Positions 1-64,000 of a stretch of DNA of 64,000 bases are shown here, in pieces (position 1 is the stretch's first letter; the number at the start of each line of letters is the position of its first letter). A model generated the notes under the pieces. The model had not been told where the DNA came from and did not search any database. It worked only from the letters and a program-made list of their open reading frames with translations. Where the stretch lies: positions 507,501-571,500 of the forward strand of contig JACVTC010000020.1 in NCBI GenBank assembly GCA_016946835.1, written 5' to 3'. Origin of the DNA: Neocallimastix lanati (nom. inval.). Taxonomy: Eukaryota > Neocallimastigomycota > Neocallimastigomycetes > Neocallimastigales > Neocallimastigaceae. A program made the position numbers and the translations under genes.

Positions 1-956
1 ACCCAAACCAATGGCTCCTTACTTATAGTATTGATGGGATGAATCTCCTTAAGGTCCTTCCTCTCCTCCGATTTCTTGTAATAGTTGATTAGATATTGAT
101 AACAGGTATAGATTCGAAGGGACATATTCACCATATTACCAAGAATAATACCTATAATGCCTAAATGGAATACTTTTACAAAAAGGAAACAACAGCCGGC
201 AAAAACAATCCAAAAGATGGTCATCATACGACTTTGATAATGTAATTCCTTTTTAGGGGCGACCGCTTGTACAAAACCTTCCAGTATACCATTGAATCCC
301 ATGAAAGGAATAGAGATACAATAGAATGCTAATGCCAGAGGGGCCATTGAATTTCTTGACCAATTTGAACCAGCTAAAAGATCAATTAAAACACCAGTAT
401 AGTTAGTAGCGAAAAAAACAAAATACATTCCAAGAATGAAATGACATTTCAAAATGGTCATAATAACTTTGTATACTTGTTGTCTACTGGAAGGCGTTGA
501 GACTGATTAAATTTAATTTTTTATTTTTTATTTTTTTTTAAAAAAAAGAAAATAAAAAATAAAATATAAAAAATAAAAATAATAATAAAATAAAATAAAA
601 AAAAAAGTAAAATAAAAAATAAAAAAAAAAAAAAAAAAAATAAAAAAATAAGAAAAAAAAATTTTTTTTTGTTATATTTATATATAACATAATAATTAAA
701 TTAATTAATAAATAATTAAAAATTATGAAAGATAAAGTTAATTTATATACCTATATTATGATTATTATTTTTTTTTTATATTTATTTATTTATTTTTTTG
801 TTTGTTTATTTTTAAATTTTTAATTTAATATATTTACCTTTTGAAACAAGTTCTTTTGAGAAATAAATTCTACAGGTTTCTTCTAATGGTTGGAAAACAA
901 TTCTTAAAATTAATGAACCTATTTAAATTGCATTACAATAAATAAATAAATAAATA

Positions 957-990
<34 letters not shown>

Positions 991-1121
991 AATTATTATT
1001 ATTAATTATTATTATTAATTATTATTATTACTATTAATTATTATTAATATTGAAAGAATAAAAATTTAAAATATGTTAAATATGACTTTTCGTTTTAAAA
1101 TATTTAATTATATTTATCAAT

Positions 1122-1152
<31 letters not shown>

Positions 1153-1359
1153 AGTATAATTATTTTTATTATTATAATTCATATCAATTCATTTACCATA
1201 ATTCATTACAAAGGCGTAAACTCCTTGAGTTGTACTGTTACATAATATATTTAAAATAATTTTATCCCCTTGTGATAATAAATATTTAACAAATGACTGA
1301 ATATATAAAGTGACAGAAAGACTTAATAAATGTTCATCAAAATAGTATTTTTTTGTTTC

Positions 1360-1390
<31 letters not shown>

Positions 1391-2667
1391 GGAATGTATT
1401 ATTATTTGTTGTAGTAGGAGTATTTTTAATATATATATATTAATAATAATTTGTTATAAATAATATTTGTTTATGAAATATAAAAATAAAAATAATATAT
1501 ATATATTATTTTTATTAAATAACGAGTAATATATATTATATATTATTTAAATGTAACATTGATAATTAAATTTGTAATAAATATATCGTTAATAAATATA
1601 ATATTGAAAATTAATAGTATATATATAATAAATATAATATTAAAAATAAATTTAATAATTATATAAAACAAATATAATATTGAAAATTAAATTAATAATG
1701 AATATTAATTTTTTTTTTTTTTCTCTAAAATAGAAAAATTAATGAGGAATACAATGAAAAAAAAAAAAAAAAAAAAATAATAATAATAATAATAATAATT
1801 ATATATAATAATAATATCTATTTATTTATTTATTCTTTATAAATACCCTGATTCATTTTTTTCATTAATTGGTGTTGGTAAGAATGCTTTAATTCCTTGA
1901 CTTAAATGTAAAGATTCTGTATCAAGCTCTTCCTTCTTCTTAATTGATAAATACTTTCTCCAGAAAAGGAATGAATATGTTCCATATAAAAAGACAGAAT
2001 AGAGAAGTTGTGACCATGCGAAGCATAATACCGCAGCTTCAGAGGTAACAACCTTATAACGATAGTTTAAATAAATTGTAAATATAAATGATGAAATGGA
2101 ACGAATAAATACCGCAAATCCTTCGGCTTTCACTCTAATATTAAACATTAAATAGTATTGGGTAAGGATATAAAGTGGTTCTGATACCAATTCTAATAAT
2201 GCTGCAATAGAATAGAGAATAATGGAAGTATGACTTTCCTCTGGATTCAAATTTTGTTTTCTATTAAAATAAAAAGTAACAAGAAGGGTTAAGGAACAAC
2301 CAATAATAATTGGAATGTAAGATAAATTAACAGCCTTTTGTATTGGTATTAAGGCCTTTTTAACCTTACTAGTATTGTTTTCTTTTTCATTTTCTTTTTC
2401 ATTTTCATTTCTTAATTTTTTATCGGTTTCTTCAGAGCTTGATTTACTTCTGAGAAGGGCCATACGAATACCTTCTCTAGAAATAAATAATATTGTTTCT
2501 AAAATTAACTCTAATTTAATATTGACAATACCTAATACCTTTGCAGAAGTAAAACGTAGCAATATTTGATTTAATATAAATGTAATACTTCTTGAAAATA
2601 ATTGTAATAAAAACAAATAAATGGTTCCAGTGAAAGAGGAAGCCAATGTTGATTTTATTTTTGCCAT
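1..2667 (-). CDS. RFT1: RFT1 family ER membrane protein (N-glycosylation), 4+ exons, partial
   Basis: RFT1 is a polytopic ER membrane protein needed for making or translocating the Man5GlcNAc2-PP-dolichol precursor of N-glycans; its exact flippase role is debated. I reconstruct exons (minus strand) at 2667-1847, 1360-1197, 918-838 and 502-1. All introns are GT-AG and the phases agree at every junction. Exon 1 starts at the ATG at 2667 and carries the family N-terminus (QLFSRSITFILNQILLR, then ISREGIRMALLR). Exon 2 encodes the conserved segment with IQSFVKYLLSQGDK and QGVYAFVMNYG. Exon 3 (81 nt) carries RIVFQPLEETCRIYFS. Exon 4 carries AFYCISIPFMGFNGILEGF and SRMMTIFWIVF. About 522 residues are present, close to the usual 540, so only the C-terminal tail is missing at the window edge. 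A charged Lys/Glu/Asn-rich loop sits near residue 85-100. The gene is divergent from the UNC-45-like gene. Alternative products are unlikely. Confidence 0.92.
503..1846 (-). other. Three A/T-rich introns of RFT1
   Basis: Introns occupy 1846-1361, 1196-919 and 837-503 (minus strand). Donors read GTATTT, GTAAAT and GTAAAT; acceptors end in AG after long A/T tracts. They contain (TTA)n runs near 960-1045 and poly-T runs at 1125-1152 and 1362-1390. No other coding signal was seen. Confidence 0.8.
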
Positions 2668-2796
2668 TTGGTTTAATTAATTCTTTTTATTATTATTTTT
2701 ATCTTTGTAAATATTTTAATTTAATTGATATATACTATTGTTAATATTATTAATTATTATTTTTTATTTATATTGTATATGCTTATTAAATTTATA

Positions 2797-2831
<35 letters not shown>

Positions 2832-4275
2832 ATTGATATTATTTATTATTATTGAATAATATAATATTTGTTTATTATTGTTTTATTATACATATTATTA
2901 TTAATAATAATAATATTATTATTATTATATTTGTTATTATTTGATTTATCTTTTAAAGTTTTTTTTTTTTCTATAATATTCTTATGCTTTCATTACATAA
3001 AGCTTCTTTGGTTTTCTTTTAGTTTCTTTTTAAATTCAATATTTCTATTTTTTTAAAGTAAAAAAAAGGAAATAATTTTTTTAAATTTTAATTTATCTTA
3101 ATAGCATAAATTTCTAATTGAAATGGTTATTATTAATCATAAAAAATTAATTTATTATTACTATTATTATCATTATTATTATTATTATTATTATTCTATT
3201 AATTATTTTTTGAATAATTATTATTCGAATTATAATTATTAATTTATAGTTATTTATTATTTATTATTTATTATTCAATTATTTATCATTTATTATTTAT
3301 TATTTATTATTTATTATTTATTATTTATTATTTATTATTTATTATTTATTATTTATTATTTATTATTTATTATTTATTATTTATTATTTATTATTTATTA
3401 TTTATTATTTATTATTTATTATTTATTATTTATTATTTATTATTTATTATTTATTATTTATTATTTATTATTTATTATTTATTATTTATTATTTATTATT
3501 TATTATTTATTATTTATTATTTATTTAGTTATTAATGTTTGCATATATTTATTCACATATTTATATAATTATTTTATTGTTTATTATTATAAATGTTTAA
3601 TGACATTTATGTATTATTTTATGTAGTAGGTTTGATTTTATTCAGTATTTATATATCATTTTATTTATTATAATATAATTATTTATATATTAGTACATAT
3701 ATTTTTTTTCTGGATTTTGAATTATTTGTATTTTTCTTCAATATATTATCATTATAAATTAATATTTATCATATTTTAATGCTATGGTTAATCCATAGAA
3801 TTATGAAGGTCATGTGAATCACAACTAAAATTATTTCCATATTTGTAATTTTACAAGATTAAAATTTAAATGAAAAAATAATTAAAAAAGCCAAAAAATA
3901 AAAAAAAAAATATTAAAATTTTAATTATAAACATAATATCTAATTAAATAAATTATTTATTTACTAAGGAATAATAATAATATAAATACCTCAAAAAAGA
4001 ACATCAAAGTTTATATTTTTATTTTTTTTATTATTTAAAGAAGATATTATATATATATATTTTTTTTATTATTTATTTTGAAAAAAAGTAATCTTTTTTT
4101 ATTATTATAAAATAACCTGTCACTTTTTTTAAAATATATATATTAAAAATAAAAAAGATTATTAACATATACCACGAAATAAACAAATAAAAAAAAGTTT
4201 CAATAAAATATTTAAGATAATAATATACAATAAAATCAATTTTTATTTTTATAATATCATATATAATTATTAAAC
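2668..4275. other. Divergent intergenic region with TTATTTA minisatellite
   Basis: This 1.6-kb spacer separates the divergent RFT1 and UNC-45-like start codons and must hold both promoters. I see no ORF with non-repetitive content. It contains poly-T (about 2801-2825), (TTA)n at 3150-3195 and the TTATTTA array. No convincing TATA box can be separated from the A/T background. Confidence 0.6.
3281..3525. repeat. TTATTTA heptanucleotide tandem array
   Basis: About 35 near-perfect head-to-tail copies of a 7-bp unit (TTATTTA), with a few degenerate units on the left side. The same unit recurs at 15296-15560 and within the 17.2-17.5 kb array, so it is a recurrent microsatellite of this genome. Confidence 0.9.
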
Positions 4276-4344
4276 ATGGGTGGTAAGTTATAAAATTTAT
4301 AATCCCTTAAAAATTGTTTGTTTTTGCAAAAAAATAAACAATTA

Positions 4345-4375
<31 letters not shown>

Positions 4376-7300
4376 ATATTAGATTAAATTATTTTTATTT
4401 ATCTAATTATTTATTTATTTTTATATTAATTTATTGTATTTAATGTTTAATTATATAATTATTATTATATATATAAATGGATTATAAATTATTAACAAAT
4501 ATTTATTATATTTCTTTTTATTATTGATATTATACTAAAGAACCAAAAACAAAGGTATATAATGCTTAAATACATTTAGTATAATAAATATACTTTGAAA
4601 TAAAAAAAAAAAAAAAAAGACCTCAATTTATGTTAATATAAATTTTGTTTTATATTTTTATTATTATTTTTTATTACAAATATTATTGTTAATATTATTA
4701 AACGAATTCAGGAAGAATATGAAAAAATTGTTAAAGAATGTACTCAAGGTATATAATTATACAAAATAATTAATAAATATATTTACCTTTAAATTTAAAG
4801 TCAATAAATATATATACATGATTTTTCAAAAAATTATCTTTATTAATGACATAAATCTATATATTTTTTTGTTTTTATTTCTATTATTTTAATTAAAATT
4901 TATTATTTATATGATTATTATTACACTTTTTTTTTTTAAAAAAAAAATATAAAATTTCATAATAATTCACACGTTATAATTCAATAATAAAAAAGAATTG
5001 AAAAATAGTTCAATTAATCCACAAATTTTTATAAAAAGAGCTAATGCATATGAACAATTAGAAAACTATGAAGAAGCTTTTAAAGATGTTAGAAATGCTT
5101 TAAGTTTAGATCATAATAATAAACAATACATAGAAAAGGCTCATCAAATTTTAAAGAAAAGTACAGATAAAGTTAATTCTCGTACCCCAACAAATATTGT
5201 TAGAGGTTTAATCACCGACTCTTGTAATGATACTGAAGATATTAAGAAAAGAGTTGAAGCTGCCGAAAGATTAGCTGCTTTAACTAAAGATATGGCTTTT
5301 GCTAAAATTACTGGTCAAGAAGGTGGTATTGAATTAATTATTAATGCTTTGATGAATGAAGTTAATAAGAAGGATAACCAAGAATTACGTGTCAGATTAA
5401 GAATGGCTTTGATTGCTGTCCTCTCTAAGATTTCTGGTGTCAAGGAATATACCACATTAATTTTAGAAAGAATTAATAAGACCTCTATTTCATTACTTAT
5501 TGATACTGCTGATGAAAAAAGAGCTTATTTAGGTATGGATCTTTTAAAGACTTTATTTAATACAGCTATTGATTTACCAATTAGTAAAATTCGTACCTTG
5601 GCTCAAGCCAGAGAAGTTTCTCTTAATCATCTTTGTAACCTCTTAGTACAAGATGTGAATTCCAATATTAAGGTCAATTCTGTCCATACCATTATTAATA
5701 TCATTGTTGATAAGGCCTCTGCTATTGCTTTCACTGGTACTTCTGGTTTCGTCACCTTATTAGGTTGTGCTGCTGAAAAGGATGAAAGAATTAAGCCAAT
5801 GGTCGCTCTTGCCGTTTCCAGAATTATTTCACATATGAATGGAGAAGATAAGAGTATTCGTGAAAGTTGTGAAAACACAATCAGTGATTGGTTAAATGCT
5901 GATAAAGAAGTGGATAAGATTAAAGGTTTATCTGCGCTTGCTTCTATTTTCCAAGCCAATGTTGATGTTGGTAAATCCATCTTATTATCTAAAGGTTTCT
6001 TAGCCGATATAATGGATACTATTGATTTTGAATCTGAAAAATTCCAAACAATATTCATTGATGTCCTTTCTCAAGCTTGTGCTGATAAGGCTTGTAGAGA
6101 AAGTATTGCCGAACGTTGTACCGGTTTCTTATTGAAGAACCTTAAATTAGAACATAAGAATGAAATTCGTACCGATTCTGCCCTCGTACTCACCAAATTA
6201 ATGTTTATCAGAAAAGAAATCACTGAAATGTTATTGAAGGAAGATAATCTTAGCGATTCCTTCATTGATCGTGTCATTGATAGTAAGCGTGACCTTAATT
6301 CCAGAATTAATGCTGTCGAAGGTCTCTCCTACATGACCATTTTTGCTCAAATTAAGGAAAAAATAGCCAATAATGATGTCTTCTTAAAAGCTTTAACCGA
6401 TTTAGCTAAGCGTGAAAATCAACCTTTACAATACGGTATTACCACCATTCTTTCCAATATTACACAATACCCACGTGAATTAACAGAAGAAGAACAGCAG
6501 TTGAAGAAAATTAAGGAATTCTCTAAGGAAGAAAGTATTATTAAAGATGATGTAAGAGATAATGCTGAATATGTTGTCAAACGTATTGAAAAAGTTCTCA
6601 AAAATAATGGTATTTTAACTCTTATTGCTCTTTCTAAAACCGAGAGTGCCAATGCTAATGAATCTCTCTCACAAATCTTTTTGAATGTCGTCACCGAAAA
6701 GAAGTTTAGAGGTCAAGTAGTTCAACAAGGTGGTGTCAAGATCTTATTCAAATTAATTAATTCTAAGAACAATACTGATAAGGGTAAATTAAATGCTACT
6801 CAAGCCTTAGCTAAAATAGCTATTACAATGGATCCAAGATTAGCTTTCAAAACCACCAAAGCTACCGACCTCGTTAGACCACTTTTAGTCATGTGTAAAA
6901 ATGGTAGTCTTCTTCAACAATTTGAAGGTTTAATGGCCCTCACTAATCTCGGTAGTATTGATGATGATCTTCGTTCCAAAATTTTAAAAGAAAATGGTAT
7001 AAAGACCATTGAAACTCTTCAATTTACAGAAAATGTTATGGTACGAAGAGCCGCCACGGAAGCCTTATGTAATATGATGTATGAACCTGAAGTGTATACC
7101 TCCTACCTTGAATCCCCTAATAAAATAAAATTATTAGTAGCTCTATCAGATGTTGAAGATTTTGAAACTAGACGTGCTGCCAGTGGTGCATTAGCCGTTC
7201 TTTCTCAAGCAGAAGAAATTACACAACATATTAAGAAGGTCAACTACGGTTATGAAGTTATTAAGAATTTATTAGAAGATAAATCAGAAGAACTTCAACA

Positions 7301-7484
7301 TCGTGGAGCAGAAATTACCAAAAATATTATATTAAATAGTAGTAAAGGTGATGAAAATCTTAATCGTCTTAAAAATATGGGTTGTATTAAACAACTTGAA
7401 GTTTTAACTCATTCTAAGAATCCAGCCATTTCTAGATGTGCTGTAGAAGGACTTCTCTGTATTCGTAAGAATAATTTACTTTAG
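4276..7484 (+). CDS. UNC-45/Cro1/She4 (UCS) family myosin chaperone, 4 exons
   Basis: UCS proteins fold and stabilise myosin motor domains in the cytosol. The proposed exons are 4276-4282 (ATGGGTG), 4541-4554, 4712-4748 and 4996-7484, joined by GT-AG introns (donors GTAAGT, GTATAT, GTATAT). Phases match throughout, giving 848 residues with an N-terminus MGGEPKTKEEYEKIVKECTQ. Residues about 20-65 hold TPR-like helices (RANAYEQLENYEEAF, then NALSLDHNN). The rest is armadillo-like helical repeats, with GGIELIINAL, GGVKILFKLI, ATEALCNMMYEPE and AVEGLLCIRKNN, ending in the UCS region. The large last exon has codon use richer in C/G third positions than the repeats around it, consistent with good expression. 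Animal UNC-45 has a three-repeat TPR domain of about 110 residues, whereas yeast She4 and Rng3 lack it; here only part is visible. The exon 1-3 model is inference from splice signals; the family call is firm. Confidence 0.88.
4283..4995 (+). other. Introns separating micro-exons of the UCS gene
   Basis: Introns span 4283-4540, 4555-4711 and 4749-4995. They flank exons of only 7, 14 and 37 nt. The best acceptors are TACTAAAG at 4533-4540, ATTCAG at 4706-4711 and AAAAAG at 4990-4995. A run of (AATA)n lies at 4348-4378. Confidence 0.7.
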
Positions 7485-8429
7485 ATCAGGAAAAAAAAAA
7501 TTCCAAAAAAAAATGGAAAAGAAAAAAAAAAAAATAAAAAATGAAATATGAAATATGAAAGATAAAAAATGAAAAGAAAAATGAAAATGGAAATGAAAAT
7601 AAAAAAAAAAATTATAAAGTTATTTTTATATTTATATATAAAGATTTTTTTTCTCTTTCTTTCTTCTTTTTATTTATATTATAATTTTATTTATATATTT
7701 AAAATTCATTTTTAATTTTTTTATAAATTTTATATAATAAAAATAATATATATATTAATATATATATATATTATTTATTTATTTATTTATTTAATTTTTA
7801 ATTTTTTTTTTTTTTTTTTTAATTTCATTAAAAATTTTGTTTTACCCCCTTTTTTTTTTTTTTTCCTTATCATACATATTCTATTATTTTTACCATCTTT
7901 TTTTTTTTTTTTCTCTATAGAAATTATTATATATTTTTTTTTTCTTTGTTTATGCATGTATATTTAATAATCATATTAAAAAAAAAAAAAAATCAAATAT
8001 AAAACAATAAAATAAATAAAAAATTATAAAAAAAAAAAAAAAAAAAAAATTAAAAATAAATTTAGATAGAAAAAAAAAAACACTTGTTTTTAATAAAATT
8101 TTATGTAATTTATTAATTTTTTTTAATCAAATTATTTATTAATTTTTTAATTTTTTAATTTAATTAACTTATTATTTACTAATTTACTAATTTATATAAG
8201 GATATAAGTTTCGTTGCCGAGGAACTTTTTTTTTACTAAATTTATTAAATATATTTATACAATTTATTATTATTTTTGAATATTATTATTATTATTATTA
8301 TTTTTTTTTTATTTCACATTACTATTTTAAATAGTATTATGTTCAAATTAAACAAATATTTATTTATTTATTTATTATTTTTTATTACTTTCGTGTTTTT
8401 TTTTTTTTTTTTTTTTTTTTTTCTTAAGT
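7485..8429. other. A/T-rich intergenic DNA, no gene seen
   Basis: Downstream flank of the UCS gene: A-rich, then T-rich homopolymers, and (TTA)n around 8280-8302. The only higher-complexity patch, around 8205-8225, has no recognised function. Confidence 0.6.
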
Positions 8430-8468
8430 TTTAGAGGTGTTACAAGTCCAATACCAAAGAAATAATAA

Positions 8469-8508
<40 letters not shown>

Positions 8509-8735
8509 AAAAAGAACTTTGATTTAAAGAGTTCCGAAGTCGTCGAAAGGTTCCATACCCTAGAGCGTTTAGCCTCAGCAGGTAAGCGAAATTTACTTTT
8601 TTTTTTAAAAAAAAAAAAAAAAAACCCCATCGCTCACGCTATACCAGTCGTTTTATTGTTTTACTCTCTCTCTCCATTTTTTTTTTTTTTTTTTTTTTAC
8701 AATAGGTTATCAATTCTCAAATGAAATAAATACAA
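8430..8735 (+). other. Unassigned higher-complexity patch with splice-like signals
   Basis: Between long A and T runs lies a less A/T-rich segment (about 8520-8590) whose translation includes SSEVVERFHTLERLASAG. It is followed by a donor-like GTAAGC at 8581 and an acceptor-like ACAATAG at 8699-8705. I do not recognise the protein. It could be a decayed exon or a fragment of a transposon leader; the homopolymers on both sides argue against a working gene. Confidence 0.25.
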
Positions 8736-8870
8736 TATAGAAAATAATAAAAAGAAATAATAAAAAATAATAAAAAAAAAAAAAAATTAAAAATAAGAAA
8801 AATAAAAATTAATAAAAAATAATAAAAAAATATAAAAATAAAAAAAAAAAAAAAAAAAAAAAACACTATT

Positions 8871-8997
8871 TTAATATGGAAAACGACTTCATCCTAAAGA
8901 GTTAACTGAAATATACTAATACGAATTATTTGATGATTATTTTATTCATTTTATATGATTATAAAAACACTTAGCCCTGTAAAAAAAAATAAATATA

Positions 8998-9037
<40 letters not shown>

Positions 9038-9965
9038 ATAGATAGATAGATAAATAAATAAATTGGAAGATGATTACTTCAAAAAGATTCGCATATTTAA
9101 CAATATAATTATATAATAGAATAATAGAACCAGGTATTTTTTTATTTTTTTTTTATTTTTTATTTTTTTTTTTTCAAAATCCATTATTTCTATCTCTGAT
9201 AGTCTTCTCTAGACTAAAATTTTATCTCGAATACTCCATATTTTAACCTTAACCTCTCTGTCTTAACTGGAATATTAATGGTTAAAAAGTCGAAAATAAA
9301 AATAAAAATAAAAATAAAAATAAAAAAAAAAAAAAAAAACATGAAGGATTTTTTTCATTTTAATTCAATTCTTAATTCCATTTACATTTTGTATTTTTCT
9401 TCAAGAATTTGATAATCACTCATTCCTGAATTCTTTCTTTCTCTTTAATTCTCATTCTTTTTTTTTTTTTTTTTTTCTTTCTTTCAATAATTATAAAACA
9501 GTACTAATGGTTTTTTTTCAAGCCTCCTCCTTGGTAAGATTAAATTAAATTAAATGGTCTAGTCACATTTTTTTTTTGTAAAGGATAAAAAAGCATGAAG
9601 CAAATTTTCTCTCATAATAAATTCCTATATAGTTTACTGAATGAATGAATGAATGAATTTGAACCTAATGGTAAATCTGGACTCGACTCTAATACAGAGA
9701 GTAATAAGCTTCTTATTACATTGTTACCGTCAATGAAGTAGGTGATGAAATTCAAGTACGAGTGCCTAAAGATCTATAAAGGGTTCAATATTCCATTACC
9801 CCACTTACTTTAAGAAATTATCTCAAGAAAGGCATTTTATTTTATAATAGAAAAAACAAAAAAAAAAAAAAAAAAAAAAAATAGATTTAAAAAATTTTTA
9901 AAGTTAAAAAGGTAAATTTATCTAACCATTAAGCATTCTATGATGTGATCTCTCCAAAAGAATAT

Positions 9966-10001
<36 letters not shown>

Positions 10002-10664
10002 CTGATTAATATCATTAGTGTTTAGAAGAATTGTTTAGGATAATTAGATTTAGAAATTTGAATCATTTCCATCTGGCAAATATTTCTTCACAAATAACAC
10101 TCAATGTAATTAGTCTAGACTTAAGAAAATCCTTTAAACCTTATTACCTCACCTTTTCCAATCCCCTGGATATATTTCAAAAAAAAAAAAAAAAAAAAAA
10201 AAAATAAAGCAAGTAATATTCTAGTATTCTCAAGAAGATCAACTCCACCGCTTTTTTTTTTTTTTTTTTGTTTTTTTGTTTTGTTTTTTTGTTGTTTTGT
10301 TGTTTTGTTTTTATTTTGGCAAAACACGATAAAGAACTTTTGCTTCTGATAATAACCAGTTACGGTCTTAATTAAAAAAAAAAAAATTACTAGAAAAAGA
10401 ACGCTAAACATTTCCTCTTCTTCTTCTTCTTCTTCTTTTCGGGAAATCTATGGGACATTACTCAATCTATTTCAATGTCAGAAATTCACTATACTGTTTT
10501 TTTAATGAAAAAAAAATTAACAAAGCACTTGATTCTGATGGTATACCAACAGAACTTTCTTTTTTAAATTTTTTTTTTTTTTATTTTAAAAAAAGCCTTT
10601 TTTTTTTTTCAACTCTGAGAGTAGTACCTCCCTCTCAGAATGAATTCTAATCAAAAAAATAAAA

Positions 10665-10697
<33 letters not shown>

Positions 10698-11319
10698 TTT
10701 TTAATTCAGATTCTGTAAAATTTCTATTTTTATTATTTAATAAAATTTTTATGGGATGGTGACTTCCTTGAGGAATGGAAATCCTACTTCTATTGTTTCC
10801 ATTCCATTTCCAATTTAATAAAAAGGGAGATCTTTCTTTTTGTAATAATTACCGTGGGTATTTCATTCATCAAATGTAAGATTTAAAAAGGTATTAATTC
10901 GATGCTTTTTTTTTTTTTATTCAACATAAGCGTTCAATGTCTATCTTTTTCTCTAAAAAAAAAAAAAAAAAGGAAAAAGGAAAATATTCTCAATTTTTCT
11001 CTCTCTCTTTGATTTTTTTTTTTTTTAAATTGGATTAGATTAAATGTGGATTCAAAAAAAAAAAAAAAAAAAAAAAGTAAACAAGCAAACAAGTAAACAA
11101 GTAAATAAGCAAACCAAAACCAACCAAAAAAAAACCATCAAACTTGATAAATCCAAAGATTTACCCCATCCTCCAATACCTCCAACCCTACTTTCTTTTT
11201 TATGTTGGTGGTAGTGGTGGTAGTGGTGGTAGTAAGTAACCGCCTTCCTACTTAATTTTTTTTTTTTTTTTTTTTTAAATATCTTGGATACTTTTTTTAT
11301 TTTTATTTTTCCTGTGATA

Positions 11320-11369
<50 letters not shown>

Positions 11370-11435
11370 GTATTTTTAATAAATATTATTAAATAAAGTT
11401 TATTTCTAATCTAATTTAAAAAAAAAAAAAAAAAG
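8871..11435 (+). pseudogene. Highly decayed LINE (APE-type non-LTR retrotransposon) relic
   Basis: Plus-strand patches align in order with the minus-strand LINE at 25.3-30.2 kb. They are: the N-terminal region (8871-8960 and 9062-9140); the endonuclease start with CLNWNING (about 9255-9285); a segment with FEPNGKSGLDSNT and GDEIQVRVP (9650-9780); the RT region with WDITQSISMSEIHYTVF and LDSDGIPTEL (10450-10560); LFNKIF and NNYRG (10720-10860); TGGATTAGATTAAATGTG (11029-11046); and a 3' end AATAAAGTTTATT (about 11390-11405) followed by poly-A. Between patches, A or T runs of 15-40 bp interrupt the sequence, and stops and frameshifts are numerous. The element is dead. Confidence 0.78.
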
Positions 11436-12180
11436 AAATATCATCCTTCTTTTTTTTTTTTTTTTTTAATAAAAAGATGAATAACTTACCAATAAACCTA
11501 TTAATTATATCATTATTTTTTTTTAAATAATAATAATAGTAATAATATTTTTAAAAAAAAAAAAGAAAAAATTATATATAAAAATGTAAAAAAAAAAATA
11601 TTATATATAAAAAATGTAAAGTAAAATTAGACGATCCATAGGTATTATGACCTAAATTAAAAAAAAAAAAAATTTAAATTAATAAAAAATTTCTTAATTT
11701 CTAATATATAAAAAAAAAAAAAAAAAAATTAAAGTCAGCAATTAGAAAAAAATAATATAATATATAAAGCATATTAAATTAAATCATTCAAGTGGAATAA
11801 AGAAAAAATTAAATAAAATAATAAAATAATAAAATAAAAATAAAAATATAAATAAATAAAATAATAAAATTAATAAAATAATAAAATAATAAAATAATAA
11901 AATAGAAAATAGTAGAAAATAATGGAAAATAAATAGAAAATAATATAATATTAAATAAAAATATTCTGTGACATTAATTTATTTATTAATATTAATTAGT
12001 TATTAATTTTTTTTTTTTTTTTTTTTAAATTAAATTTTGTTATTTAAATAAAAAAAAAAAAAATATTTTTTAAACTTTTTTTTTAATACCTCAAAAAAAA
12101 ACATATGAATTAATTTAAGCCACTTTTCAAAAAATGAAAGGATTAGAATATTTTATTAAAACTACTATTATATTCTTTTA
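11436..12180. other. A/T-rich spacer, no gene seen
   Basis: Poly-A/T runs and (AATAA)n-like DNA (11810-11950). No ORF with non-repetitive content and no RNA gene recognised. Confidence 0.6.
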
Positions 12181-12181
12181 A

Positions 12182-12393
<212 letters not shown>

Positions 12394-12676
12394 TGTAAAA
12401 TAGAATATCTACTTCTTTTTATTATATATAAATAAAAGGAATAAAAATTAAAACGATTTTTAATAAAAGTAGCACGTATTTAACAAATTTACGATTTGTC
12501 ATCTATAAATTCATAACTAATTAAAACTTGAAAATCAAAAAATATTTTAATTTTTTAATTAATGGTAATAATAAAAAATTAAAAGTTTTATAAATTTATA
12601 AAATATAGATTTATAAAAGTATTTAATTATGTATTTTATTAAAAAACATCTATGATATTCTATTAAAATATTAACC

Positions 12677-12716
<40 letters not shown>

Positions 12717-12737
12717 TATTATTATTATTATTTATTA

Positions 12738-12803
<66 letters not shown>

Positions 12804-12824
12804 TATTATTATTATTATTTATTA

Positions 12825-12890
<66 letters not shown>

Positions 12891-13492
12891 GCTTTTTTTT
12901 TCATCAATTATCTCTTGAGCATTCCACCTTTGAAATTTTAAACTTTTTAATATTTTATTAAATTGAATAGTATCATTTTACATATATAAAATATTTTATT
13001 TTATTAATTACAAAAAATCATGTGATTCTATTACGAAATGTAATAAAATGAGCCACTTCTCAAATAAAATATCATATCAAATTTTTAAAGTTTCTTTTAA
13101 ATTTCTTTTATATTTTAATTAAAAAAAATTTTTTTTTAATTTTTAAAAATTTTCATTATTTTTTAATTACGATGATGATGATGATGATGAAAAGGAAGAG
13201 AGAACGGTCAGCGGTTTGCGGTTTAAAAAAAAAAAAAAAAAAATTAATTTTTTTTTTAATTTCACTTTTTTTTTTTTTTTTCATACTGTAAAAGAAATGT
13301 TTAGTATTGTTTTAACATTAAAAAGTTTTTTTTTTTTTTTTTTTTTTTTATGATAAAGTTAGATTAAAGAATAAATAAATAAATAATAATAATAATAATC
13401 AATTAATAAGATCATACAAGTGAAAGAGTTTTTTTTTAATTATTTATTGTGTAATTGATCCAAAAATGATAATAATAATAATAATAATAATA

Positions 13493-13525
<33 letters not shown>

Positions 13526-13841
13526 ATTATTATTATTATTATTTTATTCTTTTTTTTTTAAAAAAAAATTTTTTAAAAATTAAAAATTAAAAAAAAAATA
13601 ATAATAAATAATATTTAATAAAATATATTTTTTAATCTGAAATTTCATTTATCCACATTATTTTTATATATAAAAGAAAAAAAAAGTTTCAAAATGATTT
13701 TTTTTTTTTTATATTTTTTTTATAATTTTTAAAACTTTTTTATTATTATTATTTTATTATTAATTAATTAAAAAAAAATATATTATATATTTTATATTAA
13801 AAAAATATAATAAAATAAAACTTTTTTTTTTTAATTTTTTA

Positions 13842-13876
<35 letters not shown>

Positions 13877-15084
13877 TGGTTGAATGAACTTTTTAATTAA
13901 TTCATTCACTTTTTATTATTCACATTTATATGAATTATTTCATTACAATTAATTAACTTTAAATTTATTTTAAAAGTCTAAAATCCAAAAATTTTTTTTT
14001 TCTTTTCTTATTTTATTTTTTTCTTTTTTCTTTTTTTCTTTTTCTATTTCTTTTCTTTTTTTTTTTATTTTGTTTAATGTATATAATTATTGTATTATTA
14101 TATAATCTAAATAATGCTATTATTACTATTTTTATTATTAATTTGATAATTAAAAAAATAAGTCAAAAAAAAAAAGTTAATACAAATTTATTATTTAATT
14201 AATACTATTTAAATTATTATTAATTATTAATTATTAATTATTAGTAATAAAATTTTTTTTATTCAATCATGAATAATAATAAAATTATTAAGTACAAAAA
14301 CCAAAAAAAATTTAAATTATTTTAATTAATGTTTCAAAGATTAAAAAAAAAAATAATAATGTACAATTTTTAATGTACAATTTTTTTTTAAAGAAATGTT
14401 ATAAAATGTATAAAAAAAAGTATATATATATATAAAATTTATTTATATAATAAATAGAATAATTCTAATAATTATTTAATTATTTAAATAGTTATATATA
14501 ATAAATAGAACAGAGATGAATTTTAAGTTGGTTTGATTTACGGTTAGATTTACGAAAATTCTTAATTTTTTTTTTTTTTTTAAAAAATTTTTTATTTAAT
14601 TTTGTTCGAGTTTTTCTATTTTGTTAATGATCGATATTCCTAAAATATTAATAATACTAATAATACTAATAATAGTAATTCTCTTTCATTTTAATTTTTA
14701 TTTTTATTTCTATTTCTATTCCTATTTATATATATTTTATTTTATTTCTTTTATTTTATTTTTTTTTTTCATTATTATTTCCTTATAAAAATAATATGAT
14801 CTAAGGTTAGAATTATGAAATTTTTTTTTTTTAATTTTATTTTTTATATTTTTTTGTATTTTTTTTTTTTAAATTTCATTTAATTTTTTTAAGAAGGCTT
14901 TGCCTCTTTGAATTTTTGTCTGTGGCATTATTTATTAGTAATATAAATATTAATATTATTAATTTATTTAATAATAATCTTTTTCTTTTTCTGCTTTTTT
15001 TTCTGTTTTTTATTTTCTTATGTTAATTGTTTTGAAAGTGTAAAAAAAAGAAAGAAAGAAAGAAAATGATAAAAAAAATATCAA

Positions 15085-15130
<46 letters not shown>

Positions 15131-15200
15131 AGAAAAAAAAAAAGAGGGACTTTTTTTATTTTTTAAAATTTTATGCATTTATTTATTGATTTTTAAGATT
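12394..15200. other. Gene-free A/T-rich DNA with a second (TTA)n block
   Basis: This contains an interrupted (TTA)n array (12679-12891), a (GAT)6 run near 13171-13188 followed by a small higher-complexity patch (13190-13225), (AAT)n/(ATT)n near 13469-13545, and many poly-A/T tracts. Nothing resembles a gene. Confidence 0.6.
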
Positions 15201-15295
15201 TTATGAGTGAGGCAACTTTAAAAACAGAAAAAAAAAAAAAAAAAAACAGAAAAGTTCTCCTTCTCTTTATTTTTCTTTTTATTATTACAATTATA

Positions 15296-15717
15296 ATTAT
15301 TATTATTTATTATTTATTATTTATTATTTATTATTTATTATTTATTATTTATTATTTATTATTTATTAATAAATATTCTTTTTATTTTTTATTTTTTATT
15401 TTTTATTATTTATTATTTATTATTTATTATTTATTATGTATTATTTATTATTTATTATTTATTATTTATTATTTTTTATTTATTATTTATTATTTATTAT
15501 TTATTATTTATTATTTATTATTTATTATTTATAATATATTATTTATTATTTATAATATATTATTTATTATTTATTATTTTTTATTTTTTATTATTTTTTA
15601 TTTTTTATTATTTTTTATTTTTTATTATTTTTTATTTTTTATTATTTTTTATTTTTTATTATTTTTTATTTTTTATTATTTTTTATTTTTTATTATTTTT
15701 TATTTTTTATTATTTTT
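15296..15717. repeat. TTATTTA array grading into a 17-bp T-rich minisatellite
   Basis: TTATTTA units occupy about 15296-15365 and 15405-15560 and continue into repeats of ATTATTTTTTATTTTTT (17 bp) to 15717. The two blocks share the TTATT core, suggesting one grew from the other by slippage. Confidence 0.85.
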
Positions 15718-17169
15718 ATAAAATAAAATTTATATCAAATGAATGAAAATCAATGATGATAATAAATTTTTATTATATATAATTAATTGATAAACTAAGA
15801 ATAAAAAAAAAAAAAAAAAAAAAACTTAAAGATAAAAAAAATACAGAAAATTAAAATATTTATTTTTTTATTTTATTAAAAAAAAAAAAAAAGGAGTGAG
15901 GAGAAATATAATTATTTTGTAACCTTTTTAAAAAAAATATTAAAAAAAAATAATATAAAAATATAAAACTATATATATAAAAATAATAATATTTAATCAT
16001 TGAATAATTGAATAAATAATAATAATTGAATAAATAATAATTTTAAATAATAATTGAATAATTGAATAATAATAATAATTGAATAATAATAATTGAATAA
16101 TTGAATAATAATCATAATTAAATAATAATTAAATAATTGAATAATCATGAATAAAAAGAGTATTTATTAAATGTTTATTATTTAATAATTGAATCAATAT
16201 ATAAAAGAGTAAAAATGGAAAATTTTTTTTTTCTTTGTATTTATTTAATATAATTAAAATAATTTTTTTTTAGGATTTCGGTATTAAAACCACATTGAAA
16301 AAAAAAAAAATAAAAATGGTACAAAATAAATATTAAATTTCTTTTAGAAAAAAAAAAATAATGAAATAATGAAATAATAATTGAATAATAATGAAATAAT
16401 GAAATAATAATTGAATAATAATTGAATAATAATTGAATAATAATTGAATAATAATTAAATAAATAATATAAATAGTTTATATTCATTCATATTTATATAT
16501 CAATAATATAATAAAATTCTTTATATATAATTTTTTTTTTAATTATATCCAGTGAAATCTCTCTTTATATGCTTTTTTTCTTATTTTTCATCTAAAATAT
16601 TTATATATAAAATATTAATAAAATTTTGGTTTATTCAATTTCATGCCTTTAACTATTCATTACTTTTATTGTTTATAATATAAAATTTTCTAAATGTAAT
16701 AATAATTATTATTATTATTATTAGAATTATTATTATATATATTTCATTATTTCATTATATTTTTATATTTTTATATTTTCTATATCTTATATATTTCTAT
16801 ATTTTATTATTTTATATTTTTTTTTGTATTTTATTATTTTATATTTTTTTTTTGTATTTTTTTTTTGTATTTTTTTTTTTTTTTTCAAAATCAAAACCTT
16901 TTTTTTTCCTATTTGGAAAATAAAAAAAGTACCAAAAAAAAATTTTTTTTGTTTCATTTAATTTTTTTATTTGTTATTTTATTTTAATTTATTTAATTAT
17001 TAAATATATTGATTCATATATATTACTCTTTCAATTGTAATATATGAATCTTTTGTATCAATCATGATCTGGGCTGAATGGATAAATGGATAATATATTG
17101 GTAAAGCATGTTTTAAGTATGCTAAAAATTTGAAATTTAATTCATTTATATTAAATTATTAATTATAAT

Positions 17170-17530
17170 AAAATTTGATAATATTATTTATTTATTAATA
17201 AATACTCTTTATTATTTATTAATAAATACTCTTTTTATTATTTATTATTTATTAATAAATACTCTTTATTATTTATTATTTATTATTTATTAATAAATAC
17301 TCTTTTTATTATTATTATTTATTTATTATTTATTATTTATTAATAAATACTCTTTTTATTATTATTATTTATTTATTATTTATTATTTATTAATAAATAC
17401 TCTTTTTTTATTATTTATTTATTAATAAAAACTCTTTATTATTTATTATTTATTATTTATTATTTATCAATAAATACTCTTTTTTTATTATTTATTAATA
17501 AATAATCTTTTTTATTTATTATTTATATAT
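17170..17530. repeat. Minisatellite built on TTATTAATAAATACTCTTT
   Basis: At least eight copies of a core TTATTAATAAATACTCTTT, separated by variable numbers of TTATTTA units, so repeat length varies (about 25-60 bp). No coding potential. Confidence 0.8.
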
Positions 17531-17740
17531 TATTTATTATTTAATTATTCAATTATTTAATTATTTAATTATTACCATGCAATGTCAAACGAGTCTCAAT
17601 GAATTATAATTATTTAATTTATTTAATATATGCGCCTTTCGAATGGCAATATAAATATAAATTTATTTTGAAATAGACTAGAATACTATTGAAATAAATA
17701 AAAGTGTATATTTTTAATATTATATCATGTAAGTAGATAG

Positions 17741-17850
17741 ATTAATATAAATATAAATAAATATGAATAAATATGAATAAATATGAATAAATATAAATAA
17801 ATATAAATAAATATAAATAAATATAAATAAATATAAATAAATATATTTAT
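17741..17850. repeat. 10-bp AAATATGAAT/AAATATAAAT tandem repeat
   Basis: About ten copies of a decamer, three with a G variant clustered together (17762-17791). Surrounded by A/T-rich non-coding DNA. Confidence 0.8.
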
Positions 17851-18069
17851 TTTTATACATGTATTATTAAAAAAGTTAAAAAAGATGAATTGAAATATTC
17901 AAAATTATTTTTATTTATTTAATCAATGTTCATTGATAGTTCTTTATATTTATATCATATTGTTTCTAATTCATTTATATTAATAAATAATATAATAATA
18001 TATTATAGAATATATTTCAAATATAATAAAAATAAATAAATAATAAATAGTAAATAAATAAGTAGTTAA

Positions 18070-18105
<36 letters not shown>

Positions 18106-21010
18106 CATTGAAGAGAGATGGAGACTCAACCAAAAGAAAGAGGTCGCATTTAATTAATTAAATAAATAATTAAATAATTAATTAATTTTTAATCATTTAT
18201 TTAGTAATGAAAATCTTTAATAATTTTAATAAATAATAAAAAGTAATAATAATAATAAATAAAAAGGTCATTCTCTTTATTTATATTAATTATTATTTTT
18301 ACTAACATAGATTTATTGAAACTATTAATGTGGATTTCATCCTAGTATAAAATATAATTATTTATGATAGAGAGACCATTGATATTTTATTCAAGGGAAA
18401 GAAGGATGAACCGTTTATTTTTTCATGCACACACTACACTCTTTTTTTAGTTGTTAATTTGAATAATAGTTTGATATCATTATTTATTTATGATAATTTT
18501 TAAAGTATTTTTGATAACTTAAAAAATTATATTGTATTATATATTTAATTGATATCTACATAAAAATATAAATATAATAAATATAACTAATATATAGTAT
18601 AACTAATATACAGTAAATATGAATATAAATAATAAATAATATATAATAAATAATAAATAAATAATAATACATAAATAATACATAATAGATAATAAATAAT
18701 AAATAATAAATAATAAATAATATAAATAATGAATATATATGTAATTTTTTTTTTTTTTTTTTTTTTTTTTTCAATTCGTGGTCCATCATTTTTAAGTTTT
18801 TTTTTTATTATTATTAATATTCACAATTAATTAAAGAAATTTTTAGAATTGGGCTGTGTTTCTTTTTCTTTTTTTTTTTTTTTTTTAAGCAATGCATTAT
18901 AATATGTAGTAATGCTATAATTTAATATAAATTATTCAATACAAACTTGTATATTACCATATATTTATATATATGCACATCAAATAATTTAATAAAATAT
19001 TTGATTTATCCATAATTAATTATTCCGAAAAGGTACTGAAAAAAAAAAAAAAAAGAAAAAAAACCTTTTTTTTTTTTTTTTTTATTTTCTATTAAAGAAT
19101 TATAGAAATATACATATTTAGAAACAATTTGGAATATTAAAAATTTTGTTATTAAATGCCTCTATATTTTATATAGTATGGTGTATTAATAAATAGATAA
19201 ATTAATAAATAAATAAATAAAAATAAATAAATAAATAAATAAATATAAATAAATTTTTTTTAAATAAATATATTTTTATATTGAATAATATAGTAATATA
19301 TAAAAGAATAATATTTAAAGTTTGTATGTAATGTTACAAATGTATTAAAAGAATTATTGTGTTTTGACGAGAGATATTAAATTAATAATAAAATTTAAAG
19401 TTAATTTCTATCTGTATAGAACATTACAAAAAAGGAATATTGGAAATTATAAAAGTTCTATTAATTAATGCTAATAAATTTTAATATTGCAATATGTCTA
19501 TATAAAGTAATTTAATATAAATAAAATTTTTAAACTTTAAAACGATAATTTAATAATTATTTAAATTAAAAATTTATGGTTTTTTCATAGTTACACAATG
19601 TGCGTGGACATTAATGAAAATAATAAAGATTTCTATGAAATTAATTTAAATTAATAAATAAAAAAGAAGTTATTAAATTAGATAATATATTATTTCATTA
19701 TTTAAATTAATATATATTTATTAACAATTATTTAATTTTTTTTTTAAAGAATTTAAAATGTTAAATAAATAAATAAATAAAAAAAAATATATAGAAGCTT
19801 TTTTTACTTCTTCATTTTCTTTTATTTTGACCAATAGAATACTTGAATTTTTTTTATTTCAAAATTTTAGGAATTATGCATTAAATAATATTATCGATTT
19901 CCTTTTTTTTTTTTTTTTTTAAAAAATCAAAATTTTTTATATTTAAATAATTTCTTCATTATTAGATAAAATTGAAATTTTTATGATATTTTCTATTTGA
20001 TTATAATTTAAATATTATTTATTGTATATTTTTTTATAATTATTCTATTTTATTATTAATTATAATTGTTAATGGTTTGTTACATTAAAAATAATTCTAT
20101 TTAATTATTTTAATATTTTATTATATTATAATAATTTAATTTTATGCTTTTTAATTTTTATTAATTATAGTTATTAATTGTTACATTATAATTAATATTT
20201 TATATTTTATCAAATTTATATTATATTTATTAAAATTTAAATTTTTTTTGTATTATGTATATCCCATATACATTTTATTTTTAATATATATTAGAATAGT
20301 ATTTAATTTAATGGAATGTACTAAAATTCAATATAATTTGACTTGTATTCTATTACATTAATGTATAGTTGAAATCAATTAATGCTAATATATATCAAAA
20401 TAGATTATCTATATTAAATTATTCTACTAATGAGAGAGTGTAAATTCTTTTTTTTTTTTTTTTTAATTAATAATAAATAAAAAAATTTTTTTTTTATTAT
20501 TATCTATATTATAATTAATTTATTTATATTATAATTATATATATAAAAGTACAATTATTTTTGATGTATACATAAAAATCACATATATTATACATTATAG
20601 TAATAATTATTATTTGATTTCCCTACCTATATTATTTAATTATCTTTAATATTATATATTAATGATATAATTAAAATTTAATAACTTTAATTATATGTAA
20701 TCCATTCCATTATTTTATTTTTCCCTTTTTTTTTTTTTATTATATTAAATAATTCTTTTTGTTAAATATATAAAAGGAGAAGAAATCCTCTGGTAAAAAT
20801 AGATTTATAAAAAAAAAAAAAAAAAAAAAAAAAGTAATAATAATTAAAAAAAAAAAAAAAGTAAAATAAAAATAAAATAAAATAAAATAGTAAATAAAAT
20901 ATACTAAAAAATAAAAATTATTTTTTAACTATTATTAATTCATTTTTTGTAAAAAAAAAATAAAAATAAATAAATATATTAAAAAATAAAATATTTATTT
21001 AAAAAATAAC

Positions 21011-21041
<31 letters not shown>

Positions 21042-21720
21042 ACTGTATAAAAAATAATTTTAAAAAAAATAAAAAAAAATAAGTAAAAATAAAATAAAGC
21101 AAAATAAAAATAATTAAGAAAAAATAGTGTAAATAAAAAAAATAATTTTTGTAATATTAATAAAAAAAAAAAAAACAAAGTGTAAAATTAAAAATAATAA
21201 TAAAAAAACGCGAAATTATTAAAAAAAAAAAAATTAGTAAATAAGTAATACATAGTTTATTTATTTTAGTACATAAAAATAGTTTATAAAAATAATTATT
21301 TTTTAAACATATAAATATTTATAGTATATTAAATTTTATTAAGTACTGTATATATTAATTAAATAATTTACCAAGAGTAAATAATTAAATTCATACTCCC
21401 TATTTATATAACATATAATATTTATATTTTTGTCTAAAAATCATTAGTAATATATTATTATTATTTAATTATTTATTGAAATTAAGCTATTTTATATATA
21501 ACTTTTTTTTTCATGTTATTAAAATATTAAAATTATTTATTTAACAAAACAATATAACAAATAGTAATATAAATAATAATAATAGTTAATTAATATCTAT
21601 TATAAAAATAAAAAATATTGTAATATTTAAATATTACTTTTTTTAAAAAAGAAATAAATTATTTATTAAAAAATTTTGTATAATATTATATTTGTAAAGT
21701 AAAAAAAAAAAATTGTTAAA
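17851..21720. other. Gene-free A/T-rich DNA upstream of the kinase gene
   Basis: Short (AAAT)n blocks (18064-18103 and 19195-19245), poly-T at 18747-18771 and poly-A runs near 20810-20835 and 21010-21040. No ORF or RNA gene recognised. The final 200 bp must include the kinase promoter, but no motif can be singled out. Confidence 0.55.
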
Positions 21721-23208
21721 ATGGCTATGGGATGTAAATATTATTCTTATTTTTCTTCAAGAACTCCTTTCAATGATGTTCAATATATATTAAATAAAAT
21801 TAATTTTGAAAAAACATTATCAAAACCAATACAAGATAAGATAAAGTATCAAAATTATTTCAATTCTCCAAAACCAACTAAAATAACTACTCAAAATGAT
21901 TTTTATTCCACAAGTGAAGATCACAATGAAAATGATGTTAGTTTTGCTCAATATCAAGATCAAATGAATCTTAAAAAAGGAAATGCTTTTCATATTCAAC
22001 AACAACAAGAAAAGTATCTTGAATACTTATTTGCTAAGGAAAAGAATTTAACTATGAAACATCAAAGTGCAAATAGCATTAATGAATGGTTATTTACTAA
22101 ATTCAATAATAATTATTCAGAAATTTATTATAAAATGTTTCCAAATGTTAATCAAAATCAAAGTCAAGATAATAAATTATCTAATCAAACTTATTTAGAA
22201 GAAGATAAAAAGATAATAAAATCACAAAGTTTAAAGGAGACCATTCCACAATACCAATATCCCTATATAAATGAGAAATTAAAGCGTTGTAGTTCATATA
22301 AATTCTTAATGAATCATAAATTAAATGGTGATTTTATAAATAAATATGAACTAATCGATGAACTTGGTAGTGGAGGTTTTGGTTTTGTTCTCTTAGCAAA
22401 AGAAATCTCAACTCAAAGAAAGGTTGCTGTGAAATTTATCTTTAAAAATAAGATTCCAAAATCTGCTTGGGTGCCTGATGAAAAGGAAGGTTTTATTCCA
22501 ATGGAATGCTTTATTATGAAACAAGTAAATCATCCAAATATTGTAAAATATCTAGACAGTTATTCTGATTCAAAATTATTCTACATTGTTATGGAACTTC
22601 ATGGTGATAATTGGGCTGCCAGTGAAACTAATATTAATGATGGTCAAAATGAATGTCAAAATGCAATGGATTTATTTGAATGCATTGAATCAAGATCAAT
22701 GAGATTCACAGAATATCAAGCAAAATATATTTTCAAACAAATATTTGATGCAGTAAATTATCTTTATAATCATGGTATTGTCCACCGTGATCTTAAGGAT
22801 GAAAATATATTAATTGATAGAAAATTTAATATTAAATTGGCTGATTTTGGTGCTGCTTCTTACATTAGAAATTATCATAAGAATAATGCTTATTTTGTAA
22901 ATAAATTTTTAGGAACTCTTGCTTATGCCCCACCAGAGGTACTTAAAGGTGAAGAATTTGGTAACATAGCTCAAGAAGTTTTTTCCTTAGGTACTATGTT
23001 GTATTTATTAATTTTTGGTGAAATACCATTCAAGACTCCTGAAGAAACTCTTTTTTCAAATAATATATATATGAATGCCCCAAGAAATGTAAGTTGTTCT
23101 CAAGAAGTATTAAACTTAATTGAATGGATGCTTCAAAAAAATCCAAAAGATCGTCCATCATTAAATTCAATATTAAATCATCCATGGATGAAAAATAATA
23201 CAATATAA
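21721..23208 (+). CDS. PAS-kinase-like serine/threonine protein kinase
   Basis: A single-exon gene of 495 residues, starting at the ATG at 21721 with A at -3. Residues 1-200 are low-similarity and Asn/Gln/Lys-rich; no PAS domain is recognisable. The kinase domain spans about 207-493: glycine loop GSGGFGFV near 215, ATP-anchoring Lys in AVKFIFKNK near 238, catalytic HRDLKDEN near 354, DFG near 374, APPE in the activation segment (GTLAYAPPEVL), then LGTMLYLLIFGEIPF. The HRDLKDEN form, GTxxYAxPE and DLFECIE match the PASK/Psk subgroup of CAMK-like kinases, which regulate carbon storage and translation in yeast. All catalytic residues are present, so it should be active. Substrates are unknown. 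Confidence 0.92.
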   Translation: MAMGCKYYSYFSSRTPFNDVQYILNKINFEKTLSKPIQDKIKYQNYFNSPKPTKITTQNDFYSTSEDHNENDVSFAQYQDQMNLKKGNAFHIQQQQEKYLEYLFAKEKNLTMKHQSANSINEWLFTKFNNNYSEIYYKMFPNVNQNQSQDNKLSNQTYLEEDKKIIKSQSLKETIPQYQYPYINEKLKRCSSYKFLMNHKLNGDFINKYELIDELGSGGFGFVLLAKEISTQRKVAVKFIFKNKIPKSAWVPDEKEGFIPMECFIMKQVNHPNIVKYLDSYSDSKLFYIVMELHGDNWAASETNINDGQNECQNAMDLFECIESRSMRFTEYQAKYIFKQIFDAVNYLYNHGIVHRDLKDENILIDRKFNIKLADFGAASYIRNYHKNNAYFVNKFLGTLAYAPPEVLKGEEFGNIAQEVFSLGTMLYLLIFGEIPFKTPEETLFSNNIYMNAPRNVSCSQEVLNLIEWMLQKNPKDRPSLNSILNHPWMKNNTI

Positions 23209-23415
23209 ACAAAAGAAAAAGAATAAAAAAAATAATTTTAAAATTTTATTTTTATTTTTATTTTTTTTGCTTTTCTTTTTAAAATAAAATATCCACACCA
23301 TCTATCAAACGCATAAATTAAGCAAACAAATAACAATTCACATCTATTAAGAAAAATATATATATATAGTTTTCTTAATTAATTTAATATTTTTAATTTC
23401 TTTTTTTTTTTTTCA

Positions 23416-23447
<32 letters not shown>

Positions 23448-24390
23448 CTTTCACGAAGTTATATGAAAAATTAAAAAAAAAAAAAAAAGAAAAAGAAAGA
23501 AAAGAAAGAAATAAAAGCGAAAGCAAAATTCGTTATTAAAAACATTCGTAGTATACCAGAAATAAAAAAATATATATATTGTAAATAATAAATGCAGATC
23601 TTTATATATATATAACCTATCTATCTTTAATCCCTTATATATATATATATATAAAGCAATATTTGTATTATGTATAAATTTTTTTATTGTAAAATATATA
23701 TGATATATATGTTTATTATTTATAAAATTTATAAAGTATATATATTTTTTTTGAAAAAAATTTAAAATTAAAACTAATATATCTATCTAATTTATTTTAT
23801 ATATAAAATTAAGAAATTTTGAAGTATTTTTTTTTTTTTTTTTTATATATATATTTATTAATAAAATAAAATAAAAAAAAAAAAAAGTTATTAAAAGATA
23901 ATAATTAATAATTTATTATTTTTTATTTTTTTTTATCTAATTTTTTTTTTTTTTTTTATTTTATATATATTTATATAAATATTATAAAAAAAAAAATTTT
24001 TTTTAATTATTTTCAAATCATTAAAAATCATTCATATATATATTTATTATATATAATATATATATATTTTTTATTTATTTAATATATAAAATTTTTTTAA
24101 TTTAATAATTATCAGTTTTTAAAATTAAATTAATACTCTATGTTTTTCTATTTTTTTAATAATAATAATAAAAAAAAAAAAAAAAAAAAAAAAAATTAAA
24201 ATAAATAAAAAAATTTATTAAAACTTTATAAAAAAAAAAATTCTTTTTTTTACTTTTTATTTTTGAAATTAAGTATATAAGATATAAAAGTTTTTGTGTT
24301 CTTAAATAAACTAATATAAGAAATGAAAATAAAATAAAATAAAAAAAAAAAAAAAAAAAAGACAATTTTAAGTAATTTACTATTAACATT
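23209..24390. other. A/T-rich spacer downstream of the kinase
   Basis: The kinase 3' flank contains poly-T and poly-A tracts and (TA)n blocks (23640-23660 and 24035-24068). No gene seen. A poly-A run (24340-24360) lies just before the LINE fragment. Confidence 0.6.
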
Positions 24391-24394
24391 GTGA

Positions 24395-25160
24395 AGTTAA
24401 AGCGAATCTAGATGTTGTGATGGACTCTTTGCAGGTTTACAAAAAGCCAATTCTTTTATTAATGTATATTCTATTTCAAAAGATTTAAATATTCTTCCAT
24501 TGTCAGCTAAGTGTGCTTTGTCTCAAGTCAAATGTTTTGATAAATGGAAAGATTCAAATTGTATTATTTCCTATTTAGTTAATAATATTCCAAAATCTAG
24601 AAAATATACATGGACAAAAGAAAGTAGAACTCTTAAACGTAAACTAGAGAAAAGAGGTAATAACGATTATAAAATCAAGGATTTTTATTGGAAAAGAGAT
24701 ATGAAAATCAATTCTATTAAAGCTGAGTTTTATGACAAAAACAAATTCGAAGAAACATCAAAATTTATTAAACTTTGTTATGAATATCCTGATCTTTCAT
24801 ATGGTTTCTATTGGCTATCGAAAGCACGAAGCGGATATAGATTAGATGCTAGAATTGCTAAAGCTGCAAAATTAGTAGATCAAATGTGTCCTAATTTTTA
24901 TCCCTGTTGTAAAAGTAATAAACAATGGATAAGTTATTGGTTAATTGATTGTCCTTTTTTCAATCATATTCGTAGTAAAGTTAATGATAAAATTTTATTT
25001 TTATATAATGTTTTTATCCGTGACAACCTAACAAATGATATTGTTAATAGTAATAATGATAATAGTACTAGTAATAATAGTACTAGTAATAATAGTATTA
25101 GTAATATATCATAATTTATTTATTTTTAATGTATTAAAATTATTTATTAGTACATTATAA
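24395..25160 (+). pseudogene. 5'-truncated LINE copy, C-terminal part of the RT protein
   Basis: The open frame covers 24431-25114. It aligns with the C-terminal third of the minus-strand LINE protein: CFDKWKDSNCIISYLVNNIP here against CFKKWKDSSCIISHLVKNIP there, followed by a Cys/His-poor version of the terminal zinc-binding region (MCPNFYPCCK). It ends in an Asn/Ser-rich tail coded by a TAGTAATAATAG-type repeat (25045-25110) and a TAA at 25112. The RT catalytic core is absent, as expected of a 5'-truncated insertion. It faces the next LINE tail to tail. Confidence 0.8.
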
Positions 25161-25285
25161 ACAAACTAAAAAAAAAACCCTATCTGATTATTTAAAATAA
25201 AATAAACTAAATTAAAATATATATTTATTAAAATAGATAGTAATAATAGTAAAAAAATAAAAATAAAAAATTAATAATATAATAT

Positions 25286-25338
<53 letters not shown>

Positions 25339-25428
25339 CTAGGAATAAACTTTATTTAATAATATTTTTTTTAAAAAATACATGAAATTTAAATACATGA
25401 AATTATTTTTTATATTAATATTAAAAAA

Positions 25429-26148
25429 CTACGTTATGAGATTCGAGGACGAAAAGGCCTCTAACTCTTCCCATTCATCGAAGATAACTCCATGTGGATG
25501 AAAATTATCATTCGAATCTGTATCAGAATTTCTTCTTTGCCTTATCGTTACGACGTCGACGCTCTTGACAACGGTAGGTCTAACACTATACAAATCGATC
25601 ATGGTGTAAAAATCACCAATCACAATAGGCATAACGTTAGTAAGGAATTCCGCAAGCTCCACAAAATATGAAATCGGGAAAGAAGACTCGTTCGAAGGTG
25701 ATTGAAAAATATTATTAATATATCGCCTTCTTTCCCCCGAGCCGATCTATAAGATTTCAAATACTGCATTTCCGCCAAGAAGGAGACACAGCACGTAAAA
25801 ATTGATATTATCATCAAAATCTTCCTCTTTATCATCAGGAATGTTCAATGATTTCTCATGAACAATTAGAGAAAAATTAATAAAAATTTCATCAACAAAG
25901 GGAATGAAATGTTGCCTAAATTCTTCAAATTTAGGACATAAAAGTATCCAGTGTGTAAAACTAGGTATGCTGTTACTCTCACCACAACAAGGGCAGTATG
26001 TTGGGCAATTTTCTGATACTAGATTACTTTTAACATACGTTTTTACATCAAATTTGAATCCACATTTAATTCGTCCAATCCAAAAAAAATCCAAGAGAAA
26101 ATTGTGAATATTTAAGTGATAGACGTTGAATAAATTTTTTAAAACCAA
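25429..26148 (-). pseudogene. LINE C-terminal zinc-binding region, frameshifted
   Basis: The open frame at 25747-26148 has IGRIKCGFKFDVKTYV followed by CPTYCPCCGESNS and HWILLCP, a Cys/His cluster like the terminal zinc motif of L1/Tad-type LINEs. A further frame (25429-25662) holds an acidic C-terminus. Stops between them show frame loss near 25700. This region is richer in G+C than its flanks. Confidence 0.7.
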
Positions 26149-26279
26149 ATTTAAATTTCTTGTATTTTGTAGATCTGATCGCAGGAGTGCTTGAATAATG
26201 AATATTTTCCCAGTAAAACTTCCTTATTTCTCCAGGAAGTTTATTATTGTGCTTGTGTACTGCTAAACTCCGTGCTTTT

Positions 26280-26890
26280 TTACGTCCATGAATAGTGAGA
26301 AAGTGTAGGTATATTTTTGACTAAATGAGAAATAATACAAGAAGAATCTTTCCACTTTTTAAAGCATCGAATCATCGCCTTAGCACAAAAACTAGCTATA
26401 GGAGGTATAGAAAATTCCTTAGACATATTGTAAATTGAAGTATTGGAGGTTTTATTTTTAAACCCGAAACTCCAATACAAACCTCGATTAAAAGCAGTTT
26501 GAGCTTTTTCAGTATTTTTTTTATTTGAACCAAGTAAGGGAGCATAATAAAGAACTGAACTAAGGACAAAAGAAACTAGTATACGAGTTTTAAAGTAGAA
26601 AGGAACATTCCTATTGGTTAAAAATCTAAAGAAAGAGTTAACTGTATAATTAATTTTACTGTTCATCTTAGCAATAATAGGTTTTAAATCCAACGATTCA
26701 TTAAAAGGTATACCAAGATATGTATATTGATTAGTGCTTGGTATATAGTTCATACCAAGTTTAAATGTAGGATTTTCATAATGTCTTGAAGGTATAAAAT
26801 TCTTTGGTTTAACAACTAGTGTAGCGCATTTATTGATTCCAAAGGTCATTTCATTTTTAATACCCCAATCATGAGCAATATTCAAAAGGT
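26280..26890 (-). CDS. LINE RT thumb and post-RT region
   Basis: Follows the FADD block after a frame change and includes GINKCATLVVKPKN, QYTYLGIPFNESLDL and SSVLYYAPLLGSNKK, typical of the RT thumb of APE-type LINEs. Next comes AFNRGLYWSFGF and a KKWKDSSCIISHLV segment conserved in the plus-strand fragment. It ends at a stop at 26280. Confidence 0.8.
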
Positions 26891-27469
26891 TTTTTAAGTG
26901 AAGATTTTGTAGGAGCTAATAATACAATATCATCAGCAAATAATCCACCACAACACTTTTTCTTTTCAGTAATCACACCATAACTTTTACATTTATCAAA
27001 AATATCATTGATAAATATATTGAATAAAATAGGTGAGAGAGGACACCCTTGGCGAACACCACGGTGTATTGGAAATTCTTTTGAAAGTTTACCATTAAAG
27101 TTTGCACGAGCTTTCGAGGTAAGGTATAGATTAGTAATGAATTGAAGGCATTTACCACGAATACCAAGATTATTTAGTTTAGTAAGTATATTGTAAATTG
27201 GAACTGAATCATAAGCTTTTTTAAGGTCAAGAAAAGGCAAGAAAGGTAAATTTATCCTTAAATTTTCTTCTTTGACAAATTTCACGAATGGATACAAATA
27301 AACTAATACATTCTTCTTTATTTCTAAAACCAAACTGTTCTGGTCTAATTATTCCATTAGAAAAAGCATAGTCCGATATTCTTTTAGTGACAATTTTTGA
27401 TAGAATTTTTAAACCTACATTGATGAGTGAAATACCACGATAATTATTACAATCTGAAAGATCCCCTTT
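26869..27469 (-). CDS. LINE reverse transcriptase core
   Basis: Encodes the RT palm: FLDLKKAYDSVP (first catalytic Asp), RGVRQGCPLSPILFNIF and GGLFADDIVLLAP (catalytic Asp pair). The open frame at 26869-27333 holds most of it; an upstream shift lies near 27255. The frame is lost again just after the FADD motif, near 26890. Confidence 0.85.
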
Positions 27470-28775
27470 TTTTTAGGAATAGAAACAATAGAAGCAGAGT
27501 TCCATTCATTAGGAAAGTCACCATCCCAAATTTTATTAAAAAGTAATAACAGACACTTTGCACAATCGGAATAAGTAACCTCTTGATTAGAGTCATCCTG
27601 AGAAGAATTTCTACTCTCAGAATTAAAAAATGCTTTAAAAAATTCTGTAGGTATACCATCAGGACCAGGTGCTTTGTTATTTTTCATTGAAAGAACAGTT
27701 GAATGAATTTCTGACATGGAAATAGGTTGATTAATATCCCATGATTCCTGAGGAGTAGAAGAATTATTAAGTATTCTTTTCCAATAATTTTCATTAAGAC
27801 TGTGACCAGTTATATCAGAAGCAAGTTCTTCATAGTGTTCTGCAAAATGATTGAGTTGATCTTCTTGGGATACTAGAACATTACCTTCTTTATCTTTAAT
27901 GTATACAGGTGATTGGGAAGGAGAGTAAGAAGGTTTAGAAATTTTCTTAAGTCCAGACCAACCACGCTGGGCATCATTTTTTAAGAAACATTCGCCGATG
28001 GAATGAATCAAATTTTTAAATCTAATATTCCTAATATTTCTTTTAATACTAATGATATAATCAGAAAGAACTCTATATTCTTTTGAGAGATCACAAAATT
28101 CTTGAAGATTTGACAAATCATTACTAAGTTTAAAATTTTTAATCCTTTTATACAATAGATGTTTTTCATGTGATAATTTCTTAATATAAGTAGGACAATG
28201 GAACGCTGAACCCTGTAAATTTGTAGGAACTCTTGCATGAATGTCATCGCCTATTTTATTTGCTGTGTCAAGAAGTTTTTTAACCATTGTATTAGAGTCT
28301 AGATTATCATTATGTTCAAATTCATCCAGTAAACATGTGAATTTATTATGAGAGAAGATTGTTTCACGTTTATCCCTACAAATTCGATTAGACCACTTAA
28401 TTTGTTTATCCCGAGGGGGAGTAACAAAACCATCAGGAGATATTTTTTTACAAGAAAGAATAAGTGGTAAATGGTCAGAGATGTCATTAAAAGAGTAGCA
28501 TACAGAAGCAATATCCAGATAATTTCTTAATTTATCGTTCACTACTATAAAATCAATACAAGAATTCTTTCCACCATTAGACCAAGTAAATTGATGACCT
28601 ACCATATCCATAACAAACCATTGAGGAGAAATTCTAAGAATAAGATCTTTGAGTTGTTGCTTAGTCATGTTGAAATCACCAACAATAGCCGAAGGGTTAT
28701 TCTGATGGTTCTTGAGCCAATTAGCAAAATCAGTTTCTGCTTTTTCTCTAGAGTCTTTGTGTTTTTTTGCTAGGG
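27470..28775 (-). CDS. LINE protein, second half of endonuclease and start of RT
   Basis: This continues the endonuclease with AIVGDFNM, FTWSNGGKNSCIDFIVVND and ISDHLPLIL (catalytic SDH), then a linker and the first RT block NNKAPGPDGIPTEFFKAFF, ending at NEWNSASIVSIPKK. A run of eight A at about 27471-27478 shifts the frame; the true continuation (NNYRGISLINVGLKI) is in another frame. The same RT block is present in the copies at 10.5 and 55.0 kb. Confidence 0.85.
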
Positions 28776-29521
28776 ATGTAAATGTTCCCTAAAGAACATC
28801 TGACACCCCAAAAAGAGAATATATTTACTGAGAGTATATATCTATATTCAAAATCATCATTAATGAATTGGCAGGAGGAGTGCACACCTATATAAAGGCC
28901 CCTCATACCAGGGATTTTTTTGTCCGCACGTCTCAGTACTGTTCTATAATGATTAAGGAATGGATATGAGTTAGAAAATGAGTTAAGGAATGAACTATTA
29001 CCGACTTCTTGAAGACAAATACAAATAGGATTAAAGATTGAATTAAAATTGGTAAGTCCGTCACGTTTTTCAGAATTCCAACCATTTATGTTCCAGCTAA
29101 TACAGAGGTTGAAATATTTAGTATTCGAGAAAGGGTTAGCATACAGGAGGCTTTCAGAGATGGGGAATGAGGGTTCAGAATAATACCTGGTTCTATTATG
29201 ATTAACATTGCTAAATGTGCGTATCCTTGAAGTAATCTTCCAATTTATTCTTTTAACAGGTAAGTGCTTAGTAATCAAATAGATAACCTTCAAATAATCC
29301 GTATAATTATTATAGTTAACTCTTAGGATGAAGTAGTTTTCCATATTAATATAGTGTTTTTTAACGATTCCATGAATAACTTCATTACAATTTGATATCT
29401 TTTTGCTTAAAAATTCCCATAGTCTACTTTCAGTCCAAGATTCAAGATCATGAATGAAAATTAAAACAAATTTATCATGGTCAGGACCATAATGTCGCAG
29501 ACCTCTTCGTATAGTTAACAT
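28776..29521 (-). CDS. LINE protein, N-terminus and first half of APE endonuclease
   Basis: Starts at the ATG at 29521. Residues 1-130 form a lineage-specific N-terminus (LIFIHDLESWTESRLWEF), also found in the 53.9-kb copy. The APE-type endonuclease begins at CISWNINGWNSEKRDG and continues through ICLQEVG (metal-binding Glu) and MRGLYIGVHSS to LGNIYIPSKK. The frame is lost in an A7 tract at about 28766-28772; removing one A restores reading into the next segment (VGDFNM). Confidence 0.85.
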
Positions 29522-30240
29522 AATAAAATAAAAAACTTATCTATATTAATAAAAAGTAAATGTAATATAAAAATAAAAAATAAAATTAGTAAAAAATTAA
29601 AAAATTAAAAAAAATAAAAATTTATTGCTGTTGTCTTCTCTTTCGTGTATATTGTTTGCTAAAACTTGTTTGTTTTTCTTTCTTTTTGTGTTGACTAGTT
29701 TTTAATTAATGATTTTCAATTATAAATTCCTGTTTTATGTAAAAATTTCTGTAAAATAATCATATATAATATAAAATTTAAATGTTAATGAAATAATAGT
29801 TGTGAAAAACTATAAAAAGATTCCCATCCGTTAAATAATGTCTTAAACACAAGCTTTGGAGAGAATCAATCTCCTACATTTCCATTTTACAATAGCTACA
29901 TGAAAGTATAAAAAATACTATAGAAAAATACATATACAAAATAATGCTAAAGTAAAAAATACAATAGATTCATTACAATGATAATATGTAGAAACTACAT
30001 GATATTATTAATTATACAACTCCAATGTTACTACATATCCAGTTTAAAACAATATAAAACATCAGGTTCACTTTCTACAGTCTTCCAGTATTCCAGTTTT
30101 CACTCTTCGTACTAGAAGCCACTTTAGAAAGGATAACCATATATTATCATCAGAATCACAGAAAGCTGTAATTAGTACACCTGATATAGGTTATTCCTTT
30201 TCCATCAACCCTCCATGGACCTGGAAAAACAGTCCACTTC
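29522..30240 (-). other. LINE 5' untranslated region (probable)
   Basis: Non-coding, upstream of the LINE start codon. A 40-bp piece of it (30103-30145) recurs on the plus strand at 30900-30942, which supports its belonging to the element. The outer limit near 30240 is set by a change to simple A-rich DNA. Confidence 0.5.
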
Positions 30241-30819
30241 ATTGGGGAAATATAATATAGTAAATAATAAATAAATAATATAAAATAGTTAAGTAAGTAT
30301 TTTTCTATAAATTAAAAATTTAGAAATTACCAAAAAAAAAAAAAAAAAATTAAAATTAAAACAAAACAAAAATAATAATAATTAAAAATATAAAAATTTA
30401 AAAAAGAAAAAAAAACAAAAGGAATAAAAGAAAAAATAATAATAATTTCCTCAGTAACTTTTAAAGTAAAAAAAAAAAAAAAAGTAGTAATAATAAATTA
30501 TAATAAAAAAAATAATAAAATAAAAATAAATTAAAATAAAAAGAATAAAAATAATAAAATAAAATTAAATCATTCTTAAAAAAAAAAAAAAAAAAAGAGA
30601 AAAAAAGATAATTAATATTAATAATTAATTAAAAAAAAAAAATAATAAAAATAAATAAAACAAAATAAAAAATAATATTTAAAAAAAAAAAAAAAATTAA
30701 ATTCATTAATAATTTAAAGTGTTTTAGTTTATTATTATTATTTTTTTTAATCTTTTAATTATATAATTTATTTTTTTATTTTATAATTATATGTAATACA
30801 TAAAAATATTTTAATCTAT
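30241..30819. other. A-rich spacer
   Basis: Poly-A runs and AATAA-type simple sequence between LINE-related pieces. No gene seen. Confidence 0.6.
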
Positions 30820-30853
30820 TTAATAAAGTACTGAAAATGTATTCTCTTCCTAG

Positions 30854-30888
<35 letters not shown>

Positions 30889-30945
30889 AAAATCGACAGT
30901 TTTCCTTTCTAAAGTAGTTTCTAGTACAAAGAGAGTAAATTTATA
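30820..30945 (+). repeat. LINE 3' terminus plus poly-A, followed by a LINE 5'-UTR scrap
   Basis: 30820-30858 reads AATAAAGTACTGAAAATG then TCTTCCTAGTCT, matching the 3' end of the minus-strand LINE (CCTAGTCT followed by A). The A run is 30859-30886. Directly after it, 30900-30942 matches the LINE 5' UTR (TCTAAAGTAGTTTCTAGTAC). These are two LINE ends in head-to-tail order, too short to say more. Confidence 0.6.
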
Positions 30946-30950
30946 TTTGT

Positions 30951-31873
30951 TGAGGTTCGGGACAGCATAATAATAAATATAGAAATAAACACTAAAATAA
31001 AAAAAAATTAAAAATTAAAATATATCTTTTTTTTAAAATATTTTATTTATTTATTTAATAAAAATTATTCAATTAAAAACTAAAAATAAATTAATTTCTT
31101 TAATAAGATTATATTTTTTTCTTCAGATTATTTTTCTAAAATACAATTTTCTCATCTATTTATATTTTTTTTTTTATCGTTAGAAATGGTCAAGCCATTT
31201 CTTTAGAATATCTTAGAGTTACATGTTTGAATTGTATTTAAATTATGAATTCATAATCTATTCTATTATAATAAATAATTATTACATATTATTAAATTCT
31301 AAACTATTTATTATTAATTGTAGTGATAATATATTTTAAAAATAATTTTATTACTTTTACAGAACTATTAGTAATAGAGTATTATTTAATTTTATACTAT
31401 TTTTAAATAAAAGTATTTTAGATTATTATCTATTATTAATCTTATTATAAATAGGGTGTATTTTGGAAGGAAGTATTACTAATTTTAATGACAAGGATCA
31501 TGGATTTAAGTAAAAGATTTTTAAATCATTATTAATTATATTAATTTTTATTAATAATAAATAATCTGTATTAGTAATATTTGTAAAATAAAATTTTCTT
31601 TAATAATAAAATATTGATAGAATAAATCATATTAATAAAACTAGATATTGATAATAATATTGATATTAATAATATAGTATTAATTTTAATAATAAAGTAT
31701 TGATATTGATAAAGAATTTATATTAATAATAATAAATTTAATATTAGTAATAATTTGGCAGTAATAGAACATAAGAAAGTTCCCCAAGTAAGGAAATAAA
31801 TAATTTAATTTTAGTGGTTAAGTTATTTTTATGAAAAATAATAAAATTAACATTATTTGTTCATTCCTTAACA
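30951..31873 (-). repeat. Diverged solo LTR related to element H LTR
   Basis: The right end (TTATTTGTTCATTCCTTAACA, trimmed at 31873) and several inner blocks around 31440-31500 and 31780 resemble the 790-bp LTR of the intact element at 46.1-53.1 kb (TTATTTGTTCATTCTGTATTA). The left limit, near TGAGGTTCGGG at 30951, is tentative. No internal region is attached. Confidence 0.42.
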
Positions 31874-31877
31874 TATT

Positions 31878-32438
31878 TGGTACGTTATTTTTATATATTG
31901 TACCTTTTATATGATTTGGGGAAAGCAAGTTGTAAAACTATAAAACAATATATTCTAATAAAAGAAATAAATAAAAAAAATTATAACACAAAATTAATAA
32001 TAAATTTTTAATAAATAATAATGTGTTACTTTTAAGTCTTTATTTTATTTATAAGTTTTGTTCTTTAAATAAGTACATTTAATTTTATTATAACTTTATT
32101 ATATCTTTAAATTTATATTTTAATAATAATATTAACCAAAATATCCTAAATATTTATTCACCCGAATAAATATTTTATAATTCCTATTCTAACTATTATA
32201 TTCTTTAAAGATATTAGATTATTAAGTTCCTCCTTTGTTAATATTTTATCTTTCACTTATTTTTATACTATAATTTATCTTAATTCTTATTGGTTATCTA
32301 TTAATTAAAATTATTTTTATTAATATTATAATTTTATATACTAATTAAACCTTATACCTATTATAATAAAATAACTAAAGAATTATTTATTTTCTTATAT
32401 TTTTAATAATTTATTCTATTTTAGTGAGTAACGTACCA
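31878..32438 (-). repeat. 3' LTR of Ty3/gypsy remnant E
   Basis: 561 bp bounded by inverted termini TGGTACGTT and AACGTACCA. The polypurine tract (minus strand GTGGGGGCGTCT) abuts it at 32439-32450, as in the neighbouring elements G and H. It carries the block TATATTCTAATA shared with LTRs D, F and G, and it resembles solo LTR F. The left flank is TATT; the matching right flank is lost with the element's 5' half. Confidence 0.82.
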
Positions 32439-32477
32439 AGACGCCCCCACTTTGTCTAGACTTCGTCCCTTGAAGTC
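32439..32477 (-). promoter_or_regulatory. Polypurine tract and adjacent hairpin of element E
   Basis: The minus-strand PPT GTGGGGGCGTCT ends at the LTR. Next to it, GACTTC and GAAGTC (32459-32477) can form a 6-bp hairpin with a 7-nt loop, repeated in element G. Confidence 0.65.
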
Positions 32478-32531
32478 GTGATTTATGGATATAATGGATA
32501 AAATTAAAAAAAATGTTATTATATTCTTTAA

Positions 32532-32572
<41 letters not shown>

Positions 32573-32693
32573 TTTGAACTATATAACTATATAAATTTTT
32601 TTTTTTTTTTATATTATATATATACAATTTCATACAATAATGTACATGTATACATTACATATATGTAATTTTATATTATATTGTATATGCATA

Positions 32694-32727
<34 letters not shown>

Positions 32728-33324
32728 TAGGTAAGTAAATTGTAGAATTATGTTATATTGTTTATAAAATTTTATAAAATTATATACTTGTTTACTAATT
32801 TGATTTATATATATTCTGTCTATATATCTTTGTATATTTTAATATTATATTTTACTATTATATTTTACTATTCTATTTTACTATTCTATTTTACTATTAT
32901 ATTTTACTATTCTATTTTACTATTCTATTTTACTATTATATTTTACTATTCTATTTTACTATTCTATTTTACTATTCTATTTTACTATTCTATTTTACTA
33001 TTATATTTTACTATTCTATTTTACTATTCTATTTTACTATTATATTTTACTATTCTATTTTACTATTCTATTTTACTATTCTATTTTACTATTCTATTTT
33101 ACTATTCTATTTTACTATTCTATTTTACTATTATATTTTACTATTATTTTTTTACTATTATATTTTACTATTATATTTTACCATTATAATCTATTATTAT
33201 ATTTTTATTATATTTTATTATTTATATCTAATAAAAGAAATTACTGGATTAGAAATGTGAATTAATTTATTAAACTTTTCAACAATAGCTAAATGTTTAT
33301 TTTTGTAAGTTGAAATTCAAACGC

Positions 33325-33368
<44 letters not shown>

Positions 33369-33467
33369 TCGTTATCTATATTTTGAAGATTATATAATTG
33401 TATTATTTATCTATCTCAATAAATTTTTTTTTTACAGCGTGTTATTGTCAGGAAGTTATAGGTTGTA

Positions 33468-33514
<47 letters not shown>

Positions 33515-33705
33515 TAAAAACCATATTTATTTTATATATATTATTTTTTAATTTATAATTGATAATAAATATTAATAAATAAAAAAAAAATTCTTATGTA
33601 AATATTATTATTATTTTATCTACTTATTAAAAAAAATTTGCTATAAATATTGTTTTAATTATTTAATAATTATTGTAAATATATTTATATTATCTGATAA
33701 GTATC
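32478..33705. other. Expanded 3' non-coding region of element E
   Basis: In the intact element H, pol ends next to its PPT. Here about 1.2 kb of simple DNA separates them, including poly-T tracts (32527-32569, 33327-33367 and 33474-33510), (AT)n and the 13-bp minisatellite. No gene. Confidence 0.6.
32856..33185. repeat. 13-bp minisatellite ACTATTCTATTTT/ACTATTATATTTT
   Basis: About 25 tandem units of 13 bp, alternating a C variant (TTCTA) and an A variant (TTATA). The open frame through it is a repeat artefact. Confidence 0.9.
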
Positions 33706-35985
33706 TTAGTCTTCATTTGTGAGGTTTAGTTCCGTAAAGTATGGAATAATATTCTTCAGGTGGATATTACGTTCTGCTAGTTCACCAGTCGTTGGGTCGC
33801 ATACTGTCACTGTGTTTAATTCTCTTTTAACAATTTGTAATGGTCCTGTGAAGAATGGGTCTAGCTTCCTTCGATTAAATACTTTCACTAATACTAAATC
33901 CCCTGGTTTATAGTCACTTCTCATTCTTTTGATTTGTTTCCTTCTATCGGACCAAAGTTTGTTTGCGGTTTCAATATTTCTTATGGCTTCCTTTATCCAC
34001 TTATTATGTATCAAAAATTTTCTGAGCCAGTACTCTTCATCACTTTCCCATTCATTTTTCTTTTCAATATTAATGGATAATTCGAAAGGTTGTATATCCC
34101 TCCTTCCATACAATAATTCGAAGCTACTGTGTTTTGTAACTTCACTTTTACAAGTACGTAGTGCCCATAAAGCACTATATAAAGTCTCATCCCAATGCTT
34201 ATCTTTTTTTTCCCAGGATTCGTAGATACTTCCCAATTTCTTTGTTTCTGTTTTCAACTTCTCCATTCGAGGCTGGATGGTAAGTTGAAATATAGTGAAC
34301 ATAAACATCGTGTAGATCTAAGAATGCTTTTGTTTTATCTGCGGTGAACTGTGGACCATTGTCTGTTACCAGTATCTCAGGGATACCATGTCTTGAGAAT
34401 ACTTTCTTTAAAAAGTTTATCACGTCATCTGCTTCCGATGTTACTAATGGTTCAGCCTCTACCCATTTGGTTAAATAGTCAACTAGAACAATTATAAATC
34501 TATTACCTCTTGGAGTTTTTGGTAGGGGTCCAATTAAATCGAGTCCAACTCTTGAGAAAGGGTATCCTGGAGGAGTGGCATTATCTTCTGGAAATTGATT
34601 TAATGTTTGTGGCTTACATGTTTGGCATTTGTAACAACATCGAATATAATTATTAATATCCTTTTTCATATTTTTCCAATAATAATCTCTTTTTAGTCTG
34701 TTGTATGTTTTATATACTCCTTCATGGCCAATTTGATGAGCTTGATCAATTAATGTTAATTTTTCTTCTATGCTTTTCACTATGTACCTTAATTTATCGC
34801 CTTGTTTATAATATTCTTTGCCATCAATAATTATTATTCTTTTTTTGATATAATCTTCTATAAATTTATTAATACTATTACTATTATTATTATTATTATT
34901 ATTATTATCATTATCACTATTATCAACTTCATTATTATTGTTATATATAATATTTATTGTTTCTTTAGGTTTATCAGAAGTTTCCAATCTAGACAGGGCA
35001 TCAGCTATGACATTCTTCCTCCCCTCTTGATATTCGACTTTAACATTCAAGATGGATAATTCCGTAACCCATTTGAGATGTCTACTATTGGTAGGTTCAC
35101 GATTATTAAATATACCAACAAGCGGTTTATGGTCAGTATAAACTATAGTTATAAAAGAATTACCAGTGATAAATTGTTTAAATTTCTGAACACAATGGAA
35201 GACAGCTTTACCTTCCAGGTCAGTAATACTATAATTTTCTTCCGATTTACTTAATGATCTACTTTCATAAAAAATAGGAACCTCAAGATTATTTTTATCT
35301 CGTTGTAGAAGAACACCTCCTAGTCCATCTCTAGAAGCATCGGTACGTATAATAAATGGTTTAGAAAAATCTGGGGGAGTTAATATAGATGCTTGTATTA
35401 ATTTATTTTTTAATTCTTCAAATGCTTTAATACACTCTTCGGAAAAGTTAAATATCGAGTTCTTCTTTAAAAGGTAAAATAATGGTTTTGCTATTTGAGC
35501 AAAATTTTTAATAAATTTGCATTAATATCCTATAGCACCAAGAAAAGATTTAAGTTGTGTAGTATTTTTAGGTGGTAACCAATTAACAATTGTTTTTACT
35601 TTTTCAGGAATAGGAGAAATACCATCTGTCGAGAGCTTGTGACCAAGTAGTGAAACTTCTTTTTTAAAGAATGAACATTTTTCCAAATTAATTTTTAATC
35701 CATTGTCTTTTAGTATCTTAAAAACACGACGTAAGTGTAAAATATGTTCATTTATATCTTTAGAAAATATAACTATATCATCAATATAAATAAATACACA
35801 TTCACCGATTAATTCAAAAAATATTTTGTTCATTTCTCTCTGAAAGGTTGCTGGGGCGTTACATAAACCAAATGGCATTACTCTGAAGTTGTAATTGTCA
35901 TACATTGTGGTAAATGCAGTCTTTTCTTTATCTTCGGGAGCCATTGGGATTTGGTGGTATCCTGAAAAAAGGTCAATTATTATTT
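33706..35985 (-). pseudogene. Ty3/gypsy pol remnant E: RT, RNase H, integrase
   Basis: Reading on minus from about 35985: RT with IDLFSGYHQIPM, VMPFGLCNAPATFQREM, FIYIDDIVIFSK and LLGHKLS. At 35522 a nonsense change (GYYRKF expected, stop found) precedes RNase H (RTDASRDGLGG, YSITDLEGKAV, YTDHKPLVG). Integrase follows, with HHCC finger (HQIGHEGVYKTYNRL, CCYKCQTCK) and the D,D,E core (GLDLIGPL, VTDNGPQF, HPASNGEVEN). An A8 tract at 34203-34210 adds one base and shifts frame. The C-terminal part (PGDLVLVKVFNRRKLDPFF, then GPLQIVKREL) ends at 33706. No chromodomain. The 5' end is missing at the chimera junction. Confidence 0.88.
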
Positions 35986-38900
35986 TTGTTGCTATATCTT
36001 CAGTTTGATAATTAAATGACTGAGGTCTAAAAAGCTGACATCTTTTGCAAGTTCTAACTATGTATTTCACATCCAATATCATATTGGTCCAATAATAATC
36101 TCTTTTAAGTCGATTATATGTTTTAAATACTCCTTCGTGACCAATTTTGTGAGCACTAAGTATAAGTTTAATTCTTTCTTTTTCATTATAAATAACTTTT
36201 CTTAATTTTCCATCATCCTTAAAAAATTTTTCACCATTAATGATTACAAATTTATCTTTAAAGCTTGATAAAAGATTATTTTCGTTCATTTCAGAAGTTA
36301 TTGTTGCAACTAATTCATCATTTTTCGTTTTTAACCTTGATAATGTATCAGCGATAACATTTTTCTTTCCTGGTTCGTATAAAACTTTAACATTAAGCAT
36401 TGATAAAAGTAAGACCCATCTTGTTTGTCTTGAATTGTTTGTTTCTTTATTTTTAAATAATCCTACTAAAGGTTTGTGATCCGTGTAAAGAAGCGTAGTA
36501 TATTTGTTTCCAGAAATATATGATTTAAATTTTTGAACGCAGTAAGTCGCGGCTGTTCCTTCCAGATCCGTAATTGCATAATTTCTTTCCGCCGATTTTA
36601 AAGAGCGACTTACGAAGTGAATTGGTTTTTCATTGTTATTTTCATCTTTTTGAAGTAATACGCCACCTATTCCGTCATAGGAAGCATCAGTTCTAATAAT
36701 GAATTGTTTTTCGAAATCGGGCATAGTAAGTATTGGAGTTGAAACTAGTTTATTTTTTAATTCATTGAAACTTTCTTCTTGTTCATTTTCCCAAATAAAT
36801 TTAACTCCATTTTTTAAAAGTTTGAATAAAGGTTTTGCAATATTCGCAAAGTTGAATATAAATTTACGATAGTATCCAACTGCACCGAGAAATGATTGTA
36901 ATTGTGTGATATATAACTTTTATTTTATCTTGAATTGGAGAAATACCATTAATCGACAATGTATGTCCTAATAGTTCTACTTTTTCTTTAAAGAAATTAC
37001 ATTTTTCTAAGTTAATCATTAATTCATTTTCTTTTATAATTTCAAATACTTTTTTAAGATCTTCAACATGTTGTTCTAAGGAAGGAGAGAATATTACTAA
37101 GTCATCAATATAAACAAACATACATACACCAATAAGAGGGAAAAATATTCTGTTCATTTCTCTTTGGAAGGTACCTGGAGCATTACACAATCCAAAAGGC
37201 ATAACTAAAAATTGATAATTACCGTACATTGTCGTGAAACTTGTTTTTGGAATATCTTCTTTATTCATGGGTATTTGGTGGAATCCAGAAAATAGGTCAA
37301 TTGTTGTGAATATTTTTACTTGTTTACCAATAGAAAATAAAATTTCATCGATAAGAGGTAGCGCATAAGCGTCCTTGATTGTAACGTTATTCAATTTTCG
37401 GAAGTCAATACATAATCACCATTTTTTATTTTTCTTGAGAACTAGGATAACCGGAGAAGACCAAGGAGAGTTCGAGGGTTCGATTAATTTGTTTTTAATA
37501 AGTTTTTCTAACTCCTTTTTAAGTGCTATAGCCTGAACTTTTGAAAGTCTATAACATTTTTGTTTTATTGGTTTAGTATTCATTTCAAGTTGAATGTTAT
37601 GTGGAAGTAACTTGGTTGGTTTTAACTCATCAATTTTAGTAGCAAGAATAGAATAGAATTCATTAAAGATTTCTTTTATTTTATTTTTAAACTTATTCGG
37701 TACTCCATTAATTATTACTTCTATCATTCTATCTTTTTCGTTAATTTCTTCATTAAATAGTTTTTTTATTTTTTTATTTCCTGTTTCAAGATTTGAATTT
37801 TTTGTATTTATTTGTTCTTTTAGTATCGTATTATTTTTCTTATTATTATCTTCCTTTATAAAGCAATATAAATAGGAATTATTATTAATATCAGAGTTTG
37901 TTTCATCATATATTATTATAGATTCAGCATCATCATCATTATTATTAATAATATTTCCATTATTGCCTTTACCAAGTTTTATAATATATTCCCAAGAATC
38001 ATCTTCTTTCATTAAACATAGATTATTGTTAAGAGGATTAATGAATAAATTGTTTTCTTTAAGTGTTCTGTAGCCAATTAATATATCAAACAAATTTTGA
38101 TCATTATCAATGACTCTGAAAATATCATGTATAACTAATTTTCCAATTTTAACATTTAATAAATAAATTTCAGTGTAAACATTTTCTTTTGATAATACTT
38201 GTACAATGTTGTTCTTAACAAATCCTATAGGTTTAATTTTATTCAATTTATTTAGGAAGTTTTTTGTGATAATGTTGATACTGGCACATGTATCTAAAAA
38301 TGCTAAACCTTTAATATCATTAATAAAACATTCAACAGTTGCTACATCTTCTCTATGCATGGCAGATAGTACGATTTCTTCAGGTGATTCATTAAGAGTT
38401 TCAGGACTTTTGAGTTTTAATGCCTTAATAAAATCTGCACGAAGTTTTGGACTAACATCTAATAATTGTGGAACTGTAATATTAGCAAATTTTGAGCTTA
38501 TATCCTTACAAATATCATACTTTGGTTGTCCTTCCATAATTGTGATTTGCTTATTAAAATTAGAGTTTTTAACTTTCTTTTCAGCTAACTCGATACTTGG
38601 AAGTTTATCTTTTTCTTTGTGTTTATCCGTTTCTTTATTATTAATGTTTAAAATTTCATTTTCTCTTTGTTTTCTTGCGTTCTTTTTTGCTTTATTAATT
38701 GATGGTTGACTTATTACAGAAACATCAATTTGGTTAAGTTTTTCTGTTTCATTTGGATATATTTTGTCGATTGAAACTGCATCATCTTCGATTTCGATAT
38801 TCTCATTGTTAGTTTTTGTATTAGAATCAATTTGATTGTTTTGATTAATTGTATTATTTTCTTTATTTTTCCTTTTGTTTTTTCCATATGGTTTTTCAAT

Positions 38901-38993
38901 TAATAAATTTGTTTTTTTTCTAATAGCAGTAGCTACAATTTCTTCTTTGGTTTGATTAGTGGGTGTTTCCCTTCTCCCATTTAGAAGTTTAAA
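35986..38993 (-). pseudogene. Ty3/gypsy pol remnant D: protease, RT, RNase H, integrase finger
   Basis: The Pol frame is open from the slippery site at 38993 in the -1 frame relative to gag. The protease has FLDTCASINII (Cys where DTG/DSG is usual). RT begins at CYRLSKVQAIALKKEL; a stop at 37413-37415 replaces Arg in KKNKKWRLCIDF. RT motifs LFSGFHQIPM, VMPFGLCNAPGTFQREM and FVYIDDLVIFS follow. A small deletion near 36910 shifts frame, then RNase H (RTDASYDGIGG, YAITDLEGTAA, YTDHKPLVG) and an integrase finger (HKIGHEGVFKTYNRL, CKRCQ) end abruptly near 35985, where RT of element E starts. Confidence 0.87.
38967..38993 (-). promoter_or_regulatory. -1 ribosomal frameshift signal of element D
   Basis: Minus-strand heptamer TTTAAAC at 38993-38987 is in gag phase (CAT TTA AAC), one codon before the stop. 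After an 8-nt spacer comes GGGAGAAGGGAAACACCC, which can form a short GGG/CCC stem, weaker than in element H. The -1 frame is open for the whole of the protease. Confidence 0.75.
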
Positions 38994-40035
38994 TGATCGT
39001 TAGAAGAGCCTTGATTTTGATTTTCGAATTCAGCAAGTTGTTTGAAAGAATATGGACAATGTTTATAGTAATGGCCTTGTTGTCCACAACGATAGCATGT
39101 AATCGGTGATTTTTTGGTAATAATTTTCTTTCTATTCTGGTTAGTTTCATTATTCGTAAATTCATTATTAAGTCTTGTATCATCGAAATTTTGCTTAATA
39201 TTCACTAGATTATTATTTTGATCGTATTCTTCTTGATTATAAGTTCTTTTATTATTGGCAATCTTTGGATTACTAAAACCATGCTGGAATTCATTAAATT
39301 CATTATAATTTTGATAATTTGGTTGATTCCTTTTATTGTATGAGTTGTATAATTGCTTTCTACTATAATTTTGATTGTGATTTTGGTTATAACTTTGATT
39401 ATAATTCTTATTATAAATCGAAGAATTAAATTGTTTGAAAGGATGAACATTATTTCTGTAATAAAATGGTTGGGAATTAAAAACTGTTGTCATTACTGCT
39501 TCATTAGCGGCATCTCCAATTTCTTTGGCTCTTTCTGCCAATTCAGCTTCTTCGAATGCATCTTCTAAGTCGAAACATCGTTGGGTTATGACTTGAGATC
39601 TAACATAAGGTCGATAGATTATTGAATCTGCGTAGTCTTCAACAGTAATAAATGTTTGGTAAATTTTCGGTAGATTATTATAAATTTTCTTGTATCTCCA
39701 ATTAAAGTTCTTTATACTTTCTCCTCTTCTAATTTTCATTCTTTGTAACCTTTTACATTTCCTTGGGGTGTTATCTCAAGTTCATTTTCTATTGCTTTTT
39801 TGATTTCTTCAATAGAAGGGTAGATATCATTTTCTTCTTCGTTCTTGGTGTGTAATTCTTGTAAAGTCCCTTTTAACTTTCCATCGACACATTCGATAGC
39901 CCATGTGAGTATATTTTTTGGATTATTTATATCTGCTAGAGACATAATTCTTGTAAATTCTTCGCACCAAGAATCTATATCTCTTGCGTTTTCGTTGAGT
40001 CTTGGTAGAATTCTTTGTAGTTCTAATATTTTCAT
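38981..40035 (-). CDS. Gag of Ty3/gypsy element D (one frameshift)
   Basis: Starts at the ATG at 40035. The N-terminal capsid-like part (residues 1-95) ends in a one-base deletion in an A run near 39757; the rest is open at 39739-38981. It contains a Tyr/Asn-rich stretch and one zinc knuckle, CYRCGQQGHYYKHC. It shares EEIKKAIENELEITP with the gag of element G (LKEIKIALEEYLEITP). The last codons, CAT TTA AAC TTC TAA, include a -1 frameshift heptamer. Confidence 0.85.
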
Positions 40036-41051
40036 TTTGGAATTTTATTTGAAATTATTAATTGATGTATGAATGGATGGGTTTTCTTTTTGATTATAAA
40101 TTTTATTATCACTTCCTAATTTATTTCTTAATTTGATGGATGGATTAATGAAATTTTATTTTATTTCTAATTTTATTATCGCTTGTTATATTATTTCTTA
40201 ATTGATGGATTGATGAATGAAATTTTAATTTAATTATTAATTTTATTGTCACTTTTTAATTTAAGTTGATGGATGGATGTGTTGAATATAATTTTTCAAT
40301 TCTCTAGTTGAATTAAATATTGAACTAATTGAATTTAAAAATAATTGTTATTGGATTGAAATATTGTTTATTGAAATTTTCCACTGAATTTTATTAATGA
40401 CAACTTTATTTTATATTCATATAATAATTCTAAAAAAAAAACCTTATAACTTCGGTGAAATAAGTTCATTATTCACCAGTGCTCGATCTTGTCCGGAAAC
40501 CCTGCCAACACTCGAATAGTTAACGAACTACGGAGATGTGTCGTGGGGAGTATAAATTTATATTACTCCGGGACGGAAAACCGCACTCACAAAATCGACT
40601 AAAAACCTTAATTAATAACAAATTGGAATCACCCTAATTCGTTATTAATTAATTTCCTTACGGTTTACACACTGTATATGAATTATTATATTTTTTGGTT
40701 TTGTTATCTTCTTTGAGTTAAAATAATAAATTAATATTAAATTACTATTAATTATTATAATTATTATTTTTTTTTCTAACTCTAATTTTATTAAAATTTT
40801 TATATTATTTACTTATATTTTATTTTATTTATTTTATTTTATTTTATTTTTTTTTTTCTAATTAAAATTTTATACTATTTCCTAATTAACTAATTAATTA
40901 TTTATTTTTTATTTATTATTATTTTTATTCTATCAATTAAAAAAATTTTTTTTTCTATTTCTAAACTTTATTAATTAATAAAATTTTTCTAAAATTATTA
41001 TTTTCATATTATTTTATTTCTTCAGGTCCTGCATAGCTCGCCAAATCTTTA
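40036..41051 (-). other. 5' leader and primer-binding site of element D
   Basis: Non-coding leader between LTR and gag. A structured, G+C-richer block (40440-40620) holds the hairpin GGTGAAATAA/TTATTCACC (40454-40477) and a second hairpin GGAGTATAA/TATATTACTCC. The presumed PBS (minus strand TGGCGAGCTATGCAGGACC, 41043-41025) lies 8 nt from the LTR. Its tRNA primer would end in AGCTCGCCA; identity unknown. Confidence 0.65.
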
Positions 41052-42563
41052 TGGTACAGAACTGAAGAATTTTTATCATAAAATAATATATTCTAATAAT
41101 TAAAGAAAATTTTAAATTCTATTCTATTATTCTAATCTATTATTCTAATTTAAAAATCTAAATACTAAACAATTTAAACTAAAATAATTTATTCAAAATT
41201 AATATAACCTAATATAAATAATTTAACTAACAACTATAATTATTAAAACTATTAACCAAACACTAAAAACCTTTAAACACTTAATACAAAACTTAAATTA
41301 TTTTTAATTCTAACTTTATTTAAAATAAACTATTTTATTTTTATTATTTAATCTATTCTAACTTTATTATTTAAACTATACTAATTTATTATTTAAACTA
41401 TTTAAATTTAATTATTTAAACTAATTTTATTTTAATTTAACTATCTAAATTTATCATTTAAACTCGAAAATATCAAAAGAATAATATAATAATAAAGTTG
41501 TAAGAAAAAGAGAGAGAACTAAAGTATTGTACTACTTTGTTCTTTTTATACATTTAGAATAGTTATTTGATTGGATTAGAATAAAATTTAATAATAAAAA
41601 TTTAATAATAAAAATTTAATAATAAAAATTTAATAATAAAAATTTAATAATAAAATATAATAAACTATTAAAATATTATTAAGTATTACAATATTAAATA
41701 AAAATAATAATTAATACATTTTCTAATTTATTATAACTAAATTTATAATTATTTTAATATTTTAATATTTATTATTTAATTCCACTAATATTAATAATTT
41801 TTAATCTTGTTGAAATTATAACTGAATTGAAATCTCAATTTCAGTTATTTACATTTCAATAATTAAAAATATTATTTATTTAATTATAAATAATATATAT
41901 ATTTAAATAATTAATAATTAATATAAATTCTTGTTTAATATTTAAAGGGTTATCTTAGGCCTAATAATCCTGAGAATATTAATAAATAAGGTTTATATTA
42001 ATAATTAATTTCAATGATACATTTGACGTCACGTGTATTTTATTTATATTATGTTTTTATATATGTTTACAACATATCTATATTAAATTCAATTATTCAA
42101 ATTAATTATATAATTAAATTTATCCTTATATTTTATTATTATTTATATTATTATTATCTTATAATTAAATATTATTATTATGTAACTTACAAAGTATAAA
42201 AGAAAGATGTAAAAATCTATCTTTTATGTTCTTTGTAAGGTTATTGTAAAATTACCTTAATAGTAATATTATATTATAGATATTTTATTATTAAATAAAA
42301 TCAATAAATTTAAAATCAAATTAATTTGATAATTCTAATTATCAAAGTTTATTATAAATAAATTTTTATTAAACTAAACATTTAAATATTTATTATTATT
42401 ATTATATATCTATATAGTATATTACTATATAGACATATCGACTTAGTGAATATTTTTATTAAAACATATTATTTTATTTAAATTTAAATTATAAATTATA
42501 TCAAAATCTTAACAAATCTTTAATAATTATATATAATTTTAATTATTTTATTTGTTCCGTAAC
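41052..42563 (-). repeat. 5' LTR of element D
   Basis: About 1.5 kb, bounded by imperfect inverted termini TGGTACAGAAC and GTTCCGTAAC(A). Carries the TATATTCTAATA block at 41088-41099. It differs from the LTR at 31878-32438, which shows that the two ends come from different elements. Its outer end touches the ATTG site (42564-42567). Confidence 0.72.
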
Positions 42564-42567
42564 ATTG

Positions 42568-43145
42568 TGATACGAATAATTTTTATATTGTATCGGGTGG
42601 TTCGTGAATGCAAGTTTTATTATAAAATTATATATTCTAATAAAAGAATTATAATAATTATCACACAAAAAGATTAAATAAAAATAATAAGAAAAAGATA
42701 AAAGAATATTTGTTGTCGTTTTGTTTTATTAAAATATATATATATATATTTTTTTTACATTAATTATTTTTAAATACTTATTAGTTATTTTAATCTATTC
42801 CCTTGAATAATTAAACCTTAACTTTAATAAGTATTTATTTTATATTTTACTAAATTAATTATTTTCTAAGTATCTCTAACTTAGATTTATAAATTCCTAA
42901 TTTTAAACTAATTAAACTACGTCTGTCTAAAAAAATCATTTTTCTTTCATATTTATATATTTATTTTTATTAAATCCTATTGGTTCAATTTATATATTAT
43001 CTTTACTCTTTACTATCTTTACTAATATTTTTTTTATATTATTTTAAATTTAATTAATATTATTATATATAATTATTTTATAATTATTTCCTATTTAACT
43101 TTACTATTTATATTAAATTTATATTTTTAATTCGGCACCGTACCA
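42568..43145 (-). repeat. Solo LTR F flanked by ATTG target duplication
   Basis: 578 bp from TGATACGAAT to GGCACCGTACCA, with ATTG on both sides (42564-42567 and 43146-43149). No internal sequence, as left by LTR-LTR recombination. Similar to the LTR of element E and carries TATATTCTAATA. Confidence 0.85.
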
Positions 43146-43149
43146 ATTG

Positions 43150-43616
43150 TGATACGGTATTTTATTTATGTATCTAAATTAATATTTATTTATGGGCAAT
43201 GACAATAAGGAATTATGACAAAATAATATATTCTAATATTAATTAGAAATAACACATACAATAATATAAAATAAAGTAATAAATATATCTTTTTAATGTT
43301 CTCTTTATTTATTATTAATTATTAATTATTACATAAATTATTATTATTACTCTCTTATATAAATATTATAATTAATTATCTCAAATATATATATAATATC
43401 TCTTTTTAACTATACTAAAATAAAATATAAAATAGCTATTTATATGAATTAATTTATCATAAGTATAAACTTATAAATAAAAGAATTCTCCGTTTAATAA
43501 TTATTATTCTAAAATTATATATATTATTATAAAATTATTATTGACCAATAATATTTAAGTATTTCTTTAACCTAAAGAATCTACCTAAATATCATATTTA
43601 TAGTGGTTACGTATCA
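43150..43616 (-). repeat. 3' LTR of element G
   Basis: 467 bp, starts TGATACGG and ends TACGTATCA on the plus strand; the same sequence as 45585-46051. Contains TATATTCTAATA at 43228-43239. Confidence 0.92.
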
Positions 43617-43656
43617 AGACGCCCCCACTTAAATTAGACTTCGTCCCCTGAAGTCT
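43617..43656 (-). promoter_or_regulatory. Polypurine tract and hairpin of element G
   Basis: PPT (minus strand GTGGGGGCGTCT) abuts the LTR. A perfect 7-bp inverted repeat AGACTTC/GAAGTCT (43636-43656) follows, matching the one in element E. Confidence 0.7.
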
Positions 43657-43721
43657 CAATAACAATATAATAAATTTTTTTTTTTTTTTTTTTTTTTTGT
43701 TTATTAAAATTTAATTATTGG

Positions 43722-43764
<43 letters not shown>

Positions 43765-43900
43765 TTAAATTTTTGAATTAATGATTATTTTAATTTTTGA
43801 AATTCGAAATCTTGAAATTTCGAATTAATTTAATTTAAATTATTGTTATATATATATAATTATTTATTTATTAATACTTCATCATAATTAAATTATTTAT

Positions 43901-45349
43901 TTATTTATTTTTTTTTCTATTGTTATTTTTTTTTTTTTTATGATTATTATTATTATTACTGTTATTATTGTTATTATTGTTTTTATTATAATTTATTTCA
44001 ATAACATTATTAACATTTTTATTTTCGTTATTTGTATAATTAGTATTGTTATTAGTATTGTTATTATTAAAACTATTATTATTTCCTAATGAATTTATGT
44101 TTCTACTATATCCATTATTGTTTTTATTTATATTATTTCCAATTATATTATCCTGAATATTATTTATATTTGAATTAAACGTATTTTCTACACAATTAGT
44201 ATTTAAATTATTGTTGAAATTAATTTCATTTCCAATATTAACATCTTTATTTTCTTGCTTATTATAATTTATACCATGATTATTGCTGATTCTATATTTT
44301 ATTGTATTTATATTCTCATTTAAATTACTGTTATTGTTATTGGTACCAAAATTTTTATTTAAATCATAATTACTTTTATATAGATAATTATTTAAATTAT
44401 TATAATTATTATTACCAAAATTATTATTTAAATTATAATTATTTCTATAAATTTCTCTATTCACATTATGCTTTTTACCAAAACTAGTCATATTATGATG
44501 ATTTTCAGTAATACTACTATTTAAATTATAATTTCTACGATAATAATTATTATAGTTTTTATTTCTATCATATAAATTAAATTTATAATTATAATTATTA
44601 TGGTTTCCAGGTATAAAATTTCTTCTTTTATTTATTTCCAAAATTCCAGTTCTTTCTAATTCCGCTAATTCTTTAAATGTGTGTCTACAATTAACAGCTT
44701 TATGACCTAACTCATAGCATCTAAAGCACATAATTTTATTATTCTTATTGTTTATATTACTATTTAATTTATTCATTTTGAAATTATTATTATTCCATTT
44801 TTGTTTATTATTCTTATAAATATTATTTAAATTTAAATTTAATTTCTTTTCAATTCTTTCAACTTTTTCTGCATACTTGAGAGCTTCGTTTATATCTTCG
44901 ATTTCTTCTTCTAATATTCTTAAACAAGGATATATTCTAGACTTAATTGAATTAACATAATTATTAACAGTAATTAATTTCTTTATATTATTATCAATAT
45001 CATTATATTTTCTTAAGTATTTATAATTAAAATTACTAATTGATTCATTTGAATTAATTTTCAAATTAATTAAGTTCCAATATTTCACGCTTGGTGTTAT
45101 TTCTAGATATTCTTCTAAGGCTATTTTTATTTCTTTTAAGCTAGGAACCTGATTCTTTTCTTCCTTTAATTCATCAAGAACATACCTAATTTCTTTATTT
45201 ACACATTCTTTACATAAAATAAATCTTCTTTCTTGTTCTTTTATATCCCATAATTCAAATGACTCGGTTAATTCTTCTATCCATTCATTGATATCATTAT
45301 TATAATTTTCTAATAATGGTAACGTACTTAATATCTTAAAAACATTCAT
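43901..45349 (-). CDS. Gag of element G with long Asn-rich C-terminal tail
   Basis: 482 residues from the ATG at 45349, intact. Residues about 1-165 are a capsid-like domain (PLLENYNNDINEWIEELTES, trimmed) related to element D gag. The zinc knuckle CFRCYELGHKAVNC lies near 210. From about 240 to the end the protein is Asn-rich, with many NNN and YNNN runs, ending in a Lys/Asn-rich basic tail (HKKKKNNNRKKNK). In D and H, gag stops soon after the knuckle and pol follows by frameshift; here the tail replaces pol. It has the composition of prion-like domains; whether it self-assembles is unknown. The usual UUUAAAC slip site is absent. Confidence 0.88.
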   Translation of the reverse strand: MNVFKILSTLPLLENYNNDINEWIEELTESFELWDIKEQERRFILCKECVNKEIRYVLDELKEEKNQVPSLKEIKIALEEYLEITPSVKYWNLINLKINSNESISNFNYKYLRKYNDIDNNIKKLITVNNYVNSIKSRIYPCLRILEEEIEDINEALKYAEKVERIEKKLNLNLNNIYKNNKQKWNNNNFKMNKLNSNINNKNNKIMCFRCYELGHKAVNCRHTFKELAELERTGILEINKRRNFIPGNHNNYNYKFNLYDRNKNYNNYYRRNYNLNSSITENHHNMTSFGKKHNVNREIYRNNYNLNNNFGNNNYNNLNNYLYKSNYDLNKNFGTNNNNSNLNENINTIKYRISNNHGINYNKQENKDVNIGNEINFNNNLNTNCVENTFNSNINNIQDNIIGNNINKNNNGYSRNINSLGNNNSFNNNNTNNNTNYTNNENKNVNNVIEINYNKNNNNNNNSNNNNNHKKKKNNNRKKNK

Positions 45350-45584
45350 CTTTAAAAATTTTATTTATTCTTATATATATTTTTTATTACAATTTTCTAA
45401 TTCAATTTAATATTATTATAACTATTACTATTATAATTATTAATAACTAATTTAAACTAATTAAATTCTTTTTATATATATACTAAATAATATTTATTAT
45501 ATATTTATTATGTAGATGTATTATTTTATTAATATTATTTTCATATTATTTTGCTATTGTCACGCCCGGATTCTCCACCAAATT
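45350..45584 (-). other. Leader and primer-binding site of element G
   Basis: A short 235-bp leader. PBS (minus strand) TGGTGGAGAATCCGGGCG at 45580-45563, separated from the LTR by AATT. The first nine bases are shared with elements H and a partial one at 58.15 kb. Confidence 0.75.
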
Positions 45585-46051
45585 TGATACGGTATTTTAT
45601 TTATGTATCTAAATTAATATTTATTTATGGGCAATGACAATAAGGAATTATGACAAAATAATATATTCTAATATTAATTAGAAATAACACATACAATAAT
45701 ATAAAATAAAGTAATAAATATATCTTTTTAATGTTCTCTTTATTTATTATTAATTATTAATTATTACATAAATTATTATTATTACTCTCTTATATAAATA
45801 TTATAATTAATTATCTCAAATATATATATAATATCTCTTTTTAACTATACTAAAATAAAATATAAAATAGCTATTTATATGAATTAATTTATCATAAGTA
45901 TAAACTTATAAATAAAAGAATTCTCCGTTTAATAATTATTATTCTAAAATTATATATATTATTATAAAATTATTATTGACCAATAATATTTAAGTATTTC
46001 TTTAACCTAAAGAATCTACCTAAATATCATATTTATAGTGGTTACGTATCA
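45585..46051 (-). repeat. 5' LTR of element G
   Basis: 467 bp, the same as the 3' LTR by eye. Its outer flank ATTG (46052-46055) is shared with the left end of element H. Confidence 0.92.
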
Positions 46052-46055
46052 ATTG

Positions 46056-46845
46056 TGGTATGGTTCATATAATTTTAGGAATATAATAATAATTAACACA
46101 AATAATAAAATTACAATAAAAAAAAAATAATTTGTTTTAAAATCAATATTTATTTATTTAAATTTATAAAAGAAAAATAATAATATAATTATTTATTTAA
46201 TAAAAAGAAAGTTATTGATTATATTTTATTTCACTAAAATTACATGTATTTATATTTTTTTTATCAAATTAAAATTTGTAAAGCCTAACTATTTTTTTAA
46301 TAAACTAATTACTAATTATTTTTATAAATAAAACATTTAAATTGAAATTGAATTATTATTTTAGTTAATAATATTATTGTTATAAATAGTAGTTATATAT
46401 TATTGAATTATTAATTATTTAATAATAGTTTAATACTAATATATATAAAATAAAAATAAAGAGATTATACAGAATATTTTATTGTGGTTTAGTTAAATTT
46501 AGTAATTAAAAATAAATTTATATTGATAACGAAAATTTTAATAACTAATTAAATAGATTTGATTATTTTCAATATAACATAATACAAAAGAAATATAATA
46601 TTAATATATTAAGTGGGCAAGGACAATATTCTTGGCTAAAGATTTTTAATACATTATAATGGAATCGGATCGATAATTCAAAAAGGAATTATAAGTTAAT
46701 TAGTGATTTATTAACTTAAGATTTCTATTTAGTAATATTTGAAGAATATTGGAAAGTTCCAATTATATAGAATAGAATAATCTATAAGGTTAGAATAATT
46801 TATATTATTCTAGCACAATTAGTATTATTTGTTCATTCTGTATTA
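46056..46845 (-). repeat. 3' LTR of element H
   Basis: 790 bp, plus-strand start TGGTATGG and end CTGTATTA. Followed inward by the PPT (minus strand GCGGGGGCATCT, 46846-46857). Confidence 0.93.
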
Positions 46846-46885
46846 AGATGCCCCCGCTAAGACTCAAGCTAGGTAGAAGCTGAGT
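46846..46885 (-). promoter_or_regulatory. Polypurine tract and hairpin of element H
   Basis: PPT at 46846-46857. An inverted repeat ACTCAAGCT/AAGCTGAGT (46862-46885) next to it overlaps the pol stop codon, in the same relative place as the hairpins of E and G but with a different sequence. Confidence 0.6.
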
Positions 46886-49800
46886 TAAACTTGACAATAT
46901 TTTTCAAATGAACATTACGATTCATTTGTATATTAGTAGCAGGATCAGCTAAAGTGACTGTATTGAATTGTTTCTTTACCACTTTCATAGGTCCAACAAA
47001 GTAAGGTTCTAATTTAGTTCGATTAAAGTTTCTTACTAGTACTAAATCACCTGGTTTTATTCTTTTAGCTTGATTCATACTGGTCTTTTCTTCTCTCCTA
47101 GTAGCCCAATACTTCGAAGCATTTTTGATATTAGATGCGGCCTCCATTACCCATTGGTAGTGTGATACAAATTTTTCCAGTAGAATTTCGTCAGAAGACT
47201 TATTTATACCCTTAGTTGGTCTGGCAGCAATGTCAAAAGGTTGTTGGTCCTCCCTTCCATAAACTAATTCAAAACTTGAATGGTTGGTGATTGAGTTTTT
47301 AGTAGTTCTTAAAGCCCAAAGTGCAGATGGTAAAATTTCATCCCATTCTTTGTGTTGTTGTTCTAGTAATCGTAATAATTTTCCAATTTCTTTATTACGA
47401 TTCTCAACTAAACCATTGCTTTCAGGATGATATGGAGTGATAAATTTAACATATACATCATATAAATCAAGGAAGATTTTTGTCATATCTGATGTAAATT
47501 GTGTTCCATTATCAGTAGTGATAATTTGAGGTACACCGTGTCGAGCAAATACATTAATTAAAAATTTTATCACATCCTGAGAAGTAACATTTTCAGTGGG
47601 CTCTGCCTCAACCCATTTAGTAAAATAATCAACCACAACGATTATATATTGATTATTATTTCTGGTTTTACTTAGAGGTCCTATAATGTCCAATCCTAAG
47701 TGTGTAAATGGTCCTTCCACTTCAGTTGGTTTATCTTCCGTTGGTTCAGGGTATGGTTGAGATTTATTTAATTGACATTTTTCACATTTACCTATAATTC
47801 GCTTAATGTCATTAACCATATTGTTCCAATAGTAGCTCTTTTTCAAACGTTGGTATGTCTTGTAATAGCCTTCGTGTCCTATACTGTGTGCTTGAAAAAT
47901 TAATTGAAGTTTTTCTTTTGTATCTGTAACTAATTTTCTATAATTATTGCCATCAACAAAGTAGTCCACACCATCAATTGTCGTAAATTTTTCTTCAATA
48001 AATTCCTTAATGGTTCTTGAAAGCAGGTTTTCATCTTGTTCCTTGATAATTTGTGTTGTTAAGACAACTTTTTCTTTTTCATTTTTCATTCTTGATAAAG
48101 CATCTGCGACAACATTATTCTTTCCAGTTTCATATCGTAAATCAATTCCTAACATACTGACAGTCAAACACCATCTAGTATGACGAGAATTTTGTGGTTC
48201 CTTACTTTTAAGTAATCCGATTAATGGTCTATGATCTGTATATACTATAGTTTGCTTAGGATTTCCCATAATATAAGATTTTAATTTATTAATACAGTAA
48301 ATTAGAGCAGCACCTTCTAGATCCGTAATTCCATAATTCTTTTCCGATTTAGATAAACTTCTACTAATATAATGAACCGGATGCTCCTTTCCAGTTTCAT
48401 CATCCTTTTGTAAAAGCACACCGCCTATTCCATCATAGGAAGCATCTGTTCTTATAATAAATTCTCTATCAAATCTAGGAAATCTTAAGATTGGGGCATT
48501 GATTAATCTTTCCTTAAGAATTTTAAAACTTTCTTCTTGTTCCTTTTTCCATTCAAACTTAATACCTTTTCTTAATAGAGTGCAGAGAGGAGCAGTAACT
48601 TTTGCAAAGTCCTTAATAAAATTTCTATAATATCCAATGGCTCCTAAAAATGATCGAAGTTCATGAATGTTAGAGGGAGCCTTCCATTCTTTAATAGCTT
48701 CAACTTTGTTTTCCAATGGACTTAAACCTTCTGAGGATACTTTATGTCCAAGTACTTCTACTTCAGTTTGCATGAAAGAACACTTTTCGATATTGATTTT
48801 TAACTTATGTTCCTTGAATATTTCTAAGACTTGTTTAAGATGTTCTAGGTGTTCTTCTTCAGTTCTTGAGTAGATTAAAATATCATCTATAAAGTTATAG
48901 ACGCATTTTCCTATTAAGGGAAATAGTATACGGTTCATTTCTCTTTGGAATGTAGCTGGAGCACCTGTTAAACCGAAGGGCATTACCTTGAATTGGTAGT
49001 TTCCGAACTTAGTTGTAAAGGTAGTGATTTCAACACTATCATCATCCATTAATATTTGATGATAACCGGAATAAAGATCTAATGTTGAGAAGATTTTTGC
49101 TCCATCTAAGCTATCAAAAATTTCCTCAATATTTGGTAAAGAATAAGAATCCTTCTTAGTTGCTTCATTTACTTTCCTATAGTCAATACACAGGCGCCAT
49201 TTACCGTTCTTTTTAGGCACAAGTACTACTGGTGATGACCATTCTGAACATGAAGGTTCAATTAATCGTTTATATATGAGTTTGGTTAATTCTTCTTTTA
49301 AGATATCTGTTTTTAATTTACTAAGTCGATAAAATTTTTGTTTAATAGGTTTAACTCCTTCCTTAAGAATAATTTTGTGTGGTGATAAATCTGAAGGTGT
49401 TAATTCTTCAGAAGAAGTTGCAATTATATCAATATATTCTTCAAGTAATTTAGTAATAGCTTCTCTATAATTTGAATTAATTGTACTTTGAAAAACTGTG
49501 TCATATATATATTTTATGGGTGGTAATCCTTCAATCGTTTTCAATTGTTGCTTAGCTTCTTGGTGATTCAATGCTTTGATTACACATAATAATTTTTCTT
49601 CGTCATCATATTCATTATTAATAGGTGCAATTTCTTCAATTAAACCTTGATCATTAAATCGACAAAGACTATATCTAATTGGATGTATAAATAACTGGTT
49701 ATCAATTTGAGTTTTGAGGTTGATTAATATATCATAGAATGGATCCTCCTTGTCTATAATTCTACACGTAACAAGTAGTTCTAGTTCATTAATTTTTACG

Positions 49801-50870
49801 GGAACTTTGATTAACACATCTTCTGAGTAATCATCATTCATCGTTGCTAAACGTATTCGTCCTGCACTAACTCCTATAGGTTCATACTGATAAGGTAATT
49901 TATCTAAAAATTGCTTTGTGATAATACTTAAGTTGCTACATGAATCTATTAAAGCCTTACCATGAACTCCATCTACTATTACATCAACCATAGCAATATC
50001 ATCTTCTTGTGGTTCATGATGTTTACTTTTATATGTATGATCTATATTGTTCGTTATTATTGTAGTAGCACACATATTATCCACTGCACCTGAAATTTTA
50101 GTATTATTCTTTTCTAATTTAAGTCCTTGTGATACTTGAGACCGTATCTTTGGAGCAACGTCCAATAATTGTCCAAATGTAATATTGCAATTACTGGAGT
50201 TTAAATCTTTGATCACGTCATAACTATCACAATCAGTTTGCATTTGTATTCTTCTTGGAATTCTAGTTGGCATAATTTCAGTTGACTTTTCTGATGATTT
50301 TTCTTGAATTAATTTATTTAAAGTTTGTTTAGAATTATTTCCTTCCTGAGAGGTTTCTTCATTAATAATATTAACATTACTATTTTTATTATTTTCCACA
50401 GAAGTACTAGTACTAGCTCTTTCCTTATCTCTTAGCTCTTTCTCAATCCTCTTTTCTTTCTCTATTCTGGGTTGAGCCATAATCGAAGGATGTAATTGAG
50501 TTGTTGGCTTTTTGACTGGTCGCGATGTTCCCCTTAATTGATTTTCTTTTTGTTTTCGTAAACCTGGAGTAACTATTGGCTTAGGATCATCTCTTAGACT
50601 ACGGTGAACCCTCTTTCCTCTTTGGTCACTAGTCTCTTCATCTTTAGGATTTGCCTTTCTCTTTATAACGTTTACTAAGTAATCCAATTCTTTGGAACCA
50701 TCCGACTCATCATCAAAATCTTCGTAATAATCCGTAGTAGTACCTTCTTGGAAATCAGCAATTTCTTCATAATCATCATCTTCTTTTAAGTCAACTGTTT
50801 TGGGACGATGGCAGACTGAAGCAATTTTTTTGACGATGGGAGTGCTTCTACTCCCTTTTAGTGGTTTAAA
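46869..50870 (-). CDS. Pol polyprotein of element H (protease, RT, RNase H, integrase)
   Basis: Made as a Gag-Pol fusion by -1 frameshift. The frame is open from the slip site (50870) to TAG at 46869-46871, 1333 codons; no start codon is needed. An Arg/Lys- and Asp/Glu-rich linker comes first. Protease has GKALIDSCSNLSII with Cys in place of Gly in the DSG triad. RT has KKNGKWRLCIDYRKV, LDLYSGYHQILM, VMPFGLTGAPATFQREM and YNFIDDILIYS. RNase H has RTDASYDGIGG, YGITDLEGAAL and YTDHRPLIG. Integrase has HHCC finger (HSIGHEGYYKTYQRL, CEKCQ), D,D,E (GLDIIGPL, TTDNGTQF, HPESNGLVEN) and a GPY/F-like end (EPYFVGPMKVV). No chromodomain. All catalytic residues are present. Confidence 0.95.
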   Translation of the reverse strand, partial: FKPLKGSRSTPIVKKIASVCHRPKTVDLKEDDDYEEIADFQEGTTTDYYEDFDDESDGSKELDYLVNVIKRKANPKDEETSDQRGKRVHRSLRDDPKPIVTPGLRKQKENQLRGTSRPVKKPTTQLHPSIMAQPRIEKEKRIEKELRDKERASTSTSVENNKNSNVNIINEETSQEGNNSKQTLNKLIQEKSSEKSTEIMPTRIPRRIQMQTDCDSYDVIKDLNSSNCNITFGQLLDVAPKIRSQVSQGLKLEKNNTKISGAVDNMCATTIITNNIDHTYKSKHHEPQEDDIAMVDVIVDGVHGKALIDSCSNLSIITKQFLDKLPYQYEPIGVSAGRIRLATMNDDYSEDVLIKVPVKINELELLVTCRIIDKEDPFYDILINLKTQIDNQLFIHPIRYSLCRFNDQGLIEEIAPINNEYDDEEKLLCVIKALNHQEAKQQLKTIEGLPPIKYIYDTVFQSTINSNYREAITKLLEEYIDIIATSSEELTPSDLSPHKIILKEGVKPIKQKFYRLSKLKTDILKEELTKLIYKRLIEPSCSEWSSPVVLVPKKNGKWRLCIDYRKVNEATKKDSYSLPNIEEIFDSLDGAKIFSTLDLYSGYHQILMDDDSVEITTFTTKFGNYQFKVMPFGLTGAPATFQREMNRILFPLIGKCVYNFIDDILIYSRTEEEHLEHLKQVLEIFKEHKLKINIEKCSFMQTEVEVLGHKVSSEGLSPLENKVEAIKEWKAPSNIHELRSFLGAIGYYRNFIKDFAKVTAPLCTLLRKGIKFEWKKEQEESFKILKERLINAPILRFPRFDREFIIRTDASYDGIGGVLLQKDDETGKEHPVHYISRSLSKSEKNYGITDLEGAALIYCINKLKSYIMGNPKQTIVYTDHRPLIGLLKSKEPQNSRHTRWCLTVSMLGIDLRYETGKNNVVADALSRMKNEKEKVVLTTQIIKEQDENLLSRTIKEFIEEKFTTIDGVDYFVDGNNYRKLVTDTKEKLQLIFQAHSIGHEGYYKTYQRLKKSYYWNNMVNDIKRIIGKCEKCQLNKSQPYPEPTEDKPTEVEGPFTHLGLDIIGPLSKTRNNNQYIIVVVDYFTKWVEAEPTENVTSQDVIKFLINVFARHGVPQIITTDNGTQFTSDMTKIFLDLYDVYVKFITPYHPESNGLVENRNKEIGKLLRLLEQQHKEWDEILPSALWALRTTKNSITNHSSFELVYGREDQQPFDIAARPTKGINKSSDEILLEKFVSHYQWVMEAASNIKNASKYWATRREEKTSMNQAKRIKPGDLVLVRNFNRTKLEPYFVGPMKVVKKQFNTVTLADPATNIQMNRNVHLKNIVKFNSAST
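50818..50870 (-). promoter_or_regulatory. -1 programmed frameshift signal: UUUAAAC plus pseudoknot
   Basis: Minus-strand heptamer TTTAAAC (50870-50864) lies in gag phase as TAT TTA AAC, one codon before the gag stop (50860-50858). After an 8-nt spacer comes stem 1 GGGAGT/ACTCCC (50855-50850 with 50843-50838). The loop bases GAAGC (50848-50844) are complementary to GCTTC at 50822-50818, giving stem 2 of an H-type pseudoknot. Pol is in the -1 frame. All elements are seen directly; frameshifting itself is inference. Confidence 0.9.
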
Positions 50871-51775
50871 TAATTTTCATAAAACTTCTTGCGGTTATTT
50901 TCCAATATAGAATTTAATTTAGGACAGTTTCGTTTGGTATGTCCTTCATTGCTACAAAACCAGCAAGTACTAATTTTCATTTCTTTCATCTTGTTAGTGA
51001 GATTTTCTATAGATACATTTTTGTGGGTTTTTGGTTTGTTAAAATCATTTGAAATGTTCTTATTAAAATTACTTTTAGAGTTAAGGAGATTGTAACGAGT
51101 CTTATCATAATATTCAGTACTATTTTTAATAGATAAACGATCAACTTTTTCAGCTATAGCGAATGCTTTGGTAATAGAAATATGGTCTTTAAGCATAACC
51201 TTTCTCCATGCGTCAGGATTATTGGTTAAGGAATCTGCATAATCTAAAACACTAATTTTTCTTCTTCTCTTTTTATCCAATTTATGGTACAAAGATCTAT
51301 AACGGACATTAAAATCTTTAACTTTCTCGTTCTTCTTTATTTTCATGGAACGCAATTCTCGTAACAAGTTGGTTTGATCTTCTTTAAGTCCATAGAAAGT
51401 CTTCAGATGATTTATGATTTCATCAAGGCTTGGGTAGGTGGTAGTAGATTCACTTTCTTCATCATCTTCTCCTTCACTATCGCTATCGAAATCAGAATCT
51501 TCATCTTCAGTAAGGTCATTTCCATCTTCTAGTTCTTGGATAATTTCTCTTGGTTCTCCAGAAGCCGTTAATATACAAGCAGTAAAAATAGTTTCAGGAT
51601 CCTTGATATGTTGGTATTTTATCCATGCCTTTAACTCATTTGCCCAGGAGTTGATGTCAAGGTTTTGTTTAGTAAGCTTTTCAAAATCTTTTAATTCTTT
51701 CTTTAATTCTCTGAAGCTAAGCTTACTTTCTGGAGTACTCTCTGTTGGAGTACTGGAAGTACTGGATGTTCTCAT
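50858..51775 (-). CDS. Gag of element H
   Basis: 305 residues from the ATG at 51775. A Ser/Thr-rich start, then a capsid-like domain with INSWANELKAWIKYQHI, an acidic stretch (SDFDSDSEGEDDEESES, about residues 92-110), a capsid C-terminal part (LLRELRSMKIKKNEKVKDFN), and a single zinc knuckle CWFCSNEGHTKRNC near the end. It is the RNA-packaging and particle protein. Homologous gag fragments lie at 56.75-57.6 kb. Confidence 0.93.
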   Translation of the reverse strand: MRTSSTSSTPTESTPESKLSFRELKKELKDFEKLTKQNLDINSWANELKAWIKYQHIKDPETIFTACILTASGEPREIIQELEDGNDLTEDEDSDFDSDSEGEDDEESESTTTYPSLDEIINHLKTFYGLKEDQTNLLRELRSMKIKKNEKVKDFNVRYRSLYHKLDKKRRRKISVLDYADSLTNNPDAWRKVMLKDHISITKAFAIAEKVDRLSIKNSTEYYDKTRYNLLNSKSNFNKNISNDFNKPKTHKNVSIENLTNKMKEMKISTCWFCSNEGHTKRNCPKLNSILENNRKKFYENYLNH

Positions 51776-52282
51776 TAAATAAAATTTATTGTATCTATAG
51801 AATGCTAAACCTCGTAATGTATAAATTGTTATAAAAAAGTAAAAATAAAAAAAATTAAAAAAAATAAATCTTTTAACTAATAAAATTATTAATTATTTAT
51901 TATTATTAATCACTTATTAAATTATAATAATCGTGCAATCTGATAGTACACACTGTCTGACGTGCAGCTTACCTCTTGAAAGGCGTCATGCCACGCGTGT
52001 GCCACGGTTACTATTTTCAATATAAAAAATAGCAGTCCAGAGCCTACTAGCCCAATTACTATGTAGGATAAACTTAACCCGGAAATCTATGCACGAATAT
52101 TAGTTTAATTTAATATTAATTAATATTTTTAACAATTAATAATAATTAGTTAAAAATATAAAAATTGTTTTTTAAAAAAAAAATTTTTTGTTTTATTAGA
52201 AAAATTATTTATTAATATTATAATTTTATCCCTAATGTATTAATTTATTATTATATTCCCCGACATCTCCACCAATTTTTCA
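51776..52282 (-). other. Structured leader and primer-binding site of element H
   Basis: The leader has a G+C-richer block (51930-52095) with the hairpin CTATTTT/AAAATAG and the conserved motif AAACTTAACCCGGAAATC. A related block with compensatory stem changes lies at 61040-61195. PBS (minus strand TGGTGGAGATGTCGGGG) at 52274-52258 is 8 nt from the LTR. Confidence 0.72.
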
Positions 52283-53072
52283 TGGTATGGTTCATATAAT
52301 TTTAGGAATATAATAATAATTAACACAAATAATAAAATTACAATAAAAAAAAAATAATTTGTTTTAAAATCAATATTTATTTATTTAAATTTATAAAAGA
52401 AAAATAATAATATAATTATTTATTTAATAAAAAGAAAGTTATTGATTATATTTTATTTCACTAAAATTACATGTATTTATATTTTTTTTATCAAATTAAA
52501 ATTTGTAAAGCCTAACTATTTTTTTAATAAACTAATTACTAATTATTTTTATAAATAAAACATTTAAATTGAAATTGAATTATTATTTTAGTTAATAATA
52601 TTATTGTTATAAATAGTAGTTATATATTATTGAATTATTAATTATTTAATAATAGTTTAATACTAATATATATAAAATAAAAATAAAGAGATTATACAGA
52701 ATATTTTATTGTGGTTTAGTTAAATTTAGTAATTAAAAATAAATTTATATTGATAACGAAAATTTTAATAACTAATTAAATAGATTTGATTATTTTCAAT
52801 ATAACATAATACAAAAGAAATATAATATTAATATATTAAGTGGGCAAGGACAATATTCTTGGCTAAAGATTTTTAATACATTATAATGGAATCGGATCGA
52901 TAATTCAAAAAGGAATTATAAGTTAATTAGTGATTTATTAACTTAAGATTTCTATTTAGTAATATTTGAAGAATATTGGAAAGTTCCAATTATATAGAAT
53001 AGAATAATCTATAAGGTTAGAATAATTTATATTATTCTAGCACAATTAGTATTATTTGTTCATTCTGTATTA
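52283..53072 (-). repeat. 5' LTR of element H
   Basis: 790 bp, the same as the 3' LTR by eye. It should contain the promoter driving transcription leftward, away from the tRNA gene. Outer flank ATTG at 53073-53076. Confidence 0.93.
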
Positions 53073-53087
53073 ATTGAAACAGCTGTA

Positions 53088-53169
53088 GTCATTTTGGCGG
53101 AGTGGTTAACGCGGTGGCCTGCTAAGCCATTTCCCTTTGGGAGCGCAGGTTCGAGTCCTGCAGGTGACG
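53088..53169 (+). tRNA. tRNA-Ser (anticodon GCT)
   Basis: 82 nt, no intron. Acceptor stem GTCATTT pairs with AGGTGAC (two wobble pairs) with discriminator G, typical of Ser. Anticodon stem GTGGC/GCCAT encloses CTGCTAA. A long variable arm (CCCTTTGGGAG) marks a class II tRNA. A box TGGCGGAGTGG and B box GGTTCGAGTCC are intact. A T6 terminator lies at 53175-53180. It decodes AGC/AGU. It is the landing site for the element stack on its 5' side. Confidence 0.96.
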
Positions 53170-53579
53170 ATTTCTTTTTTATCCGACCTTTAAATAAGGA
53201 ATTATTATTTAACTTTTTAAATATATTAAATATTTTATGCTCCCTGCACGTATAGCGGACACTACACTAATCTATTTTAAAAGATGTTACTTCTTTGTTT
53301 TATTACTTTTTTTTTATTTGTTAGAAAAGGAAAATTTTCCGCATAGTACAACTTTGCCGACCCTAATGATGGAACCGAAGCTGTATGGTTTCTGAGGGGA
53401 TCAGCAATTAGTATAATAATAAAATCTAAATTTTCAATTTTTAATGCAATCTTTATTTTTTATATAAATCAAAACTGTAGTTTTTTAAATCAATTTTTCA
53501 TTCAAAAGAATTTTTTACACTATACTACTAACAATATTGTTTTTTTTTATTTTTTCTCTTATATTTCTAAAATTTTTCT

Positions 53580-53620
<41 letters not shown>

Positions 53621-53933
53621 TATCTTTATATATTTTTCTTTATATCTCTATATAAATTTTTATTTTAGGCTTTTAATTTCATATCCTTTTAAAATATTTT
53701 CACTTAAAATAAATATATTATTTTACATTATATTTTATTGAATAAATAATTTTTCCACTAATATTGTTTTTTTAATATATCTTAGGAAATTCAATTCATG
53801 TGAAACAATTAACTTTTATATTCAGTAAACTTAAATGTTAATATTTTATATATAATTCTTTGGTATACAATCTTTATAATTAATTCACAATAAATAGAAA
53901 TTAAGTCAGTTCTGTTATCATCAAACTCTAAAC
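53170..53933. other. Spacer with a small structured-looking island
   Basis: After the tRNA terminator the DNA is A/T-rich except for 53238-53270 and 53335-53410. The second island contains CCC-TGATG ... CTGA-GGGG around a GGAACC/GGTTTC hairpin, somewhat like a box C/D kink-turn. It may also be LINE 5' UTR, since a LINE starts at 53934. Not assignable. Confidence 0.35.
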
Positions 53934-55455
53934 ATGGATGATCCTAGCTCAGTTAATACTACTCCCTTTCATTGTGGTTTCTACTGCTTCGGTAATCATA
54001 TGAACAATTATAGCCTTATCTTTATCCATGACCTTAATTCTTGGTCCCCTAGCAATCTAATGGCTCAAGTTATTAGTAAGATCCCTAACTACAATGAAAT
54101 TATTCCATATGTTAAAAAACTTTTTTTCTCCAAGGTACGGCTCATACTTCATTATTAGGGTTAATAAACACAAAAATGATCTCAAATTTTTCGATGTTTT
54201 AGATTTCTTAAGAGATAAAATTCCTGAAACAGCTAAAATTACCTGGACCTTGTGTAATAAACTTAAACAAATGAACAAGTCAAGAAAATCTAATAACATT
54301 GATGTTGAACTTAATCCTATGGCGAAAGATTTTTTTCTCTAGCCATCTAAATTCAAATTCTTCTTTTTTTAATCTCTTTGTTAGTTGGAATATTAACGGT
54401 TGGAATACTGAAAAGCGTGATAGTATTTAATATCTCAACTCTATTTTCAAACCTATATATATCTGTTTACAAGAAACTGGAAAAAGTAAATTTCTTCCAA
54501 AAGATGTTTCATCACCATTAATTCCATATTACAACTCAGTCTTCCTTAGAGCTAATCTTAAAACCCCTTGGTATGAGAGGACTCTTTATTGGTATTCATT
54601 CTTCGTTCTCTTTCTTCCAAGAACCGTTTTTTTTTTACAAATATATCATTTCAGTTAATATTACTTCTTTCTGGAATCAAAAATGTACTATCGGTAATAT
54701 CTACTTCCCTCAAAGCAAATGGAAGGAAGCAAGACTAGTTGCTTTTGATGAACTTTCTCAATGGTTTCGTTTTCACAATAGAAAAAAACTTTCCTGCTGT
54801 CTTAGTTGGTGACTTTAACATGTCATTAAAAGAAGATCAAAATATACATTTCAAATAATTTTCCTAATTGGTATATTGCTCCCTTATATGGTAATCAATT
54901 TATTTATGCCAAAAGGTACTAGATCATCTACCTGGAATATCAACGATCCCATTACGATTGACGATATTAAAAAAACTATTTCATCTTTGAAAAACAACAA
55001 AGCACCCGGCCCCGATGGTATCCCGATTGAATTCTACAAAGCTCTGTTTTGCAATGAAGAATTACTAGAAACACATCCTGCCGCTGGAAAGTGTCTTAAA
55101 TTGATTTTTAATAAAATATGGAATGGGTCTTTTCCTAAAAAATGGAACTCTGCTTCTATTGAATCAATCCCTGAGAATGGTGACCTATCAGATTGTAGTA
55201 ATTATCGAGGTATTTCTCTCATTAATGCTGGACTGAAAATCATTTCAAAAATTATAACAGATAAAATATCTACTTACGCACTCTCACACATAATTTCATT
55301 AGACCTTGAACAATTTGGTTTCCGCAACCGTGAAGAATGCATTAGTTTATTCATTTAAGTTAGAGAAATTTGCCAAAGAAGAAAATTTCAAGGAAAATTC
55401 ACATATTTAGCCTTTTTAGATCTTAAAAAAGCTTTTGATTCAGTTCCTATTTATA
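53934..55455 (+). pseudogene. Second LINE copy: frameshifted, internally deleted, 3'-truncated
   Basis: Starts at the ATG at 53934 with an N-terminus like the 29.5-kb LINE (SLIFIHDLNSWSPSNLMAQV). Frame changes occur near 54125, 54350 and 54560. Endonuclease pieces are FVSWNINGWNTEKRD, ICLQETG, MRGLFIGIHSS, CTIGNIYFPQ and VLVGDFNMS. A deletion near 54860-54900 removes the endonuclease end and joins directly to RT (NNKAPGPDGIPIEFYKALF, NYRGISLINAGLKIISKI). A stop lies at 55356-55358. It breaks off at DLKKAFDSVPIY (55455), where LTR-type DNA begins. A related but distinct LINE lineage. Confidence 0.82.
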
Positions 55456-56700
55456 TGATTTAACTTTAATTTATAAGAATTTATTACTATAATATTTTAG
55501 TTGCATATAATTTTAAGGATAAATTTTATAAAGTCTATTACTACGAATAATTTAGATTTATTCTAAAACTAGACTAATTTATTTTGTTAATTATTGTTTA
55601 ATATTACTATCGAATAACTAGGCTTATTCTAATGTTAAACTTAAAAAAAAAAAAAAATTTTACTTACCACCGGGACAACAAGAGGATTCCCCACCATTGA
55701 TTTATACCTAATATTCTTAATCTACAAAAATTAAATTTTGTAGAAGTGAATAAAAGTGTAAATACTAAAACAGAATAAAATAAGAAAAATTTAAGAAAAT
55801 TTAAAGGTAAAATATGTTTTATTATTAAACATAAATTGTTTTATTAAAAAGATTGTTTTTATTTTAATATTAATCTTTATTTATTTAATTATTAATTTTA
55901 TTTAAATTAATAATAGAAAAATGATTACTAAAACTAATAAAATAATAAAATAAAATATTTATTATTTATAATAATTTATTTAAATTTTAAAAATATTGAT
56001 TATTAAAAGAAACTAATGAATTATAATATTTACAATAATTTCTTGAACTTTTTAATAACCATAATTTGATTATTAACAACTAATAAACTAATAAAATATG
56101 TATAATAATTTATTGAAATTATTAATAATAAAGAATAATTTATAAGAAATATTTTACATGTTTTTGCATTTTTCAATAATTGAACTTTTTAATAATCATA
56201 ATTTAATTATTAACAACTAATAAACTAATAAAATATATATAATAATTTATTGAAATTATTAATAATAAAGAATAATTTATAAGAAATATTTACATGTTTT
56301 TATATTTTTCAATAATTTTAAACTATTTACATCTATAAATAATAAAATAAATAAAATAAATAATTGTTATAAATATTTGCAAATAAAGTATTAAAATAAA
56401 TAAGTTTTAATTATAATTTGTTTATAATTTCGTTTATTTATCATCATGTAAGAAATAATAATTATTTACTAATAAATAATTATTATTTCTTAGTCTTTAT
56501 AATTATTGATAATAATTATAAATTTATTTAAATTATAACTAATTCATACATTGAAATATTATTATCAAATTTATTAATATTATAATTATTCATACACTTA
56601 AGATTTAATTAAATAATTATTATTTATACACTTACTAATATTAATAATTTATTTAAATTATCCACATAATTATTAATTTAATGTAAAATATTACTTATTA
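55456..56700 (-). repeat. Fragment of an LTR element: leader, PBS and LTR-like DNA
   Basis: Interrupts the LINE. A PBS-like sequence (minus strand TGGTGGGGAATCC) at 55696-55684 is followed by TG at 55698, consistent with a 5' LTR running to about 56700. No ORF. It contains a 137-bp tandem duplication. Boundaries are tentative. Confidence 0.38.
56045..56318. repeat. 137-bp tandem duplication
   Basis: Two direct copies, 56045-56181 and 56182-56318, each beginning GAACTTTTTAATAA, with a few substitutions and one-base gaps. Confidence 0.85.
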
Positions 56701-56701
56701 A

Positions 56702-57640
56702 TTATTCTTTTAAATGTACAATGTAAAAAAATAAATAAAAGTAATATTTTATGGTATTTCTGGAGAAAGATTTCCTATTTTCTTGTAGTATACCTCTTAG
56801 CTTAGGACATCTTCTTTGAATATGACCGGTTTCACCACAAAAGTAACAAGTTCGGATTGACAAATTTCTCATTTTCTTAGTTAATTCTTCAATTTCTGAA
56901 TTATTTATGGAAGATTTGAAGAGAAGAACTTTGTGTAGAAGAAGTAGATGATCTGGGAACTGTATGTCTATTAGCAAATTCAAATTTATCCTTGGATTGG
57001 TGTTAAGAGTTAGAAGTACCCAGATATGAACTGTCTATCTACCTTCTCAGCAACTTCAAAAGCTTTACTTAATGTAATATCGTCCTTAAGAGATAACTCT
57101 TTTCCATGCTTCAGTATTATTTTGAAGTGATTCCACCTAGTCTAAGACATTAACTTGCGTCTTCCTTTTCTTGTCCAACTTTAGGTATAAAATTTTATAT
57201 CTAAGATTGAAATCCTTGACTTTTTCAAATCTCTTAATACGAAGTGCTCGTAATTCCCTTAAGAGTACGTTTTGATCCTCTTTGGTTCCATAAAAGGTCT
57301 CTAAAGCGTCTACGATCTTCTTAAAACTTGGGTAGGAATCAGCAGAATTATTATCAGAAGAACCAGAATCATCTTCATCATCTTCATCATCTTCAACATC
57401 AGAATCCGTATTTCCCGAATGGAGTTCTTGGATTACCTCTCTAACTTCACCTCCTGATGTAAGCATACACGCAATATAAATCTTCTTTTTATCTTTAACA
57501 TTTTCTAAATCAATCCATAGTTGTAACTCAGAAGCCCATGATTTTATGTCTAAACGTTCCTTGGATAATTTTTCAATGTCCTGTTAGTTCTTTCTTTAAG
57601 TCCTTAAAATTTATGGTTGATATCTCTCTGGTAGTTAATT
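56702..57640 (-). pseudogene. Gag remnant related to element H gag (element I)
   Basis: Open pieces at 57466-57137 and 56983-56702 with frame changes between and upstream. They share VREVIQEL, a longer acidic run (DVEDDEDDEDDSGSSD), NVLLRELRALRIKRFEKVKDF and zinc knuckle CYFCGETGHIQRRC with element H gag. The UUUAAAC signal and pol are gone: after the knuckle the frame runs into unrelated A/T-rich DNA. Confidence 0.8.
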
Positions 57641-57750
57641 TTAAATAATTAGTAGTAATAATGTTATAAAAAATTTTTTTTTTTTTTTTTTATTTTTTAT
57701 TTTTTTGTTTTCGTTTTTGTTTATTGATTAAATATATATTTTTGTTTAAA

Positions 57751-57900
57751 CTCGACAATCCGCCTACCACTTAATAGTAAACTTCTTTAATTTTGAATAA
57801 GCTCAGCAATCCGCCGACCACTTAATAGTAAAACATCTTTATTGAAAATAAGCTCAACACACCTGGTTGACCACTTATCAGTTATTATAAAATAAAAAAA
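57751..57900. repeat. 51-bp tandem repeat, three copies, in the element I leader
   Basis: Units start at 57751, 57802 and 57853, exactly 51 bp apart. Each opens CTCgACAATCCGCC or a variant and contains GACCACTTA. The third copy is the most diverged. Confidence 0.8.
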
Positions 57901-58142
57901 AAATAATATCCTAAAATAGGAATTATCTATTATTTCCGTCTTTGTAATCTTAATAACAATCCTTAAGCTAAGGTATTTTTCAACCAACAGCCGACAACTA
58001 AACAAAGACTTTGGTGGGATGGAAGATATTCCAAAAAATAAAAAAAAAATAATAATATGGTTAGTGTAGATTTTTTTTATAACTATTCTAAATGTTTCTA
58101 ATTCTAAAAGTCTTATTCGCTGATAGTTACTATGAAATTTTC

Positions 58143-58752
58143 CGATATCTCCACCACTTTTAATGTTTTGGTTCAGGGAAACATTAATAACTATGAATAA
58201 GACACGAACTTATAGAGACACTATTTTATTTATTTATTTTTAATTATTTTTATTTATTTATTTATTTATTTTATTTAACAATTTATTACTTTTTATTTAA
58301 CTATTTATTTATTTTTATTTACTAATTATTAATTTTTATTTAACTATTTTTTTTTGTTTTTATTTACTATCTTTTTCCTAATTATTATTATTATTATTTT
58401 TTTTATTCTCTTTCTCTATTTTTTTTTATTATTCAAATTGCTTCTATTTATACTTTTATTTTCAAAGTAAATTTGAAAAGCCATCTAAACATTTAGAAAA
58501 ACAAAGAAAGATTTTATAATAATTATATTGAATTTTAATTATTAATATAAAATATAATTAATTGTGATAAATATAAATATATTTATTAGTATAAATTAAA
58601 CGTATTTATTATCGAGTTTAATAATAATATTAAAAGTAATATTTTAAAAATAACAATAGATAATAATTTTATTAGTTGTCTATTATTTTATATTATATTT
58701 TTTTTTATTATTTGATAGAATTGATAAATGTTGTTAATCAACTTAAATACCA
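58143..58752 (-). repeat. PBS and 5' LTR of element I (limits tentative)
   Basis: PBS (minus strand TGGTGGAGATATCGG) at 58156-58142, 7 nt from LTR-like DNA starting TGTTTTGG at 58164. The right limit near AAATACCA (58752) is a guess. T-rich microsatellite DNA fills 58220-58440. Confidence 0.5.
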
Positions 58753-58784
58753 ATTATTACTATTTTTGGTTAATTAAAATATTT

Positions 58785-58977
58785 TGTTAAACAATAAAAT
58801 AGAGCAGTTCCTTCTAGATCTGTAATTCCGTAATTTCTTTCATGTTTAGTTAATGTTCTACTTATATAGTGTACAGGATGCTCTTTTTTTGTTTCATCAT
58901 CTTTTTCTAATGGAGCACCACCAATGCCATCATACGATGCATCCGTTCGAATAATAAATTCTTTCTCGAAACATGGA
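58785..58977 (-). pseudogene. RNase H fragment of an H-type element
   Basis: The minus-strand frame reads EKEFIIRTDASYDGIGG, then HYISRTLTKHERNYGITDL, close to the RNase H of element H (EFIIRTDASYDGIGG). It is joined at about 58978 to the RT of a different lineage. Confidence 0.82.
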
Positions 58978-59806
58978 AATTGCTAGCGTCCGTTTCTACA
59001 AAGAATTCTTTCTCTGGATCTGGATAAACTAGGATTTCTTCCGTCGTAAAAGCTTCTTTGAGTTTGTTGAAAGCATTGTCTGCCCTAACATCCCAAATGA
59101 AGGAAGAGTTCTTCTTCAAAAGCCGACGGAGAGGTTCAATGATCTCGGCAAAATTATTTATAAACTTCCTATAGAAGTTACAAAGTCCTAGAAACCCTTG
59201 GAGTTCTTTAATATTTTTTGGGATAGGCCAGTCGATAACAGCTTTAACCTTATTCCTGTCCATTGAAAGACCATTTACAGACACCACAAACCCTAAAAAA
59301 ATAGTTTCTTTAACATGAAAATCACATTTTTCCAATTTCACATAAAGGCCATCTTTAATTAGAAGCGACAATATTTTACGAACATGTTGAATATGTTCGT
59401 CCAAACTTTTTGAATAAATTATTATATCATCCAAGTATACTTGAACAAATATGCCAATTGCGTCAGATAAAACATCCTGGATGAATCTTTGAAACACCGA
59501 GGGGGCATTTCTTAGGCCAAAGGGCATTACTAGGTATTCAAATTGGCCTAAAGGTGTTCTAAAAGCAGTTAAATATTCATGACCTTCTTTAATGCGGACA
59601 AGGTTATACGCAGATCGAAGGTCCAAACGAGTGAATATTATTGCCCCCTTAAAAGATTCAATCAAGTCAACCAATCTTGGGTTAGAGTAACTATTCCTAA
59701 TATTCCTAATTGTAATAGAATTTAATTTCCTATAGTCAACGCAGAGTCGTAAGCTTCCATCTTGTTTTTTTACAAACAGGACAGGGGCATATGAATACTC
59801 AACCAA
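58978..59806 (-). pseudogene. Ty3/gypsy reverse transcriptase of a second lineage (element J)
   Basis: RT block YAPVLFVKKQDGSLRLCVDY, then RLDLRSAYNLVRI, VMPFGLRNAPSVFQRFI, QVYLDDIIIYSKS and FLGFVVSVNGLSM, continuing to the start of RNase H (FFVETDAS). The LFVKKxDGSLRxCVDYR and YLDDIIIYS forms are typical of chromovirus/Tf1-sushi elements and unlike elements D, E and H. The ORF continues to 58907 out of frame. Upstream the RT N-terminus is deleted. Confidence 0.85.
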
Positions 59807-60129
59807 TTTCTTCCAAGGATGACTGATATTCCCTGAAGTTGTAAGGTAGCTACGTAGAATTCATAGCTTTCCTTGTGGTCCATGAAGGCAAGGCCTAATT
59901 TCTTCGTTACTTGTCTTATATTCATACTTTTGTTGTTCGGTAACTGAATGTTCAATGGTGAAGACAAGGTAGATATTTGAATTCTGTTGGCGTTTACAAA
60001 GTCTCTACAGATGTAACTTCTTGCAGAACCAGAATCAATAAGGATGTTTATTTTCATTTTCTTTCCATTATTATTTAATATAAATGTAGTGGTCATTGAA
60101 TTTGAGGTGTTTGGTGTATAGTTAGCCAA
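59770..60129 (-). CDS. Aspartic protease region of element J
   Basis: 119 residues: INILIDSGSARSYI (canonical DSG), then a beta-rich stretch ending ISVILGRNWL (the ILG flap-end motif). It runs out of frame into the RT block: about 100 residues normally between protease and RT motif 1 are missing. Confidence 0.75.
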   Translation of the reverse strand: MANYTPNTSNSMTTTFILNNNGKKMKINILIDSGSARSYICRDFVNANRIQISTLSSPLNIQLPNNKSMNIRQVTKKLGLAFMDHKESYEFYVATLQLQGISVILGRNWLSIHMPLSCL

Positions 60130-60328
60130 AAGGATGCTTTCTTTGTTTTGATTTTTTCTGAATTTCTTGTGTACTTTGTTGTTCTTAAATTCCTGTTTTG
60201 AATGCTCATCTCTTTTTCTTTTTTTGCCACTTGTTGGTTGACTTATTTGTTTTGGCTAGGTTGTTAATATAACATTTTTTATCGATGCTGATGATTGAAT
60301 TTGTTGCTTCAAAAAGGGTCTTTGGTCT
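60130..60328 (-). other. Gag-protease linker of element J, frames lost
   Basis: Lys/Arg/Asn-rich coding-like DNA with stops. No zinc knuckle was found here. Confidence 0.5.
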
Positions 60329-60859
60329 TTAGATTTTATCGAACTCCAGACGAACCTCCTCAAGAAGGCCTCTCCGGATAAGGTCAATAAAAACATCGTC
60401 GTTCCAACCAATTCTTGACGCTAATCTTCTGAATTCATTAGTAAAGAAAGCTGCCTTTCCGAGGTGAAGCTGTTTAAGGTTCAAAAGTTCTTCAATTAAA
60501 ACAATCCTTTGTTCCTTTGTATCTCCAAAATTTTCTAGCAATAACCTTTTAAATTCCTCATAGGTGAGAGAATTAAGTGTTCCATCAGACTTGAGAGATA
60601 ATCTCCATTTTTTAGCTGGTCCATAAAGTTTGCTGATAACGAAAGCGTTTCTAAAGTCGTCACTTGGGAACGAATTGGCATGTTCATCAAAGAACAATTC
60701 ATACTGTTCCGTTAGTTCGTTTAGATTAAGCTTTGTGTTGTCTTCATTGCGGGCCAACACACCGTTAGGTGAAAAAAATGTGGGAATAAATTCGGTAATT
60801 GCAGAGATTAATTTTGACGCTTCAGCTTCCTTAGTAGCTTCCATATTGATTAAATTCAT
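60329..60859 (-). CDS. Gag (capsid region) of element J
   Basis: 176 residues from the ATG at 60859: FPSDDFRNAFVISKLYGPAK, trimmed, then YEEFKRLLLENFGD and LHLGKAAFFTNEFRRLAS, the usual retrotransposon capsid pattern of Ty3/Tf1-type gag. Stops at 60329, before any nucleocapsid. Unlike gag of D, G or H. Confidence 0.75.
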   Translation of the reverse strand: MNLINMEATKEAEASKLISAITEFIPTFFSPNGVLARNEDNTKLNLNELTEQYELFFDEHANSFPSDDFRNAFVISKLYGPAKKWRLSLKSDGTLNSLTYEEFKRLLLENFGDTKEQRIVLIEELLNLKQLHLGKAAFFTNEFRRLASRIGWNDDVFIDLIRRGLLEEVRLEFDKI

Positions 60860-60959
60860 TAAAATACTAAATAGACTTTTTAATATAATAGATCTTTAAA
60901 ATATCTTTAATATATGTATATAATTGTTAAATATAAATTATTTATATTAATAATAGAAA

Positions 60960-61235
60960 TTTATAACTTCGGAGTCTAGAAGAACATTTCCAATATTTTA
61001 ACAAAAATGAGCATTTCCGACCAATTTTCCAGAAGCCCCTGAGTTTGAATGATAGTATGCGCTATACGACCAGCTTGCCTATTAATGGTTTTTTGTTGCC
61101 GCGCTACCACGATTGCAATCTGTTTACCATTAAAACAGACCAGTTCAGAGCCTCCCGCACATCTTGTCGTGAAGGGTAAACTTAATCCGGAAATCACTCA
61201 GTTACAAGACTCAGGCTACTCCTGCTTCTAAAGTT
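60960..61235 (-). other. G+C-richer leader block resembling the element H leader
   Basis: Within 61040-61195 the blocks GATAGTA, CAGCTTGCCT, CAGTTCAGAGCCTC and AAACTTAATCCGGAAATC match the element H leader in order. A hairpin CTGTTT/AAACAG replaces CTATTTT/AAAATAG. An antisense-looking frame (61197-60976) is open but starts with GTG; I treat the region as RNA. Confidence 0.6.
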
Positions 61236-61464
61236 CGTACTAATTCTCATTATATTGTTTATTTTTGGAAATAACTTCTAGAATCCTAAATTATAAATTA
61301 ATATTATTAAATATAAAAAATTTAATTGTTAGTATAATTTATAGTATATAATTTACATGTTTATTATTATAGTTATTGTTATAATTATTTTATTTAATAA
61401 TATAATTTTACTATCTACTAGTATATACAATTTAATTTATATAATTATAATTTACTATTAAAAA

Positions 61465-61467
<3 letters not shown>

Positions 61468-61520
<53 letters not shown>

Positions 61521-61535
61521 TATTTATTTATTTAT
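61468..61535. repeat. (TTA)n microsatellite
   Basis: About 16 TTA triplets followed by TTTA units. Confidence 0.9.
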
Positions 61536-61570
61536 TTATCTGATTGGAAAAAAAAATTTTTTTTTTTTTT

Positions 61571-61822
61571 TGTTAAAAAAGGGTTAAGAGAATCTCAACT
61601 TAATAAATACAAATATTGTTTTATTTATATAGATAAGAATGTGTTTTTAAAATATTTTATTATAAAGTATTTATTAATTATAAAATAGAGAAGATATTTT
61701 TAAGAAGAATTTTATTTCTCTTAATTTATATAAGTATATTTAATTTATTTATGATAACTTATTGGTTAATGATACATTAAAAAACTCAAATGATAAATGT
61801 TTATATTTTTAACATTCTCCCT
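61571..61822 (-). repeat. 3' LTR and polypurine tract of the copia element
   Basis: About 244 bp between TGTTAAAAAA (61571) and TTTTTAACA (61814), giving inverted termini TGTTAAAAA. The PPT (minus strand AGGGAGAA, 61815-61822) follows, about 75 bp beyond the end of pol. The short LTR size is typical of Ty1/copia. Confidence 0.6.
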
Positions 61823-61889
61823 AAAATCTAGCTTCTAAAAAAAAAACTCTTCATTAAAGAGAAAAAAAGAAGTAGATTTTCTATTAAGT

Positions 61890-64000
61890 AATTTATGTTT
61901 TAGTGTGTAAGGAGTTTCTAAAATTATCCATTAATGTACTATTCAAGTATTTCGTAAAACCATCAGCTATATTATCTTTTGATTTAATATATTTTAATTT
62001 GATTATTTTCTTGCTGTCTAAGTCTAGGATGTGGTGATAATGAATATCGATATGTTTTGATTTTGGATTTATCGATACATTTTCACTGTTATAAATGGTA
62101 GCTTTGTTGTCTACAAAAATTGTAATATCCTTAATATTTAAATTTAACTCGCTTAAAAGATTTTTATACCATAACGCATGTTTTGCGCATTCGCTTAAGC
62201 TGTAGTATTCAGCTTATACAGTGGACGTTGAAACACAATGCTGTAGTTTAGAAAACCAGCTAGTTGGAGTAGGTCCCATCATCATAAGAAAACCGGATGT
62301 GGATTTCCTAGATCCTGGTTCGCCAAGCATAATCTGCATCGACAAATATTTTGAGGTTCATATTCTTTTCTACCTTGATTCCGTAATTTATCGATCCTCT
62401 TAAATATCTGAAAATTTTGAGCACGTTTTCCCAATCTTCTAATGTTGGTTGACGTGCCTTTCTCGCTGCTCGAGTGACTCCAAACAAAATATCTGGTCGA
62501 GTGCATATGGCTAAATATAGTAGATTTCCAATAGCACTCCTATATGTTGTTTCATTAAATTTTGTCTTTCTTAGATTTTCATTTTCTTTTGGTATAAAGT
62601 TTCTAAGCGGGGTTAATTTGTTTATTTTATATTTATTTAAAATATCTTTCACATACCTTGATTGATGAAGAATATAACCATTTTGGACCTTTTCAAATTT
62701 GATTCCAATAACGAATTCGACATCTCCAATATCTTTGATGTTGAATTTCTCTTTAATTGATTTTTTGACGTTATTTATTTCATTTTCCTTTCCTGCAATC
62801 AGAATGTCTTCTACGTAGACTGATAATATATAAATTATGTTTTTATCATTATCAAATTTTACATACAGACATGGTTCACTTTTAATTCTCCTAAAGTTCA
62901 TTTTAAGTAACTCTTCATTTAATTTATTGTTCCATTGTTTTCCGGCCTGTTTCAATCCATAAAGTACCTTCTTGAGTTTCCAAAAATATTTTCCATGAGA
63001 ATAGTGTCCTTCAGGTGCTATCATGTATATATCTTCTTCTATTGGGGCATTTAAGTATGCTGAATTTACATCTATTTGTTTTATTTTAAAATTATTTATA
63101 ACAGCTATTACTGTAAATACTCTAAGTGTGTCCTGTTTTAGTGTTGGGGCAAAGGTTTCTTTATAATCAATTCCGTATTTTTGATTATAACATTTCGCCA
63201 CCAATCTGGCTTTCCTCTTGATGATATCTCCTTCGGAATTCCTATTTAGTTTAAATACCCATCTTGAAGATATTACATTGGTGTTTGGGGGAATTTTTCT
63301 TATGATATCGAACACTTTAAGTTTCTCCATATTTGTTAGTTCTTCTCGGATTGCTTTTATCCATTCTATTTTATCCTTTAATTTGAATATGTCATTATAA
63401 TTTATTGGTTCTTTAAACTGATCTGTTAAGGGATTATTAACTTTATTGTTTTTGTTAGACTTAAAACGTTTATTTAATTTGTTATTGTTAAACATTGACT
63501 TTCTTTTAGATGTGCTATGTAATGAAAGGTTTTTATTTAATTGATGACTTAAAAAATGTTCGTTATTAATGTTATTTATAGTAAATTGTGATGTGTTGGT
63601 ATCTGAATAATTTTCTATTAAATTGTTATTGATTTTACCATTATTATTAATTTCTCTTTCATTATTATTTTTGTTGTAATTTTTTGTTGTTTCCATTATA
63701 ATTATTATTAATTGTGTTGTTTTTATTTATTGTAGAATCAACTTTATTATCATTGACTTTTTTATTTTCCATGAAATTATTTTCTTTATTATTGTTATTA
63801 TTTTGAATAGTATAATTTTCATTGTTATTGTTATTGTTATTGTCTTTATTGTTGCTTTGAGTGTTCTTTTTATTGCTGTAATTATTATTATGTTTTTTAT
63901 AATTATCATTGCTGTAATTGTTATATTTTGAATAATTGCCTTCAAGGTGTTTTAAATTTTTAATAAAATTGTTATTTGTATAATCAGCCTCTCTTAATTC
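61890..64000 (-). pseudogene. Ty1/copia-type pol: RT and RNase H, decayed
   Basis: The main frame, 63696-62308, holds an Asn-rich linker and RT: WIKAIREELTNMEKLKVF, SSRWVFKLN, DYKETFAPTLKQDTLR, IKQIDVNSAYLNAPI, YGLKQAGKQWN and SVYVEDILIAG. The usual YVDD is YVED here. RNase H follows after a one-base shift at about 62327 (DADYA, then GEPGSRKSTSGF), with a stop in place of Glu near 62213 (expected EAEYYSLSE), and ends with DNIADGFTKYLN. Upstream of 63697 an Asn-rich frame continues to the window edge after another shift. Integrase is outside the window. Confidence 0.85.

What the first reader, a model, noticed from the sequence alone, without database searches (positions are those of the whole stretch)
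41052..53169. tRNA-Ser gene as a recurrent landing pad: nested LTR elements stacked at one ATTG site
Four junctions (42564-42567, 43146-43149, 46052-46055, 53073-53076) carry the same ATTG. Solo LTR F, element G and element H each sit between two copies, and the last copy lies 12-16 bp before the tRNA-Ser 5' end. The simplest history is repeated insertion into the same ATTG next to the tRNA, each newcomer pushing older ones outward. Decay fits: H intact next to the tRNA, then G with identical LTRs, then a solo LTR, then decayed D. Yeast Ty3 targets Pol III start sites through TFIIIB (established); the same mode here is inference.
Basis: partly seen in the sequence, partly recalled or inferred. 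Interest (0 to 1): 0.9.

Follow-up and report, generated by a model that had tools for sequence, protein, structure and literature searches.

The report
Retrotransposons stacked upstream of tRNA genes
In this probable anaerobic gut fungus, several families of virus-like jumping genes land again and again at the same spot about 15 letters before tRNA genes, each newcomer pushing the older ones outward, which makes the tRNA genes self-renewing safe landing pads.

Summary
Solo LTR F, gag-only element G and Ty3-like element H are stacked flush, separated only by ATTG, with the last ATTG 11 bp before tRNA-Ser(GCT). One correction: the A of the leftmost ATTG is probably the last base of D.

The interpretation also holds, and the pattern recurs across the genome. 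Of 91 tRNA units chosen by tRNA sequence, 73 carry an LTR-type terminal motif 13-17 bp upstream, against 4-23 of 91 in other 5-bp bins. H and F ends elsewhere mostly abut a tRNA, a tRNA-like sequence or another LTR 3-5 bp away. One natural before/after pair gives the direction: contig C480 reads F|CCTG|tRNA-Ser(TGA); collinear C555 has 8,025 bp, flanked by CCTG, between F and that tRNA. Duplicated 4-mers vary, so distance is targeted, not ATTG.

This works like yeast Ty3, dictyostelid DGLT-A and Tj1. It differs in dense occupancy, many LTR families including a gag-only one, and fixed divergent orientation (10 of 10 identified ends). Serial insertion at one tRNA gene is already noted in dictyostelids. 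TFIIIB tethering is inferred.

The parts
53088..53169 (+). tRNA-Ser(GCT) gene, the landing pad
   Evidence: ARAGORN
53073..53076 (.). ATTG, right 4-bp target duplication of H, 11 bp before the tRNA
46056..53072 (-). Element H, Ty3-like LTR retrotransposon with two identical 790-bp LTRs, 5' LTR facing the tRNA
52283..53072 (-). H 5' LTR (tRNA-proximal)
46056..46845 (-). H 3' LTR
50858..51892 (-). H gag-like ORF with CX2CX4HX4C knuckle, different frame from pol
46869..50876 (-). H pol ORF: RT, RNase H, integrase in Ty3/gypsy order; no chromodomain found
46052..46055 (.). ATTG between G and H
43150..46051 (-). Element G, gag-only element with two identical 467-bp LTRs
43904..45364 (-). G gag-like ORF, similar to H gag (24% identity over 184 columns, E 5e-10)
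43146..43149 (.). ATTG between F and G
42568..43145 (-). F, solo LTR of a multicopy family
42565..42567 (.). TTG between D and F (with D's last base A it reads ATTG)
41052..42564 (-). D, probable 5' LTR of an older decayed element
   Evidence: the D left end recurs next to H in L044
33706..41051 (-). Broken internal region (gag/protease/RT/RNase H/integrase pieces) that D probably belongs to

Best explanation
tRNA genes in this genome are position-specific, reusable integration sites for several LTR retrotransposon families. The integration complex is placed about 15 bp upstream of the tRNA, most likely by the Pol III initiation complex (TFIIIB, as for Ty3), and cuts with a 4-bp stagger. Because the tRNA and the duplicated 4 bp are left intact, the site is restored and the next element enters the same 4 bp (or within about one base of it), pushing earlier ones outward. 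This builds stacks LTR|4 bp|LTR|4 bp|LTR...tRNA. In the window the order of arrival was D, F, G, H. Shown: geometry, duplications, recurrence at many loci, and one newcomer lying between an older element and the tRNA. Inferred: tethering by TFIIIB, the order of G and H, and that G is moved by enzymes of another family.
For: Junctions and LTR identity. Survey of 91 tRNA units located by tRNA sequence (Ser-GCT 39, Ser-TGA 16, Arg-TCT 10, Asn 7, Thr 7, Gly-TCC 12; left out: 7 Arg and 8 Gly genes that follow another tRNA, and exact duplicates): LTR-type terminal motif 13-17 bp upstream in 73 of 91, against 4-23 of 91 in 15 other 5-bp bins. Motif-free test: 63 of 91 share an upstream repeat with a non-paralogous place, and its modal edge lies 12-18 bp from the tRNA in 51 of 63; downstream control: 20 of 63 have a partner, edge in that range in 5 of 20. 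One LTR family taken from a tRNA-Ser flank (L077): 31 of 39 other full-length matches end exactly at query base 226 of 241, 15 bp before the tRNA, and all 39 end at 224-232. H right ends: 30 loci fetched of 40 scored; 8 inner ends and 1 duplicate set aside; of 21 distinct outer ends 3 are at tRNAs, 2 at tRNA-like sequences, 10 have another repeat starting 3-5 bp on, 5 have TG 3-4 bp on without a confirmed start, 1 is unexplained (hand-corrected). H solo LTRs: 9 of 11 distinct have a perfect 4-bp duplication, and the same 4-mer stands at 3 successive junctions in L047 (ACAG) and L061 (AAAA). Filled/empty pair: C480 F|CCTG|tRNA; C555 F|CCTG|8,025 bp|CCTG|tRNA, flank 251/251 identical.
Against: 18 of 91 tRNA units lack the motif, and the motif list was drawn up after seeing some of the flanks. 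28 of 91 have no non-paralogous partner in the sequence held, and 12 of the 63 that do have the edge elsewhere. Only one filled/empty pair was found; only its two junctions and about 1.5 kb of the insert were read, so the insert could be more than one element. G and H LTRs are both identical, so their order is not dated. U6 genes, which also use TFIIIB (recalled), show no LTR end in 4 of 4 matches over the cut-off; of eight 5S loci (five of them in one shared context) one has an LTR-like end, not confirmed by any repeat partner. H's integrase has no chromodomain detectable by Pfam, whereas Ty3 uses a vestigial one to contact Brf1 (PMC8632968, passages), and taken alone it matches foamy virus integrase (E 1.5e-34) better than Ty3's (7.7e-19). 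Two of 11 solo H LTRs lack matching duplications.
Confidence: 0.88

Rival explanations
1. Self-targeting: elements recognise the end of an existing LTR and insert beside it, so stacks grow from the LTRs and not from the tRNA.
For: Most H and F outer ends abut another LTR 3-5 bp away rather than a tRNA. Junctions alone cannot tell which neighbour came first.
Against: Many different LTR end sequences stop at the same distance from tRNAs. In C555 the newcomer lies between F and the tRNA (one pair). First insertions at a tRNA would still need a tRNA-based rule.
Confidence: 0.07
2. Sequence-specific integration at ATTG (or a short motif) that happens to lie near tRNAs.
For: ATTG at four junctions in the window.
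Against: Duplications elsewhere are CCTG, AAAA, ACAG, GCTA, CACC, TCGA and TAAA; ATTG occurs 95 times in 14 kb around here.
Confidence: 0.01
3. tRNA genes were spread together with attached LTRs by segmental duplication or unequal crossing-over, giving the constant distance without targeted integration.
For: Same-type tRNAs lie in groups on C555, C142, C137 and C70, and some loci are plainly duplicated (L113/L114/L121).
Against: Neighbouring tRNA copies on C555, C142 and C137 carry different LTR ends at the same distance. H's end sits at Ser, Asn and Gly genes with different flanks. 4-bp duplications mark separate integrations.
Confidence: 0.04

Closest known systems
Ty3 of Saccharomyces cerevisiae (Metaviridae)
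   Same: RT-RNase H-integrase order; best PDB match of the whole H pol ORF is Ty3 (7q5b, 4ol8); integration just upstream of tRNA genes. Ty3 enters 1-4 bp before the start site, about 12-15 bp before the mature tRNA (PMC5006619, passages).
   Different: 4-bp duplication here, 5 bp in Ty3 (PMC8632968, passages). Ty3 inserts in both orientations (PMC5911963, passages), here one. No chromodomain found in H. H integrase alone matches foamy virus integrase better than Ty3's.
DGLT-A of dictyostelids
   Same: 13-33 bp upstream of tRNAs, average 15; no chromodomain; a later element at an already targeted tRNA gene is noted in a table footnote (PMC5006619, passages).
   Different: DGLT-A inserts in either orientation (PMC5911963, passages); twenty detectable insertions in D. 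discoideum, a compact genome, against dense occupancy here in 199 Mb. Single gag-pol ORF there, two frames here.
Tj1 of Schizosaccharomyces japonicus
   Same: Ty3/gypsy element next to Pol III genes with one fixed orientation, reported there as unique among wild-type LTR elements (PMC4600332, passages).
   Different: Tj1 is transcribed in the same direction as its target; H and G, and by the position of the polypurine tract F and the C555 newcomer, point the other way, 5' LTR against the tRNA. Tj1 duplication 5 bp, here 4.

Membership tests
Ty3/gypsy LTR retrotransposons (Metaviridae) | pol order RT - RNase H - integrase | tested here: met
   H pol ORF: RVT_1 552-712, RNase H 775-905, integrase zinc domain 984-1038, rve 1055-1150
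Ty3/gypsy LTR retrotransposons (Metaviridae) | paired LTRs, primer-binding site after the 5' LTR, polypurine tract before the 3' LTR, short target duplication | tested here: met
   790-bp LTRs, TGGTGGAGATGTCGGGG just after the 5' LTR, AGCGGGGGCATCT before the 3' LTR, ATTG on both sides; the tRNA primer was not identified
Ty3-type targeting | insertion within a few bp upstream of Pol III start sites | tested here: inconclusive
   Distance to the mature tRNA fits (13-17 bp) but start sites were not mapped
Ty3-type targeting | integrase contacts TFIIIB (TBP/Brf1) | not testable with these tools
   needs protein experiments
Ty3-type targeting | 5-bp duplication | tested here: not met
   4 bp at H junctions and in C555
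Ty3-type targeting | both orientations | tested here: not met
   Of 99 tRNA flanks compared with the outer ends of H, G, F and D, 10 match an H or G LTR up to its end; all 10 are the 5' end
Ty3-type targeting | vestigial chromodomain at the integrase C-terminus | tested here: inconclusive
   No Chromo hit at E up to 5; the ORF ends 38 residues after the YFVGPM stretch, but a diverged domain could be missed
DGLT-A | either orientation, no chromodomain, single gag-pol ORF | tested here: not met
   One orientation; gag and pol ORFs in different frames; the lack of a chromodomain agrees
Tj1 | fixed orientation, same direction as the tRNA | tested here: not met
   Fixed but opposite direction

The most novel reading that the evidence does not exclude
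The LTR ends have become part of the tRNA upstream promoter. Every insertion replaces the DNA more than about 15 bp upstream of the tRNA, where TFIIIB would sit, with the 5' end of an LTR. If LTR 5' ends are good TFIIIB sites, each insertion keeps the gene active and recruits the next one: a self-renewing pad shared by competing families and gag-only parasites, with fixed divergent orientation as its signature, feeding both genome growth and tRNA gene clusters in a 199-Mb genome.
Probability: 0.25. Interest if true: 0.8.

Novelty: new variant of a known kind. Interest (0 to 1): 0.62.

Why it matters
tRNA targeting has been explained as a way to survive in compact, gene-dense genomes (PMC5006619, listing and passages). 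Here it marks most of the tRNA genes sampled in a large, repeat-rich genome, probably of an anaerobic gut fungus, a lineage for which my searches of the held library found no such report. Because each insertion leaves the pad intact, the stacks are an ordered record of retrotransposon waves. The fixed divergent orientation, the mirror image of Tj1, and an integrase without a visible chromodomain make the link between integrase and Pol III machinery directly testable in a new setting.

Tried and rejected
A 25-mer recurrence test overshot the boundary (2 mismatches allowed) and mixed in paralogous tRNA flanks. A first extension test, with paralogous partners still in, gave 60 of 85 upstream but also 25 of 69 downstream flanks with an edge at 10-20 bp; dropping same-isotype partners gave the versions reported. 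Of the 91 units a few near-identical ones remain (for example Thr in L112/L123 and L113/L114). A CA/TA dinucleotide profile was too noisy in such AT-rich DNA. Rfam found nothing over the gathering score in 12 loci without an annotated neighbour, and only two weak snR75 matches (E 5.9) in 4 of them; L050, L051 and L024 show a B-box-like stretch by script and L055 by eye. The script label 'LTR start' for L059 and L034 was wrong (tRNA-adjacent by ARAGORN) and was corrected by hand; L043, labelled solo, is a 5' LTR and was not counted there; L062 duplicates L061. For F the script classified 26 of 30 loci only. The left duplication of F in C480/C555 was not in the stretches fetched. Sequence-specific ATTG targeting was rejected. 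No allelic copy of the window locus was seen among the 40 listed tRNA-Ser matches. Papers: search listings and term passages only (PMC5006619, PMC8632968, PMC5911963, PMC4600332, PMC6875170).
Full report
What is there. The window is part of a 199-Mb assembly in 762 contigs, 9-32% GC along the window in 2-kb steps. A CBM_10 search listed 150 matches, the number scored out of 1440 candidates, over the cut-off, which points to an anaerobic gut fungus (Neocallimastigomycota); that such fungi are rich in this domain is recalled, and no name was available. ARAGORN finds one tRNA in the window, Ser(GCT), at 53088-53169. Reading leftwards from it: ATTG, H (46056-53072), ATTG, G (43150-46051), ATTG, F (42568-43145), TTG, D (41052-42564). 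H has two 790-bp LTRs without a difference and G two 467-bp LTRs without a difference. H carries a gag-like ORF and, in another frame, a pol ORF with RT, RNase H and integrase in Ty3/gypsy order. The best PDB match of the whole ORF is Ty3, but its integrase alone matches foamy virus integrase (E 1.5e-34) better than Ty3's (7.7e-19). G has only a gag-like ORF, similar to H's. In one search, 13 contigs show two G LTRs 2.4-2.8 kb apart (26 of the 40 places, the window included, by my reading of the table), so G-type elements look like a family of short elements; their insides were not read. D is probably the 5' LTR of an older element whose broken pol pieces lie at 33.7-40 kb.

Is it more than chance? 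ATTG occurs at 0.68% of positions here, so three further junctions agreeing with the first would happen by chance at about 3e-7. The first of the four has its A from D.

The elements elsewhere. H's LTR end has 579 first-look candidates; all 40 scored were identical over 273 bp. 30 of these 40 were fetched. Eight were inner ends followed by the polypurine tract and one was a duplicate, leaving 21 distinct outer ends. Three sit 14-15 bp from a tRNA found by ARAGORN (Ser-GCT, Gly-TCC, Ser-TGA). Two sit before tRNA-like sequences with a B box. Ten are followed 3-5 bp later by the start of another repeat that recurs elsewhere. Five are followed by TG 3-4 bp later without a confirmed start, and one is unexplained (hand-corrected). 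For F, 30 of 40 scored loci were fetched and the script classified 26: 4 inner ends, 5 duplicates, 17 outer ends. Of these 17, two are at tRNAs (L014 Ala-TGC, L034 Ser-TGA), one at a tRNA-like sequence (L024), ten abut another repeat start 3-4 bp on, two have TG 3-4 bp on without a confirmed start (L023, L025), and two are unclear (L019, L027). Among 11 distinct solo H LTRs, 9 have a perfect 4-bp duplication. In L047 three successive junctions read ACAG and in L061 three read AAAA, so the window's ATTG stack is one example of a repeated pattern. A 9.2-kb spacer between two tRNA-Ser genes on C142 is, from about 1.9 kb on, largely covered by pieces that also occur in the other loci held, many of them at LTR ends; spacings there run from 3 to 8 bp.

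The tRNA side. To avoid choosing loci by their LTR, tRNA genes were taken by tRNA sequence: all 39 other places of the 40 scored for Ser(GCT), 20 of 63 RF00005 matches (all Arg-TCT by ARAGORN, with Asn or Thr neighbours), 16 of 40 Ser(TGA)-region places and 20 of 40 Gly(TCC) places. Counting only the first tRNA of close pairs (7 Arg and 8 Gly left out) and removing exact duplicates gives 91 units. LTR-type terminal motifs lie 13-17 bp upstream in 73 of 91: 28 of 39 Ser-GCT, 14 of 16 Ser-TGA, 12 of 12 Gly, 9 of 10 Arg, 6 of 7 Asn, 4 of 7 Thr. In 15 other 5-bp bins the count is 4-23 of 91. The motif list was made after seeing some of these flanks, so a motif-free test was also used: 63 of 91 flanks share a repeat with a non-paralogous place, and its modal edge lies 12-18 bp from the tRNA in 51 of 63. 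On the downstream side 20 of 63 have such a partner and 5 of 20 have the edge in that range. For one LTR family taken from the flank of a tRNA-Ser gene (L077), 31 of 39 other full matches end exactly 15 bp before the tRNA of the query and all 39 within 9-17 bp of it. LTR ends differ from tRNA to tRNA, even within one contig.

Direction of growth. C480 (20 kb) and C555 are collinear in the places compared: 4,668 against 4,670 bases between two tRNA matches, and 7,884 against 7,881 between two F-type LTRs. C480 reads F|CCTG|CAATCGAAGTA-tRNA-Ser(TGA). C555 reads F|CCTG|TGTTAAGG ... ATTCTTATCA|CCTG|CAATCGAAGTA-tRNA-Ser(TGA), with 8,025 bp between the two CCTG copies. Only the junctions and about 1.5 kb of these 8,025 bp were read (L033, L130, L147). 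The newcomer entered between the older element and the tRNA and used the 4 bp next to F. This is one pair, and whether the two contigs are alleles or recent duplicates is not known.

Mechanism. Distance, not sequence, is constant, and the element leaves the tRNA intact. The position equals that of Ty3 and DGLT-A (PMC5006619 and PMC8632968, passages), and Ty3 is tethered by TFIIIB. TFIIIB tethering is therefore the most likely mechanism here (about 0.7), but it is inferred. Against a simple copy of Ty3: a 4-bp duplication; no chromodomain found in H; one orientation. Of 99 tRNA flanks compared with the outer ends of H, G, F and D, 10 match H (6) or G (4) up to the LTR end, and all 10 are the 5' end; six lie 14-17 bp from the queried tRNA and four 98-102 bp away, before the first tRNA of a pair (the pairing read by eye). 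By the place of the polypurine tract the newcomer family of C555 has the same polarity. Ty3 and DGLT-A insert both ways (PMC5911963, passages). Tj1 has a fixed orientation, but the opposite one, and its authors knew no other wild-type case (PMC4600332, passages). A hairpin-ended LTR family seems to occur in both orientations, so the rule may not hold for every family. U6 genes (0 of 4 matches over the cut-off) and 5S genes (1 of 8, unconfirmed, five of the eight in one shared context) show little occupancy, which either limits the idea that any TFIIIB site serves or reflects small numbers.

What is new. tRNA-upstream targeting is known, and so is a second element arriving at an already targeted tRNA gene (footnote in PMC5006619). 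New here, as far as the held library shows, are the density of occupied tRNA genes, stacks with one shared 4-mer across several families including a gag-only one, the fixed divergent orientation of H and G, and the setting in a large, AT-rich, probably anaerobic-fungal genome. I rate it a new variant of a known kind.

Noticed in passing
G000 contigs C555, C142, C137, C70, C24: tRNA genes look strongly amplified and clustered: 40 places scored (74-160 first-look candidates) for each of three tRNA queries, and many top-scoring RF00005 matches on C555. Stack recombination or selection for landing pads could be the cause.
   Followed up: partly
L045, L055, L066; L071, L072, L087: An LTR family whose terminus can form a long hairpin (TGTAAGAATC...) seems to occur in both orientations and may have a 5-bp duplication (TTACA in L055), unlike H.
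   Followed up: partly
L050, L051, L024, L055: Elements sit at a similar distance from degenerate tRNA-like sequences with A- and B-box-like stretches that ARAGORN and Rfam do not call; possible tRNA pseudogenes still bound by Pol III factors.
   Followed up: partly
L148 6223-9320 after reverse complement: A G-like copy on C142 appears to have different LTRs at its two ends, suggesting recombination between families.
   Followed up: no
window 34202-36919: Two sets of RNase H and integrase domains and an RT out of order: the old D-side element is a composite or nested insertion.
   Followed up: no
window 32744-33224: Tandem array with a 13-bp unit.
   Followed up: no
window 58910-63726: Downstream of the tRNA lie pieces of another Ty3-like element (Ty3_capsid, RVP_2, RVT_1) and a copia-type RT; whether they relate to Pol III genes was not tested.
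   Followed up: no
L155: One 5S rRNA gene has an LTR-like end (CCGTATCA) 8 bp before its first base; no repeat partner was found in the loci held.
   Followed up: partly
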